NCBI RefSeq assembly: GCF_001689125.2 | Contig: NZ_CP015405.2 | Location: 4,366,501 to 4,430,500, forward strand | Direction of reading: 5' to 3' | From: Blautia pseudococcoides | GTDB lineage: Bacteria > Bacillota > Clostridia > Lachnospirales > Lachnospiraceae | DNA: 64,000 bases | Shown here: one piece after another, positions 1 through 64,000 of the stretch | Position numbering within the stretch: position 1 is the first letter of the stretch | How the letters are laid out: the number at the start of each line of letters is the position of its first letter | The notes under the pieces: model-generated | What the model saw: the letters and a program-made list of their open reading frames with translations, nothing else | What the model was told of the DNA's origin: nothing | Database searches by the model: none | Made by a program: the position numbers and the translations under genes

Positions 1-1203
1 AGCGTAGTTACCACAGGAGAGCATCCGGTGGAGGTTACGGTTTATGATGAGGACGGCAGAGAAGTGGCAGTTTCCCAGGGAAAAGAGGGAATCCTCCACA
101 TTGAAAATGCACATCTGTGGCAGGTGAGAAACGCTTATCTCTATACCTTTACGGTGCGCATCAAGGACGAAGAGGAAGTGCTGGATGAATATAGTGAGGA
201 GATTGGCGTCCGCACTGTGGAGGTAAAGGGAAAAGACATCCTGATCAACGGTTCTCCTGTTTATCTGAAAGGTTTCGGAAAACACGAGGATAGTGATATT
301 GTGGGCCGCGGGTTTCACATTGGGGTTATGAAGAGAGATTTTGAATGTATGAAATGGATCGGAGCTAACTCCTTCCGTACCTCCCATTATCCATACAGTG
401 ACGAGATTTACCAGATGGCGGACCGTGAAGGCTTCCTGGTCATTGATGAGGTTCCGGCTGTGGGACTTTTTGAGAGTCTGATGAACTTCATGGAGGCATC
501 TACTGGGAAGAAGACGGCATTTTTTGCAAAAGACACCATCCCTGAATTGCTGGAAAATCATCTGCGTGCAGTGGAGGAGATGATAACCAGAGACAAGAAC
601 CATGCCTGCGTCATTGCCTGGTCCCTGTTAAACGAGCCTGAGACCACAGATGAGGCCGCAGTACCATATTTTGAGAAAGTGTTTGCGCGGGCTCATGAGC
701 TGGATGTGCAGAAGCGCCCCAGAACATTTGCGCTGATCATGAATTCCCTGCCGGATACCTGCAAATGCTATCATCTGGCAGATGTGATCAGTATGAACCG
801 TTACTATGGCTGGTATCTTATGGGCGGGTACGAGATGTGTGACGCAGAGGCGGCTTTTAGGGCAGAGATGGACAAGTGGGCCGGCAAGGACCTGGACAGA
901 CCGTTTATCTTCACCGAATATGGAGCTGACACGTATGCCGCGGAGCACAAACTGCCTTCTGTTATGTGGAGCCAGGAATACCAGAAAGAATATCTGGAAA
1001 TGTGCCACAGAGTCTTTGACTCCTATGATTTCATCAAAGGTGAGCAGGTTTGGAATTTTGCAGATTTCCAGACCACAGAGGGGATCATGCGTGTAAACGG
1101 CAACAAAAAAGGAATCTTCACCAGACAGAGACAGCCAAAAGATGCAGCCTTCTACTTTAAGGAGCGCTGGGAAAGCCTGCCGCTGAACCATAAAAGTAAG
1201 TAA
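1..1203 (+). CDS. uidA: Beta-glucuronidase, GH2 family (5' end outside window)
   Basis: This is the C-terminal 400 residues of a GH2 enzyme that hydrolyses beta-D-glucuronides to glucuronate plus aglycone, probably in the cytoplasm. The frame is open from base 1, so the start lies upstream. Seen: the acid/base Glu in WSLLNEPE (codon 634-636), the nucleophile Glu in FTEYGAD (codon 916-918), and the N-x-K signature that marks glucuronidases among GH2 enzymes (NKK; Asn codon 1102-1104, Lys codon 1108-1110). Between VGL and HLR lies a 30-residue loop, as long as the Loop 1 of E. coli GUS recalled from memory. The downstream symporter and divergent ROK repressor fit a glucuronide-utilisation module. 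Little doubt about the family; exact substrates are unknown. Confidence 0.93.
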   Translation, partial: SVVTTGEHPVEVTVYDEDGREVAVSQGKEGILHIENAHLWQVRNAYLYTFTVRIKDEEEVLDEYSEEIGVRTVEVKGKDILINGSPVYLKGFGKHEDSDIVGRGFHIGVMKRDFECMKWIGANSFRTSHYPYSDEIYQMADREGFLVIDEVPAVGLFESLMNFMEASTGKKTAFFAKDTIPELLENHLRAVEEMITRDKNHACVIAWSLLNEPETTDEAAVPYFEKVFARAHELDVQKRPRTFALIMNSLPDTCKCYHLADVISMNRYYGWYLMGGYEMCDAEAAFRAEMDKWAGKDLDRPFIFTEYGADTYAAEHKLPSVMWSQEYQKEYLEMCHRVFDSYDFIKGEQVWNFADFQTTEGIMRVNGNKKGIFTRQRQPKDAAFYFKERWESLPLNHKSK

Positions 1204-1225
1204 GCATACAGCCCGCACTAAGCAG

Positions 1226-1290
1226 AGATCCGATTGCCGTAGGTGTTTCGGCGGGATTTCTGCCTGTAACTGCAGGCGGGGGACAGTTGC
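1226..1290 (+). repeat. Two-hairpin interspersed repeat, copy E
   Basis: Between the glucuronidase and symporter genes. It shares the layout of the copies near 8.3, 8.6, 13.1 and 31.6 kb: AGATCC-N-AT-N-GCC, a short GCC/GGY hairpin, GGATTTYTGCC, then a stem GTAACTG (1266-1272) pairing with CAGTTGC (1284-1290) around an 11-nt loop. Confidence 0.6.
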
Positions 1291-1322
1291 CTGAGGATAA
1301 GAAAAAAAACAGGGAGATTACC

Positions 1323-2726
1323 ATGAACGAGAAAAATAATGCAAGGCCATTTGGGATACGGGATAAAATCGGCTATATGTTCGGTGACTTTGGAAATGAT
1401 TTTACCTTTATATTTGCCAGCTCCTTCCTAATGGTATTTTATACAAAGGTACTTGGGATCAGCGGTGCTATGGTAGGAACGCTGTTTCTGCTGGCCAGGG
1501 TAGTGGATGCCTTTACGGATATCACCATGGGGCGTATTGTGGACTCTGTGAAGCCGTCCAGAGACGGAAGGTTCCGCTGCTGGCTGAGAAGAATGTGCGG
1601 TCCGGTTGCCATTGCCAGCTTTTTAATGTACCAGGGCGGCATGGCAGGAGCGCCTATGACACTGAAGATTGTTTATATGTATGTGACATACCTGTTGTGG
1701 GGCAGTGTGTTTTATACATCTATCAATATCCCTTACGGTTCTATGGCATCAGCTATTACGGAGAAGCCGGATGAGAGGACTGCCCTCTCCACATTCCGTA
1801 CTGTGGGAGCCACACTGGCCGGTCTGGTTATCGGAACGGTGACACCGCTTCTGATCTACGTGAAGGATGCGGACGGCAATCAGGTTATCAGGAGTACCTC
1901 TATTTTCACTATCATTGCCGGTGTGTTCGCGGTATGCGCAATCCTTTGCTACATCATTTGCTATAAGCTTACTACAGAGCGTGTAAAAGTGGAGCCGGAT
2001 CCGAATGCTAAAAAGGTAACATTGGGACAGACCTTTGCAGCTATTTTCAAGAGCCGTGCACTGTTGGGGATCATTGGGGCAGCTATTTTCCTTCTGCTGA
2101 GCCAGCTTCTCATACAAGCCATGAACAATTATCTGTACACAGAATATTTTGGATCTGCAGGCGCGATCTCCATTGTGACCATAGTGAACACAGCCCTTAT
2201 GCTGCTGGTGGTTGCACCACTCAGTGTGCCCATCAGCCGCAGATTCGGGAAAAAAGAAGCATCCACGGCAGGAGTGCTTCTGGCAGGAGTTATCTTCCTT
2301 GTCCTGTATTTTATGCATGTGCAGAACGTTGTGGTTTACATTGTACTTGCCAATGTGGGTATGCTGGGACTTGGATTCTTCAATACCGTAATTTGGGCTA
2401 ATATCACAGACGTTATAGACGACCAGGAGGTAAAGACAGGTCAGAGGGAAGACGGTACCGTTTACGCAGTATATTCCTTTGCAAGAAAACTGGGCCAGGC
2501 ACTGGCCGGAGGCGCAGGAGGCTGGGCACTGTCCATTATCGGGTACGACCAGCTTGCAAAGGTACAGACAGCGTCCGTGATCAACGGCCTGTACACAACC
2601 TCCACACTGATACCTGCCATCTGCTTTTTCGTTGTGGCTCTGTTCTTATGGTTTGTGTATCCGCTGAGTAAGAAAAAGGTGGAAGCCAATGTGGAAGAAT
2701 TGAAGAGCAGACGTGAGAACGCCTAA
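1323..2726 (+). CDS. GPH-family sugar:cation symporter (glucuronide transporter-like)
   Basis: A 467-residue membrane protein of the glycoside-pentoside-hexuronide (MelB/UidB) family in the major facilitator superfamily. Twelve hydrophobic segments are plausible. The N-terminal GYMFGDFGNDFTF stretch and the VDAFTDITMGRIVDS loop match the family's conserved first and second segments. The start at 1323 follows AGGGAG by 6 nt; an upstream in-frame TTG at 1287 has no ribosome site. It lies 119 bp after the beta-glucuronidase and is followed by a strong terminator, so the two probably form one transcript. Uptake of glucuronides or glucuronic acid is inferred from context, not from the sequence itself. 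Confidence 0.88.
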   Translation: MNEKNNARPFGIRDKIGYMFGDFGNDFTFIFASSFLMVFYTKVLGISGAMVGTLFLLARVVDAFTDITMGRIVDSVKPSRDGRFRCWLRRMCGPVAIASFLMYQGGMAGAPMTLKIVYMYVTYLLWGSVFYTSINIPYGSMASAITEKPDERTALSTFRTVGATLAGLVIGTVTPLLIYVKDADGNQVIRSTSIFTIIAGVFAVCAILCYIICYKLTTERVKVEPDPNAKKVTLGQTFAAIFKSRALLGIIGAAIFLLLSQLLIQAMNNYLYTEYFGSAGAISIVTIVNTALMLLVVAPLSVPISRRFGKKEASTAGVLLAGVIFLVLYFMHVQNVVVYIVLANVGMLGLGFFNTVIWANITDVIDDQEVKTGQREDGTVYAVYSFARKLGQALAGGAGGWALSIIGYDQLAKVQTASVINGLYTTSTLIPAICFFVVALFLWFVYPLSKKKVEANVEELKSRRENA

Positions 2727-2744
2727 ATAAATTTTTCCAAAACA

Positions 2745-2790
2745 AAAGCCATCGCCCGGACATATCCAAACCGGGCGATGGCTTTTTCTA
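2745..2790 (+). terminator. Intrinsic terminator after glucuronide genes
   Basis: A 15-bp stem (2745-2759 with 2771-2785, containing GCCATCGCCCGG) with an 11-nt loop is followed by a T-run. Confidence 0.92.
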
Positions 2791-2968
2791 TAAATATTAA
2801 AGGAAGGAGAGCCGGTCTTACGACCGACATATGAAAAAGAAAATATAAAAATAATGTTTGATTTAAATTATTTTTATGATATAAGTATATTCCCTAAATA
2901 TGTGCAAATCATGTTTAACTTGTGAAGAATTCATGAACGAAAACCGAATCTTTTATGAATGTAAAAAA

Positions 2969-4135
2969 TTATCGTAAATTGTCACTAAATGGAACCCGTA
3001 TTTTCAAATGTTTGATATCCAGAAAACGTTCCGCACACAGCCGTATCCCACCCATAAGCCCTGATGTATCCTGCAGTCTGGAGGGGATAATGCGGCAGTC
3101 CCGGTTTTGATGGGAGGCCAGGTATGCCACGATCCGCTGATTAATATCAGGAATATAGTTGGAAAAAGAACTGTTGAGCACGATCAGGTCAATATTGAAG
3201 GTATTGATGATATTATTAATGCCGATAGACATATATTTTACAAACAGATCCATCATCTCCAGCGCATCTGTTTTCCGATCCTGATATGCCCTGAGAAAGC
3301 TGTCAATGGTAACGGTGTTCTGATGGGTGCGCGCAGCATATTCTTTCAGAATAGCCCTCTCCGAAGTATACAGCTCAAAACAGCCGTTATTGCCGCAGGG
3401 ACAGGGTTTGCCGTCGGGGAACAGGATGGTGTGGCCGAACTCTCCGGCGTAGCCGTCACGGCCTTTATAGAGCTGCTCATCAATAAGGATACCCATACCG
3501 ACTCCATCGTGTATGTTCAGATGGATCATATTTTTATAATTATAATGAAATGCGGACTCACCCAGCACGGACAGATTGGATTCATTTTCCACATGTACCG
3601 GTATGCCAAACTCCCCGGCCAGGATTTTTCCCAGGTAAGGTTCTGGAAGAGGGTAGTAGGGGGTAAAAATGATCTCATTGTCCCGCACAACACCGTAAAT
3701 ACCGATGGATACTCCCACAATCCCATAAGGAGCATCCTTGCACCGGGGAATGGCTTCTTTCATAATACCGCGGAGCAGCTCCAGCAGACTGTCCTCCTCC
3801 CGGAAGGGATATTCCTTCAAATGGCAGTCTTCACCCTTTAAGTCAGCGGTCAGTGTGATGATCTGACGGGGATGGACATCTATGGAAAAGACATAACCGC
3901 ATTTTTTCCGGAACTCCAAAAGGATGGGCTTCCTGCCCAGGGCGGTCTGGGCGCTGCCTATCTCTGCCACCAGATTCTGGTCCATCAGCTCCTGCACAAT
4001 GTTGGATATGGTTGCCTTTGTCAGATGCAGCTCCTTAGCCAGAGCAGCACGGGAGATAGGCGGATTGTTTACAATATATTCCAGGACCTGCCGCCTGTTG
4101 TTGTCTCTTATCATTTCTTGGTTTGCGATCGCCAT
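2969..4135 (-). CDS. ROK-family transcriptional repressor (NagC/XylR type)
   Basis: A 388-residue regulator. Residues 15-60 form a winged HTH (ISRAALAKELHLTKATISNIVQEL). Residues 80 onward are the ROK sugar-kinase-like domain, with GEFGH (231-235) and the zinc motif C-P-C-G-N-N-G-C (C245, C247, C252). ROK repressors release DNA on binding a sugar or sugar phosphate. It is encoded convergently to the glucuronidase-symporter pair, whose promoter lies outside the window. A glucuronide or hexuronate effector is inferred from this proximity only. A palindrome overlaps its own promoter (4163-4179), suggesting autoregulation. Confidence 0.88.
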   Translation of the reverse strand: MAIANQEMIRDNNRRQVLEYIVNNPPISRAALAKELHLTKATISNIVQELMDQNLVAEIGSAQTALGRKPILLEFRKKCGYVFSIDVHPRQIITLTADLKGEDCHLKEYPFREEDSLLELLRGIMKEAIPRCKDAPYGIVGVSIGIYGVVRDNEIIFTPYYPLPEPYLGKILAGEFGIPVHVENESNLSVLGESAFHYNYKNMIHLNIHDGVGMGILIDEQLYKGRDGYAGEFGHTILFPDGKPCPCGNNGCFELYTSERAILKEYAARTHQNTVTIDSFLRAYQDRKTDALEMMDLFVKYMSIGINNIINTFNIDLIVLNSSFSNYIPDINQRIVAYLASHQNRDCRIIPSRLQDTSGLMGGIRLCAERFLDIKHLKIRVPFSDNLR

Positions 4136-4162
4136 AAATAATCCTCCGTAATGCAGAATGTA

Positions 4163-4207
4163 ATTACTGTTATAGTAATCATACCACTTCTTCTATACTT
4201 GGGGCAA
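4163..4207 (-). promoter_or_regulatory. ROK gene promoter with palindromic operator
   Basis: Reading the minus strand: -35 TTGCCC (4207-4202), 18-nt spacer, -10 TATGAT (4183-4178). The dyad ATTACT-N5-AGTAAT (4163-4168 / 4174-4179) overlaps the -10 and the likely start site, where a repressor would block transcription. Confidence 0.5.
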
Positions 4208-4440
4208 GTAATTTGTTTACCCACTATACAAATTAAAGCTATATTCCAATGTGCACCACACAGCATCCCCTTGGGGAAAATACCTAATTGGACGGCGGGC
4301 AGTGAACCGCAGCCTTAGGAAAATCCTAGGAAAATTTTAAGAGAAACTTTAGATGCAGGATTTGACGATTTATGCTATTCTTATAGCAGGCAGGGACATC
4401 CTGCGTGTTACAAGGGGGATATAAGAAAGGAGTTATGATC
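4208..4440. other. Intergenic stretch without gene
   Basis: Spacer between the divergent ROK and DUF1002 genes. It holds a small hairpin (CCTTAGG/CCTAGG near 4313-4331) and the ribosome site for the next gene. No convincing ORF or clear sigma-A promoter was seen; TTGACG at 4362 has no well-spaced -10. Confidence 0.4.
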
Positions 4441-5328
4441 ATGATGAAAAGAGGACTTGCATTTCTGGTGGGGGGAATCATGCTGCTGGCGTCACCTGTC
4501 AGTGTACTGGCAGACCGTGAGGACGCCAAACTGGAAAAACCATATGTATCGTTAGGCGCGGATCTGAATGCACAGGAGCGTGCCACTGTGCTGGAGCTTT
4601 TGGGGGTGACGGAGGATGACCTGAAAAATTATACGACCGCCACCATCACCAACCAGGATGAGCATGACTATCTGGACGCTTATCTGGACAAAAGTGTGAT
4701 TGGATCAAGGGCACTTTCCTCCGTATTGGTTGAAGGCAAGACGGACGGAAACGGGATCAAAGTAACAACCCACAACATTTCCTACTGCACCACGGGCATG
4801 TACCAGAATGCTCTGGTAACTGCCGGAATCAAGGATGCAGATATTGTGGTAGCAGGACCCTTCAAGATTTCCGGAACAGCCGCTTTGGTAGGTGCCATCA
4901 AATCCTACGAGAACATGACCGGGGAGAAGGTAGAACAGGAAAATGCGGATACAGCCACAAATGAGCTGGTCATCACGGGAAAGCTTGCAGAAAATATGGG
5001 TGACAGTGAAAAGGCAGAGCAGCTTGTAGGCGCAGTAAAGGAAAAAGTAGTGGAAGCCCGGAATCTGTCAGAGGATGAAATCGGTGATGTGGTGGACCAG
5101 GCTGCAAACGAGATGGAGATCAAACTTTCTGATGAGGACAGACAGGCTATCGTAGATTTGATGGAGAAGATCAAAGGTCTGGATCTGGATGTGGACAGTC
5201 TGAAAGAGCAGGCTAAGGACTTGTACGGCAAGATTGAGGACCTGGGACTGAAGCTGGATATCAACCAGGAAAAGGTACAGGGATTCTTTGATAAGATCAT
5301 TCAATTCTTTAAGGATCTGTTCAGCTAA
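4441..5328 (+). CDS. DUF1002 secreted protein (YpuA-like)
   Basis: A 295-residue exported protein of the DUF1002 family; its function is unknown. The N-terminus (MMKRGLAFLVGGIMLLASPVSVLA) is a classical signal peptide with a VLA cleavage site. The conserved middle contains YCTTGMYQNALVTAGIKDADIVVAGPFKISGTAAL-type residues, and the C-terminal third is charged and helical. The start at 4441 sits 8 nt after AAAGGAG; ATG 4435 is too close to the site and the upstream GTG 4405 lacks one. It appears monocistronic, with a terminator following. Confidence 0.82.
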   Translation: MMKRGLAFLVGGIMLLASPVSVLADREDAKLEKPYVSLGADLNAQERATVLELLGVTEDDLKNYTTATITNQDEHDYLDAYLDKSVIGSRALSSVLVEGKTDGNGIKVTTHNISYCTTGMYQNALVTAGIKDADIVVAGPFKISGTAALVGAIKSYENMTGEKVEQENADTATNELVITGKLAENMGDSEKAEQLVGAVKEKVVEARNLSEDEIGDVVDQAANEMEIKLSDEDRQAIVDLMEKIKGLDLDVDSLKEQAKDLYGKIEDLGLKLDINQEKVQGFFDKIIQFFKDLFS

Positions 5329-5376
5329 GAGAACATGGAGGCCTGCTGCTGGCCATCCGTATAACCACAATAGATA

Positions 5377-5424
5377 AAGGCCCCGGACATACAGATCACT
5401 CTGTGGTTCGGGGCCTCTTTTTCA
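5377..5424 (+). terminator. Intrinsic terminator after DUF1002 gene
   Basis: The stem AGGCCCCGgac / gttCGGGGCCT (about 5378-5388 with 5406-5416) is followed by CTTTTT. It may also stop transcription arriving from the convergent alarmone synthetase gene. Confidence 0.85.
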
Positions 5425-5468
5425 TACCTGTTTAACAGCCGCAGCTCTGTGTAAGCCGGCCGGGACGT

Positions 5469-6122
5469 CTATTCGTTTTCATAACCGGTGCTGCATTTCT
5501 GAATTGCCTCGTTCAGGGAAAGCATGCGTCGGTCAAGCTGAGATGCTATTTTAGCACATTCCTGTAATTCACTGCTTATATAATCCGGGGCATTTCCTTC
5601 AAATTTATAATAAATCTTGTGCTCCAGGCTTGCCCAGAAATCCTGGGCGATAGTGCGGATCTGTATTTCCACCTTGGTCTCCACTACACCGTCTGACAGG
5701 AAGATGGGGACGGTTACAATCATATGATAACTCTGATAACCGCTTTCCTTGGGATTCTTTATGTAGTCCTTCAGGGAAAGTATCTTCAGATCAGTCTGCT
5801 TTGCGATCATGTCTGCTATGCGGTAAATATCTGAAGTGAAAGAACAAATGATCCGGATACCTGCAATATCGTTTACATACTTGACCATGTTTTCAATATT
5901 GGAATCATATCCGTTTTTCCTCAGTTTCTTTACAATACTCTCAGGCGTTTTGATCCTGGATTTTACATGTTCAATCGGATTATAACGGTGGATGTGCTGA
6001 AATTCTTCATTCAGAATATCAATCTTGGTCCCCACTTCCTTCAGTGCGGCATTGTACAGGAACATCAGAGTTTCCCAGCTGTTTACGTCCTCGTAATTGG
6101 TAATATGAAGGGCGCTGCTCAT
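5469..6122 (-). CDS. Small alarmone synthetase (RelQ/YjbM-type GTP pyrophosphokinase)
   Basis: A 217-residue synthetase-only RelA/SpoT protein that transfers pyrophosphate from ATP to GTP/GDP to make (p)ppGpp. The synthetase domain is seen with RIKTPESIVKKL, DIAGIRIIC, GYQSYHMIV and the EIQIRTIAQDFWASLEHK stretch. There is no HD hydrolase and no TGS or ACT domain, as expected for the small class of about 210-250 residues. The ATG at 6122 lies 10 nt after AGAGGA; an in-frame GTG at 6131 is only 2 nt from the site and is less likely. It is transcribed alone from the promoter at 6207-6235. Confidence 0.9.
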   Translation of the reverse strand: MSSALHITNYEDVNSWETLMFLYNAALKEVGTKIDILNEEFQHIHRYNPIEHVKSRIKTPESIVKKLRKNGYDSNIENMVKYVNDIAGIRIICSFTSDIYRIADMIAKQTDLKILSLKDYIKNPKESGYQSYHMIVTVPIFLSDGVVETKVEIQIRTIAQDFWASLEHKIYYKFEGNAPDYISSELQECAKIASQLDRRMLSLNEAIQKCSTGYENE

Positions 6123-6206
6123 TCTTTTCACATCCTCTTTCGCGATTCACGGCAGTGTATTTACAGGTGCTTTTCACTGCCGGCGGGAACATTCCCACTT
6201 TTATCA

Positions 6207-6235
6207 AGTATATCACAAAAGCGTCAGATTGTCAC
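6207..6235 (-). promoter_or_regulatory. Promoter of the small alarmone synthetase gene
   Basis: On the minus strand: -35 GTGACA (6235-6230), 17-nt spacer, -10 TATACT (6212-6207). Confidence 0.5.
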
Positions 6236-6280
6236 AATTTTGACGATTGTTAATGAAAATTTTATAGGTCTGTCAATATT

Positions 6281-7339
6281 TTACACTTCCAGTTTCATAT
6301 CTCCGGCTTTGATCCAGTTCAGCTTCCGCATACAGTTGCAGAAGAACAGAGACAAAAGTCCGGGAAGCAGGAAATGGAGCAGTACGATTTTTACCATTAC
6401 GAGCACAGCACCCTCTGCGGGAACCATGGTCTGCCAGGTCATGATCTGGCCTACAAGACCTGCGGTACCCATACCGGAACCGGTGGCGTTGTTGGTCATT
6501 TTAAATAACATGGTACCGATAGGGCCCAGAATTGCGCTGGATAAAATAACCGGCAGCCAGATGATCGGTTTTCTTACGATGTTGGGTACCTGGAGCATGG
6601 AAGTACCGATTCCCTGGGCTAAAAGGCCGGAGATCCCGTTTTCCTTAAAGCTTGCCACAGCAAACCCTATCATGTTGCAGCAGCATCCAACTGTAGCTGC
6701 ACCGGCTGCCAGGCCGGACAAGTTCAAAATCACACCCAGGGCTGCGGAGCTTATGGGGAGCGTCAGTATCATTCCCATAAGGACTGATACAATAATGCCC
6801 ATGAGAAGTGGCTGCTGCTCGGTTCCCCAGTTGATCAGGGAGCCTAACTGCGTCATCATGCGGCTGATCGGCGGTCCCACCAGAATGCCCACAGCGGAGC
6901 CGGAGAGGATGCCTGCCAGAGGTGCCAGGATAATATCCAGACGGGTCCTTCCGGCAACCAGGCGTGCCAGTTCAATGGCTGCATAGGCGGCAACAAAGGC
7001 ACCCAGAGGTTCCCCGGGACCGGACAGGATCACAGCGCCATCCTCAGCAAATACGGCACCTGCGGTGATCTTGCCTGCAAAACCGCCCACCATGCCTGCG
7101 GTGGCAGCAGAGAGAACCACCAGGGGCGCCTCTTTAAATCTGCATGCCACACCCACACCGATGCCGGCACTTGTCATGGCTGCAGCCATTTTGCCAAACT
7201 GGTACAGCAGGGTTCCCATGTTTCCGCCAATGAGATTTCCAATCTGCTGGATGATGGTGCCGATGATCAGGGTGGCAAAAAGACCGGAAGCCATGCCGCT
7301 TAAACCGTCCACAAAAATGCGGTTCAGTAATTTTTTCAA
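6281..7339 (-). CDS. PfoR/PTS-IIC-like multi-pass membrane protein
   Basis: A 352-residue, Gly/Ala-rich membrane protein of the PTS_EIIC_2 family (COG3641), once called putative toxin regulator PfoR. Eight or more hydrophobic segments are visible. Repeated GxxxGGxxG stretches and a LAQGIGTSMLQVPNI segment resemble PTS IIC pores. No EIIA or EIIB partner lies nearby, so phosphotransfer transport is unproven. It lies 17 bp downstream of the S1-domain gene on the same strand and probably shares its transcript. The pairing of an RNA-binding protein with a membrane protein is unexplained. Confidence 0.78.
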   Translation of the reverse strand: MKKLLNRIFVDGLSGMASGLFATLIIGTIIQQIGNLIGGNMGTLLYQFGKMAAAMTSAGIGVGVACRFKEAPLVVLSAATAGMVGGFAGKITAGAVFAEDGAVILSGPGEPLGAFVAAYAAIELARLVAGRTRLDIILAPLAGILSGSAVGILVGPPISRMMTQLGSLINWGTEQQPLLMGIIVSVLMGMILTLPISSAALGVILNLSGLAAGAATVGCCCNMIGFAVASFKENGISGLLAQGIGTSMLQVPNIVRKPIIWLPVILSSAILGPIGTMLFKMTNNATGSGMGTAGLVGQIMTWQTMVPAEGAVLVMVKIVLLHFLLPGLLSLFFCNCMRKLNWIKAGDMKLEV

Positions 7340-7356
7340 TGTTCTGTACTCCTGTC

Positions 7357-8061
7357 TTAATCCAGTTTGATATTTTTAAACAGGGAGCCAAGTGTTGTTG
7401 TCAGCTCTTCGCTTTTGGGAATCTCGATATCTTCAAACGTATCCTTTTCCTCCGGAACTTCCTGGAGTGCTTTCATGCTGAGGCTGATTTTACCGTCTTC
7501 ATTCTTGATCACCTTTACAGTTACTTTGTCGCCTACGGATAATACGGCTTTTGGAGATTTGATCCTTTTCTGGCTGATCTGGGATACATGGACCAGGCCG
7601 GAAATACCGTCACCCAGGTCTACGAAAGCACCGTAGTTCTGCAGGGTCTCAACCGTGCCGTCCAGGACTGCGCCCACTTTGATCTCAGCGGTCTTCTCAC
7701 GTTTTTCAGCGTCTCTTTTCTCTCTCAGGACTTCCCTTGCAGAGAGTACCAGGTTGTTATCCTCCTCGCTTACATCAAAGACACGGACTGTCAGAGTCTT
7801 TTTCAGGAACTCCTCCGGGTCTTCCACGTACTGCAGGGACAGTTTGGATACGGGGATGAAAGCGCGGATGCCTTCCACATAAGCGATGGCGCCGCCTTTT
7901 ACAATGCCTTCGATGGTTACGTCAAATTCGGTCTTGTCCTCTTTCATTTTCTCCAGCTTTTCCCAGATGTCCATATCTGCATCTCTGAAGCTCTTAAAAG
8001 AAGCGTCGATCTCTTTTGCGAAGTCGTCCATAGTTTCCTGGTTTTTCATTTCTTCTGCCAT
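7357..8061 (-). CDS. S1-domain RNA-binding protein (ribosomal protein S1-like)
   Basis: A 234-residue cytoplasmic protein with two S1 OB-fold domains: a degenerate one at about 45-115 (FDVTIEGIVKGGAIAYVEGIRAFIPVSKL) and a canonical one at about 135-205 (GAVLDGTVETLQNYGAFVDLGDGISGLVHVSQIS). Full bacterial S1 has four to six such domains, so this is a short Firmicutes-type homologue, probably acting on mRNA or ribosomes. AGGAGGG lies 7 nt before the ATG. It is first gene of a likely operon with the PfoR-like gene. Confidence 0.85.
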   Translation of the reverse strand: MAEEMKNQETMDDFAKEIDASFKSFRDADMDIWEKLEKMKEDKTEFDVTIEGIVKGGAIAYVEGIRAFIPVSKLSLQYVEDPEEFLKKTLTVRVFDVSEEDNNLVLSAREVLREKRDAEKREKTAEIKVGAVLDGTVETLQNYGAFVDLGDGISGLVHVSQISQKRIKSPKAVLSVGDKVTVKVIKNEDGKISLSMKALQEVPEEKDTFEDIEIPKSEELTTTLGSLFKNIKLD

Positions 8062-8104
8062 GATTTTTCCCTCCTGTGTCGGTTAGCAAATTCTTTTGCC
8101 TTCG

Positions 8105-8134
8105 ATTATATCACAGAAAGGGGAAGGGCCGCAA
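8105..8134 (-). promoter_or_regulatory. Promoter of the S1-domain gene
   Basis: On the minus strand: TTGCGG (8134-8129), 18-nt spacer, TATAAT (8110-8105). Confidence 0.55.
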
Positions 8135-8329
8135 TGTTTGTGTGCAGAAAATAGGGGAGAAAAGGGGGACGGAGAGGTGGACGGAGAGGCAGTTCTCACC
8201 CCCGGCCCTCTCCCATACCTCTCCTGGTTTTCTCTGCCCACCACAGGATGAAAAAAAGATAAAAGAAAAAATAGGGTGGGGAGTGGGAGGTAAATTGATA
8301 TTCTTTTAAAAGTATGTTAGGATGTAATT

Positions 8330-8452
8330 ATTCAGCGGGGCTGCGTATTTATTGTGGCAGCTAGCTGTGAGGGCGTATTCTGCGGAAAAGTAAGAAGTAC
8401 GTTGCCAAGGCTGTATGGATTTTTTGTATCTGTTAGGATACGGAATAGTTGT
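8330..8452 (+). repeat. Two-hairpin interspersed repeat, copy A (degenerate)
   Basis: It opens with ATTCAGCGGGGCTGCGTATTTA, matching the copy at 13111 at most positions. A TGCC/GGCT hairpin, GTATGGATTTTTT and a decayed terminal stem ending AATAGTT follow. It lies in the 673-bp gene-free gap before the pyrophosphatase gene. The rest of that gap (8135-8329) is purine-rich and shows nothing recognisable. Confidence 0.55.
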
Positions 8453-8644
8453 GCTAGTATAAAAATACAGTGTTTCTTGAAATTGGGAAGGCTGAATAGT
8501 TGTGGGAAGATTTGTAGAAAATAATGTAACGGTTCCGTAGATTGGGGCATTGGCTGCGCTGGTCTTAGGAAAGTATTTTGCAGATGGGCGGGAATTTCGG
8601 GGACTGGAGTATGTGGGGATGGGGTTTCAGGTATGCTCCGGGAC

Positions 8645-8693
8645 GAAGGTGTATGGATTTTTGCCGGTAACTGTGAAGGTACGGAACAGTTAT
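8645..8693 (+). repeat. Two-hairpin interspersed repeat, copy C (3' part)
   Basis: GTATGGATTTTTGCC is followed by the stem GTAACTGT (8667-8674) pairing with ACAGTTAT (8686-8693) around an 11-nt loop. Stem and loop lengths equal those of the 13.1-kb copy. It ends 41 bp before the pyrophosphatase start codon. Confidence 0.6.
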
Positions 8694-8734
8694 GAAGTGA
8701 TGATTATATAGAAGTAAGGGAAAGGAAACGGAGA

Positions 8735-10390
8735 ATGGCAAAACAAGGGAAGATCTATATAATGGGCCATAAAAATCCGGATACGGATTCTATCTGCTCG
8801 GCCATCGCTTATGCGGATATTAAGAATCGTTCGGGTGATGGGAGAAGGTATCTTGCAAAACGGGCAGGACAGATCAATAGTGAGACGGAGTATGTGCTGA
8901 AGCGTTTTGGGATGGAGGCACCGGGGTATCTGGCAGATGTGGGTACACAGGTAAAGGATATGGAGATCAGGGAGACGCCTGGGGTATCCAGCAGTATTTC
9001 TATTAAAGATGCCTGGGCGATCATGAAGGAGAGTAATGCCGTGACCCTGCCTATTACAAAGGAGGACGGACAGCTTGAGGGGCTGATCACTACCGGGGAT
9101 ATTGCCAAGTCTTATATGGACGCACATGACAACTATTTCTTGTCAAATGCAAGAACGCAGTACAGGAGTATCGCCAATACGGTTGATGGGACTGTGGTAA
9201 CAGGAAACCCTCATGGGTATTTTGTGAAGGGGAAGGTGGTTATCGGGGCTGCGCATCCGGACAAACTGGGGGAGTTTCTGGAGGAGGATGACCTGGTGAT
9301 CCTGGGAGACAGGCATGAGGACCATCTGTGCGCGATCCGTGAGAATGTAAGCTGTGTGGTTGTCTGCAATAATACTGAGGTGGAGGAGAATATTAAGGAT
9401 GCAGCACTTAAGAATGACTGTGTTATTGTGCGTTCGCCTCTGGATACTTTTACGGTGGCAAGACTGATCAATCAGAGTATTCCTGTGAAACATATTATGA
9501 AAAAGGATGATCTCATCACCTTCCAGACGGATGATTTTACGGATGATATCAGGGATGTGATGGTTAAGAACAGGCACAGGGCATTTCCGGTGGTGAATAA
9601 GCATGGGAAGTATATCGGAACTGTTTCCAGAAGGAATCTGCTGGGGATGAAGAAAAAGGAACTGATCCTGGTGGACCATAATGAGAAGACGCAGGCAGTG
9701 GATAATATTGACGCTGCCCATATTCTGGAAATTATTGACCACCACAGACTGGGGTCCCTGGAAACGATCTCGCCTATTATGTTCCGGAATCAGCCGGTGG
9801 GTTGTACCGCCACGATCATGTATCAGATCTATACGGAAAAGGCTATGGAAATACAGCCGAATATAGCAGGGCTTCTCTGCGCGGCTATTATTTCAGATAC
9901 ATTGATGTTCCGTTCTCCTACCTGCACCCATATGGATAAGATGGCGGCAGGGGCGCTGGCGCTTATTGCAGGTGTCAATATAGAAGAGTTTGCAAGAGAG
10001 ATGTTTACAGCGGGTAGTAACCTGAAAGGAAAGACAACGGAAGGTATTTTCTATCAGGATTTTAAACGATTTACTGCGGATGATACCAATTTCGGGGTGG
10101 GTCAGATAAGCTCTATGAACGAGGAGGAGCTGCAGGATCTGAAAAAGCGCCTGATTCCGTTTATGAAGAAAGAGTGCGGCAAGAATGGTATCACTATGGT
10201 ATTTATCATGCTTACCAATATTTTGGATGAATCCTCTGAGATCATATGTTACGGGGATGGAAGCGGGAAGTTGGTGGAGGATGCTTTCGGTGTGAAGGAG
10301 GAGGAAGGCGGCTATATTCTTCAGGGAGTAGTATCCAGGAAGAAACAGTTGATCCCTGCCCTTATCAGTACGCTGCAGCAGAATAATTAG
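8735..10390 (+). CDS. ppaC: Manganese-dependent inorganic pyrophosphatase with CBS domains
   Basis: A 551-residue family II (DHH) pyrophosphatase that hydrolyses PPi to two phosphates in the cytoplasm. The DHH domain is split: GHKNPDTDS (H12, D16, D18) at the N-terminus and DHHRLG after the insert. Between them lie a first CBS domain (about 75-130), a DRTGG-type region and a second CBS domain (about 250-305). The C-terminus is DHHA2 with the SRKKQ substrate motif. The plain enzyme is about 310 residues; the insert marks the clostridial nucleotide-regulated form, inhibited by AMP/ADP and activated by ATP or diadenosine polyphosphates in studied homologues. The start is supported by AAAGGAAACGGAG. 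Confidence 0.93.
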   Translation: MAKQGKIYIMGHKNPDTDSICSAIAYADIKNRSGDGRRYLAKRAGQINSETEYVLKRFGMEAPGYLADVGTQVKDMEIRETPGVSSSISIKDAWAIMKESNAVTLPITKEDGQLEGLITTGDIAKSYMDAHDNYFLSNARTQYRSIANTVDGTVVTGNPHGYFVKGKVVIGAAHPDKLGEFLEEDDLVILGDRHEDHLCAIRENVSCVVVCNNTEVEENIKDAALKNDCVIVRSPLDTFTVARLINQSIPVKHIMKKDDLITFQTDDFTDDIRDVMVKNRHRAFPVVNKHGKYIGTVSRRNLLGMKKKELILVDHNEKTQAVDNIDAAHILEIIDHHRLGSLETISPIMFRNQPVGCTATIMYQIYTEKAMEIQPNIAGLLCAAIISDTLMFRSPTCTHMDKMAAGALALIAGVNIEEFAREMFTAGSNLKGKTTEGIFYQDFKRFTADDTNFGVGQISSMNEEELQDLKKRLIPFMKKECGKNGITMVFIMLTNILDESSEIICYGDGSGKLVEDAFGVKEEEGGYILQGVVSRKKQLIPALISTLQQNN

Positions 10391-10409
10391 AACTGGGAAT
10401 GGACTGTGA

Positions 10410-11820
10410 TCAGGAGGAGAATATCCCTACGACGCTTCCAGTGAAGCGGAGATCAATCTGCGCAGAAATGACAGCACGAATCAGGCAATGCCCTTTTTTG
10501 TATCTACAAAGGGCCGTTATTTTTGGTGTGACGAGGGCTTTCTCCTCCATTTTGGGGGAGGAAACATTACAATTGACCGGGATGTGGAATTGCGGGAGGG
10601 TTATGTAAACCTAAAGGGGGCATATCTGGCAGCCAGCAGGGAGCACTTTCCGTTCGGAAAAGAAGGGCCCAGTGATGAATTCTTTAAGAATCCGGTCTAT
10701 AACTCCTGGATAGAGCTTACTTTTTGGCAGAATGAGGAGGCAATCCTAAAATATGCGGACAGTATTCTGGATAATGGGATGTCTGCAGGGGTGCTGATGA
10801 GAAAAGTTCCCCCATGCCAAAGAGATGCTGAAAACCCTTCACAGTAAAGGGTTCTCTGTGATGCTTTGGATCTGTCCTTACATCACACCAGACACCCTGC
10901 AGTACCGCCAGGCGAAAGCAATGGATATTCTGATCAAGAATCCGGACGGGAAGCCTCTTATCACAGAATGGTGGAACGGTTATTCCGCTGCCCTGGATCT
11001 GTCAAACCCGGCTGCCGTTGAATGGCTGGACAAGCAGTTGGAGGCCCTTAGGGAGATAGGCGTTGACGGTTTTAAATTTGACGGAGCAGATGTGCTGTAT
11101 TATCCTGATGATATAATAACCGCAGGGAGTGTCACACCTAACGACATGGCACGCTTATGGTGTGCTTATGCGGAGAAGTATGCTTTTAATGAGCTGCGCA
11201 TGGCCTTTAAGGCCGGGGGCATGGCCCTGATGCAGAGGCTCTGTGACAAGCCCCACAATTGGGGGGAGGAGGGCATCCGGGCACTTGTGCCTGACACTCT
11301 GATGCAGGGGATCACAGGACATCCTTTTGGAAGCCCGGATATGATCGGAGGCGGGGAATATATGAATTTCCAGGAGAACAGCGGGAATCTGGACCAGGAG
11401 CTGTTTAACCGCCACAGTGAGATCGCCTGCCTTCTGCCTGTCATGCAGTTTTCTGCAGCGCCGTGGAGGGTGCTGGGAAAGGAAAGCTATGACAGGATAC
11501 TAAAAAGTGTGAAACTGAGAGAGCGTTACGCACCAAAGATCCTGGAGCTGGCCCATCATGCGGCCCGTACGGGGGAGCCTGCTGCCAGGTATATGGCATA
11601 TGAATTCCCGGAGGGCGGTTATGAAAGAGTGAATGACCAGTTTATGCTGGGGGAAGATATTTTAGTGGCGCCCATCTGTGAAAAAGGCAGGACATCCAGA
11701 AATGTGGCTGTGCCAAAGGGCAGATGGCGTTTTCAGGGCACTGTGATCGAGAGCGAAGGGGGCGTCATGGAGCTTACTCCTGAGGAAGGCGTGCCGATCG
11801 TGCTCGAAAAATGCGAATAA
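10410..11820 (+). pseudogene. Broken GH31 alpha-glycosidase
   Basis: Remnant of a GH31 enzyme. An N-terminal fragment (about 10410-10800, EYPYDASSEAEINLRRNDSTN... to ILDNGMSAGVLM) and the catalytic part (about 10802-11820, EKFPHAKEMLKTLH onward) lie in different frames. At the joint (about 10800) the usual segment with the conserved DDGW-type motif is missing, about 20 residues, which also shifts the frame. Roughly the first 45 residues expected from relatives are absent too, and no start codon with a ribosome site is present. The nucleophile Asp in DGFKFDGAD survives (codon 11080-11082). Two separate lesions argue for decay rather than one sequencing error. Confidence 0.8.
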
Positions 11821-11844
11821 AAACATTTGAAGAAAGGAACCAAA

Positions 11845-12429
11845 ATGTCTAAAATAGAATGGAAGCCCGGAAACATGCTTTATCCGCTCCCCGCTGTCAT
11901 GGTGACTGCGGCGGATGAAGAAGGGCATGACAATATTATCACTGTGGCATGGGCAGGGACGGTCTGTACCAATCCGCCCATGGTATCCATCTCCGTAAGG
12001 CCGGAGCGCTATTCTTATAAGATGCTCTGCAGCACCAGGGAGTTTGTCATAAATCTGACTACAGAAAAGCTGGCATTTGCCACAGATTACTGCGGGGTGA
12101 GATCAGGAAAGGACGTGGACAAGTTCAAAATGACCGGACTTTCCAGGGAGGAGGCTTCCCATGTGGGTGCCCCTATGATAAAAGAATCACCGGTCTCCAT
12201 AGAGTGCCGCGTGAAGGAAATTACGGAATACGGAAGCCACAGCATGTTTCTTGCAGACGTGCTGGCAGTACATGTGGACAAAGAATACATGGATGAGAAG
12301 GGAAAATTTGACCTGGCTCTTGCAAACCCTATAGTCTATTCCCACGGAGAATACTATGGTCTGGGGAAAAAGCTGGGCACCTTTGGATACAGTATTAAGA
12401 AGCGCAGAAAGAAGAAAAGCAGAAAATGA
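11845..12429 (+). CDS. Flavin reductase-like FMN-binding protein
   Basis: A 194-residue protein of the flavin reductase/flavoredoxin family (split-barrel FMN fold). Residues 8-150 carry the pattern PLPAVMVTAADEEGHDNIITVAWAGTVCTNPPMVSISVRPERYSYKML. Such proteins bind FMN and pass electrons from NAD(P)H or protein partners; the substrate here is unknown. The start at 11845 follows AGAAAGGA; the in-frame TTG at 11827 precedes the ribosome site and is rejected. Its last codons overlap the next gene by 4 bp (ATGA), so the two are translationally coupled. Confidence 0.85.
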   Translation: MSKIEWKPGNMLYPLPAVMVTAADEEGHDNIITVAWAGTVCTNPPMVSISVRPERYSYKMLCSTREFVINLTTEKLAFATDYCGVRSGKDVDKFKMTGLSREEASHVGAPMIKESPVSIECRVKEITEYGSHSMFLADVLAVHVDKEYMDEKGKFDLALANPIVYSHGEYYGLGKKLGTFGYSIKKRRKKKSRK

Positions 12430-12932
12430 AAAGAAACATAGTATTGATCGGAATGCCCGGCGTGGGCAAAAGTACAGTGGGAGTCATTCTGGCAAAGGTA
12501 CTGGGCTATCAGTTCATAGACGCGGATCTGGTGATCCAGGAAAGGGAGAACCGGCTGCTCCGTGACATCATTGCCCAGGACGGGCTGGAAGGATTCCTGA
12601 AAGCGGAGGAAAAGGCAAATATACAGGTTGCCGGGGAGGCGAAGAAAGCAGTGATCGCCACAGGAGGGAGCGTGGTGTACTGCGAACAGGCCATGCGGCA
12701 CCTGTCCGGGACAGGGCAGATCGTATATTTGAAGCTGGACTATGATACCCTTGACAAACGTCTCTGTAATTTGAAGGGGCGGGGCGTTGTCTTAAAGGAC
12801 GGTCAGGACCTGAGAGGTCTTTACGATGAACGCATACCATTGTACGAAAAATATGCGGATATCACAGTTGATGAGAAAAATCTGGACGTGGAGGAAACTT
12901 TACAGAAAATAGTAGAGAGACTGAAACAGTGA
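12426..12932 (+). CDS. Shikimate kinase-like P-loop kinase
   Basis: A 168-residue small kinase close to AroK in length and order of motifs: Walker A GMPGVGKST (9-17), DADLVI after strand 2, ATGGSVV in the substrate-loop position, and a C-terminal R-x-x-x-Y-x-x-x-AD segment (ERIPLYEKYAD). Two departures are seen. The usual F-R that binds shikimate reads F-L, and the usual GGG reads GGS. Phosphorylation of shikimate is therefore likely by family but not certain; another small substrate is possible. No other aromatic-pathway gene is nearby. Confidence 0.7.
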   Translation: MKRNIVLIGMPGVGKSTVGVILAKVLGYQFIDADLVIQERENRLLRDIIAQDGLEGFLKAEEKANIQVAGEAKKAVIATGGSVVYCEQAMRHLSGTGQIVYLKLDYDTLDKRLCNLKGRGVVLKDGQDLRGLYDERIPLYEKYADITVDEKNLDVEETLQKIVERLKQ

Positions 12933-12985
12933 CAGAGAATAAAAAGTGTCGGTTTATGAAGAAAAGATGAAAATATTAATTTTTG

Positions 12986-13012
12986 TTTACAAATTGCTTT
13001 ATCTGTTATAAT
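12986..13012 (+). promoter_or_regulatory. Promoter upstream of murA leader
   Basis: TATAAT (13007-13012) has an upstream TTGTTT (12983, 18-nt spacer) or TTTACA (12986, 15-nt spacer) as the -35. It would give a leader of roughly 300 nt before murA. Confidence 0.5.
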
Positions 13013-13028
13013 ATAATATTTAAGTCGT

Positions 13029-13083
13029 AGACTATCTTAGCAGGAAGCTAATTAAATAACCTGCCGGGAAGTCTGTCTTTTAT
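13029..13083 (+). terminator. Hairpin with U-rich tail in murA leader
   Basis: The nested stems AGACT/AGTCT (13029-13033 / 13070-13074) and GCAGG/CCTGC (13040-13044 / 13060-13064) are followed by GTCTTTTATT. It could be an attenuator or the end of a short RNA. No known riboswitch class was recognised. Confidence 0.4.
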
Positions 13084-13110
13084 TCGGAAAGAGGTAAAGT
13101 AAATGTTACT

Positions 13111-13238
13111 ATTCAGCGGGTCTGCGCGTTTACTGCACTGACCGTAAGAAAACGTTCAACAGCCGAGTGAAGATCCCATCGCCAAAGGCGGTCCTGCATG
13201 GATTTTTGCCCGTAACTGTGAAGGCACTGAACAGTTAC
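13111..13238 (+). repeat. Two-hairpin interspersed repeat, copy B (best preserved)
   Basis: It runs from ATTCAGCGGGTCTGCG to the terminal stem GTAACTGT (13212-13219) / ACAGTTAC (13231-13238), a perfect 8-bp stem with an 11-nt loop. A CGCC-aaa-GGCG hairpin (about 13180-13191) and GGATTTTTGCCC precede it. It lies wholly between the murA promoter and the murA start, so it should be transcribed. Confidence 0.65.
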
Positions 13239-13319
13239 AAGCAAATTTGAAGACGAGATTATGTTTTCTGGTACCGAGTATACCGGCGGGGAGCATAAAT
13301 AAAATATAGAGGTGTGAAT

Positions 13320-14612
13320 ATGGAACAATATGTTATCAAAGGCGGTAACCCGTTAGTCGGCGAAGTAGAGATCGGCGGCGCGAAGAATGCGGCACTGGCC
13401 ATCCTTGCGGCGGCAATCATGACGGATGAAATGGTTTACATTGAGAACTTACCGGACGTACGTGACATCAATGTTTTATTAGAGGCGATCAGGGAGATTG
13501 GCGCGTCTGTTGAGCGGGTCAGCCCCACAGAGGTGAAGATCACAGGTTCTACCATAGCCAACATCAGTGTGGAATATGAATATATCAAGAAGATCAGAGC
13601 GTCCTACTATCTGCTGGGCGCATTACTTGGAAAATATAAGACTGCGGAAGTTCCTCTTCCCGGAGGCTGTAACATCGGAAGCAGGCCCATTGACCAGCAT
13701 CTGAAAGGTTTCCGGGCTCTTGGCGCGTCCGTTGATATTATGCACGGCGCAGTTGTAGCCAAGGCGGAGAAGCTGACAGGAAAGCATATCTTCCTGGATA
13801 TGGTATCTGTGGGTGCGACCATCAATATCATGATGGCAGCAGCCATGGCGGACGGCAATACCACCATTGAGAACGCGGCCAGAGAGCCTCACGTGGTGGA
13901 TGTGGCCAACTTTTTGAACAGTATGGGTGCCAACATCAAAGGCGCCGGTACGGATGTTATCCGTATTAAGGGCGTGGAGAAGCTTCACGGCACCAGTTAT
14001 TCCATCATCCCGGATCAGATCGAGGCGGGTACTTTCATGTGCGCGGCAGCAGCCACCATGGGGGATATCATGGTGAAGAACGTGATACCCAAGCATCTGG
14101 AGGCTACCACTGCCAAGTTAGAAGAGATCGGATGTGAGGTGGAGGAGTTCGACGACGCGGTCCGCGTAGTGGCATCCAAACGCCTGAAACGCACCCATGT
14201 TAAGACTATGCCTTATCCAGGCTATCCCACTGACATGCAGCCCCAGTTTACCGTGGCTCTGACACTGGCAGAGGGGACAAGCATTGTGACAGAGTCCATT
14301 TTTGAGAACCGTTTTAAGTATGCGGATGAACTATCCCGTATGGGAGCCAATATCAAGGTGGAGAGTAATACAGCTATTATAGATGGTGTGCATAAACTGA
14401 CAGGTGCAAGGGTAAGTGCGCCCGATCTGCGTGCGGGGGCTGCGCTTGTTATTGCAGGACTGGCAGCGGAAGGCCTTACCATTGTGGATGATATTGTTTA
14501 TATCCAGAGGGGATACGAGCGCTTTGAGGAGAAATTAAGAAATCTGGGAGCTGAGATCGAGAAGGTGTCCAGTGAGAAGGAAATACAGAAATTTCAGCTT
14601 CGTGTAGGCTGA
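13320..14612 (+). CDS. murA: UDP-N-acetylglucosamine 1-carboxyvinyltransferase
   Basis: A 430-residue cytoplasmic enzyme that transfers enolpyruvate from PEP to UDP-GlcNAc, the first committed step of peptidoglycan synthesis and the target of fosfomycin. The full EPSP-synthase-like fold is covered. The catalytic Cys117 sits in LPGGCNIGSRPIDQHL, so the fosfomycin-binding cysteine is present rather than Asp. KNAALAIL near residue 22 and the C-terminal RGYERFEEKL motif are typical. The start at 13320 follows AGAGGTG by about 6 nt. Many Firmicutes carry two MurA paralogues; which one this is cannot be told. Confidence 0.94.
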   Translation: MEQYVIKGGNPLVGEVEIGGAKNAALAILAAAIMTDEMVYIENLPDVRDINVLLEAIREIGASVERVSPTEVKITGSTIANISVEYEYIKKIRASYYLLGALLGKYKTAEVPLPGGCNIGSRPIDQHLKGFRALGASVDIMHGAVVAKAEKLTGKHIFLDMVSVGATINIMMAAAMADGNTTIENAAREPHVVDVANFLNSMGANIKGAGTDVIRIKGVEKLHGTSYSIIPDQIEAGTFMCAAAATMGDIMVKNVIPKHLEATTAKLEEIGCEVEEFDDAVRVVASKRLKRTHVKTMPYPGYPTDMQPQFTVALTLAEGTSIVTESIFENRFKYADELSRMGANIKVESNTAIIDGVHKLTGARVSAPDLRAGAALVIAGLAAEGLTIVDDIVYIQRGYERFEEKLRNLGAEIEKVSSEKEIQKFQLRVG

Positions 14613-14618
14613 ATCTAT

Positions 14619-14650
14619 AGGCTGGCCTTTTTGCGCCAGCCTTCTTTTGT
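14619..14650 (+). terminator. Terminator after murA
   Basis: The stem AGGCTGGC / GCCAGCCT (14619-14626 / 14635-14642) is followed by TCTTTTG. Confidence 0.85.
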
Positions 14651-14707
14651 TCACCAATGTCTGAAGCAAGGCTGGATAGAAGAGATCCGGAAAGGAGGAC
14701 CAGTAAT

Positions 14708-15259
14708 ATGCAGGAAGAAGATTTGATCACAGCAGCTGAGGAAGCAGGGTTTGCAAAGGCCGCTGTCATGAACACGGAAGATTTGGTATTTCAACATGAG
14801 TTCCGCAGATTCTGCCAGCAAAATGACTGCGGAAATTATGGCAGTAACTATGGATGTCCACCTTACTGCGGAACCCCAGAGGAGATGGAAAGCAGAGTTA
14901 TGCAGTACCGCCGGGCAGTAGTTTTCCAATCCAAAACTCCGGTGAGCAACATTTTTGACAATGAGGAGACAAAACAGATTAAAAAGATACATACGCGGAT
15001 GACACTGCGTACGGTGGAGGAATTAAAGAGAAGAGGTCTGGATGAGAACGGCATGCTTGTCATGTGCGGCCCCTGTAACTTATGCGAGTCGTGCAATATG
15101 CCGGAAGGAAAACCATGCGTGCAGGAGCAGAGCAGATTTTCATGCCTGTCCGCGTATTGTATAGATGCAGCGAAAATGGCTAAACACTGCAATATGGATA
15201 TGCAGTGGAATGGGGATGTGGCCTCTTTTTTCAGCATGTATCTCTTCGATAAAAAATAA
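14708..15259 (+). CDS. DUF2284 cysteine-rich metal-binding protein
   Basis: A 183-residue protein of the DUF2284 family (predicted metal-binding). Cysteine clusters are seen: FCQQNDCGNYGSNYGCPPYC in the first third and CGPCNLCESC-(N)8-C in the middle, likely ligands for an iron-sulfur cluster or zinc. There is no signal peptide or membrane span. The start at 14708 follows AAAGGAGG by 9 nt; an upstream ATG at 14657 lies inside the murA terminator region and has no ribosome site. Function unknown. Confidence 0.78.
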   Translation: MQEEDLITAAEEAGFAKAAVMNTEDLVFQHEFRRFCQQNDCGNYGSNYGCPPYCGTPEEMESRVMQYRRAVVFQSKTPVSNIFDNEETKQIKKIHTRMTLRTVEELKRRGLDENGMLVMCGPCNLCESCNMPEGKPCVQEQSRFSCLSAYCIDAAKMAKHCNMDMQWNGDVASFFSMYLFDKK

Positions 15260-15300
15260 GAGATGTCGGTATTTTCGGGATACTGTATATAGAGATTGTT

Positions 15301-15392
15301 AAGGCTGTGCTGTTTAAATTATAGAGTGATTGTTTTGAGAATGGTTTATTTAATTCTCTAATTGCTCTGTATTTTAAACGGCACAGCTTTTT
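15301..15392 (+). repeat. Long imperfect hairpin (terminator or MITE-like)
   Basis: The arms GCTGTGCTGTTTAAA (15304-15318) and TTTAAACGGCACAGC (15373-15387) pair with one G-T wobble. Pairing continues inward through ATAGAG.../...CTCTGTAT to GAGAAT/ATTCTC around a loop near 15342-15351, giving about 40 imperfect pairs. TTTTTATT follows. It may end the DUF2284 transcript; its length and A/T-rich interior also resemble a miniature inverted-repeat element. Confidence 0.55.
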
Positions 15393-15496
15393 ATTGTGTC
15401 GTAAAGTTCTCAGGTAGCTCCTATGTGATGAAAGTTACCAAAAGAGCTTAAGGAAGCAGGGAAAATTAACGGATCGTAGAGAAAGCAGGAAACCGT

Positions 15497-15769
15497 GTGA
15501 CCGGATTCAAACTCAGTAACAGGGTTACAGGACTTTTTATGAAAGCATTTGCAGATTATACGGTATCCAAAGAAGCCAAGGTGAAAGAGCGCTCCTGCCT
15601 TTTCAGGACTATTGGATACGGCCATAATAAGAGTGTGTGGAGAGAAATTTTCAGCGAACTGAAAAAGTGCGGATATGACGGGGTGATTTTTATTGAACAT
15701 AAGGATGATTTGATGACAGGTCGTTATTTTATATATTTTCTGAAAAGCCAGCCAATCTTCCCGAGATAG
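15497..15769 (+). pseudogene. Remnant of a sugar-phosphate isomerase/epimerase
   Basis: Only the C-terminal part is recognisable. Residues from about 15570 read LFRTIGYGHNKSVWREIFSELKKCGYDGVIFIEHKDDLM, the last strands of the xylose-isomerase-like TIM barrel in which GYGH and the SIEHED-type motif bind metal. The expected flanking sequence is missing on both sides and no ribosome site precedes the frame. The intact family is about 280-340 residues. It is probably debris of a sugar-catabolic gene beside the later glucan locus. Confidence 0.55.
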
Positions 15770-15849
15770 TTCCGAATCTATTCCGTCATCTGTATAGACA
15801 ATTGCAGCAAACAAGACTATGGCAGGTATATTTTAAGCGATATATCATA

Positions 15850-15890
15850 ACGTCATGGATTTGATATTTTTATAAGAAATTTTGTATACC
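15850..15890 (+). promoter_or_regulatory. Promoter of the GH16 gene, shared with the ABC binding protein
   Basis: GTCATGGAT precedes TTGATA (15861-15866), an 18-nt spacer and TATACC (15885-15890). The same block with the same spacing stands before the binding-protein gene at 22763-22801. A common activator, most simply the local AraC protein, is inferred. Confidence 0.6.
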
Positions 15891-15942
15891 CCAAATGGCG
15901 GATGAATTATAGTGGAAGAAAACCGGAGAAGGGAGAAAGAGG

Positions 15943-18900
15943 ATGAAAAAATTAAAAAAACTGGCAGTGATGGCAATGCTCACCATTATTGCAGCAGGGA
16001 CTGGAAATATGGCAGTTTCAGCAGATAATGGGGCAGAAGAACCTGAATTTTTTCTGGAAACAGATAAAGCAGAGTATTCCGGAGATGAATCAATTACAGA
16101 AACCTTTAGGATTCAAAATACTGTTCAAAGCAGTATAACCGGAATCAAAATCCAGGGAAGTATTCCACAGGGATATAAGGAAGATGGCGAAAAAACAGAA
16201 GGGGAAAAGTGGAATCGTGAAATAAAGGAAGTAAAAGCAGGAGCAGAGGCTGAAATAACCGTCTGTTTGGCGAAAGAGAAAACGAAGGAGAATCAAGACC
16301 CATCGGTGACAGAGCCTCCTCAGAAAGGAAAAGAACCCGCAAAATCGGTTGCTCCTCAGGGAAAAGGAGATGCAGCAAAACCCGGGAACAAGCCTTTCAA
16401 AAACGATTCCGTAAAAACGGGAGATTCTAACCAGGTATCCGTGTGGATCGTGTTGGTATTAGTGAGTCTTGGTGTTGTGGCTTTTTGTGTTAAAAAAAAG
16501 AAGGGTAAGGGATTGCTCACATTTATCCTCATAGCTGCGGCAGCGGGAAGCTGTCTGGGGGGGATGGAAACTTCTGTAAAAGCAGAGGAAAGGGAACTGG
16601 CAGAAAGGACAGCAGAGGTAACAAAGAGAATATGGGTCAATGGTGAGGAAATGATGTTGAAGGCAGAAATTTTTTACAAAGTAGAAAAAGAAAGTGAAAA
16701 CAGTACAGATTTATCCCTGGAAGGCTATACGCTGAAATGGGAGGAGAATTTTGACGGAACTGAGCTGGACCGGAGCAATTGGAATGTAGAGCTTCATAAT
16801 CCGGGATGGGTAAACGCGGAGCTGCAGTCTTATGAAGACTCTGCGGAAAATATCTATGTGAAAGATGGTGAACTGGTACTCAAGGCAGTAAAAAAGGTAG
16901 ATGAAAGCGGAGATGTCTCCTATACTTCCGGACGCATCAATACACAGAAAAAACAGGATTATAAATACGGAATGTTTGAAGCAAAGATAAAAGTTCCTGA
17001 AGGGAAAGGATTTTTGCCGGCCTTCTGGATGATGCCTACGGATGAAAATCTTTACGGTCAATGGCCAAAGTGCGGTGAGATTGATATTATGGAAGTCCTT
17101 GGAGACAAGACAGATACTGCACACGGAACACTTCATTTTGGGGAACCCCACACCCAGGATCAGGGAACCTACGTCCTGGAGGAAGGAGATTTTTCTGATG
17201 AATATCATGTATTCTCCTGTGAATGGGAACCCGGAAAAATCCGTTTTTATGTTGATGGAAAACTTTATCATACAGCCCAGAGATGGTTTTCTAAAAAAGA
17301 AGGATTCGGTGAGGTAGCATATCCGGCACCTTATGACCAGCCTTTCTATATGATTTTGAATCTGGCTGTAGGTGGAAGCTGGGTAGGATACCCGGATGAC
17401 AGTACTGCATTTGATGAAAATGCGGAAATGCATGTAGATTACGTCAGAGTATATCAGAAGGATTCTTATGATGAAAATGTGACAAAACCGGATCCTGAAG
17501 AGGTGGATTTGAGAGAACCGGACGCAAGCGGAAACTACTGTATCAACGGTGATTTTTCTTCGGCGGAGGATTTGAATGACAATAAGGACTGGGAATTCCT
17601 ACTGGCTGGTGCAGGAGATGCAGAAGCATTTATTACAGATAACAGAATTTGCATTAAAACGAAAAATCCAGGTGATTTGGATTACAGCGTACAGCTTGTC
17701 CAGGCGGGGCTGCCGATAGAATACGGCAAAAAGTATAAGTTCAGCTTTGATGCGTGGGCAGCACAGGAACGGACTATTTTTACCGGCATAACAGCGCCGG
17801 ATCATAATTTCGGACGTTACCTCCAGGATACAAAGGCTGAACTGAAAACAGAAAAAAGTCATTATGAATATTTCTTTGATATGCGGAGTGAATCAGATGC
17901 AAATGGAAGAATAGAATTCAATCTGGGAAACCAAGGTTCTGCGGCAGATGTATATATCACGAATGTGAGACTGGAACAAGTGGGAGAAGCAGAGGTTCCG
18001 GATGATAAGAAAACGGTGTTACCAGATGGTAATTACGTGTATAACGGAGCATTTCAGGAGGGAAGCAGCCGAATGGACTATTGGGAGGTCCAGGAAGGGG
18101 CAGATGCTGTTGTCACAAATGAGAATAATGTAAGGAGATTAAAAGTTACAGCGCCGGTGGGAACATCTGCTGATAAGCCGGTACTTATTTCACAGAGAGA
18201 ACTGGGTATGGTGGGCGGTACCTCTTATGCACTTAGTTTTACTGCAGAGGGGGATGTGAATAAGCACCTGGGTGTACAGGTGGCCGGTGAAAGTCTTGAA
18301 CCGGCCAGGCTTATAGGTCAGGAGAACAACTATACATACAAATTTACCATTACAGAGGAAAGCAGAGACCGTGATCTGATATTCTTCATTGAGGAGCCAG
18401 GAACCTTTTATCTGGATAATGTCCGTATTGTAGAGGATGAATTGATTAAAAACGGCAGCTTTGATGCCGGATTCGCAGGATATGAATTCTATAAGGATCA
18501 AAGTGCCGATGCCTCGGCAGTGGTGGACAGCCTTAAAGAAGCAAATGCGGCGGATTTTACAATAGGGGATACAGGCGATCAGGCCTGGAAGATTCAACTG
18601 AAGCAGAATAATGTAGAGCTGGAAGAAGGTCAGTGGTACCGGCTTACCCTGGATGCGAAATCCAGTATGGAGCGAGACATAATGTTTGCGATACAGAGGG
18701 ATGGAAGCGCAGATGACAACTGGGATCCATATTCCGGTGAAAAGATTGTAAAACTGGAACAGGAGTATCAGTCCTTCCGGCTGGAATTTCAAATGACAAA
18801 GCCAACGGATCTGAGATCGATTCTGAGCATCTCTATGGGAGCTGTCAACGGGATAAGGATTACGGAGCCACATCAAATAGTGATCGACAACATCAATCTG

Positions 18901-19404
18901 GAAAAGATAGACGAACCTGATGAGCCGGACATCACACCCCCCGTTGTCCCGACACCTGAAGAAGAACTGATTGTTCAGGGGGACTTTTCAGAAGACAACG
19001 GTGTTTGGGAAAAGTACATATTTGATCCCGAATACGGGACCATGCAGATTACAGATGGTAAGTTTATTTGTGAGGTTAAAAATCCCGGCACTGAGGAATG
19101 GCATCTGCAGCTGAAGCAGCATAATCTGTTTCTGGAAAAAGGGGCAGTCTATGAAGTTACCATGCGGATTCAGTCTTCAGCATCCAGAACAGTGAAATGG
19201 GCATTGCTCAGTCAGTCATATGAATGGTATGGCGGAGAGGAACTGGAACTGACAGAGGAGGAGGAAAAACAAGTCTGCTATACCTTTACAGTGGATAAGG
19301 AGAGTGATCCGTCTATAGATTTTGTGTTATCCATGGGGAAAACAGGTGATATCGTACCGGAATCCGTGATTGAAGTGGATGATATCAGTATTATAAAAAA
19401 ATAG
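15943..19404 (+). CDS. Cell-surface GH16 beta-glucanase with carbohydrate-binding modules
   Basis: A 1,153-residue exported protein. It has a signal peptide (1-27, cleavage near VSA), a beta-rich N-terminal domain (30-110) and a Pro/Lys linker. VKTGD (157-161) is followed by a hydrophobic span (165-185), KKKKGKG, and a second span (193-211). The GH16 catalytic domain (about 264-500) has E379-I-D381-I-M-E384, the retaining nucleophile and acid/base motif. Four CBM4/9-like modules follow (about 530-680, 690-820, 825-990, 1000-1150). GH16 members of this type mostly cut beta-1,3- or mixed-linked glucans. The two internal spans would keep both halves outside with a short cytoplasmic turn. It heads the glucan locus. 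Confidence 0.85.
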   Translation: MKKLKKLAVMAMLTIIAAGTGNMAVSADNGAEEPEFFLETDKAEYSGDESITETFRIQNTVQSSITGIKIQGSIPQGYKEDGEKTEGEKWNREIKEVKAGAEAEITVCLAKEKTKENQDPSVTEPPQKGKEPAKSVAPQGKGDAAKPGNKPFKNDSVKTGDSNQVSVWIVLVLVSLGVVAFCVKKKKGKGLLTFILIAAAAGSCLGGMETSVKAEERELAERTAEVTKRIWVNGEEMMLKAEIFYKVEKESENSTDLSLEGYTLKWEENFDGTELDRSNWNVELHNPGWVNAELQSYEDSAENIYVKDGELVLKAVKKVDESGDVSYTSGRINTQKKQDYKYGMFEAKIKVPEGKGFLPAFWMMPTDENLYGQWPKCGEIDIMEVLGDKTDTAHGTLHFGEPHTQDQGTYVLEEGDFSDEYHVFSCEWEPGKIRFYVDGKLYHTAQRWFSKKEGFGEVAYPAPYDQPFYMILNLAVGGSWVGYPDDSTAFDENAEMHVDYVRVYQKDSYDENVTKPDPEEVDLREPDASGNYCINGDFSSAEDLNDNKDWEFLLAGAGDAEAFITDNRICIKTKNPGDLDYSVQLVQAGLPIEYGKKYKFSFDAWAAQERTIFTGITAPDHNFGRYLQDTKAELKTEKSHYEYFFDMRSESDANGRIEFNLGNQGSAADVYITNVRLEQVGEAEVPDDKKTVLPDGNYVYNGAFQEGSSRMDYWEVQEGADAVVTNENNVRRLKVTAPVGTSADKPVLISQRELGMVGGTSYALSFTAEGDVNKHLGVQVAGESLEPARLIGQENNYTYKFTITEESRDRDLIFFIEEPGTFYLDNVRIVEDELIKNGSFDAGFAGYEFYKDQSADASAVVDSLKEANAADFTIGDTGDQAWKIQLKQNNVELEEGQWYRLTLDAKSSMERDIMFAIQRDGSADDNWDPYSGEKIVKLEQEYQSFRLEFQMTKPTDLRSILSISMGAVNGIRITEPHQIVIDNINLEKIDEPDEPDITPPVVPTPEEELIVQGDFSEDNGVWEKYIFDPEYGTMQITDGKFICEVKNPGTEEWHLQLKQHNLFLEKGAVYEVTMRIQSSASRTVKWALLSQSYEWYGGEELELTEEEEKQVCYTFTVDKESDPSIDFVLSMGKTGDIVPESVIEVDDISIIKK

Positions 19405-19405
19405 A

Positions 19406-19434
19406 TTCGGAATAAAAAAGGAATACGGTATAAT
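19406..19434 (+). promoter_or_regulatory. Possible promoter of the GH94 gene
   Basis: TTCGGA (19406-19411), a 17-nt spacer and TATAAT (19429-19434). The -35 is weak; read-through from GH16 is also possible, as no terminator was seen. Confidence 0.4.
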
Positions 19435-19462
19435 AAAAAGCTGCTAGGAGTGTGTGAAAAAT

Positions 19463-21877
19463 ATGAAATATGGATATTTTGATGAAGAAAAAAAGGAATA
19501 TGTGATCACGAGACCGGATACGCCGGCTCCATGGGTTAATTATCTGGGCTCTCCGGAATATGGCGCGATTATCTCCAATAACGCAGGTGGGTACAGCTTT
19601 GAAAAATCAGGTGCCAATGGACGGATTCTGCGCTATGTGTTTAACAATTTTGACCAGCCGGGCCGTTACATCTATATCAGAGATCAGGAAAATAAGGATT
19701 TCTGGTCTGCCTCCTGGCAGCCGGTAGGAAAACCTCAGGATGTATATCAGTGTGAGTGCCGTCATGGAACTGCCTACACGAACATGAGAGCAGAGTACAG
19801 TGAAATCAGTTCGGAGGTACTGTATTATGTACCATTGGGGGCAGCGTATGAGGTGTGGAGACTCCGTCTGACCAACAATTCCGACAGGCCCAGAAACCTA
19901 TGCGTGACAGGATATGCAGAATTTACAAACAACAGTAATTATGAGCAGGATCAGGTGAATCTGCAGTATTCCCAGTTTATTACACAGACAGCTTTCCGTG
20001 GTAACAGAATCTGTCAGATGATACACGCAAACCTGGATCAATTGGAACCCGGGAAAGATGTAGATGATAAGCAGGTGACAGAACGGTTCTTTGGATTGGC
20101 AGGAAATCCGGTTACCTCCTGGTGTGGTGATAAGGATGGATTTTTGGGACGATATCACGGTTATGATGCTCCGAAAGGTGTAATAGAGGGGAAGCTGAGC
20201 TGCCTGCCTAATTATAATGGAAACGGCTGCGGTGCCCTCAGTTCGGATTTCGTCCTTAAACCAGGTGAGGCCAAGGAAGTTGTTTTTGTTCTGGGAATGA
20301 AGAAAGATGCAGAGGTGGAGGAAATTTTAAAAAGATATGAAATTCCGGAAACTGTATGCAGAGAAGAATTTCATAAACTGGTGAAGTATTGGCATGGTTA
20401 TCTGTCACATTTTCAAGTAAAGACACCCAGTCGGGAATTTAATACAATGGTGAATACGTGGAATGCGTACAATTGTTTTATGACCTTTATCTGGTCCAGG
20501 GCAGCATCTTTTATCTACTGTGGACTGAGAAACGGATATGGATATCGGGATACGGTACAGGATATCCAGGGAATCATCCATCTCGCTCCGGATATGGCGT
20601 TGGAGAAAATTCGTTTTATGCTTTCCGCCCAGGCAGACAATGGCGGTGGGCTTCCGCTTGTAAAATTCACGCACAATCCAGGACATGAAGATACGCCGGA
20701 TGATGCTTCCTATGTAAAGGAGACAGGCCATCCGGCATATAGAGCTGATGACGCTTTGTGGCTGTTCCCTACGGTTTATAAATATATTGCTGAGACAGGT
20801 AATATGGATTTCATTGACGAAGTGATTCCATTTGCAAACCGTGGAAAAGCAACTGTTTATGAACATCTGAAACGTGCGGTTAAGTTTTCCATGGATCATC
20901 TGGGGAGACACGGAATGCCTGCAGGGTTATATGCAGACTGGAATGACTGCCTGAGACTTGGAAAAGATGGTGAATCTACATTTGTGGCAATGCAGTTTTA
21001 TTATGCCATGACAATATTGAAAAAATTCGCAAAATATAAAGAAGATGTGGAATATATGGAATTTCTTTGTGAAAGGCAGAAGAAACTTGAGGAACTCATC
21101 CAGAAATTCTGCTGGGATGAGGGGCGATTTATCCGAGGATTCACAGAAAATGGAGAGATAATCGGAAAATCCACTGATCCGGAGGCAAATTTGTGGCTGA
21201 ATCCACAAAGCTGGGCCGTTATCAGCGGGGTGGCAAATGAAGAACAGGCTGATCGGGTATTGGATGTTGTTGAGAAAAGACTGAATACGGAATATGGATT
21301 AGTTTTGATGGATCCACCGTACCATGCACATGCCTTTGACGGAGCACTTGCAGTAATCTACAATCCAGGTACCAAAGAAAATGCGGGTATTTTTTCACAA
21401 TCTCAGGGATGGATCATTCTGGCGGAAGCATTGAGAGGACATGGTGAACGCGCATTTACCTACTTTATGGAAAATGCGCCTGCAGCACAGAATGACAGGG
21501 CAGATATACGTAAATTGGAGCCATATTGTTACGGACAGTTTACAGAAGGAAAAGACAGTCCCAATTTTGGCCGTTCGCATGTGCATTGGCTTACAGGGAC
21601 CGCATCGACGATCATGGTTGGATGTGTGGAAGGAATTCTTGGAATACGTCCGGATTTTTACGGAATCAGGCTTGCCCCGGCTATTCCAAAGGAATGGGAA
21701 GAATATGAAGTAGAAAAAGATTTCAGAGGCTGTCATCTTCATATTAAGGTAAAGAATCCGGGGCATGTGGAATCGGGCTGTGAAAAACTGGTGGTTAATG
21801 GGAACGTGGTTACTGGCAGTTATATTCCGGCGGACCTCTTAACAGAGCAGACGGACATTGAATTGTTTATTTCATAA
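19463..21877 (+). CDS. GH94 glycoside phosphorylase (cellobiose/laminaribiose phosphorylase-like)
   Basis: An 804-residue cytoplasmic enzyme of GH94, which splits a beta-glucosidic bond with phosphate to give alpha-glucose-1-phosphate. Domain order fits: N-terminal beta-sandwich (1-270), helical linker, (alpha/alpha)6 barrel (about 310-720) and a C-terminal sheet. The DWND motif (D492-D495) carries the expected catalytic Asp. Length is close to cellobiose phosphorylase (about 810). Linkage preference cannot be read from the sequence; beta-1,3 is suggested by the GH16 neighbour. AGGAG lies 12 nt before this ATG, while an in-frame GTG at 19454 would be only 3 nt away. Its stop is 8 bp from the end of the convergent AraC gene. 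Confidence 0.85.
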   Translation: MKYGYFDEEKKEYVITRPDTPAPWVNYLGSPEYGAIISNNAGGYSFEKSGANGRILRYVFNNFDQPGRYIYIRDQENKDFWSASWQPVGKPQDVYQCECRHGTAYTNMRAEYSEISSEVLYYVPLGAAYEVWRLRLTNNSDRPRNLCVTGYAEFTNNSNYEQDQVNLQYSQFITQTAFRGNRICQMIHANLDQLEPGKDVDDKQVTERFFGLAGNPVTSWCGDKDGFLGRYHGYDAPKGVIEGKLSCLPNYNGNGCGALSSDFVLKPGEAKEVVFVLGMKKDAEVEEILKRYEIPETVCREEFHKLVKYWHGYLSHFQVKTPSREFNTMVNTWNAYNCFMTFIWSRAASFIYCGLRNGYGYRDTVQDIQGIIHLAPDMALEKIRFMLSAQADNGGGLPLVKFTHNPGHEDTPDDASYVKETGHPAYRADDALWLFPTVYKYIAETGNMDFIDEVIPFANRGKATVYEHLKRAVKFSMDHLGRHGMPAGLYADWNDCLRLGKDGESTFVAMQFYYAMTILKKFAKYKEDVEYMEFLCERQKKLEELIQKFCWDEGRFIRGFTENGEIIGKSTDPEANLWLNPQSWAVISGVANEEQADRVLDVVEKRLNTEYGLVLMDPPYHAHAFDGALAVIYNPGTKENAGIFSQSQGWIILAEALRGHGERAFTYFMENAPAAQNDRADIRKLEPYCYGQFTEGKDSPNFGRSHVHWLTGTASTIMVGCVEGILGIRPDFYGIRLAPAIPKEWEEYEVEKDFRGCHLHIKVKNPGHVESGCEKLVVNGNVVTGSYIPADLLTEQTDIELFIS

Positions 21878-21885
21878 CAATTTGA

Positions 21886-22626
21886 TCACCACATGGCTTT
21901 ATAGTATTTCTCACGATACTTTTTGGGGGTCATGCCGGTGAAATTTTCAAAGGTATGAATAAAATGACTTTGAGAAGAAAAGGACAGGTAGTGTGCAATA
22001 TCCACAAAACTTTTATCAGAATAACGTAATAAGTGAGTGGCCTTTTCTATTTTTTTCTCACGAATATAATCGCTTACAGAGATACCGAGATTTTCTTTAA
22101 AAACCCGGGATAAATAACCGGTGGAAAGACCAGTACACTCTGCAAGAGATTGAATGGTAATGCGTTCTTTAATGTGGCTGTAAATATAATCAACGCATTG
22201 CATTACCGGTTTAGAAATAATGCTTTGTTTCTGAAGAAGTATCATCTTACCGGTAAAGTCTCTGGCCATAGTATGATGCAGTTCAGATACTTGTTCAATA
22301 CTGGTACAGGAGTCCATCTTTAAAATATAAAAATCGCTTAAACGATATGCCTGCTCTGCTTCCAGCCCCCCTTCAATACAGTATCTTGTGATAAAGGCGG
22401 CTGTGACAACAAAATGGTATTTTATATTGGTAAGTGGATTTTTTGAGAGGACTCCCACACCGGCCGGATTGGTGAAAGCTCCTTCGTCGCAGTTTTTGTT
22501 TACAGCTTCCATATCACCGGATTTTACAGCATTATAAAAATGATATTCTTCAATGATGGAGCGGTGTTCAATATCACGTTCAATATTACTTAATTCGGTT
22601 TTACACCAGTCTTTGGATAAAGTCAT
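21886..22626 (-). CDS. AraC-family transcriptional regulator
   Basis: A 246-residue regulator with the double HTH of the AraC family in its last 100 residues (IQSLAECTGLSTGYLSRVFKENLGISVSDYIREKKIEKATHLL, then SQSHFIHTFENFTGMTPKKYREKY). The N-terminal 140 residues are not the usual cupin; they look helical and resemble the YSIRK/DUF-type sensor regions of Firmicutes AraC proteins. The start at 22626 follows GGAGGT by 5 nt; an earlier in-frame ATG at 22638 lies before that site. It sits between the GH94 and importer genes and probably controls both glucan promoters. Confidence 0.85.
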   Translation of the reverse strand: MTLSKDWCKTELSNIERDIEHRSIIEEYHFYNAVKSGDMEAVNKNCDEGAFTNPAGVGVLSKNPLTNIKYHFVVTAAFITRYCIEGGLEAEQAYRLSDFYILKMDSCTSIEQVSELHHTMARDFTGKMILLQKQSIISKPVMQCVDYIYSHIKERITIQSLAECTGLSTGYLSRVFKENLGISVSDYIREKKIEKATHLLRYSDKSFVDIAHYLSFSSQSHFIHTFENFTGMTPKKYREKYYKAMW

Positions 22627-22762
22627 ATTTACCTCCATCTTTTCGTATTTTCTGACCTTTGAGGAGAACTGTCTTTCCCCTCATATACGTTAGATCAAGG
22701 AAGAGTTTTTTTAATTATGACATAAAAGCCATGTTTTCTCAATGAGAAAATATTCAAGATAT

Positions 22763-22801
22763 GTCATGAATTTGATATTTTATTAAGAATTGTAATATAC
22801 C
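22763..22801 (+). promoter_or_regulatory. Promoter of the sugar ABC importer, shared with GH16
   Basis: GTCATGAAT, TTGATA (22772-22777), an 18-nt spacer and TATACC (22796-22801), matching the GH16 promoter block at 15852-15890 almost base for base. An alternative -10 TAATAT overlaps at 22793. Confidence 0.6.
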
Positions 22802-22886
22802 AACAGAAAAAAATAAGTTATAATTCAATCACCTCAAGGACAATAAGGCAGATACCTTAGGAAAAATAAATAGGAGGATATAGGAA

Positions 22887-24269
22887 ATGAACAAGAAAAT
22901 TGTAAGCATTTTTATGACAGCAACTATAGTTGCCGGTACACTTGCAGGTTGTGGAGGCGCATCGGATTCCCAAAATACAGCAGATGCATCTGGAGAAGAA
23001 GGAAAAATTATTAATATTTATAGTTGGAATGATGAATTCCGCCAGCGTGTGGAAGCAGTTTATCCTGAAGTGAAAGAAACTTCTAAAGATGGAACAGTAA
23101 CAACTTTAAATGATGGTACAGAAATCCATTGGGTTGTAAATCCCAATCAGGATGGAGTTTATCAGCAGAAATTAGATGAAGCACTACTTAAACAGGCAGA
23201 TGCAGCAGCAGATGAAAAAATAGATATCTTTTTATCAGAAACAGATTATGTAAATAAATACACAGATGCAGATGCGGGTGCTGCTATGGCACTTAAAGAT
23301 ATTGGTATTGATCCGGATAAAGATCTTGCGGACCAATATGATTTTACAAAAGTAACAGCATCTGATGCAGACGGTGTGCAGAGAGGTTCTACGTGGCAAT
23401 GCTGCCCCGGCTTGTTAGTATATCGGCGGGATATTGCAAAAGAGGTATTTGGTACAGACGATCCGGGGGCAATCGGTGAAAAGACAAAGGACTGGGATGC
23501 CATGAAAGCCACAGCAAATGAACTGAGTGCAAAAGGCTATTATGCACTTTCTTCTTATGCGGACACGTTCCGTCTGTATGGAAATAGTATTGAACAGCCA
23601 TGGGTTAAAAATGGTGAGACAACTATCAGAGTCGACCAGAAGATCATGGACTGGGTAAATAATTCTAAAGAATGGCTGGATGCGGGATATTTTAATAAAA
23701 CTGTTAAAGGCCAGTTTAATGACGACTGGAATAAGGCAATGGGTTCAGAGTCAAAAGTATTTGCATTCCTCCTACCGGCGTGGGGAACAGATTTTGTTTT
23801 AAATCCTAACTGGGATGGAGAAGCTGGTGCATGGGCTGTTACCACTCCTCCGCAAGAGTATAACTGGGGGGGTTCCTATGTACATGCTGCAACAGGTACA
23901 GACAATGTTGAACATGTAAAGGATATTATTCTTGCAGTAACTGCCGATAAGGATAACCTGTTGAAAATTTCAAAAGATTATTCGGATTTTACAAATACCA
24001 AGAAAGGTATGCAGGAGGCTGCAAAAGATGACAGCTTTGCGTCTGACTTCCTGGGTGGACAAAATCCATTTGAATATTATGCACCGGTTGCCGAAAATAT
24101 TAAAATCGCACCGCTCTCTGCATATGATCAGGGATGTGTTGAATTGATCCAGAACGCTTTCAGCGATTATTTCCAGGGGAAAGTTGATTTTGAAAAGGCA
24201 AAAGCGAACTTTGAAACGGCAGTAAAAGAACGTTATCCGGATATTACGGAGATTCATTGGCCGGAATAA
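22887..24269 (+). CDS. Sugar ABC transporter substrate-binding lipoprotein
   Basis: A 460-residue lipoprotein. The signal peptide ends in the lipobox L-A-G-C22, so the mature protein is lipid-anchored on the outer face of the membrane. The rest has the class I carbohydrate-binding protein pattern (IINIYSWNDEFRQRVEAVYPEV near the N-terminus, aromatic-rich binding cleft). AGGAGG lies 9 nt before the ATG. Two permease genes follow; no ATPase gene is present, so a shared MsmK/UgpC-type ATPase elsewhere is expected, as is common in Firmicutes. The ligand is inferred to be a beta-gluco-oligosaccharide. Confidence 0.88.
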   Translation: MNKKIVSIFMTATIVAGTLAGCGGASDSQNTADASGEEGKIINIYSWNDEFRQRVEAVYPEVKETSKDGTVTTLNDGTEIHWVVNPNQDGVYQQKLDEALLKQADAAADEKIDIFLSETDYVNKYTDADAGAAMALKDIGIDPDKDLADQYDFTKVTASDADGVQRGSTWQCCPGLLVYRRDIAKEVFGTDDPGAIGEKTKDWDAMKATANELSAKGYYALSSYADTFRLYGNSIEQPWVKNGETTIRVDQKIMDWVNNSKEWLDAGYFNKTVKGQFNDDWNKAMGSESKVFAFLLPAWGTDFVLNPNWDGEAGAWAVTTPPQEYNWGGSYVHAATGTDNVEHVKDIILAVTADKDNLLKISKDYSDFTNTKKGMQEAAKDDSFASDFLGGQNPFEYYAPVAENIKIAPLSAYDQGCVELIQNAFSDYFQGKVDFEKAKANFETAVKERYPDITEIHWPE

Positions 24270-24276
24270 AAATCAT

Positions 24277-24307
24277 ATACTGTGAGGCGCTTGCTGCCTC
24301 ACAGTAT
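24277..24307 (+). other. Perfect hairpin between binding-protein and permease genes
   Basis: The 12-bp perfect stem ATACTGTGAGGC / GCCTCACAGTAT (24277-24288 / 24296-24307) has a 7-nt loop and no T-run. In ABC operons such hairpins often protect the upstream mRNA or dampen read-through, giving more binding protein than permease; that role is inferred here. Confidence 0.65.
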
Positions 24308-24333
24308 AGTTTATATGAAAGGAATGTGATCTT

Positions 24334-25299
24334 ATGAAATCGAAACGAAAAAGCCTGAAATACGCAAAATGGGGATATATTTTTATTCTTCCATTCTTTC
24401 TGTCTTTTTTAATTTTTTCGTTGATTCCTCTGATAGATACAGTACGATACAGTTTTTATGAATTTTACCGTTCAGGAATCAAAGAAATTGGACCGAATTT
24501 TATCGGATTAGAAAATTATAAAGCGCTATTAGATTCGGATATGCTGAAATATGCAGGAAATACTTTGATTTTGTGGCTGATTGGATTTATTCCACAGATA
24601 GTGATTGCCTTGCTGCTGGCATCCTGGTTTGTTGATATCCGAATGAAAATTCATGCAAAACAGTTTTTTAAAGTGGTTATTTATCTGCCCAATTTGATTA
24701 TGGCATCAGCATTTGCGATGCTTTTTTTCACGATGTTTTCTACGAATGGCCCGATCAATTCAATTCTGACATCCATGGGAATGAAGAATCCCATAGATTT
24801 TATGGGGTCTACATTTGGGACCAGATCTTTGATCGGACTTATGAATTTTTTAATGTGGTTTGGCAATTCCACAATTATGCTTATGGCAGCAATTATGGGA
24901 ATCAGTCCGGATATATTTGAGGCATCGGAGCTGGATGGCTGTAACGGCAGACAGCGCTTTTTTAAGATTACATTACCTCTTATCCGACCGATTCTTGCAT
25001 ACACATTGATTACTTCTGTTATCGGCGGTCTTCAGATGTTTGATGTTCCGCAGATTTTAACGAATGGTCAGGGAAGTCCAGATCGTACCTCCATGACTTT
25101 AATCATGTTCTTAAATAGTCATCTGAAGAGTAAAAATTATGGTATGGCAGGTGCTTTATCAATGTATTTGTTTGTTGTTAGCGGAATATTGTGTTTTATT
25201 GTCTATCGGATGACAAATGGAGTAGATTCGGATGAATTTTCAAAATCTATGAAAAAATATGAAAAAGCACACAAACTGAGGAGGAAAAAGAGACTGTGA
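24334..25299 (+). CDS. Sugar ABC transporter permease (MalF/UgpA type)
   Basis: A 321-residue inner-membrane permease with six expected helices; the first is at about 12-34 (YIFILPFFLSFLIFSLIPLI). The EAA loop EASELDGCNGRQRFFKITLPLIRP near residue 200 is the contact for the ATPase. It overlaps the next gene by 4 bp (GTGA) and is translated from AAAGGAATG upstream of the ATG. The C-terminal tail is Lys/Arg-rich. Confidence 0.9.
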   Translation: MKSKRKSLKYAKWGYIFILPFFLSFLIFSLIPLIDTVRYSFYEFYRSGIKEIGPNFIGLENYKALLDSDMLKYAGNTLILWLIGFIPQIVIALLLASWFVDIRMKIHAKQFFKVVIYLPNLIMASAFAMLFFTMFSTNGPINSILTSMGMKNPIDFMGSTFGTRSLIGLMNFLMWFGNSTIMLMAAIMGISPDIFEASELDGCNGRQRFFKITLPLIRPILAYTLITSVIGGLQMFDVPQILTNGQGSPDRTSMTLIMFLNSHLKSKNYGMAGALSMYLFVVSGILCFIVYRMTNGVDSDEFSKSMKKYEKAHKLRRKKRL

Positions 25300-26141
25300 A
25301 ATCAAAATCTTACAATCGTTTAAAATATATTTTAGCGCATGCTTTATTAATTATATTGTCATTTATGTGTCTGTTTTTCTTCTATATTCTGATCATCAAT
25401 GCGACGAGATCACATGCAGACCTGCAGAAAGGATTTTCTGTATTTCCGGGAAAAAATTTTTTGGAAAACCTAAAAAGTGTTGTCAATGATGGTACATTTC
25501 CCATGATTCGCGGTATTATTAACAGTTTGATCGTATCTGCCTGCAGTGCGGCAATTTGTATATATTTTTCGGCTTTGACAGCGTATGGGTTGTACGCTTA
25601 TGATTTCAAGTTAAAAAAGGCAGCATTTACATTTATTATGGCCATTCTTGTTATGCCGACACAGGTTACAGCAATGGGATTCCTGCGTTTGATTACAAAG
25701 ATGGGAATGTATGATTCCCTGCTTCCGTTAATTATTCCTTCGATAGCATCTCCTGCTGTATTTTACTTTATGTATAGTTATCTGCAGGCATCTCTTCCGT
25801 TGTCACTGGTTGAAGCGGCAAGAATTGACGGATCAGGAGAATTCAGGACTTTTAATAGAATTGTGATTCCCATTATGAAACCTGCGGTTGCAGTGCAGGC
25901 CATTTTTACATTTGTTGGTTCATGGAATAACTATTTTATTCCGGCTCTTGTTTTGCAGTCAAAAGATAAAATGACAGTTCCGATTCTAATTGCGACGCTT
26001 AGAGGCGCAGATTATATGAGTTTTGATATGGGAAAAATCTATATGATGATTTTGGTGGCAATTGTTCCCATAATTCTTGTATATCTTTTGCTATCTAAGT
26101 ATATCATTGCAGGTGTTACACTTGGCAGTGTTAAGGGATGA
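25296..26141 (+). CDS. Sugar ABC transporter permease (MalG/UgpE type)
   Basis: A 281-residue partner permease with six expected helices and the EAA motif EAARIDGSGEFRTFNRIVIPIMKPA near residue 175. The GTG start overlaps the stop of the preceding permease, with GGAGG about 12 nt upstream. The end residues (IIAGVTLGSVKG) are the classic C-terminus of this subfamily. It completes the importer apart from the missing ATPase. Confidence 0.9.
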   Translation: MKSKSYNRLKYILAHALLIILSFMCLFFFYILIINATRSHADLQKGFSVFPGKNFLENLKSVVNDGTFPMIRGIINSLIVSACSAAICIYFSALTAYGLYAYDFKLKKAAFTFIMAILVMPTQVTAMGFLRLITKMGMYDSLLPLIIPSIASPAVFYFMYSYLQASLPLSLVEAARIDGSGEFRTFNRIVIPIMKPAVAVQAIFTFVGSWNNYFIPALVLQSKDKMTVPILIATLRGADYMSFDMGKIYMMILVAIVPIILVYLLLSKYIIAGVTLGSVKG

Positions 26142-26293
26142 CGCTGATTACATTTATCGAAATACTTTAAAGATATAAAAACAAGGAGAGCGGGCGGCTG
26201 AAATATCCCGGCAGTGCTATGGAGCAGGAAAAGACGGCAATTGTTGTGGGTTGATTTGTCCGTTTCAGGTATTGTATATATAGATACTAAAAT

Positions 26294-26329
26294 AGGGTAT
26301 TTTCTGCAGAAAGCAGCAGAAAATACCCT
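26294..26329. terminator. Bidirectional terminator-like hairpin
   Basis: A 14-bp perfect stem AGGGTATTTTCTGC / GCAGAAAATACCCT (26294-26307 / 26316-26329) with an 8-nt loop lies between the convergent ABC and LarA-like operons. T-rich bases flank it on both strands but no long T-run. Confidence 0.65.
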
Positions 26330-26372
26330 GTTGTTTATAAAACAATGCAAAGATTCAATTTATATTTTACAG

Positions 26373-27641
26373 TCAGTCCACTTTCCAAAGCCCCAAAGCA
26401 GGTGTCTTCACAAAATAAATCTCTTCCCCGTTCTCCAGTGTGTTCCACCCGTCATGCAAAGTCTCCGGATCGTACAGGGACGCGGCTTGTTCATAATCCG
26501 TCCACTGATAGCCCACACTCTCAATCTCTTCTTTTGAAAGATTTTCCGGTCTGGTACAGTATGTGATCCGGAATCTTCCGTCAGAGGAGCCCTGGATCAG
26601 ATGGGCGGCAGCCATGATCCTGTTCTCAAAAGCACCTTCATTGAACAGTTTCAGCACATAGTCCCGGCCTTTGTAGCCGTATGTTCTGGTCATATGATCC
26701 ATCTCTTCGTTTTCGCCGAAGGCCTTGACGCCGGGAGCCAGAATGATCAGGTCCCCTCCGTCGGCCACAGCCATTCTTGTGCGGTAGATACCTTTGTTTC
26801 CCACCCATGTGGTTTTCAGCTCATATGGGTCCAGATAGGTGACAAGTTTTTTTGCCCTGCGCTCCACATGGCAGATGTTCAGTTTGCCGGAAAGCTCCAC
26901 TGCAAGCTCAAAGGGTTTTCTGGAAGGCCCGGTGTAAAGTCCGTTCAGGCAGATTTCCTCATCCTTTAAAGTGGTGACAGTCTGGATATATACCAGAGGA
27001 AGTTTTCCGTCCAGGAAATGCTGCTGGGCGTAGTCAAAGACTTTCCGCGCAGGGGAGTCCGCAACACCCAGGGCTTTCTCCATGCCGCATATGGCACTGA
27101 GCATGTGGGATTTATTGATCATCTGGCGTCCGCCTACACCTACAAAGATGTTTTTGCTGTAGTTTGCCATGCCCACAACCTCGTGGGGGACCACCTGACC
27201 GATAGAGAGGATCAAGTCGTACCCGCCGTTTATCAGCTTTTCATTGACTTCCACTTCTATATCCGTGGAATACAGACCGCCGGATATTTCCTCAATGACT
27301 TCCTGTGGCACTTTTCCGATGGAAACGGTGTCTGTCTGCCAGTGATGCACTAAAAATGCTTCCTCCGGCACGACACTGCCGAACATCTTTTCTTTTTCCT
27401 CCCCGTCCATTGCCATATGGGTGCCCAGGGCGGGCATTACATGTACAGTGGCGGTGGGGGAGAGCTTTTTATAGAGGACCTGGGTAAGTTCCCCGGCGTA
27501 GGAGTAGCAGCGGGTGAAGTCCGGCGGTATGATCAGGACTTTCTTCAGTCCGGGATACTGTGCCAGCAGTTCATCCATGCATTTCTCTACTTCAGCAGGA
27601 GAGATGCCGGAAGTTTCGTTTGTCAGGTATATCTCGTTCAT
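26373..27641 (-). CDS. LarA-like nickel-dependent hydroxyacid racemase/epimerase
   Basis: A 422-residue protein of the LarA (DUF2088) superfamily, which racemises or epimerises 2-hydroxyacids with a nickel-pincer nucleotide. Motifs seen: PPDFTR (D41-R44), GTH75, PH153, YSK163 (aligned with the Lys that binds the cofactor covalently) and NKSH179. Characterised relatives include lactate and malate racemases and a D-gluconate 2-epimerase. Sugar-acid genes all around favour an aldonate epimerase. The cofactor genes larB, larC and larE are not in the window. AGGAGG stands before the ATG. It lies 33 bp after the zinc dehydrogenase and is probably co-transcribed with it. Confidence 0.82.
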   Translation of the reverse strand: MNEIYLTNETSGISPAEVEKCMDELLAQYPGLKKVLIIPPDFTRCYSYAGELTQVLYKKLSPTATVHVMPALGTHMAMDGEEKEKMFGSVVPEEAFLVHHWQTDTVSIGKVPQEVIEEISGGLYSTDIEVEVNEKLINGGYDLILSIGQVVPHEVVGMANYSKNIFVGVGGRQMINKSHMLSAICGMEKALGVADSPARKVFDYAQQHFLDGKLPLVYIQTVTTLKDEEICLNGLYTGPSRKPFELAVELSGKLNICHVERRAKKLVTYLDPYELKTTWVGNKGIYRTRMAVADGGDLIILAPGVKAFGENEEMDHMTRTYGYKGRDYVLKLFNEGAFENRIMAAAHLIQGSSDGRFRITYCTRPENLSKEEIESVGYQWTDYEQAASLYDPETLHDGWNTLENGEEIYFVKTPALGLWKVD

Positions 27642-27674
27642 AGATTCCTCCTGTTTTCCATCAATGGGATTGTT

Positions 27675-28697
27675 CTAGTCTTCAAATTTCAGAACCAGCT
27701 TGAGCACATCCTGGGGATGCTCTGTGATCATAGTCAGAGCTTCCATAACATCTTTGTAATTATAGGATTTTGTCATGAGCTGTTCCGGATGCAGGGTGCC
27801 GTCCTCAAAGCCTGCGATGACTTCATCGAAACAGTTGTTGTTCAGGCGGGAGCCGGCTATGGTCAGTTCCTTTTTGGTGATGTCAGCCATTGTGATCTGG
27901 GAAGGTACGTTTTTCAGTCCCAGAACCACCATACGTCCTGCCGGGCAGGCCAGCTGTACACTCTGCTCAAAGGAAGAAGGAATGCAGACCGTATCCACAA
28001 TGACCGGGATACCTTCACCGTCTGTAAACTTCAGAAGGCGTTCCTCCAGATTCTCCTCTGATACCAGGACCACTTCATCTGCACCCATGGAAAGCGCCTT
28101 GTCCAGACGTTCCTTTACCAGGTCTGTCATGATGACTTCAGCGCCGTTTCTCTTGGCGACCTGCATGGCCGCAATACCAATCGGCCCGGAACCCATGATG
28201 AGGACTTTATCTCCCTTTGTGATCTGTCCTCTTCTGTTGATCTCCACACCGATGGTGAAAGGCTCAACCAGACCAAGGAAAGATTCGTCGAAATCCTTGT
28301 GGAATTTGTGGATATTGGATTCGGGAGCACATACGAACTCTGCAAATCCGCCGTCTCTGTGAACCCCCATAACTTCCAGGGTAGAGCATACGTTGTGGCG
28401 GCCGATCTTGCAGGCATAGCAGTGTCCGCAGCTTACAACCGGGTCAACAGCAACCTTGTCGCCTACTTTTACGGCAGTTACATCCTGGCCCACTTCTGTT
28501 ACAATACCGCCGAACTCATGTCCGATCAACCGCGGGTAAGTTGCCAGTGAATTGGTGCCGTTATATATCCCGATGTCAGAGCCGCAGATACCGCCGGACG
28601 TAATGCGTACGATCACATCATCTTTATTTTTGATCTCAGGTTTTGGAACATCGACGATTTCAACCTTGAATGGTTCGATTACTTTTATAGCTTTCAT
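27675..28697 (-). CDS. Zinc-dependent polyol/sugar-acid dehydrogenase (MDR family)
   Basis: A 340-residue medium-chain NAD(P)-dependent dehydrogenase. Catalytic zinc ligands C38, H60 and E61 (GHEFGG) and the structural zinc cysteines C90, C93, C96 and C104 are all present. The Rossmann motif is GSGPIGIAAMQVAK. It resembles L-idonate 5-dehydrogenase, RspB and sorbitol/threonine dehydrogenases. The neighbours suggest oxidation of a sugar acid such as idonate or gulonate, but this is inference. ATG 28697 follows AGGAG by 12 nt; the longer open frame upstream has no ribosome site. First gene of the minus-strand pair with the LarA-like gene. Confidence 0.87.
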   Translation of the reverse strand: MKAIKVIEPFKVEIVDVPKPEIKNKDDVIVRITSGGICGSDIGIYNGTNSLATYPRLIGHEFGGIVTEVGQDVTAVKVGDKVAVDPVVSCGHCYACKIGRHNVCSTLEVMGVHRDGGFAEFVCAPESNIHKFHKDFDESFLGLVEPFTIGVEINRRGQITKGDKVLIMGSGPIGIAAMQVAKRNGAEVIMTDLVKERLDKALSMGADEVVLVSEENLEERLLKFTDGEGIPVIVDTVCIPSSFEQSVQLACPAGRMVVLGLKNVPSQITMADITKKELTIAGSRLNNNCFDEVIAGFEDGTLHPEQLMTKSYNYKDVMEALTMITEHPQDVLKLVLKFED

Positions 28698-28767
28698 TTG
28701 ATCAGAACACTCCTTTTGTTTGAAAAATAAAAAGTTGATAGAGAACACGCCCCGTTTCTTGCGGCGT

Positions 28768-28861
28768 AACTGATATATTAATTGACGACTGCTGTTTTCA
28801 TGGTGTTTAAGAAAACAGGTCGAAATGGAATGGATGAATGGAATAAATTGATATATCAGTT
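28768..28861. promoter_or_regulatory. Widely spaced inverted repeat in divergent promoter region
   Basis: AACTGATATATTAATT (28768-28783) and AATTGATATATCAGTT (28846-28861) are inverted copies with one mismatch, 62 bp apart. They sit between the divergent dehydrogenase and GntR genes and could be two sites of one regulator. The rest of this 349-bp gap has no gene. Confidence 0.45.
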
Positions 28862-28950
28862 GTCTTGGCATAACTATAACAAATGCAGAAGCAAAGTACA
28901 ATATGAAAAAGTGCCAACATATAAATGGAATTTCTGTATAGAATTCACAA

Positions 28951-28963
28951 AACGTATGACGTC
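28951..28963. promoter_or_regulatory. GACGT-N3-ACGTC operator, site 1
   Basis: AACGT-ATG-ACGTC, one base from a perfect dyad, 84 bp before the GntR gene. Sites 2 (29829) and 3 (32555) precede the permease and dehydratase genes. Confidence 0.6.
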
Positions 28964-29046
28964 CTCTGTCCTGCAGTATGCAAAAGTTGACGTGATGTTT
29001 GTGGTGTGTTACGCTTCAGTAAACAGAAGACAACAGGGGGACCGTG

Positions 29047-29739
29047 ATGATGAAAATATCAGAAAAAAGAGCAAAGGAAAACAACCGGGAATATGCCTAC
29101 AGGCTGCTGCGAAGTAATATTATGACACTGCAGCTCATGCCCGGGACCACATTGAACGAAGGGGAACTGACAGAACTGCTGGGGATCAGCAGAACACCTA
29201 TCCATGAAGCCATTATTATGTTAAAGGAAGAATCTCTTGTAGACGTTTTCCCTCAAAGCGGCTCCAGGGTATCCATGATACATATAGATATATTGAAGGA
29301 AGGGTATTTTCTCAGGTCTGTGATAGAACCGGAGATTATCCGCCAGATCGCGGGTAATCTCCGGGAGGAGGGAATGACGGCCCTGAAGGAGAACCTGGGC
29401 AGACAAAAGGCTGCCCTGGAGAATGAGGAGAAAATAGACCCTTTTTTTAAACTTGATGATGAATTTCACCATCTGATCTATGAAATGGCAGGGAAGCAGA
29501 AGACCTGGTACGCCATGAAAAAAGTCAGCTCCCACTATGACAGAGTGCGCTATCTGGACGCGATCATGAATAAGACGGACCTTGCAGCCATACATCAGGA
29601 GCACAAAGATATATATCATATGCTGCTGCTGGGCCTCTCTGTGGATTTTGATCTGAAAGACTTTTATGACAGGCACCTGGGCACTTACCGAAGGCATTTT
29701 CAGGAAATACTAGAAAAATACCCGGAGTATTTCTGCTAG
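29047..29739 (+). CDS. GntR-family regulator, FCD (FadR-type) subfamily
   Basis: A 230-residue regulator. Residues 12-75 form a winged HTH (LNEGELTELLGISRTPIHEAIIMLKEESLVDVFPQSGSRVS). Residues 85-215 form a helical FCD ligand domain with the metal-site pattern D-x-x-x-H (DDEFHHLIYEMAG) and later His residues. FCD regulators usually bind hydroxy- or sugar acids. It lies divergent to the dehydrogenase-LarA pair and upstream of the GntP permease. ATG 29047 is 6 nt after GGGGG; the adjacent ATG 29050 is an alternative. It is one of two candidates for the protein that reads the GACGT dyads. Confidence 0.86.
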   Translation: MMKISEKRAKENNREYAYRLLRSNIMTLQLMPGTTLNEGELTELLGISRTPIHEAIIMLKEESLVDVFPQSGSRVSMIHIDILKEGYFLRSVIEPEIIRQIAGNLREEGMTALKENLGRQKAALENEEKIDPFFKLDDEFHHLIYEMAGKQKTWYAMKKVSSHYDRVRYLDAIMNKTDLAAIHQEHKDIYHMLLLGLSVDFDLKDFYDRHLGTYRRHFQEILEKYPEYFC

Positions 29740-29826
29740 CACAGCAATAAAGCGCGGGTGTGTATAAAATATGCACAAAAAGTTTATTGAAAATTTATAA
29801 TAATCTCACATAATTTATATTTGCTC

Positions 29827-29855
29827 TTGACGTGTGACGTCTGATTTGCTATAGT
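29827..29855 (+). promoter_or_regulatory. GntP permease promoter with GACGT-N3-ACGTC operator, site 2
   Basis: TTGACG (29827-29832), a 17-nt spacer and TATAGT (29850-29855) form a good sigma-A promoter. The perfect dyad GACGT-GTG-ACGTC (29829-29841) overlaps its -35, a position where a bound repressor would block RNA polymerase. Confidence 0.75.
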
Positions 29856-29948
29856 CGGTTTATGGAATGGATGAGAGGTCATACGTGTTATTACTTGTAA
29901 AAGAAGTGACAGGGATAACAGGAAAAGGGAAAAAGGAGGAAAACGTAT

Positions 29949-31352
29949 ATGTTTTCAGGAGAAATGGTAACAGGGCCATTGCTGATAGGTATTTTTATTC
30001 TGGCGATCGCCGTATTATTGTTGTTGATCATTAAATTTAAGCTGAATGCTTTTGTGGCATTACTGCTTACTGCATTTGGCACAGGTGTGTTGGTAAATAT
30101 GCCGCTGGCTGATGTGGCACAGACCGTTACAGACGGTTTCGGCGGTACACTGGGCGGTATCGGTATGGTAACAGGTCTTGGTGTAATGCTGGGTAAGTTC
30201 ATGTTTGAGTCCGGCGGTATCGAGTCAATTTCCAATAAGATCTTAGGTGCGTTCGGCGAGAAGAAATCCCCGATCGCTGTTGCGCTTTCAGGTTTTATCA
30301 CAGGTATTCCAGTGTTCGGCGATGTGGTTTACATCATGTTTGCCCCCATGCTTCGTGTACTTTCCAAGAAAACAAAGATTTCCATGGTGACATTTGCCTG
30401 TGCGATCTCTGTTGCTACCACTTGTACCTTCGCATTAGTGCTCCCCACAGCACCGCCTTTGGCAGTTGCTGAGGAGCTGAATATTGAGATTGGTATTTTC
30501 TTCTTCTATGCTTTGATCTCCGCTTTTGTGGGAATGATCGTGGGCGGTATCTTTTATGGTTCTATCCTGAACAAACAGGATCAGAAGAACAACCATTTCT
30601 ACACCTTTGAAGATCTGGATGAGGAAGAGGCAGAAATGTCCAAGAGCAGCAAAGGAAAAGGAAAGGAACGCGCAAAAATGAGCGCAGGAAAGGCACTTTC
30701 TATCCTTCTGGTTCCGATCATCCTGATTCTGCTGGGAAGTTTTGTTCCGCTGGCAGTTGGCAAGGATGCGGCGATCGTTCCGTTTGTCACATTTATTGGA
30801 AACAAAAACTTTGCTATGATGGCAGGCGTTATTTACGCTGCAGTCATCTCCAGAAAATACATAACAAAGACAGCTACAGACATCATGACAGAAGCTGCTG
30901 ACCAGGTTGGTTTGATCCTGCTGATCACAGGTGCAGGCGGAGCTTTCGGTAAAGTTCTGCAGGCTACCGGTATCGCTGATTACGTTGCAGGTTCTCTGTC
31001 ACAGTTCAGCATCCCGATCCTGGTACTGTGTTTCCTGATCGCACAGATCATCCGCTGTGCACAGGGTTCCACAACGGTTGCTCTTATGACTACAGCAGCC
31101 ATTATGTCCAGCACAATTGCATCCGGCGGTGTATCCCCGATCCTGTGTGCGATCGCTATCTGTGCAGGCGGTATCGGCCTTTCACTGCCGAACGACTCCG
31201 GATTCTGGGCGATCAGCCGGTTCTTTAAGATTTCTGTCACGGATACCATCCGTGGATGGAGTATCGGCGGTTTTGTTGCCGGCGTGGCGATTCTGATATT
31301 TGTATCCATACTTTCTCTGTTCCAGGGCTTCCTGCCGGGACTTATGATGTAA
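29949..31352 (+). CDS. GntP-family gluconate/sugar-acid:proton symporter
   Basis: A 467-residue membrane protein of the GntP family with 12-14 hydrophobic segments and the family-typical GFGGTLGGIGMVTGLGVMLG and GLSLPNDSGFWAISRFF stretches. Members import gluconate, idonate, glycerate or related acids with protons. A charged cytoplasmic loop at about 215-245 (EDLDEEEAEMSKSSKGKGKERAK) is longer than usual. AAAGGAGG precedes the ATG by 9 nt. It has its own operator-controlled promoter and a terminator after it, so it is probably monocistronic. Confidence 0.88.
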   Translation: MFSGEMVTGPLLIGIFILAIAVLLLLIIKFKLNAFVALLLTAFGTGVLVNMPLADVAQTVTDGFGGTLGGIGMVTGLGVMLGKFMFESGGIESISNKILGAFGEKKSPIAVALSGFITGIPVFGDVVYIMFAPMLRVLSKKTKISMVTFACAISVATTCTFALVLPTAPPLAVAEELNIEIGIFFFYALISAFVGMIVGGIFYGSILNKQDQKNNHFYTFEDLDEEEAEMSKSSKGKGKERAKMSAGKALSILLVPIILILLGSFVPLAVGKDAAIVPFVTFIGNKNFAMMAGVIYAAVISRKYITKTATDIMTEAADQVGLILLITGAGGAFGKVLQATGIADYVAGSLSQFSIPILVLCFLIAQIIRCAQGSTTVALMTTAAIMSSTIASGGVSPILCAIAICAGGIGLSLPNDSGFWAISRFFKISVTDTIRGWSIGGFVAGVAILIFVSILSLFQGFLPGLMM

Positions 31353-31373
31353 GTGTGAACATATAAGGCCATA

Positions 31374-31417
31374 GATGCCGTCCGGGGGAAGATGCCCTCC
31401 GGGCGGCATTTTTTATT
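31374..31417 (+). terminator. Terminator after GntP permease
   Basis: ATGCCGTCCGGGGG pairs with CCCTCCGGGCGGCAT, followed by TTTTTT. Confidence 0.88.
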
Positions 31418-31608
31418 ACAAAGGAAAAACAACGAATCCCGCCGGAAGAATCTGATTTATATGAAGTGCCAGGTAGACTTTCTTCAAACGAACGTGCTAT
31501 AATATGTAAACAAATGCTGAAAAATGCAGAAAACCTTCGACAAGCAGTGTCCGTGCAGGGCATATAAAACATGTGCAAATTTCCGTTAATAATTGTTATA
31601 CAAGCTGA

Positions 31609-31655
31609 TTGGCTTTCCGGCCAATGTGGGAACTGTGAGAGTACCGAAGAGTTAC
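31609..31655 (+). repeat. Two-hairpin interspersed repeat, copy D (degenerate)
   Basis: Hairpin ATTGGC-tttcc-GGCCAAT is followed by AACTGT (31631-31636), an 11-nt loop and AGAGTT (31648-31653). The order and loop length match the other copies; the stem has one mismatch. It ends 26 bp before a GntR gene. The rest of this 328-bp gap has only the permease terminator. Confidence 0.45.
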
Positions 31656-31680
31656 TAAATGATCAAAGAGGTAAAAATAT

Positions 31681-32376
31681 ATGTTAGAGTCGTTGAATGA
31701 GAGTAAAAAACTACTGCCGGAGAGAGTGGCAGAGCAGATCATCAGCCTGATCGCGGACAGGGAGCTGAAGGCCGGTGATAAGCTGCCAAATGAATTTGAT
31801 ATGGCACAGCAGTTATCTGTGGGAAGAGGCACCATACGGGAAGCTGTTAAGATTCTTGTTTCCAGGAATATACTGGAGATCCGCCGCGGCTGCGGAACCT
31901 TTGTCTGTGAAAAGCCGGGTGTTGTGGATGACCCCCTGGGATTTGCTTTTGTGAAAGACAAGAAAAGACTTGGCCTCGATCTGTGTGAAGTCCGTATGAT
32001 AATTGAGCCGGAGATAGCGGCATTGGCCGCGGAGCGGGCAACATCTGAGGAAATAGAAGAACTGCAGAGAATTGAGGATGAGGTGAAGGAGCTTTGTGAT
32101 AAAGAGGAGCCTCATATGCACAAGGATATTGAGTTCCATGAAATGCTGGCAAAGATGAGCAAAAATATGATCATGCCAAATATCATTCCTGTGATCCAGA
32201 CAGGTATTTCCCTTTTTATAAACATTACCGATTATTCCCTGACGAAGGAAACCGTCCGCACTCACCAGATGATCGTGGATGCCATCAGGGAGCGCTGTCC
32301 TCAGGCGGCCAAGGATGCCATGATAGAGCATCTGGCAAGTAATCAGGATAAAATAGAAAGACTTTCCGGGCTTTAG
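31681..32376 (+). CDS. GntR-family regulator, FCD (FadR-type) subfamily, second copy
   Basis: A 231-residue regulator. The winged HTH covers about 10-78 (LPNEFDMAQQLSVGRGTIREAVKILVSRNILEIRRGCGTFV); the FCD domain about 95-225 includes MHKDIEFHEMLAKMS and later His residues for metal and ligand. It is distinct from the regulator at 29047, so the cluster may sense two acids or use one activator and one repressor. AAAGAGG precedes the ATG. The stop codon lies inside the loop of its own terminator. It stands before the dehydratase gene. Confidence 0.86.
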   Translation: MLESLNESKKLLPERVAEQIISLIADRELKAGDKLPNEFDMAQQLSVGRGTIREAVKILVSRNILEIRRGCGTFVCEKPGVVDDPLGFAFVKDKKRLGLDLCEVRMIIEPEIAALAAERATSEEIEELQRIEDEVKELCDKEEPHMHKDIEFHEMLAKMSKNMIMPNIIPVIQTGISLFINITDYSLTKETVRTHQMIVDAIRERCPQAAKDAMIEHLASNQDKIERLSGL

Positions 32377-32394
32377 TCAGCCCGGAATTTTTTG
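32364..32394 (+). terminator. Terminator overlapping the GntR stop codon
   Basis: TTCCGGGCT / AGCCCGGAA (32364-32372 / 32379-32387) with TTTTTT after it. The TAG stop lies in the loop. Confidence 0.9.
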
Positions 32395-32513
32395 TTGTAC
32401 GGAAAGGACTGCAAGAGGGGGCTTCTCGGATTGTTATGGGTCTGTATTTTTGTGAACATTGCATAAATATAAAAGGGATAAAATAAGCAAAAGGGATAAA
32501 ATAAGCGGACCTA

Positions 32514-32567
32514 TTGACCTCAGAAGAAAGAAGTGGTACTATACAAACAGATACGACGTATGATGTC
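32514..32567 (+). promoter_or_regulatory. Dehydratase promoter with GACGT-N3-ACGTC operator, site 3
   Basis: TTGACC (32514-32519), a 17-nt spacer, TACTAT (32537-32542). The dyad GACGT-ATG-ATGTC (32555-32567, one mismatch) lies just downstream of the expected start site. A nearly duplicated AAAAGGGATAAAATAAGC also occurs upstream (about 32471-32506). Confidence 0.7.
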
Positions 32568-32640
32568 TTGAAAGGCAGAAATATTCCATTCCAAATCAAG
32601 CAGCGATCCATTAGATCCATTTAATCAAAGGAGAACGATT

Positions 32641-34362
32641 ATGAAATTAAGAAGCCAGGAATTAAGAAAAATTGCACCGGAATTAGACCCGCTCCGTCTG
32701 GGGACCGGATGGAAACTGGAGGATTTATCAAAACCGCAGATTATGATTGAGAGTACCTTTGGTGACAGCCATCCCGGCAGCGGGCACCTTATGGAGCTTG
32801 TGGAGGAGGTAAGGGCAGGCGTTGCAGAGGCGGGCGGACACGGCGCAAGGTATTTCACCACAGATATCTGTGACGGGGAAGCCCAGGGCCACGATGGGAT
32901 CAACTATTCCCTGGCATCCAGAGATATGATCGCCAATATGATCGAGATCCATGCCAATGCCACACCTTTTGACGGCGGTGTTTTTGTGGCAAGCTGTGAC
33001 AAGGGCATGCCTGCACATCTTATGGGAGTGGGAAGAGTCAATATTCCTTCCATTATTGTGACAGGCGGCGTCATGGACGCGGGTCCCGACTTACTGACCC
33101 TGGAGCAGATCGGTATGTATAATGCCATGTGCGAGCGCGGGGAGATCACACAGGAAAAACTGACTTTTTACAAACAGAATGCATGTCCTTCCTGCGGTGC
33201 CTGCTCTTTTATGGGAACAGCTTCCACCATGCAGATCATGGCTGAGGCATTAGGCCTGATGCTGCCGGGAAGCGCTCTTATGCCGGCCACCAGCAAGGAC
33301 CTCCGCACAGTTGCCAGGGAAGCCGGAAAACAGTCCGTATGGCTGGCAGAACATGACCTGACACCAGATAAGATCGTGACGATGAGATCCTTTGAGAATG
33401 CTATTATGGTACATGCTGCCATCTCCGGTTCCACAAACTCCCTGCTTCATCTTCCGGCCATCGCCAGAGAATTTGGCATAGAGATTGACGGGGATACCTT
33501 TGACCGGCTGCACAGAGGTGCGCATTACCTGCTGAACATCCGCCCCGCAGGTGAATGGCCTGCACAGTTCTTCTATTATGCAGGCGGCGTCCCCACAATT
33601 ATGGAAGAGATCAAGGATATGCTCCATCTGGATGTCATGACTGTCACAGGCAAGACTCTGGGCGAAAACCTGGAAGAACTGAAAAAGACCGGATTTTACC
33701 ATAAATGTGACAAATATCTGGAGCAGGTAGGCCTGAAGAGAGAGGATGTGATCCGTCCCTTTGACAAACCATTCGGAACAGACGGAAGTATAGCGATCCT
33801 CTATGGCAACCTGGCGCCTGAAGGAGCAGTGGTAAAACATACCGTAGTGCCTAAGGAAATGTTTGAGGCCACTCTGAAAGCGCGTCCCTTTGACTGTGAG
33901 GAGGATGCCATCCATGCGGTGCTGACCCACGAGATCAAACCGGGAGATGCAGTGATCATCCGTTATGAGGGGCCAAAGGGAAGCGGTATGCCGGAAATGT
34001 TCTATACCACGGAAGCCATTGCGTCTGACGCAGAACTGGGTGCATCCATTGCCCTTCTCACAGACGGCAGATTCTCAGGTGCGTCCAAGGGACCGGCTAT
34101 CGGACATATCTCCCCGGAAGCGGCGGAGGGCGGCCCTATTGCACTGGTCGAGGAGGGTGACCTGATCGAGGTAAATATTCCAAACCGCGTGCTCCGCATT
34201 GTGGGGATCGCAGGGGAGAAGAAAACACAGGAAGAGGTAGAGGCAGTTTTAAAAGAGCGCAGAAGCAAATGGCAGCCTAAGCCGGTGAAATATGAGAAGG
34301 GCGTATTAAAAATCTTTTCAGAAAGGGCTGTCTCTCCTATGAAGGGCGGATACATGGAGTAA
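32641..34362 (+). CDS. IlvD/Edd-family sugar-acid dehydratase
   Basis: A 573-residue iron-sulfur dehydratase of the IlvD/Edd superfamily, which converts an aldonate or dihydroxyacid to a 2-keto-3-deoxy acid. Family blocks: HDGINYSLASRDMIANMIEIHA, SCDKGMPAHLMG (C119), PSCGACSFMGTASTMQ (C185, C188) and GRFSGASKGPAIGHISPEA near the end. The canonical first cluster ligand (TPCN in IlvD) reads HPGSG here; C77 in TDICDG may replace it, as I recall for YjhG/YagF-like xylonate dehydratases. An aldonate such as gluconate is likelier than the branched-chain substrate. It is followed 3 bp later by the SDR gene. Confidence 0.83.
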   Translation: MKLRSQELRKIAPELDPLRLGTGWKLEDLSKPQIMIESTFGDSHPGSGHLMELVEEVRAGVAEAGGHGARYFTTDICDGEAQGHDGINYSLASRDMIANMIEIHANATPFDGGVFVASCDKGMPAHLMGVGRVNIPSIIVTGGVMDAGPDLLTLEQIGMYNAMCERGEITQEKLTFYKQNACPSCGACSFMGTASTMQIMAEALGLMLPGSALMPATSKDLRTVAREAGKQSVWLAEHDLTPDKIVTMRSFENAIMVHAAISGSTNSLLHLPAIAREFGIEIDGDTFDRLHRGAHYLLNIRPAGEWPAQFFYYAGGVPTIMEEIKDMLHLDVMTVTGKTLGENLEELKKTGFYHKCDKYLEQVGLKREDVIRPFDKPFGTDGSIAILYGNLAPEGAVVKHTVVPKEMFEATLKARPFDCEEDAIHAVLTHEIKPGDAVIIRYEGPKGSGMPEMFYTTEAIASDAELGASIALLTDGRFSGASKGPAIGHISPEAAEGGPIALVEEGDLIEVNIPNRVLRIVGIAGEKKTQEEVEAVLKERRSKWQPKPVKYEKGVLKIFSERAVSPMKGGYME

Positions 34363-34365
34363 AAT

Positions 34366-35136
34366 ATGCATGCACAGGATTTATTTGATATCAGCGGAAA
34401 AAAGGCTATTGTGACAGGCGGGACCAGAGGCCTGGGCTATGGAATGGCAGAAGGATATATGGAGGCAGGCTGCGAGGTGGTGATCGTGGGAACCTCTGAC
34501 AGTGTATACCGGGTGGCCGGGGAGTTTAAGGACCGGGGATTCAAATGTCATGGCGTCAAGGGAAACCTGGGGGACAGGCAGGATATTTACCGTGTTTTCC
34601 GTGAGTGCCTGGAGAAGCTGGGCGGTGAGGTGGATATTCTCCTCACGGCTCACGGGATCCAGAGGCGTCACAGCGCGGAAGAATTTCCCATGGAAGAGTG
34701 GGATGAGGTCATTGGTGTGAACCTGACCAGTATCTTCATCCTCTGCCAGGAGTCTGCAAAGGTGATGCTGAAAAAGGGATATGGCAAGATCATCAATATC
34801 GCGTCCATGAATTCTTTCTTCGGCGGACAGACCATACCGGCATACGCGGCGTCAAAAGGCGGTGTGGCACAGCTTACCAAGGAACTGACCAATGACTGGC
34901 TGGCAAGAGGGATCAATGTAAATGCCATTGCACCGGGCTATATGGCTACTGAGATGAACAAGGCGCTCATGGACCCGGAGAATCCCAGGTTTGCATCTAT
35001 ATCTGAGAGAATCCCGGCACACCGCTGGGGAACCGGTGATGACATGAAGGGAGCCGCCATCTTTCTGGCCTCCCATGCAAGTGATTATGTGAGCGGTGCG
35101 GTAATTCCGGTAGATGGCGGATATCTGGTGAAATAA
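34366..35136 (+). CDS. SDR-family dehydrogenase, KduD-like
   Basis: A 256-residue short-chain dehydrogenase. NAD(P)-binding TGGTRGLG (17-24), catalytic S147, Y160 and K164 (YAASK), and the C-terminal AIFLASHASDYVSGAVIPVDGGYLV are all present. The stretches HGIQRRHSAEEF and KIINIASMNSFFGGQTIPAY resemble KduD (2-dehydro-3-deoxy-D-gluconate 5-dehydrogenase) and gluconate 5-dehydrogenases. With the dehydratase it likely acts on a keto sugar acid. Translation is probably coupled to the dehydratase, whose stop is 3 bp upstream. No kinase or aldolase to finish the pathway is present in the window. Confidence 0.87.
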   Translation: MHAQDLFDISGKKAIVTGGTRGLGYGMAEGYMEAGCEVVIVGTSDSVYRVAGEFKDRGFKCHGVKGNLGDRQDIYRVFRECLEKLGGEVDILLTAHGIQRRHSAEEFPMEEWDEVIGVNLTSIFILCQESAKVMLKKGYGKIINIASMNSFFGGQTIPAYAASKGGVAQLTKELTNDWLARGINVNAIAPGYMATEMNKALMDPENPRFASISERIPAHRWGTGDDMKGAAIFLASHASDYVSGAVIPVDGGYLVK

Positions 35137-35247
35137 CAAAAAGACAGCCATCCTATTCCTCAACAGGGCGCAGGAGGGCTGCCCGCCCGCATGGGCCTTG
35201 GCGTGAGCTTGAACAGGCCGCCAATGGTTAAAAAATTTAAAAAATCC

Positions 35248-35275
35248 TTGCTTTTTTTCATATAAAGTGTATAAT
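35248..35275 (+). promoter_or_regulatory. Promoter of the metK leader
   Basis: TTGCTT (35248-35253), a 16-nt spacer and TATAAT (35270-35275). Confidence 0.7.
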
Positions 35276-35312
35276 ACGACGTGAAAGTCAAGTAAAACAA
35301 TATAATATCGTA

Positions 35313-35434
35313 CCCCTTATTCAGAGTGATGGAGATACATAGGATCTGTGAAGTCACGGCAACCCCTTACAAAAGGAAGGTGCCAACCTGAGCGAAGTAG
35401 TCGAACAATAAGAGGATTCATTTATGCAAGATAT
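35313..35434 (+). ncRNA. SAM-I (S-box) riboswitch upstream of metK
   Basis: The P1 arms CCCCTTATT (about 35313) and AATAAGAGG (35406-35414) enclose the S-box core: GTGATGGAG, CACGGCAACC, then AAGGTGCCAACCTGAGC. S-box RNAs bind S-adenosylmethionine and then favour the downstream terminator, lowering synthesis of the SAM-making enzyme. The sequence between metK and the SDR gene before 35240 holds nothing recognised. Confidence 0.93.
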
Positions 35435-35461
35435 GGGTCCGCTTATGCGGGCCTTTTTTTG
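35435..35461 (+). terminator. Riboswitch-controlled terminator before metK
   Basis: GGTCCGC-ttat-GCGGGCC (35436-35442 / 35447-35453) is followed by seven T. Confidence 0.92.
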
Positions 35462-35569
35462 TTCTGCTGGGTGGTTTTAAAGCGGGACGAAAGTTTATAT
35501 CTCTGTCAGAGTATGTCACTGGCGGTATATGCCGCCGCAGGATAAACAATCTTATAAAAGGAGAAAAAC

Positions 35570-36757
35570 ATGGAAAAAAGATTATTTACTTCCGAATCAG
35601 TAACTGAAGGCCATCCGGATAAAATGTGCGATGCCATTTCTGATGCCATTTTGGATGCGTTGATGGAAAAAGACCCCATGAGCCGTGTGGCCTGTGAGAC
35701 CTGCACCACAACAGGTATGGTTATGGTAATGGGAGAGATCACGACGAATGCCTATGTAGATATTCCGAAGATCGTAAGGGAAACTGTCCGCGAGATTGGA
35801 TATACCAGAGCGAAATATGGTTTTGATGCTGAAACCTGCGGTGTCATCACTACGATCGATGAGCAGTCTAAGGATATTGCCATGGGTGTGGACAAAGCTC
35901 TTGAGGCAAAGGAAAACAGTATGTCCGAGGCTGAGATCGACGCCATCGGTGCCGGTGACCAGGGTATGATGTATGGATTTGCCTCAGATGAGACAGAGGA
36001 GTTTATGCCGTATCCCATCTCCCTTGCGCATAAATTGTCACGCCAGCTTACAAAGGTAAGAAAAGACGGCACATTGACCTATCTAAGACCGGACGGAAAA
36101 ACACAGGTAACTGTGGAGTATGATGAGAATGACCGCCCTATCCGCCTGGATGCAGTGGTACTTTCCACACAGCATGATCCGGATGTGACCCAGGAACAGA
36201 TTCATGAGGATATTAAAAAATATGTGTTCGATCCCATTCTTCCCGCACATATGGTGGATGGGGAGACAAAGTTCTTCATTAATCCCACAGGACGCTTTGT
36301 GATCGGCGGACCTCATGGGGACAGCGGTCTTACTGGACGTAAGATCATCGTAGATACTTATGGCGGATACGCACGTCACGGCGGCGGAGCATTTTCCGGT
36401 AAGGACTGCACCAAGGTGGACCGTTCCGCAGCATATGCGGCGCGCTATGTGGCTAAGAACATGGTGGCAGCAGGGCTGGCCAGAAAATGTGAGATTCAGC
36501 TTTCCTACGCTATCGGCGTGGCCCATCCCACATCAATCCAGGTGGAGACATTTGGGACAGGAGAACTTTCAGACCAGAAGCTGACGGAGATCGTACGGGA
36601 AAACTTTGATCTAAGGCCAGCGGGAATCATCAAAATGCTGGATCTGAGGCGTCCGATCTACAAGCAGACAGCAGCTTACGGACATTTTGGAAGAAACGAC
36701 TTGGATCTGCCCTGGGAAAGGCTGGATAAGGCAGAGGATTTAAAGAAATATTTATAA
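35570..36757 (+). CDS. metK: S-adenosylmethionine synthetase
   Basis: A 395-residue cytoplasmic enzyme that makes SAM from methionine and ATP. N-terminal [14 protein letters not shown] (substrate His and metal Asp), the hexapeptide-type [12 protein letters not shown] and the P-loop-like [19 protein letters not shown] are intact, and the length is normal. AAAGGAG precedes the ATG. Expression is under the S-box leader just upstream, and a strong shared terminator follows. Confidence 0.96.
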
Positions 36758-36803
36758 GAAATCATAGAAAGTACCCCCCACGGACCTTCTATGGTCATGT
36801 ATG

Positions 36804-36848
36804 AAAAGGTTCCGCATTCACTGTACAGATGAATGCGGAACCTTTTTT
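36804..36848. terminator. Bidirectional terminator between metK and the XRE gene
   Basis: A long stem AAAAGGTTCCGCATTCA / TGAATGCGGAACCTTTT (36804-36820 / 36830-36846) with A- and T-runs on both sides serves both converging genes. The XRE stop codon touches it. Confidence 0.92.
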
Positions 36849-37092
36849 ACTGTTGCTGCTGTTCCCGGAAATTGAACAGGTCTCTGGGCTGGATGTCCAG
36901 GGCATCTGCAATATCAAACAGACTTTCCAGGGAAAGGGATGTTTTGATCCTGGGAGCCTCGATATTACTGATATGGGTCCGGCTCAGGCCTACGGCATTT
37001 GCTAGCTGTAATTGTGTGAGCCCTTTCAGTTTCCGGTAATACGATATAGTCAGTCCCAGTTCCCGGAACTGTCGTTCTCTTTTCTCGTCCAT
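36847..37092 (-). CDS. XRE-family HTH regulator, small
   Basis: An 81-residue protein made of little more than one Cro/C1-type HTH (LGLTISYYRKLKGLTQLQLANAVGLSRTHISNIEAPRIKTSLSLESLFDIADALDI). The tail is NFREQQQQ. The ATG follows AAGGAGA by about 10 nt. It may regulate itself or the neighbouring ATPase gene, which is read in the same direction from further upstream; a target is not evident. Confidence 0.87.
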   Translation of the reverse strand: MDEKRERQFRELGLTISYYRKLKGLTQLQLANAVGLSRTHISNIEAPRIKTSLSLESLFDIADALDIQPRDLFNFREQQQQ

Positions 37093-37207
37093 GACTGCCG
37101 TGTCTCCTTTTTTCTTTTAAGTATATCCAAAAGGAAACTTGATAAAAACGAACTGATAATTAACATTTGTAAAACGGCAGTTATCATGTGCACCTATTTT
37201 GCTAAAT

Positions 37208-38602
37208 TTAGCAGATAGCAGGTGTGCAGATCGCGGCATCCGCGCAGGTACACATCTGTTCCAGAGTGAAGACCTTTACAGTGTCCCCGTAGATAGTTTC
37301 CATGCCTGAGACAAAGTCCGATTTGGCAAAAAGATAATACCAGATTGTACTGTGCGGAAAAAGGCTGGCATGTTTCTGAAGACTCTGCAGGCCCTCCAGG
37401 TCGATCCATTCATCTGTCCAGAAGCAGTCACCAAGCAATATATTGCTGTCGTCAGCGGCGGCAATAGGTACATACTCTGTACGCTTTCTGGTTGGGTGCT
37501 GTCCCCACCAGCTTCCTGCATGGTTAAAAGGAAACGGAGCCTGGCCGAGGCTGCTTATCAGATCCAGATATTGTCTGCAGATATCTTCAAATGTTTCTCT
37601 AGAGTAGCGGTCCAGGGAAGGAAGGATTTCCTTGTCAAATACCTCTCTTCCGCATCCCATTTCAATGGCACTCCGGTGCGGGGCAGCAAAAGTATACCAG
37701 AAACGAAATACGCCGTCAGAGGTCCGGTAGAGTGTCCTGCGGCTTCCGGCTTCCTCAGTGACGGGAATTATCTTATCCACCAGACCAAGTAGATCCAATG
37801 TGTTCATAAGGCTTCCCGCAGCGCTGGGAGTCAGTTCTGTGCGCTCACAGATTTCATGCAGTTTCCGCCTTTGGGCGCCCAGGCACAAAAGGGCAGAGTG
37901 CGCCAGTTCCGGTTCGGACAGATGCACCTTTAAAAATTTGGCGGGGCGGCGGTAAAAAGCGCCTTCCTCTGTGAAGAACAATTGATACAGGTTTTCCTGA
38001 AAAGGTTTATCGTTGATGAAATAGGCCAGATAGCCGGGAACCCCTCCTGTTATGCCGAAGATCCAGATTTGCTGTTCCACGGGGAGATGGCGGAAAAGCT
38101 GGCGTGTCTCGAAAAAGGTAAAGGGTTTCAGTAGCAGAGGATTGGCGGTCTGGGTGTGTTCTTTTTCGTAAAGAGATGCAGGTTTACATAAGATAATAAA
38201 AAGCCGGGAGTTTTTCCACTCTTTTGTCATATAGGACTGGATCAATGTGGAAAGTCTTCTGTTTTTATTGATCAGATGTGGATAATCGTCAATAATAAAT
38301 AGGAGAGAGTCTTCCCTGGAGGATTTTCCAATGGTGCGGAAAAGTTCGGCGAATCTTTTGGCTGCCTTTAGTTTTTCTAATGGGCCCAGCACGCGGAGGG
38401 CCTCCTTTTTTAATGCCAGAAAGTTTTCATTGTCCGTGGTCTCCAGGGGCTTAAAGTACAAAGTCCGCTTGCCGGCAGAAAATTGTCTGAGAAGGGTAGT
38501 CTTTCCCATACCGGAATCACAGTAGATGGCTGCAGACTGAAAACAGTTCTGCCCATACAGTTCATTTAATTTTGCAAGATGGTTATCTTTATCTAAAAAC
38601 AT
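37208..38602 (-). CDS. AAA ATPase of the archaeal-type/DUF234 family
   Basis: A 464-residue cytoplasmic P-loop ATPase. Walker A DSGMGKTTLL (about 29-38) and Walker B LLFIIDDYP (about 100-108) are clear. A winged-helix region follows (about 235-275, LHEICERTELTPSAAGSLMNTLDLLGLV), then a DUF234 C-terminal nuclease-like domain (about 320-455, WWGQHPTRKRTEYVPIAA). In this family the C-terminal domain resembles restriction endonucleases, and roles in defence or mobile-element biology are suspected but unproven. It stands alone with no partner toxin or nuclease gene. Confidence 0.8.
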   Translation of the reverse strand: MFLDKDNHLAKLNELYGQNCFQSAAIYCDSGMGKTTLLRQFSAGKRTLYFKPLETTDNENFLALKKEALRVLGPLEKLKAAKRFAELFRTIGKSSREDSLLFIIDDYPHLINKNRRLSTLIQSYMTKEWKNSRLFIILCKPASLYEKEHTQTANPLLLKPFTFFETRQLFRHLPVEQQIWIFGITGGVPGYLAYFINDKPFQENLYQLFFTEEGAFYRRPAKFLKVHLSEPELAHSALLCLGAQRRKLHEICERTELTPSAAGSLMNTLDLLGLVDKIIPVTEEAGSRRTLYRTSDGVFRFWYTFAAPHRSAIEMGCGREVFDKEILPSLDRYSRETFEDICRQYLDLISSLGQAPFPFNHAGSWWGQHPTRKRTEYVPIAAADDSNILLGDCFWTDEWIDLEGLQSLQKHASLFPHSTIWYYLFAKSDFVSGMETIYGDTVKVFTLEQMCTCADAAICTPAIC

Positions 38603-38755
38603 AATTTCTCCTCGGTAAAATCTGCGGGTTGGCCCCGGTAACTGTTTGTTTATATTTTAGAAGGTGTTTCAGGTAAAGTCAAAGCATTTTGTAAGGTTTT
38701 TTATAGAAAGTTTAGATTTGATTCACTTTTGTTTAGAAGAAAATGTGTAAAATTA

Positions 38756-38764
38756 TGCTATAAT
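38756..38764 (+). promoter_or_regulatory. Extended -10 promoter of the two-component system
   Basis: TGC-TATAAT (38756-38764), an extended -10 without a clear -35, about 94 bp before the kinase start. Confidence 0.55.
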
Positions 38765-38857
38765 ATTTACCAGAAGACATTATGCCCGTTTCAGAGCATT
38801 TGTATTAGAGCCTGTTTGACTGAAAAAGCATTAACAAGGGCAGAAAGGTACTGGAAT

Positions 38858-40354
38858 ATGAAATTAAAGACAAGAATTATCGTTTCTTTCTTCATCATCA
38901 TACTGGAGCCGCTGCTGTTTACCGGTGTGGCGTTCTGGGGATTCAGCCAGTATCAGCTCAAGGCCATAGAGAAGCAGTATGGAATTGAGAATGCCACATA
39001 TGAAAGCCTGACCAACACGGCGGAAGTGATCAACAGCATGACCAGCGGTGCCATTGGCCGGTTGTCAGAGGCAGCCAAGGAATCACCCAAGGATCTGGAA
39101 AATATTGAATATCTGGATTCAGTAAATAAGGAATTGGAGCAGGTCCACTCCTATCTTATTGTCCGGGAAGATGATAAGATAAGATATATAGGATGTGATC
39201 CTTACCCCTCGGAGCTTATCAGCAGGCTGCCGGATTACAAGGAGGACAGCGGTGACAGCAGCGACGGATTTTATCTGGGCGGCAAGATAAAGGCGCTGGT
39301 CAAGCAGATTGATTTTGAGACCAGTGAGCACGGGAAAGGCAGCCTTTTTGTGGTATCCAGTGTGTTTAAGACGCTGCCGCAGATAGAGGAGCTGATTCGG
39401 AATATGCTGGCGGCCGTGGTGATAATCCTTACTGTTACAGCACTGGGACTTACCTGGTGGATATACCGGGGTGTAATTTCTCCTCTTGATAAACTGCGGA
39501 CAGCCACGCAGAAGATCAAGGAGGGGAACCTGGATTTCTCCATTGCCAGCGAGGGTGTCAATGAAATATCCGACTTGTGCCAGGATTTTGAAGCCATGCG
39601 CCAGAGGCTGAAAGAAAATGCGGAGGAGAAGCTGGAATTTGACAAGGATAATAAGGAACTGATCAGCAACATTTCCCATGATCTGAAGACACCGATCACA
39701 GCCATCAAAGGATATGTGGAAGGGATTATGGATGGTGTGGCAAATACACCGGAAAAGATGGACAGATATATCCATACAATCTATAATAAGGCTAATGACA
39801 TGGACAGGCTGATCAATGAGCTGACTTTTTATTCCAAGATGGATACCAACAGAATCCCCTATACATTCAACAAGATTTCTGTTACAGAATTTTTTGATGA
39901 CTGTGCGGAGGAGCTGGATTCTGAACTGGAGTCTAAGTCTGTACAGTTCCAGTATTCCAATTATGTGGGAACTGAGGTGCTTGTCATTGCCGATGCGGAG
40001 CAGATTAAGAGGGTTATAAACAATATTGTGAGCAACTCCCTCAAATACATGGACAGCAGCAGAGAGCGGAGGATCAACCTGCGGGTGAAGGACGTAGGTG
40101 ATTTTGTCCAAGTGGAGATTGAGGACAACGGAAAAGGAATTGCAGCCAAAGACCTGCCCAATATTTTTGACAGGTTTTACCGCACAGACGCTTCCAGGAA
40201 TTCTTCCAAGGGAGGAAGCGGAATTGGCCTTTCCATAGTCAAGAAGGTTATGGAGGACCATGGCGGCAAAGTCTGGGCAACCAGCAAGGAGAATATTGGA
40301 ACGGTAATGTACTTCGTTCTTAGAAAATACCAGGAGGTACCGATTAATGAGTAA
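38858..40354 (+). CDS. Membrane sensor histidine kinase
   Basis: A 498-residue kinase. TM1 (about 8-28), an extracellular sensor of about 150 residues, TM2 (about 185-205), HAMP (about 206-260), HisKA with H274 in NISHDLKTPITAIKGY, and an HATPase domain with N, G1 (DNGKGI), F and G2 (GSGIGLSIVKKV) boxes. The ATG at 38858 follows AGAAAGG and directly precedes TM1; the longer open frame upstream lacks support. It overlaps the response regulator by 8 bp. Kinase-first order is less common than regulator-first. The stimulus is unknown. Confidence 0.9.
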   Translation: MKLKTRIIVSFFIIILEPLLFTGVAFWGFSQYQLKAIEKQYGIENATYESLTNTAEVINSMTSGAIGRLSEAAKESPKDLENIEYLDSVNKELEQVHSYLIVREDDKIRYIGCDPYPSELISRLPDYKEDSGDSSDGFYLGGKIKALVKQIDFETSEHGKGSLFVVSSVFKTLPQIEELIRNMLAAVVIILTVTALGLTWWIYRGVISPLDKLRTATQKIKEGNLDFSIASEGVNEISDLCQDFEAMRQRLKENAEEKLEFDKDNKELISNISHDLKTPITAIKGYVEGIMDGVANTPEKMDRYIHTIYNKANDMDRLINELTFYSKMDTNRIPYTFNKISVTEFFDDCAEELDSELESKSVQFQYSNYVGTEVLVIADAEQIKRVINNIVSNSLKYMDSSRERRINLRVKDVGDFVQVEIEDNGKGIAAKDLPNIFDRFYRTDASRNSSKGGSGIGLSIVKKVMEDHGGKVWATSKENIGTVMYFVLRKYQEVPINE

Positions 40355-41036
40355 GATATTAATTATTGAAGACGAGGAGGCAATAGCCGACCTTGAGAAG
40401 GATTATCTGGAGCTGAGCGGCTTCGAGGTGGAGATTGAGCACCGGGGGGACGTGGGACTGAAAAAAGCCCTGGAAGGCAGTTATGACCTGTTTATCCTGG
40501 ATTTGATGCTGCCGGAAGTGGACGGTTTTGAAATCTGCCGTGAGATCAGGAATGTAAAGAATAATCCGGTCATTATGGTGTCCGCCAAAAAGGACGATAT
40601 AGATAAGATCCGCGGTCTGGGTCTGGGTGCAGACGACTATATGACAAAGCCATTCAGCCCAAGTGAGCTGGTGGCCAGGGTAAAGGCCCATCTGGCCAGA
40701 TATGAGAGACTTATAGGGACCGGTGTGCAGGAGAACGATATCATCGAGATCCGTGGCCTAAAGATTGATAAGACGGCGAGGCGTGTGTGGATCAACGGTG
40801 AGGAGAAGAATTTTACCACCAAAGAGTTTGATCTGCTCACCTTCCTGGCACAGAACCCCAACAGGGTGTTCACAAAGGACGAACTGTTCAAGGAGATATG
40901 GGCCATGGAGTCCATCGGAGATATTGCAACCGTGACGGTGCATATTAAGAAGATCCGTGAGAAGATTGAATTTAATACAGCGAAACCACAGTATATTGAG
41001 ACCATATGGGGTGTGGGGTATCGCTTTAAGGTTTAA
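40347..41036 (+). CDS. OmpR/PhoB-family response regulator
   Basis: A 229-residue partner of the preceding kinase. The receiver domain (1-118) has the acidic pair E8-D9, the phosphoacceptor D52 (ILDLMLP), the Ser/Thr position in VSAKK and the invariant Lys in TKPFSP. The winged-helix DNA-binding domain (about 135-228) ends IETIWGVGYRFKV, the standard PhoB-type terminus. AGGAGG lies upstream within the kinase gene. Targets are not visible, though the operon starting at 41274 is the next gene downstream. Confidence 0.94.
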   Translation: MSKILIIEDEEAIADLEKDYLELSGFEVEIEHRGDVGLKKALEGSYDLFILDLMLPEVDGFEICREIRNVKNNPVIMVSAKKDDIDKIRGLGLGADDYMTKPFSPSELVARVKAHLARYERLIGTGVQENDIIEIRGLKIDKTARRVWINGEEKNFTTKEFDLLTFLAQNPNRVFTKDELFKEIWAMESIGDIATVTVHIKKIREKIEFNTAKPQYIETIWGVGYRFKV

Positions 41037-41226
41037 AGATACAGAGGCCGGTACAACGGGAACAGATGCATTCATAGGGGGGATCCTGTGGATGCATTTT
41101 GTTTACTGTTTACAGTCTTATGGTATTAAAATTAGACTGATTCACAAAATCCTTGACTTTCTCTGTGAAAACATGGAAAATAAAAATATAAACCAAATAT
41201 AAGTATAAATGAAATACAAAATCTTG

Positions 41227-41258
41227 AGACAGCATATCAAAGGGCTGTCTTTTTTTTT
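41227..41258 (+). terminator. Intrinsic terminator directly before the five-gene operon
   Basis: AGACAGC / GCTGTCT (41227-41233 / 41244-41250) is followed by nine T. The ribosome site of the first operon gene begins 3 bp later (41262). It may end the two-component transcript or act as an attenuator for the operon. Confidence 0.8.
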
Positions 41259-41273
41259 ACGGGGAGGGTTGGG

Positions 41274-42620
41274 ATGAAGGTATATTTAATAGGGATGGCT
41301 GCTATGCAGACGCTCCACGCTCCGGGTATGTTGACGGTTTTGAATCAGGAGAAAGTGGCATTCAGACAGAAGATCCCGGCAGTGGTGTTACTGGAAAGGG
41401 CGGCACAGACCGCGGAGAATGACCCGGGGCTTCCAACAGGGCAGCTGGATATATTTCTTAGTGACGAAATAGAGAGATTGGGTATAGACCCCAAAACAGG
41501 GAGAGACGCAAACGCTGCCTTTTCTCTTGATCTTCTCATACGAACAAGGGAACGGCTGCACAGGTATATAGAATCAGATCTCATCAGATGGAGGCCCCAC
41601 ATAGCGTCTGAACTTGCAGCGGCCCGTTTCCATCTTATAAAAATATTCAGGGAGCCTCAGCAGAGATTGTGGATGGCCTGGGAGGAAGACCTGTTTTATG
41701 AATATACGGCAGCAGCATGTATGAGAGCCAGCCATATGACTAACAGCGATGAGAACCTGTTTGTGGTTCTGGCGCCGGAATTCATGCTTGCTGACTGGCC
41801 CAGGGGCGGAGGAGAGCCGGTTTATTTTGAAGTGGCAAGGGATTTTCTTTCCGGGAGTTGTCTGTACGGGACGCTCAATCTGCGTAGGAACGGCCATCCC
41901 AGAGTGTGCTTAAAGGATTTACAGCAGGGATTCAGACCCTTCCGCCGCCAAAACCAGGTAAAGATACTCCAAGTGCCGGGGACCATTATATGGATGCAGG
42001 ATGAGTTGACTCCGGCAGGTTTTAGAGTCATTTATTACAATACGGCCCCTGTATTCTGGGAAAACAAATGTTGGTTTGCCTGGGATAAACAGACGATTTC
42101 AGACGAGGATGGACCCTGCTCTATGCAGGCACACAGACATATGGTCACCATATCTTCTCCGGGTGAAGATCTTCCGCTGCCTGAGAGGTGCCAGGTCAGT
42201 ACACTTACCTCTCTTGTTGTGGAAAGGCCCCCATTCATGGCTGTCACTCCGGTTTTTGAAATCTTTCCTTTTGGTCACAGGTTTACCGCAGGGCTATCCA
42301 TATGTAAAGATGCCGGTAGACCCGATATTTTGGGTCTGAAAGATGTGGATATACATATCACAATTGGTTATGGGGTCAATTTTGAACCGGAAAAGCCCGG
42401 AAGGGTACGCGCTTCCCAGCTTTATCTTTTTTGTGACAAAGACTCCATTGTGAGTATTCTCGATATACATGATGACCGCCTGTGGGGAGGCCCTGCTCCT
42501 CATAGATGGACTGCGATGATACCGGCTGTGCTAGTGGAGCGCAGGGATGAGGCAGACCAAAATGCAGATGGAAATATGTACATTTGCAGCCATGTAGGTG
42601 AACTGAAAGAACATGACTGA
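41274..42620 (+). CDS. Divergent nitrilase-fold (carbon-nitrogen hydrolase-like) protein
   Basis: A 448-residue protein, not a recognised named family. Residues 160-380 fit the nitrilase pattern: E169 in FVVLAPEFML, PGTIIW, YYNTAPVFWENKCWFAWDK with K272, and C344 in GLSICKDAGRP. This gives the Glu-Lys-Cys triad in the right order, with longer spacings than usual. The first 160 residues are an extra, largely helical part. No signal peptide or membrane span. GGGAGG lies 6 nt before the ATG, and the next gene starts 14 bp after its stop. It is likely the enzymatic member of the operon; an amide, nitrile or acyl substrate is unknown. Confidence 0.65.
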   Translation: MKVYLIGMAAMQTLHAPGMLTVLNQEKVAFRQKIPAVVLLERAAQTAENDPGLPTGQLDIFLSDEIERLGIDPKTGRDANAAFSLDLLIRTRERLHRYIESDLIRWRPHIASELAAARFHLIKIFREPQQRLWMAWEEDLFYEYTAAACMRASHMTNSDENLFVVLAPEFMLADWPRGGGEPVYFEVARDFLSGSCLYGTLNLRRNGHPRVCLKDLQQGFRPFRRQNQVKILQVPGTIIWMQDELTPAGFRVIYYNTAPVFWENKCWFAWDKQTISDEDGPCSMQAHRHMVTISSPGEDLPLPERCQVSTLTSLVVERPPFMAVTPVFEIFPFGHRFTAGLSICKDAGRPDILGLKDVDIHITIGYGVNFEPEKPGRVRASQLYLFCDKDSIVSILDIHDDRLWGGPAPHRWTAMIPAVLVERRDEADQNADGNMYICSHVGELKEHD

Positions 42621-42634
42621 AGGAGGCATGTCTT

Positions 42635-45600
42635 ATGGGGAAGAAAAGAAATATAGCCGGATTTTTGTCAGGTGAAGAGAGACAGTGTAAGATATTTGCG
42701 GTAGATGAGGGCCTTCCGTTCTGGCTTGTGCAGATGTTGGTAAGCCTTCCGGAACAAACCCTGACGATTGAAAAAAGCGATGACCAACTGCAGATTCTGG
42801 AGGAGGGCGCCAGGGAGCGTATGCGTGTACAGACTGCCACGGATGGGGAGACAGAAGGCATTGCGGTCATCTGCCACAATCCCCTGGAAAGTCTGCATGT
42901 ACAGGATCTTCTGACCGTTGCCGGAAAAAAGATCATAGATGTCCCGGAATCGTTTCGTTTTCTGGAAGAAGCAGCGTCAAATCTGGACAGCTCCTTTTCC
43001 TTTATCCTGTATTCGGATCAGGAAGAGACATGTCTGGAAAATTGTTTTATCAGTTATCCAAAAAGCATCACGCTGCTGCCTGATATCCTAATTCTCGATC
43101 AGGTACAGATGATGATCATGAGGACAGGACCAGCTTTTTTCTATAACCTGAAGGGGTATTTTTGTATAGGAGGTGCTGTGGAACTGACGGCAGATGTCAG
43201 GTGGGGGGCCGGTCGGGAAATCACGGTTCGTATATTATCAAAAGAAGGTGTATTTCCGGGGCTTTCTGCGTTTATCAAATGGATCACCGGAAAAAGCGAT
43301 GCAGAGGAACTGGTATCCTGGCTCCCGGATTCCCAGGAAATCCTGGATGCTGCACTGTGCGGGGCAGTGATCATCCTGGATGAGAAGGAGGGGTGTTTAA
43401 AGAATTTTACAGCAGAACTGCAGCTGACACTTTGGCATATGGTATTTCTCGTAGATTTTGACTGGGCCGACAAAACCATAGAGGGCAGCCTGAAGACAGA
43501 CAGCCCGGTTAAGATAAGCAGGCTGTTTTCGGAGCTGACAGGGGGAAGTATGGAGGCGGAAGCATCCGTTGCAGACCTGGAACTGGAGGACTGCAGGGTA
43601 AAGCTGGACCTTGAAGGGCAGGCGTACGGGTTGTACTGCAGTCTGAAGACAGACTGGCAGATAGGCCTGCTGAGACTTCAAAATGTGCAGATGGAAGTGC
43701 AGTACCGGAGAGAGGAAGGAATCTGTTTTAAACTTGCCGGGATGATGGATCTGGGAAGTGGTAAGGTGCTGACCGCGGGCGCTTCTTATGATGCGGCGGC
43801 AGATGACTGGGTAATATCGGGAGGCTTAGGTCTGGGGTTTGGTGTCACAGTGCTGGACCTGGCAGAGGCGCTGGGAAAGGCAGTGCCAGGCCTATCCCTG
43901 CCTGGATTCCTGGGCTGTATATCCCTTCAGGAATTTCAGATGGAATACCATTTGGCCCAAAACAGCTGTATGGTATCCTTCAAGGGAAAAGCAGAGCTTG
44001 AAAATCCGGTCAGTCTGAATGAGATTCCTTTGCTTGCAGAACTGCTGCCCCGGGAATTTGTCTATGAGGATGAAGGAATAAAGGTGACGTACAGGGATGG
44101 CAGCATAACAGAGGGCTGTATTTCTCTGGCCTATTCAAATGACAACTCAAAAGAGGAGGAACCATTTTCGACGGCCGGTACCGCCGTTGTGCAGGAGAGG
44201 CAAGAAGAGAAAACGCAGGGACAGGGCGAAACAGGTGCTATTTGTACAGACGAGGGTGTCCGCTGGTTTGATGTACATAAAAATATTGGTACGGCCGCCC
44301 TTCACAGGGTTGGGGTATCCATGGAGGACGGCGTTATCCGGGTGTTGTTGGATGCTGGGATGAAAATGGGGCCTGTGGGAGTGGAGATAAAAGGCTTGAC
44401 GGCCGGTTATGATATAACGGACCATTCTATTACTGGGGGACTTATAGGTCTGGCTCTGTCTTACAACACGGAAGCCCTTGCGCTGGAAGGCGGAATCTAC
44501 AGGGAAAAGACATCAGCTCCGGGTATTCGTCTGAAGCTGGGGGGAACCGTCACAGTGAAAGCCGGAGGGTGGAAGCTGAGCGGCATGGCATCCTATGCGC
44601 TGCTTACGGATAACAGCTCCAGCCTTTTCCTGTTCCTGAACTGTCAGGCTGCACTTGGTGGGACGCCGGCTTTTATGTTGACGGGCCTGATGGGAGGACT
44701 TGGGATCAACCGCCGGCTGCGTATGCCTGAAATCGGGGAAGTGGAGACGTTTCCGCTTTTGACCATGGATGATAAAAAGACAGGAATGCAGATCCTTTCA
44801 GAGCTGGAGTCTCCCAATGGGCAGAAAGAACCGTGGCTGGAAGTACGAAAAGGGGATTACATGGCAGCGGTGGGCATTGAATTTACGTCCTTTGAACTCC
44901 TTCACGGTAAACTGCTCCTTTCTCTCATGTTAGGGGAGGAGATACAGGCAGCACTTTTGGGGAGTGGTGAGATGACATTTCCGAAAGGTACCGGGCGGGA
45001 TCAAGCGTACGCCTACATAAAAATCATGATGGCCGCAGTATTGAAACCGGGTCAGGGGATATTTACACTTGATGCGGCTATCTCGGATGATTCATTCCTT
45101 TTAAGCAGGGACTGCCATTTGACCGGGGGTGCGGCTTTTTATACCTGGTACGGTAAAAATCCCCATGCAGGAGATTTTGTGGTGACCGTGGGCGGATATC
45201 ATCCGGCTTTCCGGATTCCGCAGCATTATCCCACTCCATGCCGGGCAGGGTTTCACTGGAAGGTGAGTTCCTGTATCAGTGCAAAGGGGGAAGCATATCT
45301 GGCAGTCACGCCGTCCTGTGCCATGGCAGGGGGAAGTCTGGAGTTTGTCTTTGAGAAAGGGGATCTGCGGGCATGGTTCACGGCATATGCAGACATGGTC
45401 ATGCGGTGGCACCCCTTCTTCTTACAGGCGGAAATAGGAGTGGAAGTGGGGGCATCCTGCCGTCTGAACCTGCTCTTCTGCCATAAGACCATCAAACTGA
45501 CCCTTGGGGCTGCGCTGCAGTTATGGGGTCCGCCTGTGGGAGGCATTGTCACAGTGGATCTGTGCGTGCTGAGTTTTGATATCAGCTTTGGCAAAAGGAG

Positions 45601-46318
45601 AGACGGCGAATGCCTGGTACTGGATTGGAAAGGATTTTGTGAGGTACTACCCGCTCCCAAAGAGATTGTGCACGTAGTCCCCAGGGAGGGCCTGCAGCCG
45701 CAGCAGGATCAGGAGGAGCCGTGGATCGCGGACAGCGGAACATTTGAATTTGCTACGGAGACGGTCATTCCTCTTGGGAATATCTCTGTTCGCCCAATGG
45801 GACTTCCGGAGGTTTTTTCGGAAGACAGGATCACTGTGATCTCACCTGATAAGAGGCAGGGGCCGCCGGAGCAGTTTGGCTTTGAGACAGAGGAGATACA
45901 CGGAGATTTTCCGGAAGCACTCTGGGGAAGACCCATTCAGGGCACCGGCAGTCCGAAAGCCAACATGCTGGGCGGTCTGGTAAAAGGATACCGGATTGCA
46001 TCTCCAAAAGCTTTAAACGAGGGCGCAAAAGACATAGAAGATTACAGGGAGGCTCTCATTACCTGCACCAAGCTGCCCAATCCGCTGGCTGAGGAAAATC
46101 AGGAATCGGATATGTTCAGGCCCAGTGAGGGGGAGGAGGCTTTTGTTTGTCTGGAGAGGATAGCGGCAGAGCAGGAAAAAGCCAGCCGTCTGGATGCAGC
46201 AACGCAGCTTGCCATGTTTTATGACGGTCCGTCGGGAGACTTCGACTTGATAGGTAAGAATTTGTATTCTATATTCCGCGACCGTCCGATGTTTGTAAAA
46301 GGAGGAAACCGTACATGA
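42635..46318 (+). CDS. Very large DUF6603-like beta-rich protein
   Basis: A 1,227-residue protein with no signal peptide or clear membrane helix. The region of about 650-990 matches my memory of DUF6603: GTPAFMLTGLMGGLGINRRLRMPEIGEVETFPLL (from 676), then VTVGGYHPAFRIPQHYP (near 850), AYLAVTPSCAMAGGSLEF, DLRAWFTAYADMVMRWHPFFLQAEIGVEVGAS and LWGPPVGGIVTVDL. The rest is rich in alternating hydrophobic and Gly residues, as in long beta-sheets, solenoids or amphipathic barrels. AGGAGG lies 8 nt before the ATG. It overlaps the next gene by 4 bp (ATGA). Function unknown. Confidence 0.72.
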   Translation: MGKKRNIAGFLSGEERQCKIFAVDEGLPFWLVQMLVSLPEQTLTIEKSDDQLQILEEGARERMRVQTATDGETEGIAVICHNPLESLHVQDLLTVAGKKIIDVPESFRFLEEAASNLDSSFSFILYSDQEETCLENCFISYPKSITLLPDILILDQVQMMIMRTGPAFFYNLKGYFCIGGAVELTADVRWGAGREITVRILSKEGVFPGLSAFIKWITGKSDAEELVSWLPDSQEILDAALCGAVIILDEKEGCLKNFTAELQLTLWHMVFLVDFDWADKTIEGSLKTDSPVKISRLFSELTGGSMEAEASVADLELEDCRVKLDLEGQAYGLYCSLKTDWQIGLLRLQNVQMEVQYRREEGICFKLAGMMDLGSGKVLTAGASYDAAADDWVISGGLGLGFGVTVLDLAEALGKAVPGLSLPGFLGCISLQEFQMEYHLAQNSCMVSFKGKAELENPVSLNEIPLLAELLPREFVYEDEGIKVTYRDGSITEGCISLAYSNDNSKEEEPFSTAGTAVVQERQEEKTQGQGETGAICTDEGVRWFDVHKNIGTAALHRVGVSMEDGVIRVLLDAGMKMGPVGVEIKGLTAGYDITDHSITGGLIGLALSYNTEALALEGGIYREKTSAPGIRLKLGGTVTVKAGGWKLSGMASYALLTDNSSSLFLFLNCQAALGGTPAFMLTGLMGGLGINRRLRMPEIGEVETFPLLTMDDKKTGMQILSELESPNGQKEPWLEVRKGDYMAAVGIEFTSFELLHGKLLLSLMLGEEIQAALLGSGEMTFPKGTGRDQAYAYIKIMMAAVLKPGQGIFTLDAAISDDSFLLSRDCHLTGGAAFYTWYGKNPHAGDFVVTVGGYHPAFRIPQHYPTPCRAGFHWKVSSCISAKGEAYLAVTPSCAMAGGSLEFVFEKGDLRAWFTAYADMVMRWHPFFLQAEIGVEVGASCRLNLLFCHKTIKLTLGAALQLWGPPVGGIVTVDLCVLSFDISFGKRRDGECLVLDWKGFCEVLPAPKEIVHVVPREGLQPQQDQEEPWIADSGTFEFATETVIPLGNISVRPMGLPEVFSEDRITVISPDKRQGPPEQFGFETEEIHGDFPEALWGRPIQGTGSPKANMLGGLVKGYRIASPKALNEGAKDIEDYREALITCTKLPNPLAEENQESDMFRPSEGEEAFVCLERIAAEQEKASRLDAATQLAMFYDGPSGDFDLIGKNLYSIFRDRPMFVKGGNRT

Positions 46319-48510
46319 ATGAGTCGGAAAACCTGCGTCTGTATGCATCCATGGTACCCCAAATGGATGCGGGAATATGGACGGTAGAGATAGAACAGGA
46401 GCTGAGTCTAAATAAAGATGCACAGCGAAAAGCTGTCAATGAAGAAAAGATCCGTGTCCGCCGTCAGATATTGGTACCCTCTGCAGTTTTTTCTCTGACT
46501 GAGGGGATGGTGGTGAACCGTTGTCCTCTGCCCGGTACCAAGGCAGCGGTGACGGACTGTGTTCCCCACATTATATTAAAGGGTCCGTTCCTTCCATGGA
46601 TTGGGCGCTGCAGGTGGAAGGAAAAGGCAGTCCCATCGCTGGGACTTCTCGTCCTGACAGAACAGGAGCTTAGGGAAAACGGATGTGGGACACTTCATAG
46701 GATGAAGGTGAAGGATTATCTGGGTGGAGTAGGAAGGGACAATGGGGTGTTCCGTCCGGATTATACAGATATACCCAAAGAGATGGCCGAACAGGAGTGT
46801 AGTTATATACGAATTGCAGGTCCACTGGCAAAAAAGGTACTGCCCCACATGGATGAGCTGTCTTACTATGCACACTGCCGACAGGTTTATATAGGGAATA
46901 AGGCTGAGATGGGTCTGGATCGGGACGGGTTATTCTCTGTGGTCATGTCGCCCAGGGTTCCCCAGTATATTCCCGGACAGGTACAGTCTTATCATACCTT
47001 CCTGATCGTGCAGGACGGTCTGTTACGGGAGGAGGGGAAAGACAGCCCGTTCCAGGATTTCATAGTCCTGTACTCCTGGGAGTTTCAGGTATCAGGGCAG
47101 ACGCCCTACAGTTTCAGAAGATTCTGTGAAGACCTGACAGAGAAAGATGCTGATAGGATGCTTCTTCGTCTTTCCGGAGATATCCCTGACGGGGCAGTAA
47201 AGGAAAGGGTAAAAGAGGGGTTTGTGCCGCTGCTTTACCATGCCAGGACTGGCGATGAAGGGATGTGCTTTTACCGCTCACCTCTGATACCCGTAAGCGG
47301 AAAGGAGATTGAGAAGAAGGAACCTTTTTTTACGGCAGATGCGGCTATGATCTATGATGCACAGAGTGCTGTCTTTGATTTATCCCTGGCCTGTGCCTGG
47401 GAGGCAGGCAGATTGTCAGCTGTATCGGATCAGGTATACGTCAGACAGATTCTGGCGCTCCGCAAAAAAGCCCAGCAGATCGCGGATGTGCTTTTTTCCC
47501 GGATGCTGTCCAGAGCAGCAGAAAGCGGAAAAAAAGATACTCTGGACCGACCGGAGGAATTTGCCCAAAGTGCCAGAAAAGAGCTGGAACAACTTGGGAA
47601 AGAGGAATGGGACGGTTTGCTGCAGGGCGGGAAAGATGCGGAGACACTGGTCATGGCACTTAACAGGACAGGATGGGATACAATAGGACAGGGGGAAGGG
47701 CTGATGAGGCTTGCAGGGGAGGCGTCCTGTATAACGGGGGAGGTCATGACAGAGACGGAGGTTCTTGTGAGGGCATTTCTCAAAGAGAATTATATGCTTT
47801 TACTGCCCCTTTTAGAGGAAGAGACAGCGCCCCTTGCAGCCTGGCTTGGCAAACTGCTGCTGCTGTACCCTGTACCGCAGGATTATCTGCTTCCCCATCC
47901 GCAGCTGCTTCCCAGGGAAAGTGTTCGTTTCTTTTACCTGGATGAAAATTGGCAGAGGGCCGCCTTCGACGGAGCTGTGAGTCTGGGGCTGGATTCCAGC
48001 AGACAGGCAGATTTTAACTGTGTGATGGAACGGATACTCTATGAAAGTACCAGAAAGGAGATGCTGGCTTACCGGGCCGCCCTTTATGGTGAGACAGTGC
48101 CTGGTGATGATGGGGGGCCAAAAGGAGGCTTTATGATCCGGAGCCATCTGGTTTCCAGTTGGCCTACACTGTCGCTGCAGGCTTATGACAAGGAGGGAAA
48201 GAAGCTGGCAATCCTTCGCATGCAGCACCTTGCGGGGGAGACGCTTCTGTGCATACTGGACGGAATACCCGCAAGGATCCAGGTGGAGGAGCCGGGGGAG
48301 AGCCTTCAGATGAAGATTCTCCATAAGGATTATGAAGTGTTTCGGAGTGATGCCCATGTCCTGGATCTGGATAAAGCGGGCAGTGGGCTGCTGGGACAGA
48401 TGGCTAAGAGGCTGGGAAAAAAGGCAGAAGAGATAGACGTGCTGACCTTTGTGACAGAACTTCTGACCACGGGAGAACGTACCGTATTTGAGAAGGAGGG
48501 CGGGAAATGA
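46315..48510 (+). CDS. Uncharacterised 731-residue operon protein
   Basis: A soluble-looking protein without signal peptide or membrane span. The C-terminal part (about 510-680) has LLYPVPQDYLLPHPQLLPRESVRFFYLDENWQRAAFDGAVSLG, then GGFMIRSHLVSSWPTLSLQAYD and LLCILDGIPARIQVEEPGE. I recall a like pattern (VPF-x-YLVP, LPPESIRFF, W-x-x-A-x-x-DGA) in uncharacterised large proteins of actinobacteria and other phyla, so it is probably a conserved domain. Residues 370-490 are helical. It overlaps both neighbours by 4 bp and follows AGGAGG. No function is assigned. Confidence 0.7.
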   Translation: MNESENLRLYASMVPQMDAGIWTVEIEQELSLNKDAQRKAVNEEKIRVRRQILVPSAVFSLTEGMVVNRCPLPGTKAAVTDCVPHIILKGPFLPWIGRCRWKEKAVPSLGLLVLTEQELRENGCGTLHRMKVKDYLGGVGRDNGVFRPDYTDIPKEMAEQECSYIRIAGPLAKKVLPHMDELSYYAHCRQVYIGNKAEMGLDRDGLFSVVMSPRVPQYIPGQVQSYHTFLIVQDGLLREEGKDSPFQDFIVLYSWEFQVSGQTPYSFRRFCEDLTEKDADRMLLRLSGDIPDGAVKERVKEGFVPLLYHARTGDEGMCFYRSPLIPVSGKEIEKKEPFFTADAAMIYDAQSAVFDLSLACAWEAGRLSAVSDQVYVRQILALRKKAQQIADVLFSRMLSRAAESGKKDTLDRPEEFAQSARKELEQLGKEEWDGLLQGGKDAETLVMALNRTGWDTIGQGEGLMRLAGEASCITGEVMTETEVLVRAFLKENYMLLLPLLEEETAPLAAWLGKLLLLYPVPQDYLLPHPQLLPRESVRFFYLDENWQRAAFDGAVSLGLDSSRQADFNCVMERILYESTRKEMLAYRAALYGETVPGDDGGPKGGFMIRSHLVSSWPTLSLQAYDKEGKKLAILRMQHLAGETLLCILDGIPARIQVEEPGESLQMKILHKDYEVFRSDAHVLDLDKAGSGLLGQMAKRLGKKAEEIDVLTFVTELLTTGERTVFEKEGGK

Positions 48511-51500
48511 GCGGGGATAGAGTAAAATCCTTAGAACTGGAAGCCATGGTGGTGGATGACCTGACGGGAGGGAACAGTATATTCCGCCGCTGGGAATTTA
48601 ATTATGCCGCACTGGACAGATTTTATTCACCTGAGCCCAGTTCCACCAACAGAAATAATGAGATAGAGGAGCGCGGCGTCTGGATACGTTTTGTCCTCCC
48701 GCGGGAACTCCGTACAAAGAAGGAAGATATGCAGGATTATCCCTGCATACCCAACCGCTGGCTGATCATCAGGAGTGACGGGATTATGGGGAACGTCAAA
48801 TCATGGGTCCTTGAGGGGGATTGTCCGGTATCGGATCATATGGAGCAGGATGAGAAGTCTGCAGCTCTGGAAACATCCAGTATGTATCTGATCTCAGAGC
48901 AGCAGAAACAGTTCTGGGAAAACTCCAGTGACCCCTATCGGAAAAATGCATTGACCAGCAGTGCAGCGGCAGGGGGATATCATGTGAATATGGGTGTGGC
49001 ATTTGAGGCTGCCAACTGGGGGGAGAGGGACGACAGTCCGCTGTTCCTGACAGCATGCGCACCGGGAAACCCCATATTCAGTGCGTATGCTGCACATAAC
49101 AGGAACATACTTTCATTTTTTGATGAGATGGAAGGTATGGATAAGGGGGAACTGGATTATTTCGTTGTGGGCTGGTATTCCAATTTTCAGCTGCCGGACG
49201 TGTATGCAGGCCGGATAAGCGGTATCCATTGGAATAAAGGAGGCGTGGCGGTCACAAAAGAGCAGGATATTTACAGGGACGAGCTTGCAGAAATTGTACA
49301 GGGCCAGAAGCTGAACGTGGCAGTCGGAGCAAGCACGGAGGAAGCATTCCGGGCGTATCTTAACAGACGTTTCACTATGGATGGAAAAATCCCGGAGGAG
49401 AGGTCCGGGGAACTGGATGCGCTGCTGGCAGCCCTCTATTATAATGTGATGGATCATAAGACCAGCCCCGCCGGAAGGAACCGTCTGGAAAATATCATCC
49501 ACGATAATAAGTTTGAAAGCAGGTCAGGGGGAACAAAGTATGTCATCTTATCCGAGACGGAGGGGCGGGCAGAACTTACACAGAAGGAACAGGATCTTCT
49601 TGACAGGCTCAATCGTTTTGACGATGAACTGGAACTACTCACAGCCATGCGTCAGCGGCTTTTGGAGATGTGGTGGAAGAAGGGATACCTGAAAACGCTG
49701 CACCGCCATAAAAATCCCCGTAAGCCGGAAGACTATGATATGTTTTTTGATGTGACCCAAAAGGACAGCCTGGTATCTTCTGTCATGGCAAAGATGCATG
49801 AGGTGAGAATGTTGTATGAATACCTGCCAAAAGAGGGGGAGAAGCTTGAACAATACGGAAGAGACCACGGAGTAAAAGACGGTCATATATTAAAAGCACT
49901 GCCAAAGCCAAGATATTGGAGAGAGGGAAACCCTGTGATCCTGATCAACGGCACGGAACCGGCAGAAGATTTGAAGACCGGGGAGTATGAGCTTCTTCCG
50001 CAATATAACTGCAGCCAGGTACCAAAGTGTCCGGAGCTTCCGGAGGAACTGCAGTCCATATTGGAAATTGTACGCAGTGAAGCAGCAGACGGGCAGGGGG
50101 AGATAAAAAAGGAACAGTCAGACTGGTATCAGCCGTGGAAGCCGGTATTTATGGAATGGATAATAGAATATCAGCCTGTCAATTTGGAGAGCTTTTTCTT
50201 TGATGGGACAGATTATCAATACAGAGGAAGTGAAAGCGGGACAGGGGAACTCTGGCAGTTTGGGGGAATCTCTCATTTGGACGCCCACCATAAATCTGTG
50301 TTTGCGCAGAGGATCAGCCAGTTATCAGAGCAGACAGGCATCAGCATCGGACAGGCTCTTAAGGAAATCTCCGGGTGGAAGTTATTGAGCCAGGAACTGG
50401 TCAGCCTGAAAGACGGTATGGCACAGCAGGATTACAGAACATTCAGGCGTCCGTACCGGGAACCTGTAGGCGACAGCGGATACACGCTGGATGAGATTTT
50501 GGGATTTTCCGGGAATGAGGAAGGGTTCTGGGAGGCTTCAGGAGGCAGGCTGGAGAGTGTTCCCCTTATAAGCGGTGACAGCTATCCTCCGTTTACGCCA
50601 TTCCAGGCGGGGCGGGGGAAGATTGCAGAATTATTCTTGTATGATGCGTTTGGCCGTGTCATGCCCCTGATTCTTTCCGGTGAGGAAAAGGGGCTGTTCC
50701 AGGAGAAGAATTTTCCTTTGATCCGCCCGGAGTACATGGCAGCAGGGAGGACAGGAGGATTTTCAAGGACAGAGAACAGAAATGAGTTTTGGATGAAACC
50801 CAGGCTTCTTCAATACGGTAGACTGCATTTTGAATTCCTGAGGACAAAAGAAAAGGAGATGGTCCATGGATATATCATTGTGAACCATATGAACCGCAGT
50901 CTTCTTCTCTACGCTCCGGATGGAAGTCTGGCAGGGGAGCTGATTGGAATTTATACGACTTCTGCCCGGAGAAAAGTCATGTTCCGCCCGGCCGGGAGAA
51001 GCGGAGTAAAAACAACAGAAGAGTTAATAGAGAAATACCCGGTACTGGGCTCTGTGGCGCAGGCCAGAAAAGAGGGGACACCGGAGGCGTTTTGGGAATT
51101 CCTGGACACCATCGACAGAGCTATCTGGACGATCGGGCAGTTCGGGAGTGATTCAGATGAGGATATTGCATTGAGCTTTGGACGTCCACTGGCACTTCTG
51201 AGGGCAGAAAGCTTCATTGAACTGGATGGGACGCCAAGGCAGGATGCCGGGTGGAAAGGCGGTTTCCAGGCAGAGCAGGAGGCGCTTTGCGGCCGGAAAT
51301 TTCCTGTACGCATCGGGGATCAGAGTATACGGGATGACGGAGTGGTGGGATATTTCCTGGAGGACAGATATGATGAGTATCACAGTATCGCCATGCCGGA
51401 GGGAAAGAGCGGAAACATACGGCAGATTGGTCCCGTTGGAACACCTGACGGCAATTACGCGGAGGCAGGTTATGGAAAGAAAGGAGCAGCAGTGATGACT

Positions 51501-51836
51501 ATACTGGCAGATCCCAGAGGAACCATCCACGCTTATACAGGTATTTTTCCGGTAAAAGAAGTGAGAGTTCCACAGGAGGAGATCACAGGACCTCTTCGCA
51601 GGATGGAGGTACAGTTCCAGGCAGGGCCATTTGTCACAAGGATCATTCCGGGAACGGATGGCACCCATGCGGTGCCGGAGATAGGGCTTCCAGCTTTTCC
51701 GCACAGTCACGGGACCTGGAGTTATGGAGAACAGGAGGAGGAATACGGACTGACGGTACCTGAAAACAAGGGAGACCAGGGAGAGGACAGGGTATCTGTC
51801 CGGGAAGGCATTTTAAAATATTTTCAAAATAAATAA
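48507..51836 (+). CDS. Uncharacterised 1,109-residue operon protein
   Basis: A large protein without signal peptide or membrane span. Near the N-terminus GVWIRFVLPRELR and YPCIPNRWLIIR (about 54-88) resemble a pattern I recall from unstudied proteins (HLHWALPDALTRG, VPNRWLV). A Lys/Glu-rich helical segment follows (about 350-440, ELTQKEQDLLDRLNRFDDELELLTAMRQRLLEMWWKKGYL). The centre contains FMEWIIEYQPVNLESFFFDGTDYQY. AAGGAGGGCGGG stands before the ATG and the start overlaps the upstream stop. Likely a structural or scaffold partner of the other operon products, by context only. Confidence 0.7.
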   Translation: MSGDRVKSLELEAMVVDDLTGGNSIFRRWEFNYAALDRFYSPEPSSTNRNNEIEERGVWIRFVLPRELRTKKEDMQDYPCIPNRWLIIRSDGIMGNVKSWVLEGDCPVSDHMEQDEKSAALETSSMYLISEQQKQFWENSSDPYRKNALTSSAAAGGYHVNMGVAFEAANWGERDDSPLFLTACAPGNPIFSAYAAHNRNILSFFDEMEGMDKGELDYFVVGWYSNFQLPDVYAGRISGIHWNKGGVAVTKEQDIYRDELAEIVQGQKLNVAVGASTEEAFRAYLNRRFTMDGKIPEERSGELDALLAALYYNVMDHKTSPAGRNRLENIIHDNKFESRSGGTKYVILSETEGRAELTQKEQDLLDRLNRFDDELELLTAMRQRLLEMWWKKGYLKTLHRHKNPRKPEDYDMFFDVTQKDSLVSSVMAKMHEVRMLYEYLPKEGEKLEQYGRDHGVKDGHILKALPKPRYWREGNPVILINGTEPAEDLKTGEYELLPQYNCSQVPKCPELPEELQSILEIVRSEAADGQGEIKKEQSDWYQPWKPVFMEWIIEYQPVNLESFFFDGTDYQYRGSESGTGELWQFGGISHLDAHHKSVFAQRISQLSEQTGISIGQALKEISGWKLLSQELVSLKDGMAQQDYRTFRRPYREPVGDSGYTLDEILGFSGNEEGFWEASGGRLESVPLISGDSYPPFTPFQAGRGKIAELFLYDAFGRVMPLILSGEEKGLFQEKNFPLIRPEYMAAGRTGGFSRTENRNEFWMKPRLLQYGRLHFEFLRTKEKEMVHGYIIVNHMNRSLLLYAPDGSLAGELIGIYTTSARRKVMFRPAGRSGVKTTEELIEKYPVLGSVAQARKEGTPEAFWEFLDTIDRAIWTIGQFGSDSDEDIALSFGRPLALLRAESFIELDGTPRQDAGWKGGFQAEQEALCGRKFPVRIGDQSIRDDGVVGYFLEDRYDEYHSIAMPEGKSGNIRQIGPVGTPDGNYAEAGYGKKGAAVMTILADPRGTIHAYTGIFPVKEVRVPQEEITGPLRRMEVQFQAGPFVTRIIPGTDGTHAVPEIGLPAFPHSHGTWSYGEQEEEYGLTVPENKGDQGEDRVSVREGILKYFQNK

Positions 51837-51855
51837 TGTATAGGAGGAAGGGTGA

Positions 51856-53250
51856 ATGGAAGAATTAAAGTTTTTACATGAGATGGCAGCGGAGACGGCG
51901 GTTCTGGCTTACGGCAGCACGGCAGCAATCGGCGGGAGGATGACAGACACAGGCGGTGGAAAATATTATTGCAGGTCCGTTTTCCTGGATATACCTGTTG
52001 GAAACGGAGCGGACGATCTGTTTTTGAAGGGTACTTCGGTGACGATCACTTCCCACACAAAGGGCTGGACTGCACTGGAAGCAAGAGAGAGCAGGAGAGT
52101 AGGAGAAGCCACTGGGTATGTGGAGCTTGGCCTGCAGTATAGAGGAGGGAAGGCGCTGCTTACAGAGCCGGTACAATTTACATTGACAGGCAAAGTGAAC
52201 AATGCCTCCGGTACTGCGGGAATCGTTTTTACAGATGAATATTCCCCGGCGGAAGAGGAAGCGTGGGAGGAGGAGGAGAGTATCCATGAATTTACGAAAG
52301 GCCCGGTTCCGTTTTATCTGAAAAATCTGATGACTGCAAAACCAGATGCTCCCACAGTCCCGTGCTGTGATTTTTCCCCGGGGCAGCCAATACGTTTTAG
52401 TTGGGAGGGGAGTGGGACCAGCTATAAAATCTATAAGAAGGGGGAGGCAGGGCCCATCTATACAGGCAGGGATACTTTTTATGAATATGGTGCGGGGGTA
52501 GTGAATGATACCACATTTATCCTGGAAGCGGATCTGTCCGGGAATGCCCGGACGGAGGGGGAGGAGAAGAAGCTGGCATATAAGGTCCTCTATGATACGA
52601 TCACAGTCACAGTCCGGGACCCCACTCTGCACAAATTGACGGTGGAGGGAAATCTGCGGGCAATGTCAGGGCTGAGCGTGGGAGGATATATGTCCTCTGC
52701 CACAGGGGCGGTCCTGAATGGAAGCAATATAATTAAAAATGCGGAATTAAATGGGACCATCAGTGCAGCAAACGGTATTATACATATGATGAACAATGCT
52801 GCCAGTCTGCCTCTGAAATTCTGGAGTCCGCCTACTACCGTTTATTTTAATACGGACGGCATACTGTATGGTCTGTTTAATGCCGGATATGAGAGTGATA
52901 CCGCATATGGAGAGATCAGTGCCGTTCCCGATTATGGGCCATATGGGTGGGACATCACTTATTATGTAAAGCTCATGGGAGTAGACGGGCGGCCGTTTTA
53001 TATTCCAAAAGCGGCTAATATTGTTCTGCCGGTCAGTGCAGATCGTGGCTGGCTTCTAATACAGCATGGCGAGAAGCTCGGAAAAGATTATGCATTCAAT
53101 TGGTGGTTCGTGCCGTTTGGGGCAGGTAAGGTGCAGAATGGGGAACTTTTTACACTGACGCAGGAGAAGGGAGAATGGCAGAAGAGAGAAATTGATAAAT
53201 TCAATAGAAGACTGAGAGAAAGAGGAGGGAGCCTGCCGGTCACGGAGTAA
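51856..53250 (+). CDS. Uncharacterised 464-residue protein, possible fibre-like
   Basis: Last gene of the operon, 19 bp after its neighbour, with TAGGAGGAAGG before the ATG. Residues 1-130 are beta-rich. A fibronectin/Ig-like stretch at about 160-245 (PIRFSWEGSGTSYKIYKKGEAGPIYTGRDTFYEY) resembles domains that bind or join beta-sandwiches. At about 258-320, LTVEGNLRAMSGLSVGGYMSSATGAVLNGSNIIKNAELNGTISA shows short repeats like those of phage tail-fibre or trimeric beta-helix tips. No signal peptide. The role is unknown; an exposed tip or adaptor is a guess. Confidence 0.65.
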   Translation: MEELKFLHEMAAETAVLAYGSTAAIGGRMTDTGGGKYYCRSVFLDIPVGNGADDLFLKGTSVTITSHTKGWTALEARESRRVGEATGYVELGLQYRGGKALLTEPVQFTLTGKVNNASGTAGIVFTDEYSPAEEEAWEEEESIHEFTKGPVPFYLKNLMTAKPDAPTVPCCDFSPGQPIRFSWEGSGTSYKIYKKGEAGPIYTGRDTFYEYGAGVVNDTTFILEADLSGNARTEGEEKKLAYKVLYDTITVTVRDPTLHKLTVEGNLRAMSGLSVGGYMSSATGAVLNGSNIIKNAELNGTISAANGIIHMMNNAASLPLKFWSPPTTVYFNTDGILYGLFNAGYESDTAYGEISAVPDYGPYGWDITYYVKLMGVDGRPFYIPKAANIVLPVSADRGWLLIQHGEKLGKDYAFNWWFVPFGAGKVQNGELFTLTQEKGEWQKREIDKFNRRLRERGGSLPVTE

Positions 53251-53279
53251 ACAGAAACGGTTGTGAATGCCGCATACCG

Positions 53280-53308
53280 TTGACATGGGAGGGATTTTGT
53301 GATAAGAT
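53280..53308 (+). promoter_or_regulatory. Promoter of the proS T-box leader
   Basis: TTGACA (53280-53285), a 17-nt spacer and TAAGAT (53303-53308), beginning 30 bp after the operon's last stop codon. Confidence 0.82.
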
Positions 53309-53314
53309 TCGGAA

Positions 53315-53610
53315 TCATGAGAAAGGCGTTGAGAAGAGATAGTAAGCGTGTCCGAATGTTCCAGAGAGAAGCCGGGTGGTGCGAGGCTTTATTTAGGGGC
53401 GCTGAACCGGTCTTTGAGCTGCGGGCTGAAAGGTGACGAGTAGGTTTTGACGGGTATCCTCCGTTATGGGGATGGAGTATCGGATGGCCATGATTTATGA
53501 GGATCGGCGTCCCGTACTTGTGGAGTGCAGAATGAAGATTCTGAAATCAGGTGGTAACACGGATATTTGTTTATTCGCCCTGAACTGGCTAAGCTGGTTC
53601 AGGGTTTTTG
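53315..53610 (+). ncRNA. T-box leader RNA (proline) with terminator
   Basis: Stem I features are seen: AGAGAGAAGCC (about 53365) and the distal part closing near 53435. A possible specifier CCG lies at 53407-53409 in GAACCGGTC. The T-box core AGGTGGTAACACGG (53549-53562) is a recognisable variant of AGGGTGGTACCGCGG. The terminator CCCTGAAC / GTTCAGGG (53578-53585 / 53597-53604) is followed by T5-G-T6. Uncharged tRNA-Pro would favour the antiterminator and switch on proS. Confidence 0.88.
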
Positions 53611-53693
53611 TTTTTTCTGCCGCTCCCTGTCCCATCGGTCCGGGCAACACACCACGTTGCCCGGACCGATGGGACAGGGAGCGGCAGAAAAAA
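53611..53693. repeat. 38-bp perfect inverted repeat
   Basis: The arms 53611-53648 and 53656-53693 are perfect inverted copies with a 7-nt loop (ACACCAC). The core is GC-rich and bounded by T6 and A6 runs. It directly follows the T-box terminator and lies 204 bp before proS. The remaining 53694-53897 stretch holds only the proS ribosome site. Confidence 0.9.
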
Positions 53694-53897
53694 GCACTTC
53701 GTGCGTGTGAGGGCGGAAGGTTATCGGGGATGGCGGGATGGCTGTGGGAGGGGGAGGTAAAAGGTATATCATGGTGAGCTGGAATGGTTGGTGTGTGTGT
53801 GGATGAGTGGCGATTATGAAGAGCTGAATGGTAAATTTTAGAAGGTAAATGGAGTGAAAGGCTCTGGCATAAAAAATGAAAATGGAGGAAATGTGTA

Positions 53898-55613
53898 ATG
53901 AAGATGGAGAAAGTTGTGGGAGAGAGGTTTCGGGAGAGGCCTGCGGATTGTGTGATTGATAGTCATGCTTTGATGGTGAGAGGCGGGTATATGAAGTATG
54001 TGGGGAATGGGATTTATTCGCAGTTTGGGCCGCTTAGGAGGATTTGCAGGAAGATTGAGGGGATCATCAGGGAAGAGATGGACCGGATCGAGGGACAGGA
54101 AGTGCAGTTTCCGGTGGCTATGCCGGCTTCGCTTTGGGAAGAGTCGGGGCGGTATGAGAGTGTGGGGAGTGAATTGCTTCGGTTTACAGATAGAAATGGG
54201 AGTAAGATGGTGCTGGGGATGACACATGAGGAGGCTTCGGTGCAGCTTGTGCGGGAGTATGGGAAGAGTTATGCCAAGTATCCGTTTATGATCTATCAGA
54301 TTCAGACTAAGTTTCGGGATGAGGCTAGACCCAGGGCCGGGTTGATCCGGGTGAGGGAATTTACTATGAAGGATGCTTACTCGTTCCATACTTCCCAGGA
54401 GGACCTGGAGGAATATTATCAGAAGTGTTATCATGCTTATGAGAGGATTTTTGCACGGGCCGGGATTCCGGAGACCATTGCTGTGGCTTCGGATTCCGGG
54501 ATGATGGGCGGCAGTCTGTCTCATGAATTTATGCTGCTGACTCCTGTCGGGGAGGATTCTATTGCAGTATGCCCGGAATGTGGGTTTAGGGCAAATGTGG
54601 AGATGGCTGAGAGTATCACTGAAAATGTACAGGATGATGTGCAGAAGGAGCTGGAACTTGTGTATACGCCGGATATGCATACGATTGAGGATGTCTGCGG
54701 ATATTTGGATATGCCAAAGGAAAGGTCCTGTAAGGCGGTGGTTTATCAGAAGAATTCGGATGATGGGTTTGTGGTGTTGTTTATCCGCGGGGATTTGGAT
54801 GTGAATGAGACGAAGGTCACTAATTTTCTGAAAAGTGAAATACGTCCCGCAGAGATCACACAGGAGTCCGGTCTGCATCCAGGATTTATTGGGCCTTTTG
54901 GTCTGAAGGGGGATTTCACGGTCCTTTATGATAACTCTCTGAAGAGCGGAATGAACCTTTCCTGCGGCGGGAATATTGAGGAACATCATTATACGGGGCT
55001 TTGTATGGAGAGGGACTGCCCGGGTGCAGAGTATCATGATCTTGCAAAGATCACAGAGGGCAGTGTGTGCCCCAAATGCGGCAGGCATTCAATCCGGGTG
55101 TCCAGGGGCATTGAAGTGGGTAATATTTTTCAGCTTGGTACAAAGTATACGGAGAGTATGGGGATGCAGTACCTGGATAAGGATGGGAAGGAGAAGTATC
55201 CTCTCATGGGATGTTATGGGATCGGTATTGGAAGGCTGGCGGCTTCTGTCTGTGAGGCGCATCATGATGAGTATGGACCAATCTGGCCTATGGCTATTGC
55301 TCCCTGGCAGGTGCATTTGTGCTGTGTAAGACCGGATAATAAGGAAGTGAAGGAGTTTGCAGATAAGCTTTATGAGGAACTTCAGGGACGCGGCGTGGAG
55401 GTGCTTTATGATGACAGAAAGGTGAGCGCCGGGGTTATGTTCTCAGATGCGGACCTGATGGGAGTGCCCATACGCGTGATCGCAAGTCCGAGAAATATGA
55501 AGGAAGGGTGCTGCGAGATTGTTACCAGGGATAAGCAGGTTCAGAAGAAGATTGTGCTCACGGATGTTGTAAGTGAAATTATGAAGATGATCTTATGCGC
55601 AGATAAGGAATGA
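53898..55613 (+). CDS. proS: Prolyl-tRNA synthetase, bacterial type
   Basis: A 571-residue class II enzyme that charges tRNA-Pro. Motif 2 FRDEARPRAGLIRVREFTMKDAYSF and motif 3 GCYGIGIGRLAASV are intact. An insertion of about 230-390 resembles the YbaK editing domain that clears Ala-tRNA-Pro. The C-terminal anticodon-binding domain runs from about 470. Two CxxC pairs (CPECG near 224, CPKCG near 392) could bind zinc. GGAGG lies before the ATG. Regulation is by the T-box leader. Its stop overlaps the next open frame, suggesting coupling to the decarboxylase. Confidence 0.94.
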   Translation: MKMEKVVGERFRERPADCVIDSHALMVRGGYMKYVGNGIYSQFGPLRRICRKIEGIIREEMDRIEGQEVQFPVAMPASLWEESGRYESVGSELLRFTDRNGSKMVLGMTHEEASVQLVREYGKSYAKYPFMIYQIQTKFRDEARPRAGLIRVREFTMKDAYSFHTSQEDLEEYYQKCYHAYERIFARAGIPETIAVASDSGMMGGSLSHEFMLLTPVGEDSIAVCPECGFRANVEMAESITENVQDDVQKELELVYTPDMHTIEDVCGYLDMPKERSCKAVVYQKNSDDGFVVLFIRGDLDVNETKVTNFLKSEIRPAEITQESGLHPGFIGPFGLKGDFTVLYDNSLKSGMNLSCGGNIEEHHYTGLCMERDCPGAEYHDLAKITEGSVCPKCGRHSIRVSRGIEVGNIFQLGTKYTESMGMQYLDKDGKEKYPLMGCYGIGIGRLAASVCEAHHDEYGPIWPMAIAPWQVHLCCVRPDNKEVKEFADKLYEELQGRGVEVLYDDRKVSAGVMFSDADLMGVPIRVIASPRNMKEGCCEIVTRDKQVQKKIVLTDVVSEIMKMILCADKE

Positions 55614-55630
55614 CAGGGATAGGAGGAAGG

Positions 55631-57214
55631 ATGGGAGAAGAGATGTGGCTGGATGAAGCGTTATATAAATACAGCGGAAAGGATTATTATCCGTTCCATA
55701 TGCCGGGACATAAGCGGGAGTTTTGTCCGGAGACGCTTAAAAATCCTTATAAGGTTGACATAACGGAGATTGACGGGTTCGATAATCTGCATCATGCGGA
55801 GGGGATTTTGCTGGAATCGCAGAGGAGGGCCGCGTCTCTTTACGGGGCCTTTGAATCCTGGTATCTGGTAAATGGCAGCACGGCGGGGATTTTGTCTGCG
55901 GTCTCTGCGTGTACTTCCAGGGGCGGAGAAATCCTGATGGCCAGAAACTGCCATAAGGCGGCCTATCACGCCGCTTATCTGAGGGGACTGAAAACGAATT
56001 ATCTTTTTCCGCAGGCGGACAGGGCTGTGGGTTTGAATGGGGGAATCTCCCCGGAGGACGTGACAGACATGCTGGAAAAGCACTCCGGGATCCAGGCTGT
56101 TCTTATTACGTCACCCACTTATGACGGAGTGGTTTCAGATGTAAAAAAGATTGCTGAGGCGGCACATGCATACCATGTTCCTCTGATCGTGGACGAGGCT
56201 CATGGGGCTCATTTTCCGTTTTCAGGGGCATTTCCTGTGTCAGCGCTTGCCTGCGGAGCAGATGTGGTGATCCATAGTTTACATAAAACACTGCCATCTC
56301 TGACACAGACAGCTCTTCTGCACAGGAACAGTGAGCGGGTGAGTGCGGATAAGCTCAGACGTTTTTTGGGGATCTTTCAGAGCAGCAGTCCTTCCTATCT
56401 GTTTATGGCGGGGATGGACGCTTGTTTGAGGCTGATGCAGGGGGAGGGTAGGATGCTTTTTGATGCATATACAAAACGGCTGGGGTGCTGCAGGGAGAGA
56501 CTGGCAGGTCTTAAAAATCTGCATTTGCTTAGAAAAGGTGAGATAACAGGACTGGGCTTTGTGTATGACCTGGATGAGTCCAAAATGGTGGTATCTACGG
56601 CCAATACTTCCATAGACGGGGCGAAGCTTCATGAGATTCTGTTGGAACGGTATCATTTGCAGATGGAAATGGCGGCAAGCCGGTACGTGATCGCACTTAC
56701 CAGTGTCATGGATACAGAGAAAGGCTTTGCCAGGCTGGAGCAGGCCCTTCTGGAAATTGACAGAGAGCTGGAGGGAGCGGGAGGCACAGAGGCCTGTCAA
56801 TGCCTGAAAAGCAGTAAGGAAAGCGCATCAGGTGAGGCCCGGAAATCCCTGGAAAGCGGTAGGGAGAGTGCATCAGGTGAGGCCCGGAAATCCCTGGGAA
56901 GCGGTAGGGAGAGTGCACCTGGCAGAGCCGGGCTGTACTTTGAGAATATGAGGGGTTATATTTCCGGGGAGGCCTGCACTGCCATAGCGGAAGCTGTGGA
57001 GGGCGTGCAGGAGGAGATTGATCTGGAAGGCAGCGAAGGCAGGATTTCCTCCGAATACGCGTATTTGTATCCCCCGGGAATCCCGTTTTTGGTGCCCGGA
57101 GAGAGGATCAGCAGCCATATTTTGGATCAGCTTCGTATCTGGAAACAACAAGGGCTGGACATTCAGGGGTTAAGTGACTATACTCTAAAGAAGATTCATG
57201 TACTCAAGAGATAG
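55631..57214 (+). CDS. Orn/Lys/Arg decarboxylase family PLP enzyme
   Basis: A 527-residue fold-I PLP decarboxylase of the short Firmicutes SpeA/YaaO type. Seen: FHMPGHKRE near the N-terminus, DEAHGAHF (PLP ring Asp) and the Schiff-base lysine K219 in HSLHKTLPSLTQ. Substrate (arginine, lysine or ornithine) cannot be decided; the usual product leads to polyamines. AGGAGG lies 4 nt before ATG 55631; an ATG at 55610 overlapping the proS stop has no site. A 15-residue repeat (ESASGEARKSLxSGR, about 2.4 copies) is inserted near residues 395-432, between the large and C-terminal domains. Confidence 0.88.
   Translation: MGEEMWLDEALYKYSGKDYYPFHMPGHKREFCPETLKNPYKVDITEIDGFDNLHHAEGILLESQRRAASLYGAFESWYLVNGSTAGILSAVSACTSRGGEILMARNCHKAAYHAAYLRGLKTNYLFPQADRAVGLNGGISPEDVTDMLEKHSGIQAVLITSPTYDGVVSDVKKIAEAAHAYHVPLIVDEAHGAHFPFSGAFPVSALACGADVVIHSLHKTLPSLTQTALLHRNSERVSADKLRRFLGIFQSSSPSYLFMAGMDACLRLMQGEGRMLFDAYTKRLGCCRERLAGLKNLHLLRKGEITGLGFVYDLDESKMVVSTANTSIDGAKLHEILLERYHLQMEMAASRYVIALTSVMDTEKGFARLEQALLEIDRELEGAGGTEACQCLKSSKESASGEARKSLESGRESASGEARKSLGSGRESAPGRAGLYFENMRGYISGEACTAIAEAVEGVQEEIDLEGSEGRISSEYAYLYPPGIPFLVPGERISSHILDQLRIWKQQGLDIQGLSDYTLKKIHVLKR
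56808..56925 (+). repeat. 45-bp tandem repeat inside the decarboxylase gene
   Basis: About 2.4 copies of a 45-bp unit (AGCGGTAGGGAGAGTGCATC...) keep the frame and encode a Ser/Glu/Arg-rich linker. The later copies are almost identical, so the expansion looks recent. Confidence 0.85.
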
Positions 57215-57225
57215 GGGAACAAAAA

Positions 57226-57816
57226 ATGGGCAGAATTTTTTATATTATGGGCAAAAGCTCTTCCGGTAAAGATACCATTTACAGCAGGCTCCTCCATGAC
57301 AGGGAGCTGGGGCTTTTGCATATTTTGTTATATACTACGCGTCCTATCCGCCAGGGCGAGGCGGATGGGCGGGAGTATTATTTTGTGGACCAAAGCCGTT
57401 TTGGGAAGTTTAAAGATGAGGGAAAAGTGATCGAGTACAGGACTTATGAGACTGTGCACGGACCATGGACTTATTTTACAGCGGATGACGGGCAGGTGGA
57501 TTTGAAGGCCCATAACTATCTGGCGATCGGAACACTGGAGTCCTATGAAAATATGAAGAGATACTATGGGGAGGAAAATGTGTGCCCCATTTATGTGGAA
57601 GTTGAGGACGGTGAGCGTTTAAAACGTGCCCTTGCAAGGGAAGAATTACAGGAGAAGCCCCGCTATGCGGAAATGTGCAGGCGTTTTCTGGCCGATACGG
57701 AGGATTTCTCTGAGGAGAATCTGGAGAGGGCAGGGATTGGAAGGCGCTTTCAAAATGTGGAGCTGGAAAGCTGTATGAAGGAGATCCGGGATTATATCCG
57801 CAGTCGGAACGCTTAA
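57226..57816 (+). CDS. Guanylate kinase-like protein
   Basis: A 196-residue P-loop kinase with Walker A MGKSSSGKDT (8-17) and GMP-site residues in TTRPIRQGEADGREYYFV (the usual TTR-P-R-xGE-DG-YFV). The lid arginines differ from true Gmk and the P-loop reads GKSSSGKD rather than GPSGVGKS. In many Firmicutes this second paralogue sits beside the decarboxylase and holB, as here. It lies 11 bp after the decarboxylase gene. GMP phosphorylation is likely but an altered substrate is possible. Confidence 0.8.
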   Translation: MGRIFYIMGKSSSGKDTIYSRLLHDRELGLLHILLYTTRPIRQGEADGREYYFVDQSRFGKFKDEGKVIEYRTYETVHGPWTYFTADDGQVDLKAHNYLAIGTLESYENMKRYYGEENVCPIYVEVEDGERLKRALAREELQEKPRYAEMCRRFLADTEDFSEENLERAGIGRRFQNVELESCMKEIRDYIRSRNA

Positions 57817-57870
57817 CATTTTATCCGATTATTTAACAGAAGCTTAATAGAAAAGTAAGCGTACCAAACG

Positions 57871-57900
57871 TTGCAGGACCCGGAAAACCTGTGCTATAAT
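57871..57900 (+). promoter_or_regulatory. Promoter of the holB operon
   Basis: TTGCAG (57871-57876), an 18-nt spacer and extended -10 TGC-TATAAT (57892-57900). Confidence 0.75.
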
Positions 57901-57977
57901 GATAGAAACGAGCCGGTGCAGACCAGCTCTGAACATAAATGCCCTTATTGCAGGGCGGAAGGATAGAGGTGATTGCA

Positions 57978-58967
57978 ATGCAGGAAGTTGAAAAGGTATT
58001 AGGACATGAGGAGGTTATCCGCCATTTACAAAATGCGGTTGCCATGGATCAGGTTTCCCATTCCTACATTTTTGCAGGGGAGAAAGGGAGCGGAAAAAAA
58101 CTTCTGGCGAAGCTGTTTGCCATGACATTGCAATGCGAGAAGCACGGAAAAGAGCCGTGTCTGCAGTGCGGTTCATGTAAAAAGGCCATGAACAGGAATC
58201 ATCCGGACATTATCTATGTCAGCCATCTGAAGCCCAATTCCATTGGTATTGAGGATATCAGGGAACAGCTTATTGCAGATGTGGAGATCAAACCCTATAC
58301 AGGGCCTTATAAAATATATATTGTGGACGAGGCGGAGAAGATGACCATCCAGGCGCAGAATGCTCTTTTGAAAACCATTGAGGAGCCGCCCGCTTATGCG
58401 GTGATCCTGCTTCTGGCCAACAACAACACAAGTCTGCTTCCCACCATCACATCCAGGTGTGTGACCCTGAACTTTAAACCGGTCAGGGATGATCTGATCA
58501 AGAGCTACCTGATGGAGGAACTGCATGTGCCGGATTACCAGGCAGAGGTCAGCGTGGCCTTTGCCCAGGGCAATGTAGGGAAGGCAAAGCAGATCGCTAC
58601 CGCAGAGGATTTTGCTGATATGATGGATGCTGCTCTTAAGATCCTGAAAAAGGGGGACGGCATGGAAGTCTATGAGATGGTGGATGCCATCAAAACACTT
58701 TCCGAGGAAAAGCATACCGTGTATGAATATCTGGACCTGTTTTTAGTGTGGTTCCGGGATGTGCTGATGTTCAAAGCCACAAAAGAGGTGGACGGGCTGG
58801 TGTTCCGTCAGGAATATTATGCGATCAAGGATCGTGCAGACAAGAGTTCCTACGAGGGGCTGGAGAAGATCATCCAGGCCATTGAGACTGCTAAGACTCG
58901 TCTGCAGGCAAATGTTAATTTTGACTTAACAATGGAACTTCTGTTCCTTACTATCAGGGAGAACTAA
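57978..58967 (+). CDS. holB: DNA polymerase III delta' subunit
   Basis: A 329-residue clamp-loader AAA+ protein. GEKGSGKK stands at the Walker A site, a zinc module CEKHGKEPCLQCGSC follows, then IYIVDEAEKMTIQAQNALLKTIEEPP and the sensor TSRC. Delta' subunits bind ATP poorly and act as the stator of the clamp loader at the replication fork. ATG 57978 follows AGAGGTGATT; an ATG at 57939 lacks a site. It heads a run of closely packed genes to rsmI. Confidence 0.92.
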   Translation: MQEVEKVLGHEEVIRHLQNAVAMDQVSHSYIFAGEKGSGKKLLAKLFAMTLQCEKHGKEPCLQCGSCKKAMNRNHPDIIYVSHLKPNSIGIEDIREQLIADVEIKPYTGPYKIYIVDEAEKMTIQAQNALLKTIEEPPAYAVILLLANNNTSLLPTITSRCVTLNFKPVRDDLIKSYLMEELHVPDYQAEVSVAFAQGNVGKAKQIATAEDFADMMDAALKILKKGDGMEVYEMVDAIKTLSEEKHTVYEYLDLFLVWFRDVLMFKATKEVDGLVFRQEYYAIKDRADKSSYEGLEKIIQAIETAKTRLQANVNFDLTMELLFLTIREN

Positions 58968-58968
58968 A

Positions 58969-59847
58969 ATGACAAGAGTGATTGGAGTCAGATTCCGGAA
59001 TGTGGGTAAAATCTACTATTTTTCCCCTAAGGATCTGGAAATAAAATCGGGTGACCATGTGATCGTGGAAACCGCCAGGGGCGTAGAGTACGGCAGCGTG
59101 GTTCTGCCCCCCAGGGATGTGGAGGATGAGAAGGTGGTCCAGCCTCTGAAGGAGGTCATCCGGATCGCAGGCGCACAGGATGACAAAAAAGAGGAGGGCA
59201 ACAGAAAGAAGGAAAAAGAAGCCTATCAAATCTGCCTGAAGAAGATCAAAGAGCACGGGCTGGAAATGAAGCTCATTGACGTGGAATATACATTTGACAA
59301 CAATAAGGTCCTTTTTTACTTTACTGCTGACGGAAGAATTGATTTCCGTGAATTGGTGAAGGATTTGGCGGCTATCTTCAAGACACGTATCGAGCTGCGC
59401 CAGATTGGTGTAAGGGACGAGACAAAGATCTTGGGAGGCATTGGAATCTGCGGGCGGGCATTGTGCTGCCATACTTACCTGTCAGAATTCGCTCCTGTTT
59501 CCATAAAAATGGCGAAAGAACAGAATCTCTCTCTGAATCCTACCAAGATATCAGGGGTGTGCGGAAGACTGATGTGCTGTCTGAAGAACGAGGAGGAGAC
59601 CTATGAGGAGCTGAACCGGAAACTGCCTGTGGCCGGAGACAGAGTGAACACACCGGAGGGACTGAGAGGCGAGGTGCAGAGTGTAAATGTGCTGCGTCAG
59701 CTTGTGAAGGTCATCGTGGATGTGGATGACGAGAAGGAGATCAGAGAATATGCCGTGGAGGATCTGAAATTCAAACCGAGGCAGAAAAAAGAAAAAATAA
59801 AATTGTCTGACGAGGAATTGAAGGCATTAAAGGAACTGGAGAAATAG
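58969..59847 (+). CDS. ricT: PSP1-domain protein RicT/YaaT
   Basis: A 292-residue cytoplasmic protein, start 1 bp after holB's stop. The PSP1 region (about 80-190) includes FTADGRIDFRELVKDLAAIFKTRIELRQIGVRDE. The cysteine motifs GICGRALCC and GVCGRLMCC bind the iron-sulfur clusters of the RicA-RicF-RicT complex in Bacillus, which aids sporulation, competence and RNase Y-dependent mRNA maturation. A Lys-rich tail follows. The same gene order (holB-yaaT-methyltransferase-rsmI) is standard in Firmicutes. No RicA or RicF gene is in the window. Confidence 0.92.
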   Translation: MTRVIGVRFRNVGKIYYFSPKDLEIKSGDHVIVETARGVEYGSVVLPPRDVEDEKVVQPLKEVIRIAGAQDDKKEEGNRKKEKEAYQICLKKIKEHGLEMKLIDVEYTFDNNKVLFYFTADGRIDFRELVKDLAAIFKTRIELRQIGVRDETKILGGIGICGRALCCHTYLSEFAPVSIKMAKEQNLSLNPTKISGVCGRLMCCLKNEEETYEELNRKLPVAGDRVNTPEGLRGEVQSVNVLRQLVKVIVDVDDEKEIREYAVEDLKFKPRQKKEKIKLSDEELKALKELEK

Positions 59848-59860
59848 GAAGGGCGGTCAG

Positions 59861-60637
59861 GTGGAAGAGAAATCTCTAATTATGGAAAATGAACGTCTGG
59901 ATGATCTGCAGAACGGCTATATGCTGATTCAGAACCCCAAACAGTTTTGTTTTGGAATAGATGCAGTGCTTCTTGCCTGGTTTGCCAGAGTAAAACCGGG
60001 TGAGAAGGTGCTGGATATGGGGACGGGGACTGGTATCGTCCCTATTTTGCTGAAAGCCAGGTATCCCGGAGGCCGTTTTACCGGTCTGGAGATCCAGGAA
60101 GAGAGCGCTGCGCTGGCCAGACGAAGCGTAGCTTACAACAGCCTGGAGGACGATATTGTAATTCAGACAGGGGACATCAAGAGGGCTTCTGAGGTTTTCA
60201 GCCCGTCTTCTTTTGACGCGGTTACTACCAACCCTCCTTATATGATCGGGAGTCATGGTTTGGTGGGGGAAAACACGGCAAAGACCATTGCCCGCCATGA
60301 AACCCTATGCACCCTGGATGATGTCATATCCCAGGCGGCATCCGTTTTGGTGCCGAAAGGGAGATTTTATATGGTGCACAGGCCATTCCGGCTGGCTGAA
60401 ATTATGTCAACCATGGTGAGGTACAAGCTGGAGCCTAAAAGGATGCGTCTGGTCTATCCTTATGTGGATAAGGAGCCAAATCTTGTGCTTATTGAGGGGA
60501 TGAGGGGCGGAAATTCCCGGATAACCGTGGAGAAGCCGCTGATCGTCTACGAAAAACCGGGAGTGTATACAGACGAAATTTTGGAGATTTATGGTCGAGA
60601 ACGGCAGGAAACAGCTGCGAGAGAAGAGGAAACATGA
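59861..60637 (+). CDS. tRNA1(Val) adenine-N6 methyltransferase-like (TrmN6/YabB)
   Basis: A 258-residue SAM-dependent methyltransferase. Motif I is VLDMGTGTGIVPILL and the catalytic NPPY (TTNPPYM, near 126-130) marks N6-adenine methyltransferases of the TrmN6 type, acting on tRNA. Start chosen is GTG 59861, 7 nt after AGGAAGGG; ATG 59882 is the alternative. It overlaps rsmI by 4 bp (ATGA). The substrate tRNA is assumed from the family. Confidence 0.88.
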   Translation: MEEKSLIMENERLDDLQNGYMLIQNPKQFCFGIDAVLLAWFARVKPGEKVLDMGTGTGIVPILLKARYPGGRFTGLEIQEESAALARRSVAYNSLEDDIVIQTGDIKRASEVFSPSSFDAVTTNPPYMIGSHGLVGENTAKTIARHETLCTLDDVISQAASVLVPKGRFYMVHRPFRLAEIMSTMVRYKLEPKRMRLVYPYVDKEPNLVLIEGMRGGNSRITVEKPLIVYEKPGVYTDEILEIYGRERQETAAREEET

Positions 60638-61479
60638 GCGGAACATTATATTTGTGCGCCACACCCATCGGCAATCTTGAGGATATGACTTACCGGGTGG
60701 TGCGTATTTTAAAAGAGGCGGATATGATCGCGGCGGAGGATACCCGAAATAGTATTAAGCTGCTGAATCATTTTGATATTAAGACGCCCATGACCAGCTA
60801 TCATGAGTATAATAAGATTGATAAGGGAAGATATCTGGTGGAGCAGATGCTGGCAGGGAAAAATGTTGCACTGGTCACAGATGCCGGCACACCCGGAATT
60901 TCCGATCCCGGTGAGGAACTGGTGGCTATGTGCTGGGATGCAGGCGTCACGGTGACAGCGCTCCCCGGTGCAGCCGCGTGTATCACAGCCCTGACTTTAT
61001 CAGGACTATCCACAAGACGGTTTGCATTTGAAGCTTTTCTTCCCTCAGATAAAAAAGAGAAACGAAAAGTGCTTGAGGAGCTGAAAAACGAGACCAGGAC
61101 CATTGTGTTGTATGAGGCACCCCACCGGCTTGTCAGGACACTCCAGGAACTGTTGGAGGCATTGGGCGAACGCAGGCTTTCAGTTTGCAGAGAGCTTACC
61201 AAGAGGCATGAAACCATATTCAGGACAACGCTTAGGGAGGCTGTTTCCTATTATGAGATAAATGAACCTAAGGGTGAGTGTGTATTGGTCCTGGAGGGAC
61301 GAAGCCGCAGTGAAATGGAGAAGGAAGAACAGCAGCGCTGGAGTGAAATGCCTTTAAAGGAACATATGGATTATTATGTAAACCAGGGGGCTGATAGAAA
61401 AGACGCCATGAAGAGAGTGGCTAAGGACAGAGGAGTCAGCAAGAGAGATATCTATCAGGCCCTCCTGGAAGAGGAATAG
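60634..61479 (+). CDS. rsmI: 16S rRNA (cytidine-1402-2'-O)-methyltransferase
   Basis: A 281-residue tetrapyrrole-methylase-fold enzyme that methylates the ribose of C1402 in 16S rRNA. LYLCATPIGNLEDMTYRVVRILKEADMIAAEDTRNS and TDAGTPGISDPGEELV are diagnostic. The C-terminal helical domain (NQGADRKDAMKRVAKDRGVSKRDIYQ) is complete. Translation is coupled to the preceding methyltransferase by the ATGA overlap. Confidence 0.95.
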   Translation: MSGTLYLCATPIGNLEDMTYRVVRILKEADMIAAEDTRNSIKLLNHFDIKTPMTSYHEYNKIDKGRYLVEQMLAGKNVALVTDAGTPGISDPGEELVAMCWDAGVTVTALPGAAACITALTLSGLSTRRFAFEAFLPSDKKEKRKVLEELKNETRTIVLYEAPHRLVRTLQELLEALGERRLSVCRELTKRHETIFRTTLREAVSYYEINEPKGECVLVLEGRSRSEMEKEEQQRWSEMPLKEHMDYYVNQGADRKDAMKRVAKDRGVSKRDIYQALLEEE

Positions 61480-61534
61480 AGGGATATAGAGGTACTGGGC
61501 AGTGTTCTGCTGTCCGAAAGAAAAGGGGATATAA

Positions 61535-62782
61535 ATGGCGTACCATTACAGGAGAAAAGAACAGGAAAGAAGAAAGAGAGAAAGAGAGCGGAAAGTCAGA
61601 CGGATCAAAATCATTTTCGGAGTGGATGCAGCTCTGGTGGTGATTCTTCTCCTTATTTTCGCTGTGAGTAAAGGCATGTCAGCCGGATCATCGGAAAAGG
61701 AGACCAGCGCGGAAGCCAAGACAGCTAAAACAGAGAACGAAAAAACAGAAGCCGCAAAAACAGAGGCTGCCCGGGATAAATCGAAGAAAAAGGACAGTGC
61801 CGGAAAATCGGAGGATAGTCCGGAAACTGACAAGGGGGCGGATGCCGGGGAGAAGAAGACAGATGAGCCTGTGACCATCACCGTCAGCGCAGCGGGTGAC
61901 TGCACGCTGGGAACCGATGAATTCTTTAACTGGAGTGACAGTTTTCCTGCCAAATATGAGGAGGTGGGTGACCCGGCCTATTTTTTTCGCAATGTACAGC
62001 CTATATTTTCGCAGGATGATCTGACCATCGTGAACTTTGAGGGAACTCTTACCAACAGTGAGAACCGTGAGGACAAGCAGTTTGCATTCAAGGCAGACCC
62101 GGCTTACGCGAAAATACTTACCGCCGGAAGCGTGGAGGCTGCCAACATGGCTAACAACCACAGCAATGATTACGGTGAGCAGAGCTACACAGATACCATT
62201 AAGGCTCTGGAGGATGAAGGGATCACCACATTCGGTTATGACCGGATCGCCGTGATGGATGTGAAGGGTGTCAAAGTGGGGCTGCTGGGCACTTATGTAC
62301 TGAGAGAGGGGCTGGGAATAAAAGATTCTATGATCGCCAATCTGCAGTCTTTGAAAGAGCAGGGGGCACAGATCATTATTTCCAGCTTTCACTGGGGCTC
62401 GGAGAAGGCATATGAACCGGACTCCACACAGATAGAGCTTGCTCATGCGGCCGTAGATAACGGCGCAGACTTAGTTCTTGGGCACCATCCTCATGTGCTG
62501 GAAGGGATTGAGGAGTACCGGGGGAAGAATATTGTGTACAGCCTGGGTAATTTCTGCTTTGGCGGCAACGCGTATCCGTCTGATATGAATACCATGATAT
62601 TTCAGCAGACATTTACCATAAAGGACGGGGAACTGCAGGAGGATAACGTGAAGAATATAATTCCGTGCAGGATCTCCTCTGAGGATGGATATAATAATTA
62701 TCAGCCTACACCTGCGGAGGGGGAGCAGAAGGATGACATATTGCAGAAAATAGAAGAGTATAGTTCCTGGGTGCAGGGATAA
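61535..62782 (+). CDS. CapA-family membrane-anchored protein
   Basis: A 415-residue protein. A very basic N-terminus (YHYRRKEQERRKRERERKVRR) is followed by one membrane span (about 24-44), a Lys/Glu/Ala-rich low-complexity linker (about 47-105), and a CapA domain outside the cell (about 111-400). The domain has AAGDCTLGTDEF, NFEGTLTN, NMANNHSNDYG and LGHHPHVLEGIEEY, with metal ligands of the calcineurin-like fold. CapA homologues take part in poly-gamma-glutamate export or other envelope polymers; no capB or capC is nearby, so the role is open. AAAAGGGG precedes the ATG. Confidence 0.87.
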   Translation: MAYHYRRKEQERRKRERERKVRRIKIIFGVDAALVVILLLIFAVSKGMSAGSSEKETSAEAKTAKTENEKTEAAKTEAARDKSKKKDSAGKSEDSPETDKGADAGEKKTDEPVTITVSAAGDCTLGTDEFFNWSDSFPAKYEEVGDPAYFFRNVQPIFSQDDLTIVNFEGTLTNSENREDKQFAFKADPAYAKILTAGSVEAANMANNHSNDYGEQSYTDTIKALEDEGITTFGYDRIAVMDVKGVKVGLLGTYVLREGLGIKDSMIANLQSLKEQGAQIIISSFHWGSEKAYEPDSTQIELAHAAVDNGADLVLGHHPHVLEGIEEYRGKNIVYSLGNFCFGGNAYPSDMNTMIFQQTFTIKDGELQEDNVKNIIPCRISSEDGYNNYQPTPAEGEQKDDILQKIEEYSSWVQG

Positions 62783-62794
62783 GCGTGTAGAGGG

Positions 62795-62826
62795 ATACCC
62801 CGGAGGCAGCGGCTTCCGGGGTATAT
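62795..62826. terminator. Terminator-like hairpin between convergent genes
   Basis: ATACCCCGGA / TCCGGGGTAT (62795-62804 / 62815-62824) with a 10-nt loop lies after the CapA-like gene. The T-run is weak. Confidence 0.65.
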
Positions 62827-62900
62827 TCATTATAAAGGTACTCATTATGCGCAAGAGGAAAATGGATGCAGGCGGCGCATAGAGGTGGGGATCCTGCATT

Positions 62901-63701
62901 CTAATACAGATCCTTCCGCATATTTTTTAGGGAGGGAACCAAGTGCCGGGCCTTGATGCTGTCCTCCGGGGTGACAGGGACGAGTATCAGCCGGGAGGAT
63001 TCATCTCCGTCTGCCAGTACTCTGCCGAAGGGGTCACAGGCGAAACTCTGCCCAATAAAGGTGTCTTTTATGTACTGGCTGCATCCAAGTACAGTCATGC
63101 CGTTCTCAATAGCTCTTGCCGCCAGAAGGGTTTTCCATTGGACCGCTTTCATATCCCCCTGTACCCAGGCTGAGGGATAAATAAAAAATTCAGCACCCTG
63201 CAATGCGGCACTGCGTGCCAGCTCCGGAAAGCGCAGATCATAGCAGGTGCCTAACCCCAGCTTGCCAAAGGGTGTTTCCAACGGGGAAAAAAGAACGTCC
63301 CCGGCAGCAGTGTGATCTGACTCATGCCAGTCGAAGGCATCAAATAGATGTGTCTTTCTGTATGTTCCCTGCAGGATACCCCTGTCATCCAGAAGGATCA
63401 GGGTGTTGAAGCACTTATCTTGGCTGCGCTTAGGGGCAGCTTCATTCATGCCGAAGAGAATCCAGATGCCAGATTTTTGTGCAAGCCTGCTCATACAGGA
63501 GACAAAAGGGCCTTCTATGCTCTGGGAATGGTTTACATAAAGAGTTGGATCGCCGATGCAGGGATACATGAAATATTCCGGGAACACGATAAGGGCAGCC
63601 CCGGCATTGGCAGCCTGGTGAATAAAATATTCTGCTGTTTTCAGATTTTCCACTGTGTCCGGAAGGGAACCGCACTGGGCAAGTGCAATGGTATGGGGCA
63701 T
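62901..63701 (-). CDS. Carbon-nitrogen hydrolase (nitrilase superfamily)
   Basis: A 266-residue cytoplasmic amidohydrolase. The triad is clear: Glu in VFPEYFMYP, Lys in GTYRKTHLFDAF and Cys in LGTCYDLRFPEL. The length and the late WKTLLAARAIENGMTVLGCSQY place it with the omega-amidase/Nit-type branch that removes ammonia from omega-amides or repairs deaminated glutathione. The start is the second ATG (63701), 8 nt after AGGAGG; the first at 63707 is only 2 nt from it. It is transcribed alone, opposite to its neighbours. Confidence 0.88.
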   Translation of the reverse strand: MPHTIALAQCGSLPDTVENLKTAEYFIHQAANAGAALIVFPEYFMYPCIGDPTLYVNHSQSIEGPFVSCMSRLAQKSGIWILFGMNEAAPKRSQDKCFNTLILLDDRGILQGTYRKTHLFDAFDWHESDHTAAGDVLFSPLETPFGKLGLGTCYDLRFPELARSAALQGAEFFIYPSAWVQGDMKAVQWKTLLAARAIENGMTVLGCSQYIKDTFIGQSFACDPFGRVLADGDESSRLILVPVTPEDSIKARHLVPSLKNMRKDLY

Positions 63702-63884
63702 AATCATTACCTCCTGAAGAAGTTTTTTGCTATTGTAGCAGATGTACAGGGAAAGTCAAGAGCCCAGGGGAAACGGAAGGAGAAAATCCCATCGCAAAAA
63801 CTAATTGAATAACAGAATCGGCTCATTAGAATAAAATATCCTGCAGAAACATATAGTAGAGAAAAAGCTTCCGGAGGCGTGAAC

Positions 63885-64000
63885 ATGCTTAATATTCTCT
63901 GGGGAGCAATGATGCTCATAGGAATTACATACGGCGCCATGACAGGGCGTATGGGGGAGATCACGGATGCGGCACTTTCGTCTGCCAAGGAGGCAGTTGT
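63885..64000 (+). CDS. spmA: Spore maturation protein A, N-terminal part
   Basis: The first 38 residues (MLNILWGAMMLIGITYGAMTGRMGEITDAALSSAKEAV) match the conserved N-terminus of SpmA, a membrane protein needed for spore-core dehydration. The gene runs off the window. GGAGG lies 7 nt before the ATG. It is direct evidence for a sporulating host. Confidence 0.85.
   Translation, partial: MLNILWGAMMLIGITYGAMTGRMGEITDAALSSAKEAV

What the first reader, a model, noticed from the sequence alone, without database searches (positions are those of the whole stretch)
41274..53250. Five-gene operon of giant unstudied proteins with a nitrilase-fold enzyme
Seen: five plus-strand genes over 12 kb, joined by 4-bp overlaps or gaps of 14-19 bp, each with a strong ribosome site. 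Products are 448, 1,227, 731, 1,109 and 464 residues, none with signal peptide or membrane span. Known from memory: one contains a DUF6603-like region and two have patterns shared with unstudied large proteins of distant phyla. Inference: the products form one assembly (particle, shell or surface structure made inside the cell) with one enzymatic member. No phage, secretion or toxin gene accompanies it, and a two-component system lies directly upstream.
Basis: partly seen in the sequence, partly recalled or inferred. Interest (0 to 1): 0.85.

Follow-up and report, generated by a model that had tools for sequence, protein, structure and literature searches.

The report
Giant-protein operon with swappable enzyme gene
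A bacterium carries an operon for four giant, unstudied proteins and one enzyme-like protein; three of the giants travel together in about ten phyla while the gene in front of them is swapped between lineages, which looks like a protein particle carrying interchangeable enzymes, although no experiment shows this yet.

Summary
The five-gene operon is real at the stated coordinates. Only B (1,227 aa) has a family over its cut-off, DUF6603; A-E matched nothing convincing in NCBIfam, PHROGs, PADLOC or solved structures. B, C and D form a near-obligate, ordered core: of 50 named-genome loci found with D, all 50 have C, and all 47 whose contig reaches far enough have B. Sampling from B gives both C and D in 33 of 35 fetched loci of this type, plus a second, distant type with the same layout. 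E accompanies 24 of 50. A is different: the gene directly before B is a swapped slot holding metallo-beta-lactamase-fold, subtilase, trypsin-like, lipase, M23, PhoD, DUF4135, WD40 or nitrilase-like proteins in different lineages, and it recurs across phyla more than the next two upstream positions. B is predicted to be a giant amphipathic antiparallel beta-sheet; D has no clear known fold. The upstream two-component system stands without the operon in one close relative. Best reading: a cytosol-made particle with interchangeable enzyme cargo. Delivery is inferred; 'nitrilase' is plausible but unproven.

The parts
41226..41258 (+). Hairpin followed by a run of nine T whose end lies 15 nt before the start codon of A: terminator of the upstream transcript, or attenuator of the operon
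   Evidence: Read; folded (-10.5 kcal/mol for 41225-41260). Not in the list, whose loops are limited to 8 bases (this loop has 10). Function not tested.
41274..42620 (+). A (448 aa): occupant of the swapped enzyme slot; nitrilase-like E169-K272-C344 pattern
   Evidence: relatives in 2 of 50 named loci, L003 (Lachnospiraceae MAG) and L038 (Methanoculleus MAG), plus P0018-P0019; E169, K272, C344 invariant in the three-sequence alignment; weak profile match around C344; no Pfam hit.
42635..46318 (+). B (1,227 aa): core protein, predicted giant amphipathic beta-sheet protein with DUF6603
   Evidence: PF20248 E 1e-148; B present in 47 of 50 D loci, the other three contigs starting at the C-terminal part of C; model of residues 28-1227: mean pLDDT 72.4, pTM 0.53.
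44273..45760 (+). DUF6603 domain of B (residues 547-1042)
   Evidence: long antiparallel beta-meander in the model, ten-residue pLDDT means mostly 74-97, with alternating hydrophobicity above shuffles; aligns with porin barrels and apoB-100 at high rmsd.
46315..48510 (+). C (731 aa): core protein, no known family
   Evidence: Present in 50 of 50 D loci, as one gene or split in two; no Pfam or NCBIfam family, PHROGs E 0.35 or more, no solved relative; N-terminal part shared with the second DUF6603 type (97.3%).
48507..51836 (+). D (1,109 aa): core protein, multi-domain, no known family
51856..53250 (+). E (464 aa): accessory protein; several relatives have repeats resembling tail-fibre repeats (resemblance recalled)
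   Evidence: In the same locus in 24 of 50, three copies in L008 and L012; alignment with LTVxG-type repeats in several members; no Pfam family over its cut-off.

Best explanation
The operon makes a multi-protein particle in the cytosol. B, C and D are its core. B supplies a very large beta-sheet with one hydrophobic face, which could form a shell, groove or barrel; D and C scaffold it. E is an accessory, fibre-like part, possibly for attachment. A is the enzyme it carries: one occupant of a cargo slot that other lineages fill with other hydrolases or catalytic proteins. Shown here: operon structure, the ordered B-C-D core, the swapped slot and its linkage to the core, and, in the second type, one shared C-terminal domain on two unrelated protease types. 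Predicted: B's amphipathic beta-sheet. Inferred: that the proteins assemble physically, that A is loaded into the assembly, and that the loaded particle leaves the cell (by lysis or an unknown route, as no signal peptides are apparent) to act on something outside.
For: Ordered core in many phyla. Slot before B: a same-strand gene within 400 bp in 65 of 93 loci with a mapped gene before B, 37 of them with a gap of 30 bp or less, in 36 BLAST clusters. Recurrence across sampled groups: 23 genes in five cross-group clusters at the slot, against 6 in three and 2 in one at the next two upstream positions; same strand 76 of 93 against 53 of 90 and 47 of 77. Contents: metallo-beta-lactamase fold, subtilase, Nal1-type (trypsin-like, recalled), M23, PhoD, class 3 lipase, DUF4135, WD40, nitrilase-like; matches below cut-off to RIP, Exo_endo_phos and TAGT glycosyltransferase. 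Subtilase-type and Nal1-type slot proteins share only a C-terminal domain of about 125 residues, the pattern expected of a docking domain. Fibre-type domains near the core in a flavobacterium: Collar 9.9e-19, Peptidase_S74 4.7e-5. Patchy distribution and occurrence on plasmids.
Against: No physical assembly was shown and no complex was modelled. The shared C-terminal domain was found in five loci, all of the second type; no such domain links A to other slot families. Some occupants (WD40, a racemase in L136, a SteA-like gene in L143, the last two with gaps of 351 and 379 bp) do not look like cargo, and 28 of 93 loci lack a close same-strand slot gene, 17 of them because the gene is on the other strand. 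In L082 and L140 D lies upstream of B, and L082 has no C before the contig end. No immunity or release gene was named among the genes scanned, but no dedicated search for them was made. E's likeness to fibres rests on repeats alone. PKS or AMP-ligase genes beside one lineage fit a biosynthetic or storage role as well. B's overall model is uncertain (pTM 0.53).
Confidence: 0.42

Rival explanations
1. An intracellular hydrophobic-cargo body. B wraps lipid or a polyketide-like product with its amphipathic beta-sheet, as apoB wraps a lipoprotein; C, D and E complete the body; the slot enzyme acts on the cargo. Nothing is exported.
Against: Slot proteases, M23 and PhoD make little sense for a lipid body. 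Collar and S74 domains nearby. The fold rows are of a common beta-meander type at high rmsd, and ordinary soluble beta-sheets alternate too; no control protein was run.
Confidence: 0.22
2. A pore- or barrel-forming toxin-like complex: B's sheet closes into a membrane barrel in a target cell, and C, D and E are its carrier.
Confidence: 0.12
3. A divergent member of a known injection or toxin-complex system (contractile injection, Tc-type, polymorphic toxin).
Against: No sheath, tube, baseplate or RHS-type family in A-E by Pfam, PHROGs or NCBIfam. B and D have no match in the phage records, D none in viral contigs. No convincing sequence relative among solved structures.
Confidence: 0.08
4. Only B-C-D(-E) form a functional unit; the gene before B is a passing neighbour, and A is an ordinary enzyme.
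For: 28 of 93 loci lack a close same-strand slot gene. A-like genes occur in only 2 of 50 named loci.
Against: Slot genes are more often on the same strand and more often shared between groups than the next two positions, and 37 of 65 lie within 30 bp of B. A-like genes precede B in both a Lachnospiraceae MAG and a Methanoculleus MAG.
Confidence: 0.16

Closest known systems
DUF6603 (Pfam PF20248), function unknown
   Same: B is a full-length member (E 1e-148, cut-off passed).
   Different: Pfam describes it as a family of unknown function; 0 papers in the held library contain 'DUF6603' or 'PF20248'.
Second DUF6603 locus type found here (for example L060, L085, L086, L089, L160)
   Same: B-type protein followed by two giants, and a variable gene before B; B and the N-terminal part of C are related (99.8% and 97.3%).
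   Different: The third giant (about 1,370-2,100 aa) is not detectably related to D.
Contractile injection systems and Tc-type toxin complexes (recalled as comparison only)
   Same: General logic: cytosol-made giants, fibre-like parts, interchangeable enzyme cargo.
   Different: None of their families was found in A-E, and no fold row for D stands out.
Apolipoprotein B-100 (role recalled; fold row)
   Different: 5% identity in that alignment; B travels with C and D and has no apparent signal peptide; lipid binding untested.
Nitrilase superfamily (CN_hydrolase, PF00795), for A
   Same: Order and surroundings of E169, K272, C344; profile match around C344.
   Different: No Pfam hit at E<=1; profile probability only 21.6%; no solved relative.

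Membership tests
DUF6603 (PF20248) | Profile match over the curated cut-off | tested here: met
   496.5 bits against 27, residues 547-1042 on profile positions 1-501 of 502.
B-C-D system (defined here, type I) | DUF6603 protein followed by C and D | tested here: met
   Window, and the order B-C-D in 46 of the 47 named loci with B; L042 has C-D-x-B, and L032 has one gene between C and D.
Nitrilase superfamily, for A | Pfam CN_hydrolase match | tested here: not met
   0 families at E<=1 for A, while the same family finds three members over its cut-off in the same genome.
Nitrilase superfamily, for A | Glu-Lys-Cys catalytic triad in order (recalled definition) | tested here: inconclusive
   E169, K272, C344 invariant in the three-sequence alignment; profile comparison aligns 45 columns around C344 at 21.6% probability, P 1e-3; nitrilase profile against the five A sequences: best E 0.0019 (P0019), window 0.41.
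Contractile injection system | Sheath, tube or baseplate genes | tested here: not met
   None in A-E by Pfam, NCBIfam or PHROGs. Other ORFs of the window were not all scanned.
Tc-type toxin complex or RHS toxin | RHS/YD-repeat shell protein | tested here: not met
   No such Pfam or NCBIfam family in A-E.
Contractile, Tc-type or phage-tail proteins | Shared fold of D | tested here: inconclusive
Prophage or phage tail module | Relatives in phage genomes | tested here: not met
   B and D: no match in 50,697 phage records; D: none in IMG/VR with two patterns; nothing convincing in PHROGs. A, C and E were not searched in phages.
Outer-membrane beta-barrel, for B | Same barrel fold | tested here: inconclusive
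Lipid-carrying apoB-like particle, for B | Binds lipid | not testable with these tools
   Only strand amphipathicity and a fold row.
Known anti-phage defence system | PADLOC model match | tested here: not met
   0 families for A-E.

The most novel reading that the evidence does not exclude
A previously unrecognised, cross-domain class of enzyme-delivery particle built on three giant proteins (B-C-D). B's very large amphipathic beta-sheet forms the hydrophobic shell or channel, an accessory fibre (E) gives attachment, and interchangeable enzymes are encoded in a slot just before B. It would be unrelated to contractile or RHS-based systems.
Probability: 0.28. Interest if true: 0.92.

Novelty: categorically new. 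Interest (0 to 1): 0.78.

Why it matters
Three giant protein families travel together in about ten bacterial phyla and one archaeal MAG (phyla recalled from record titles). Only one has even a placeholder name in Pfam, and I found no paper naming it in the held library. The swapped enzyme slot gives the set a testable logic (carrier plus interchangeable enzyme) and a short list of enzymes to assay. I believe the host to be a culturable gut commensal (recalled, not tested); if so, genetics and proteomics are feasible. If the particle exists, it would be a new protein machine; if it is a lipid body, it would be a bacterial counterpart of a lipoprotein.

Tried and rejected

Led nowhere: a literature search on polymorphic toxins and giant proteins (listing of 10 of 58 and abstract starts only; no paper was read) and on apoB-like bacterial particles (0 papers). 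Homologue searches with A and E found three proteins each, the query's own cluster or a near one included. P0019 (A), P0003 (D) and P0022 (E) all list a longest contig of 41,531 bases, probably one relative with the same operon (not fetched). Two scripts hit a time limit without output (MAFFT), so the slot comparison was repeated on 15 of 25 clusters (besides the protease pair it gave one middling row, 51.5% over 98 columns, between the L005 cluster and L083), and a tree was built with FastTree on profile-aligned columns. On that tree (85 tips, 50 labelled, 26 labels) the slot label changes 29 times against a minimum of 25 and a shuffled mean of 39.1: partly inherited, partly swapped.

Full report
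1. The observation. Five ORFs stand at the stated places with the stated spacings and good ribosome sites. In this report they are A (448 aa), B (1,227), C (731), D (1,109) and E (464). A crude hydropathy scan shows no membrane span or signal peptide. Pfam names only B (DUF6603, E 1e-148); the other four have no family over its cut-off. NCBIfam and PADLOC give none for A-E, and PHROGs only matches with E of 0.29 or more. Searches of solved structures gave no row for A, C or E, and only rows with E of 0.088 or more for D and 1.6 or more for B.

2. The core is one unit. A scan of named genomes with a profile of D returned 50 loci. All 50 have C, directly before D except in L032, where one gene lies between. 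B is present in 47; in L013, L016 and L017 the contig starts at the C-terminal part of C. The order is B-C-D in 46 of the 47, with one exception (L042: C-D-x-B). In some lineages C is split into two genes. E accompanies the core in 24 of 50, with weak hits in three more (L026, L027, L039). A occurs in 2 of 50: a Lachnospiraceae MAG and a Methanoculleus MAG, where the order is E-A-B-C-D. By record title the 50 loci cover Bacillota, Actinomycetota, Bacteroidota, Chlorobiota, Rhodothermota, Pseudomonadota, Gemmatimonadota, SAR324, Acidobacteriota, Desulfobacterota and one archaeal MAG. The phylum names are recalled from the titles, many records are MAGs, and contamination was not tested.

3. Sampling from B. 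DUF6603 is rare and patchy. At E<=0.001 it is in 2 of 61 genomes (window and relatives), 3 of 391 genomes of the class (one below the cut-off), 14 of 117 of the family of the Chitinophaga genome, 29 of 147 of the order of a Streptomyces genome and 7 of 148 of the family of the Paenibacillus genome (one below the cut-off). On plasmids seven records match; five loci were examined (three records are of one Streptomyces clavuligerus plasmid), and all five have B-C-D, four with E. Not every place found in genomes was fetched: loci already held, contig-edge pieces and short fragments were left out. Of 54 fetched genome loci with B, 35 are of the window's type. 33 of these have both C and D; L082 has D but no C before the contig end, and L169 is cut before D. 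In L082 and L140 D lies upstream of B, and in L166 two genes lie between C and D. The other 19 are a second type, in which my B profile scores weakly, E 3e-29 to 1e-8. A further weak DUF6603 place (L061) gave no B. In 16 of the 19, B is followed by a gene of about 830-1,280 aa and one of about 1,370-2,100 aa (some cut by the end of the region); L151 and L152 have one more gene, and L170 is cut. Profile comparison links the second type's B and the N-terminal part of its C to ours (99.8% and 97.3%) but not its third giant to D.

4. The slot before B. In 93 of 106 mapped loci the gene caller found a gene before B (it missed at least one, the DUF4135 gene of L014). In 65 the gene is on the same strand within 400 bp, in 37 of these with a gap of 30 bp or less. 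The 65 fall into 36 BLAST clusters. I scanned 61 proteins in one call: the window's A, 59 of the 65 (five of six flavobacterial ones of one cluster and one of 86 aa were left out) and L014. Eight match metallo-beta-lactamase, four WD40 and three subtilase; 47 families matched, of which 25 were shown. Single scans add class 3 lipase (L049, L084), PhoD (L093), M23 (L060), DUF4135 (L002, L014), Nal1-type (L090 over its cut-off, L089 below; trypsin-like by recall), a Trypsin_2 match just below cut-off in the second gene upstream in L151, matches below cut-off to RIP (L020), Exo_endo_phos (L088) and TAGT glycosyltransferase (L008, L012), a racemase (L136) and a SteA-like gene (L143). Many had no family.

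5. Is the slot part of the system? I compared it with the next two upstream positions as a control. Same strand: 76 of 93 at the slot, 53 of 90 and 47 of 77 at the controls. Clusters spanning more than one sampled group: five with 23 genes, against three with 6 and one with 2. Groups were assigned by me from titles and sampling sets. So the slot is linked to the core, although 28 of 93 loci lack a close same-strand gene there. On a FastTree tree of B, C and D (85 tips, 50 labelled by me, 26 labels) the slot label changes 29 times (minimum 25, shuffled mean 39.1), so slots are partly inherited and partly swapped. The window's neighbours on that tree carry DUF4135 (L002), an unassigned cluster (L008, L012) and nitrilase-like A (L003, L038). 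The clade of these six has support 1.0, but the branch joining the window and L003 to L008 and L012 has only 0.78.

6. A possible docking domain. Two subtilase-type slot proteins (L085, L086) and two Nal1-type ones (L089, L090) share only their C-terminal 90-125 residues, as does L151's slot protein. In L151 the next gene upstream carries the domain too, and in L089 a short ORF just upstream does. One tail domain on unrelated catalytic domains is the usual mark of loading onto a common carrier. It was found in five loci, all of the second type.

7. What A is. The three-sequence alignment keeps E169, K272 and C344, in the order recalled for nitrilases. Pfam finds nothing at E<=1, although the same family detects three members in this genome, one of them in this window. 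Against a profile built from other nitrilases A aligns over 45 columns around C344 at 21.6% probability (P 1e-3); the nitrilase profile scores the five A sequences at E 0.0019 at best and the window's at 0.41. Comparisons of A with 14 other slot families gave 0.8% or less; with a single nitrilase the match was 0.2%. I rate a nitrilase-type fold as likely but unproven.

9. Surroundings. In relative G009 (proS 94% identical, the closest of those searched) metK, the DUF234 ATPase, kinase and regulator are present, but a GH3 gene stands between regulator and proS. G005 also has a GH3 gene before the T-box and proS, but not the regulators in the 18 kb before it. So the operon occupies an exchangeable site, and in G009 the regulators stand without it. 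A hairpin with a T-run ends 15 nt before the start of A. A T-box lies between E and proS.

10. Neighbours in other lineages. In a flavobacterial, acidobacterial and related lineage the core is followed by a 600-aa and a 690-aa protein and then by further proteins of one BLAST cluster. Two of that cluster were scanned, both in L035: a Collar protein upstream of the core and a Peptidase_S74 protein downstream. In another lineage an AMP-ligase (L027, L031) or a PKS (L030) follows. The gene after the core is itself conserved: one BLAST cluster of 22 loci from several phyla.

11. Verdict. A near-obligate three-giant core with an accessory fourth protein and a swapped, often hydrolytic, enzyme slot is well supported. 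That it forms a particle with cargo is the best explanation (0.42); that it is delivered outside is inferred. A lipid or polyketide body is the main rival (0.22). No paper in the held library names DUF6603 or PF20248; papers outside that library were not searched.

Noticed in passing
window 53320-53585: T-box leader (RF00230, 106.5 bits) before the prolyl-tRNA synthetase gene at 53898-55613.
   Followed up: yes
window 53611-53693: A long inverted repeat between the T-box and proS (arms of about 37 bp, 53611-53647 and 53657-53693, read by eye); part of it aligns in both orientations in relative G005 (L192).
   Followed up: partly
window 37208-38602 (-): DUF234-type ATPase gene that matches the candidate defence family PDC-S27 (7.5e-18); kept in relative G009 without the operon.
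   Followed up: partly
window 41226-41258: Terminator-like hairpin and T-run immediately before A: the operon may need read-through or be attenuated.
   Followed up: partly
window 62901-63707 (-): A nitrilase-superfamily gene (PF00795, 1.6e-50) lies in the same window; comparison with A gave no match.
   Followed up: yes
L191 4101-6521 (-) and L192 14916-17270 (+): Two relatives carry a glycoside hydrolase family 3 gene at the place of the operon, before the T-box and proS.
   Followed up: yes
L030 14223-21185 and L040 15407-22441: A 2,320-2,344-aa multidomain gene lies downstream of the core in Parapedobacter and Paracoccus; L030's is AMP-ligase-KS-AT-KR-ACP-TE by Pfam, L040's was matched only by BLAST.
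   Followed up: no
L053 1-4449: The Paenibacillus polymyxa plasmid locus has two annotated baseplate-V genes and a DUF4280 gene about 9 kb upstream of B-C-D.
   Followed up: no
L151 3393-7585 and L089 12344-14332 (-): The shared C-terminal domain occurs twice in a row before B: in L151 in two successive genes, in L089 in the slot gene and a short ORF just upstream.
   Followed up: partly
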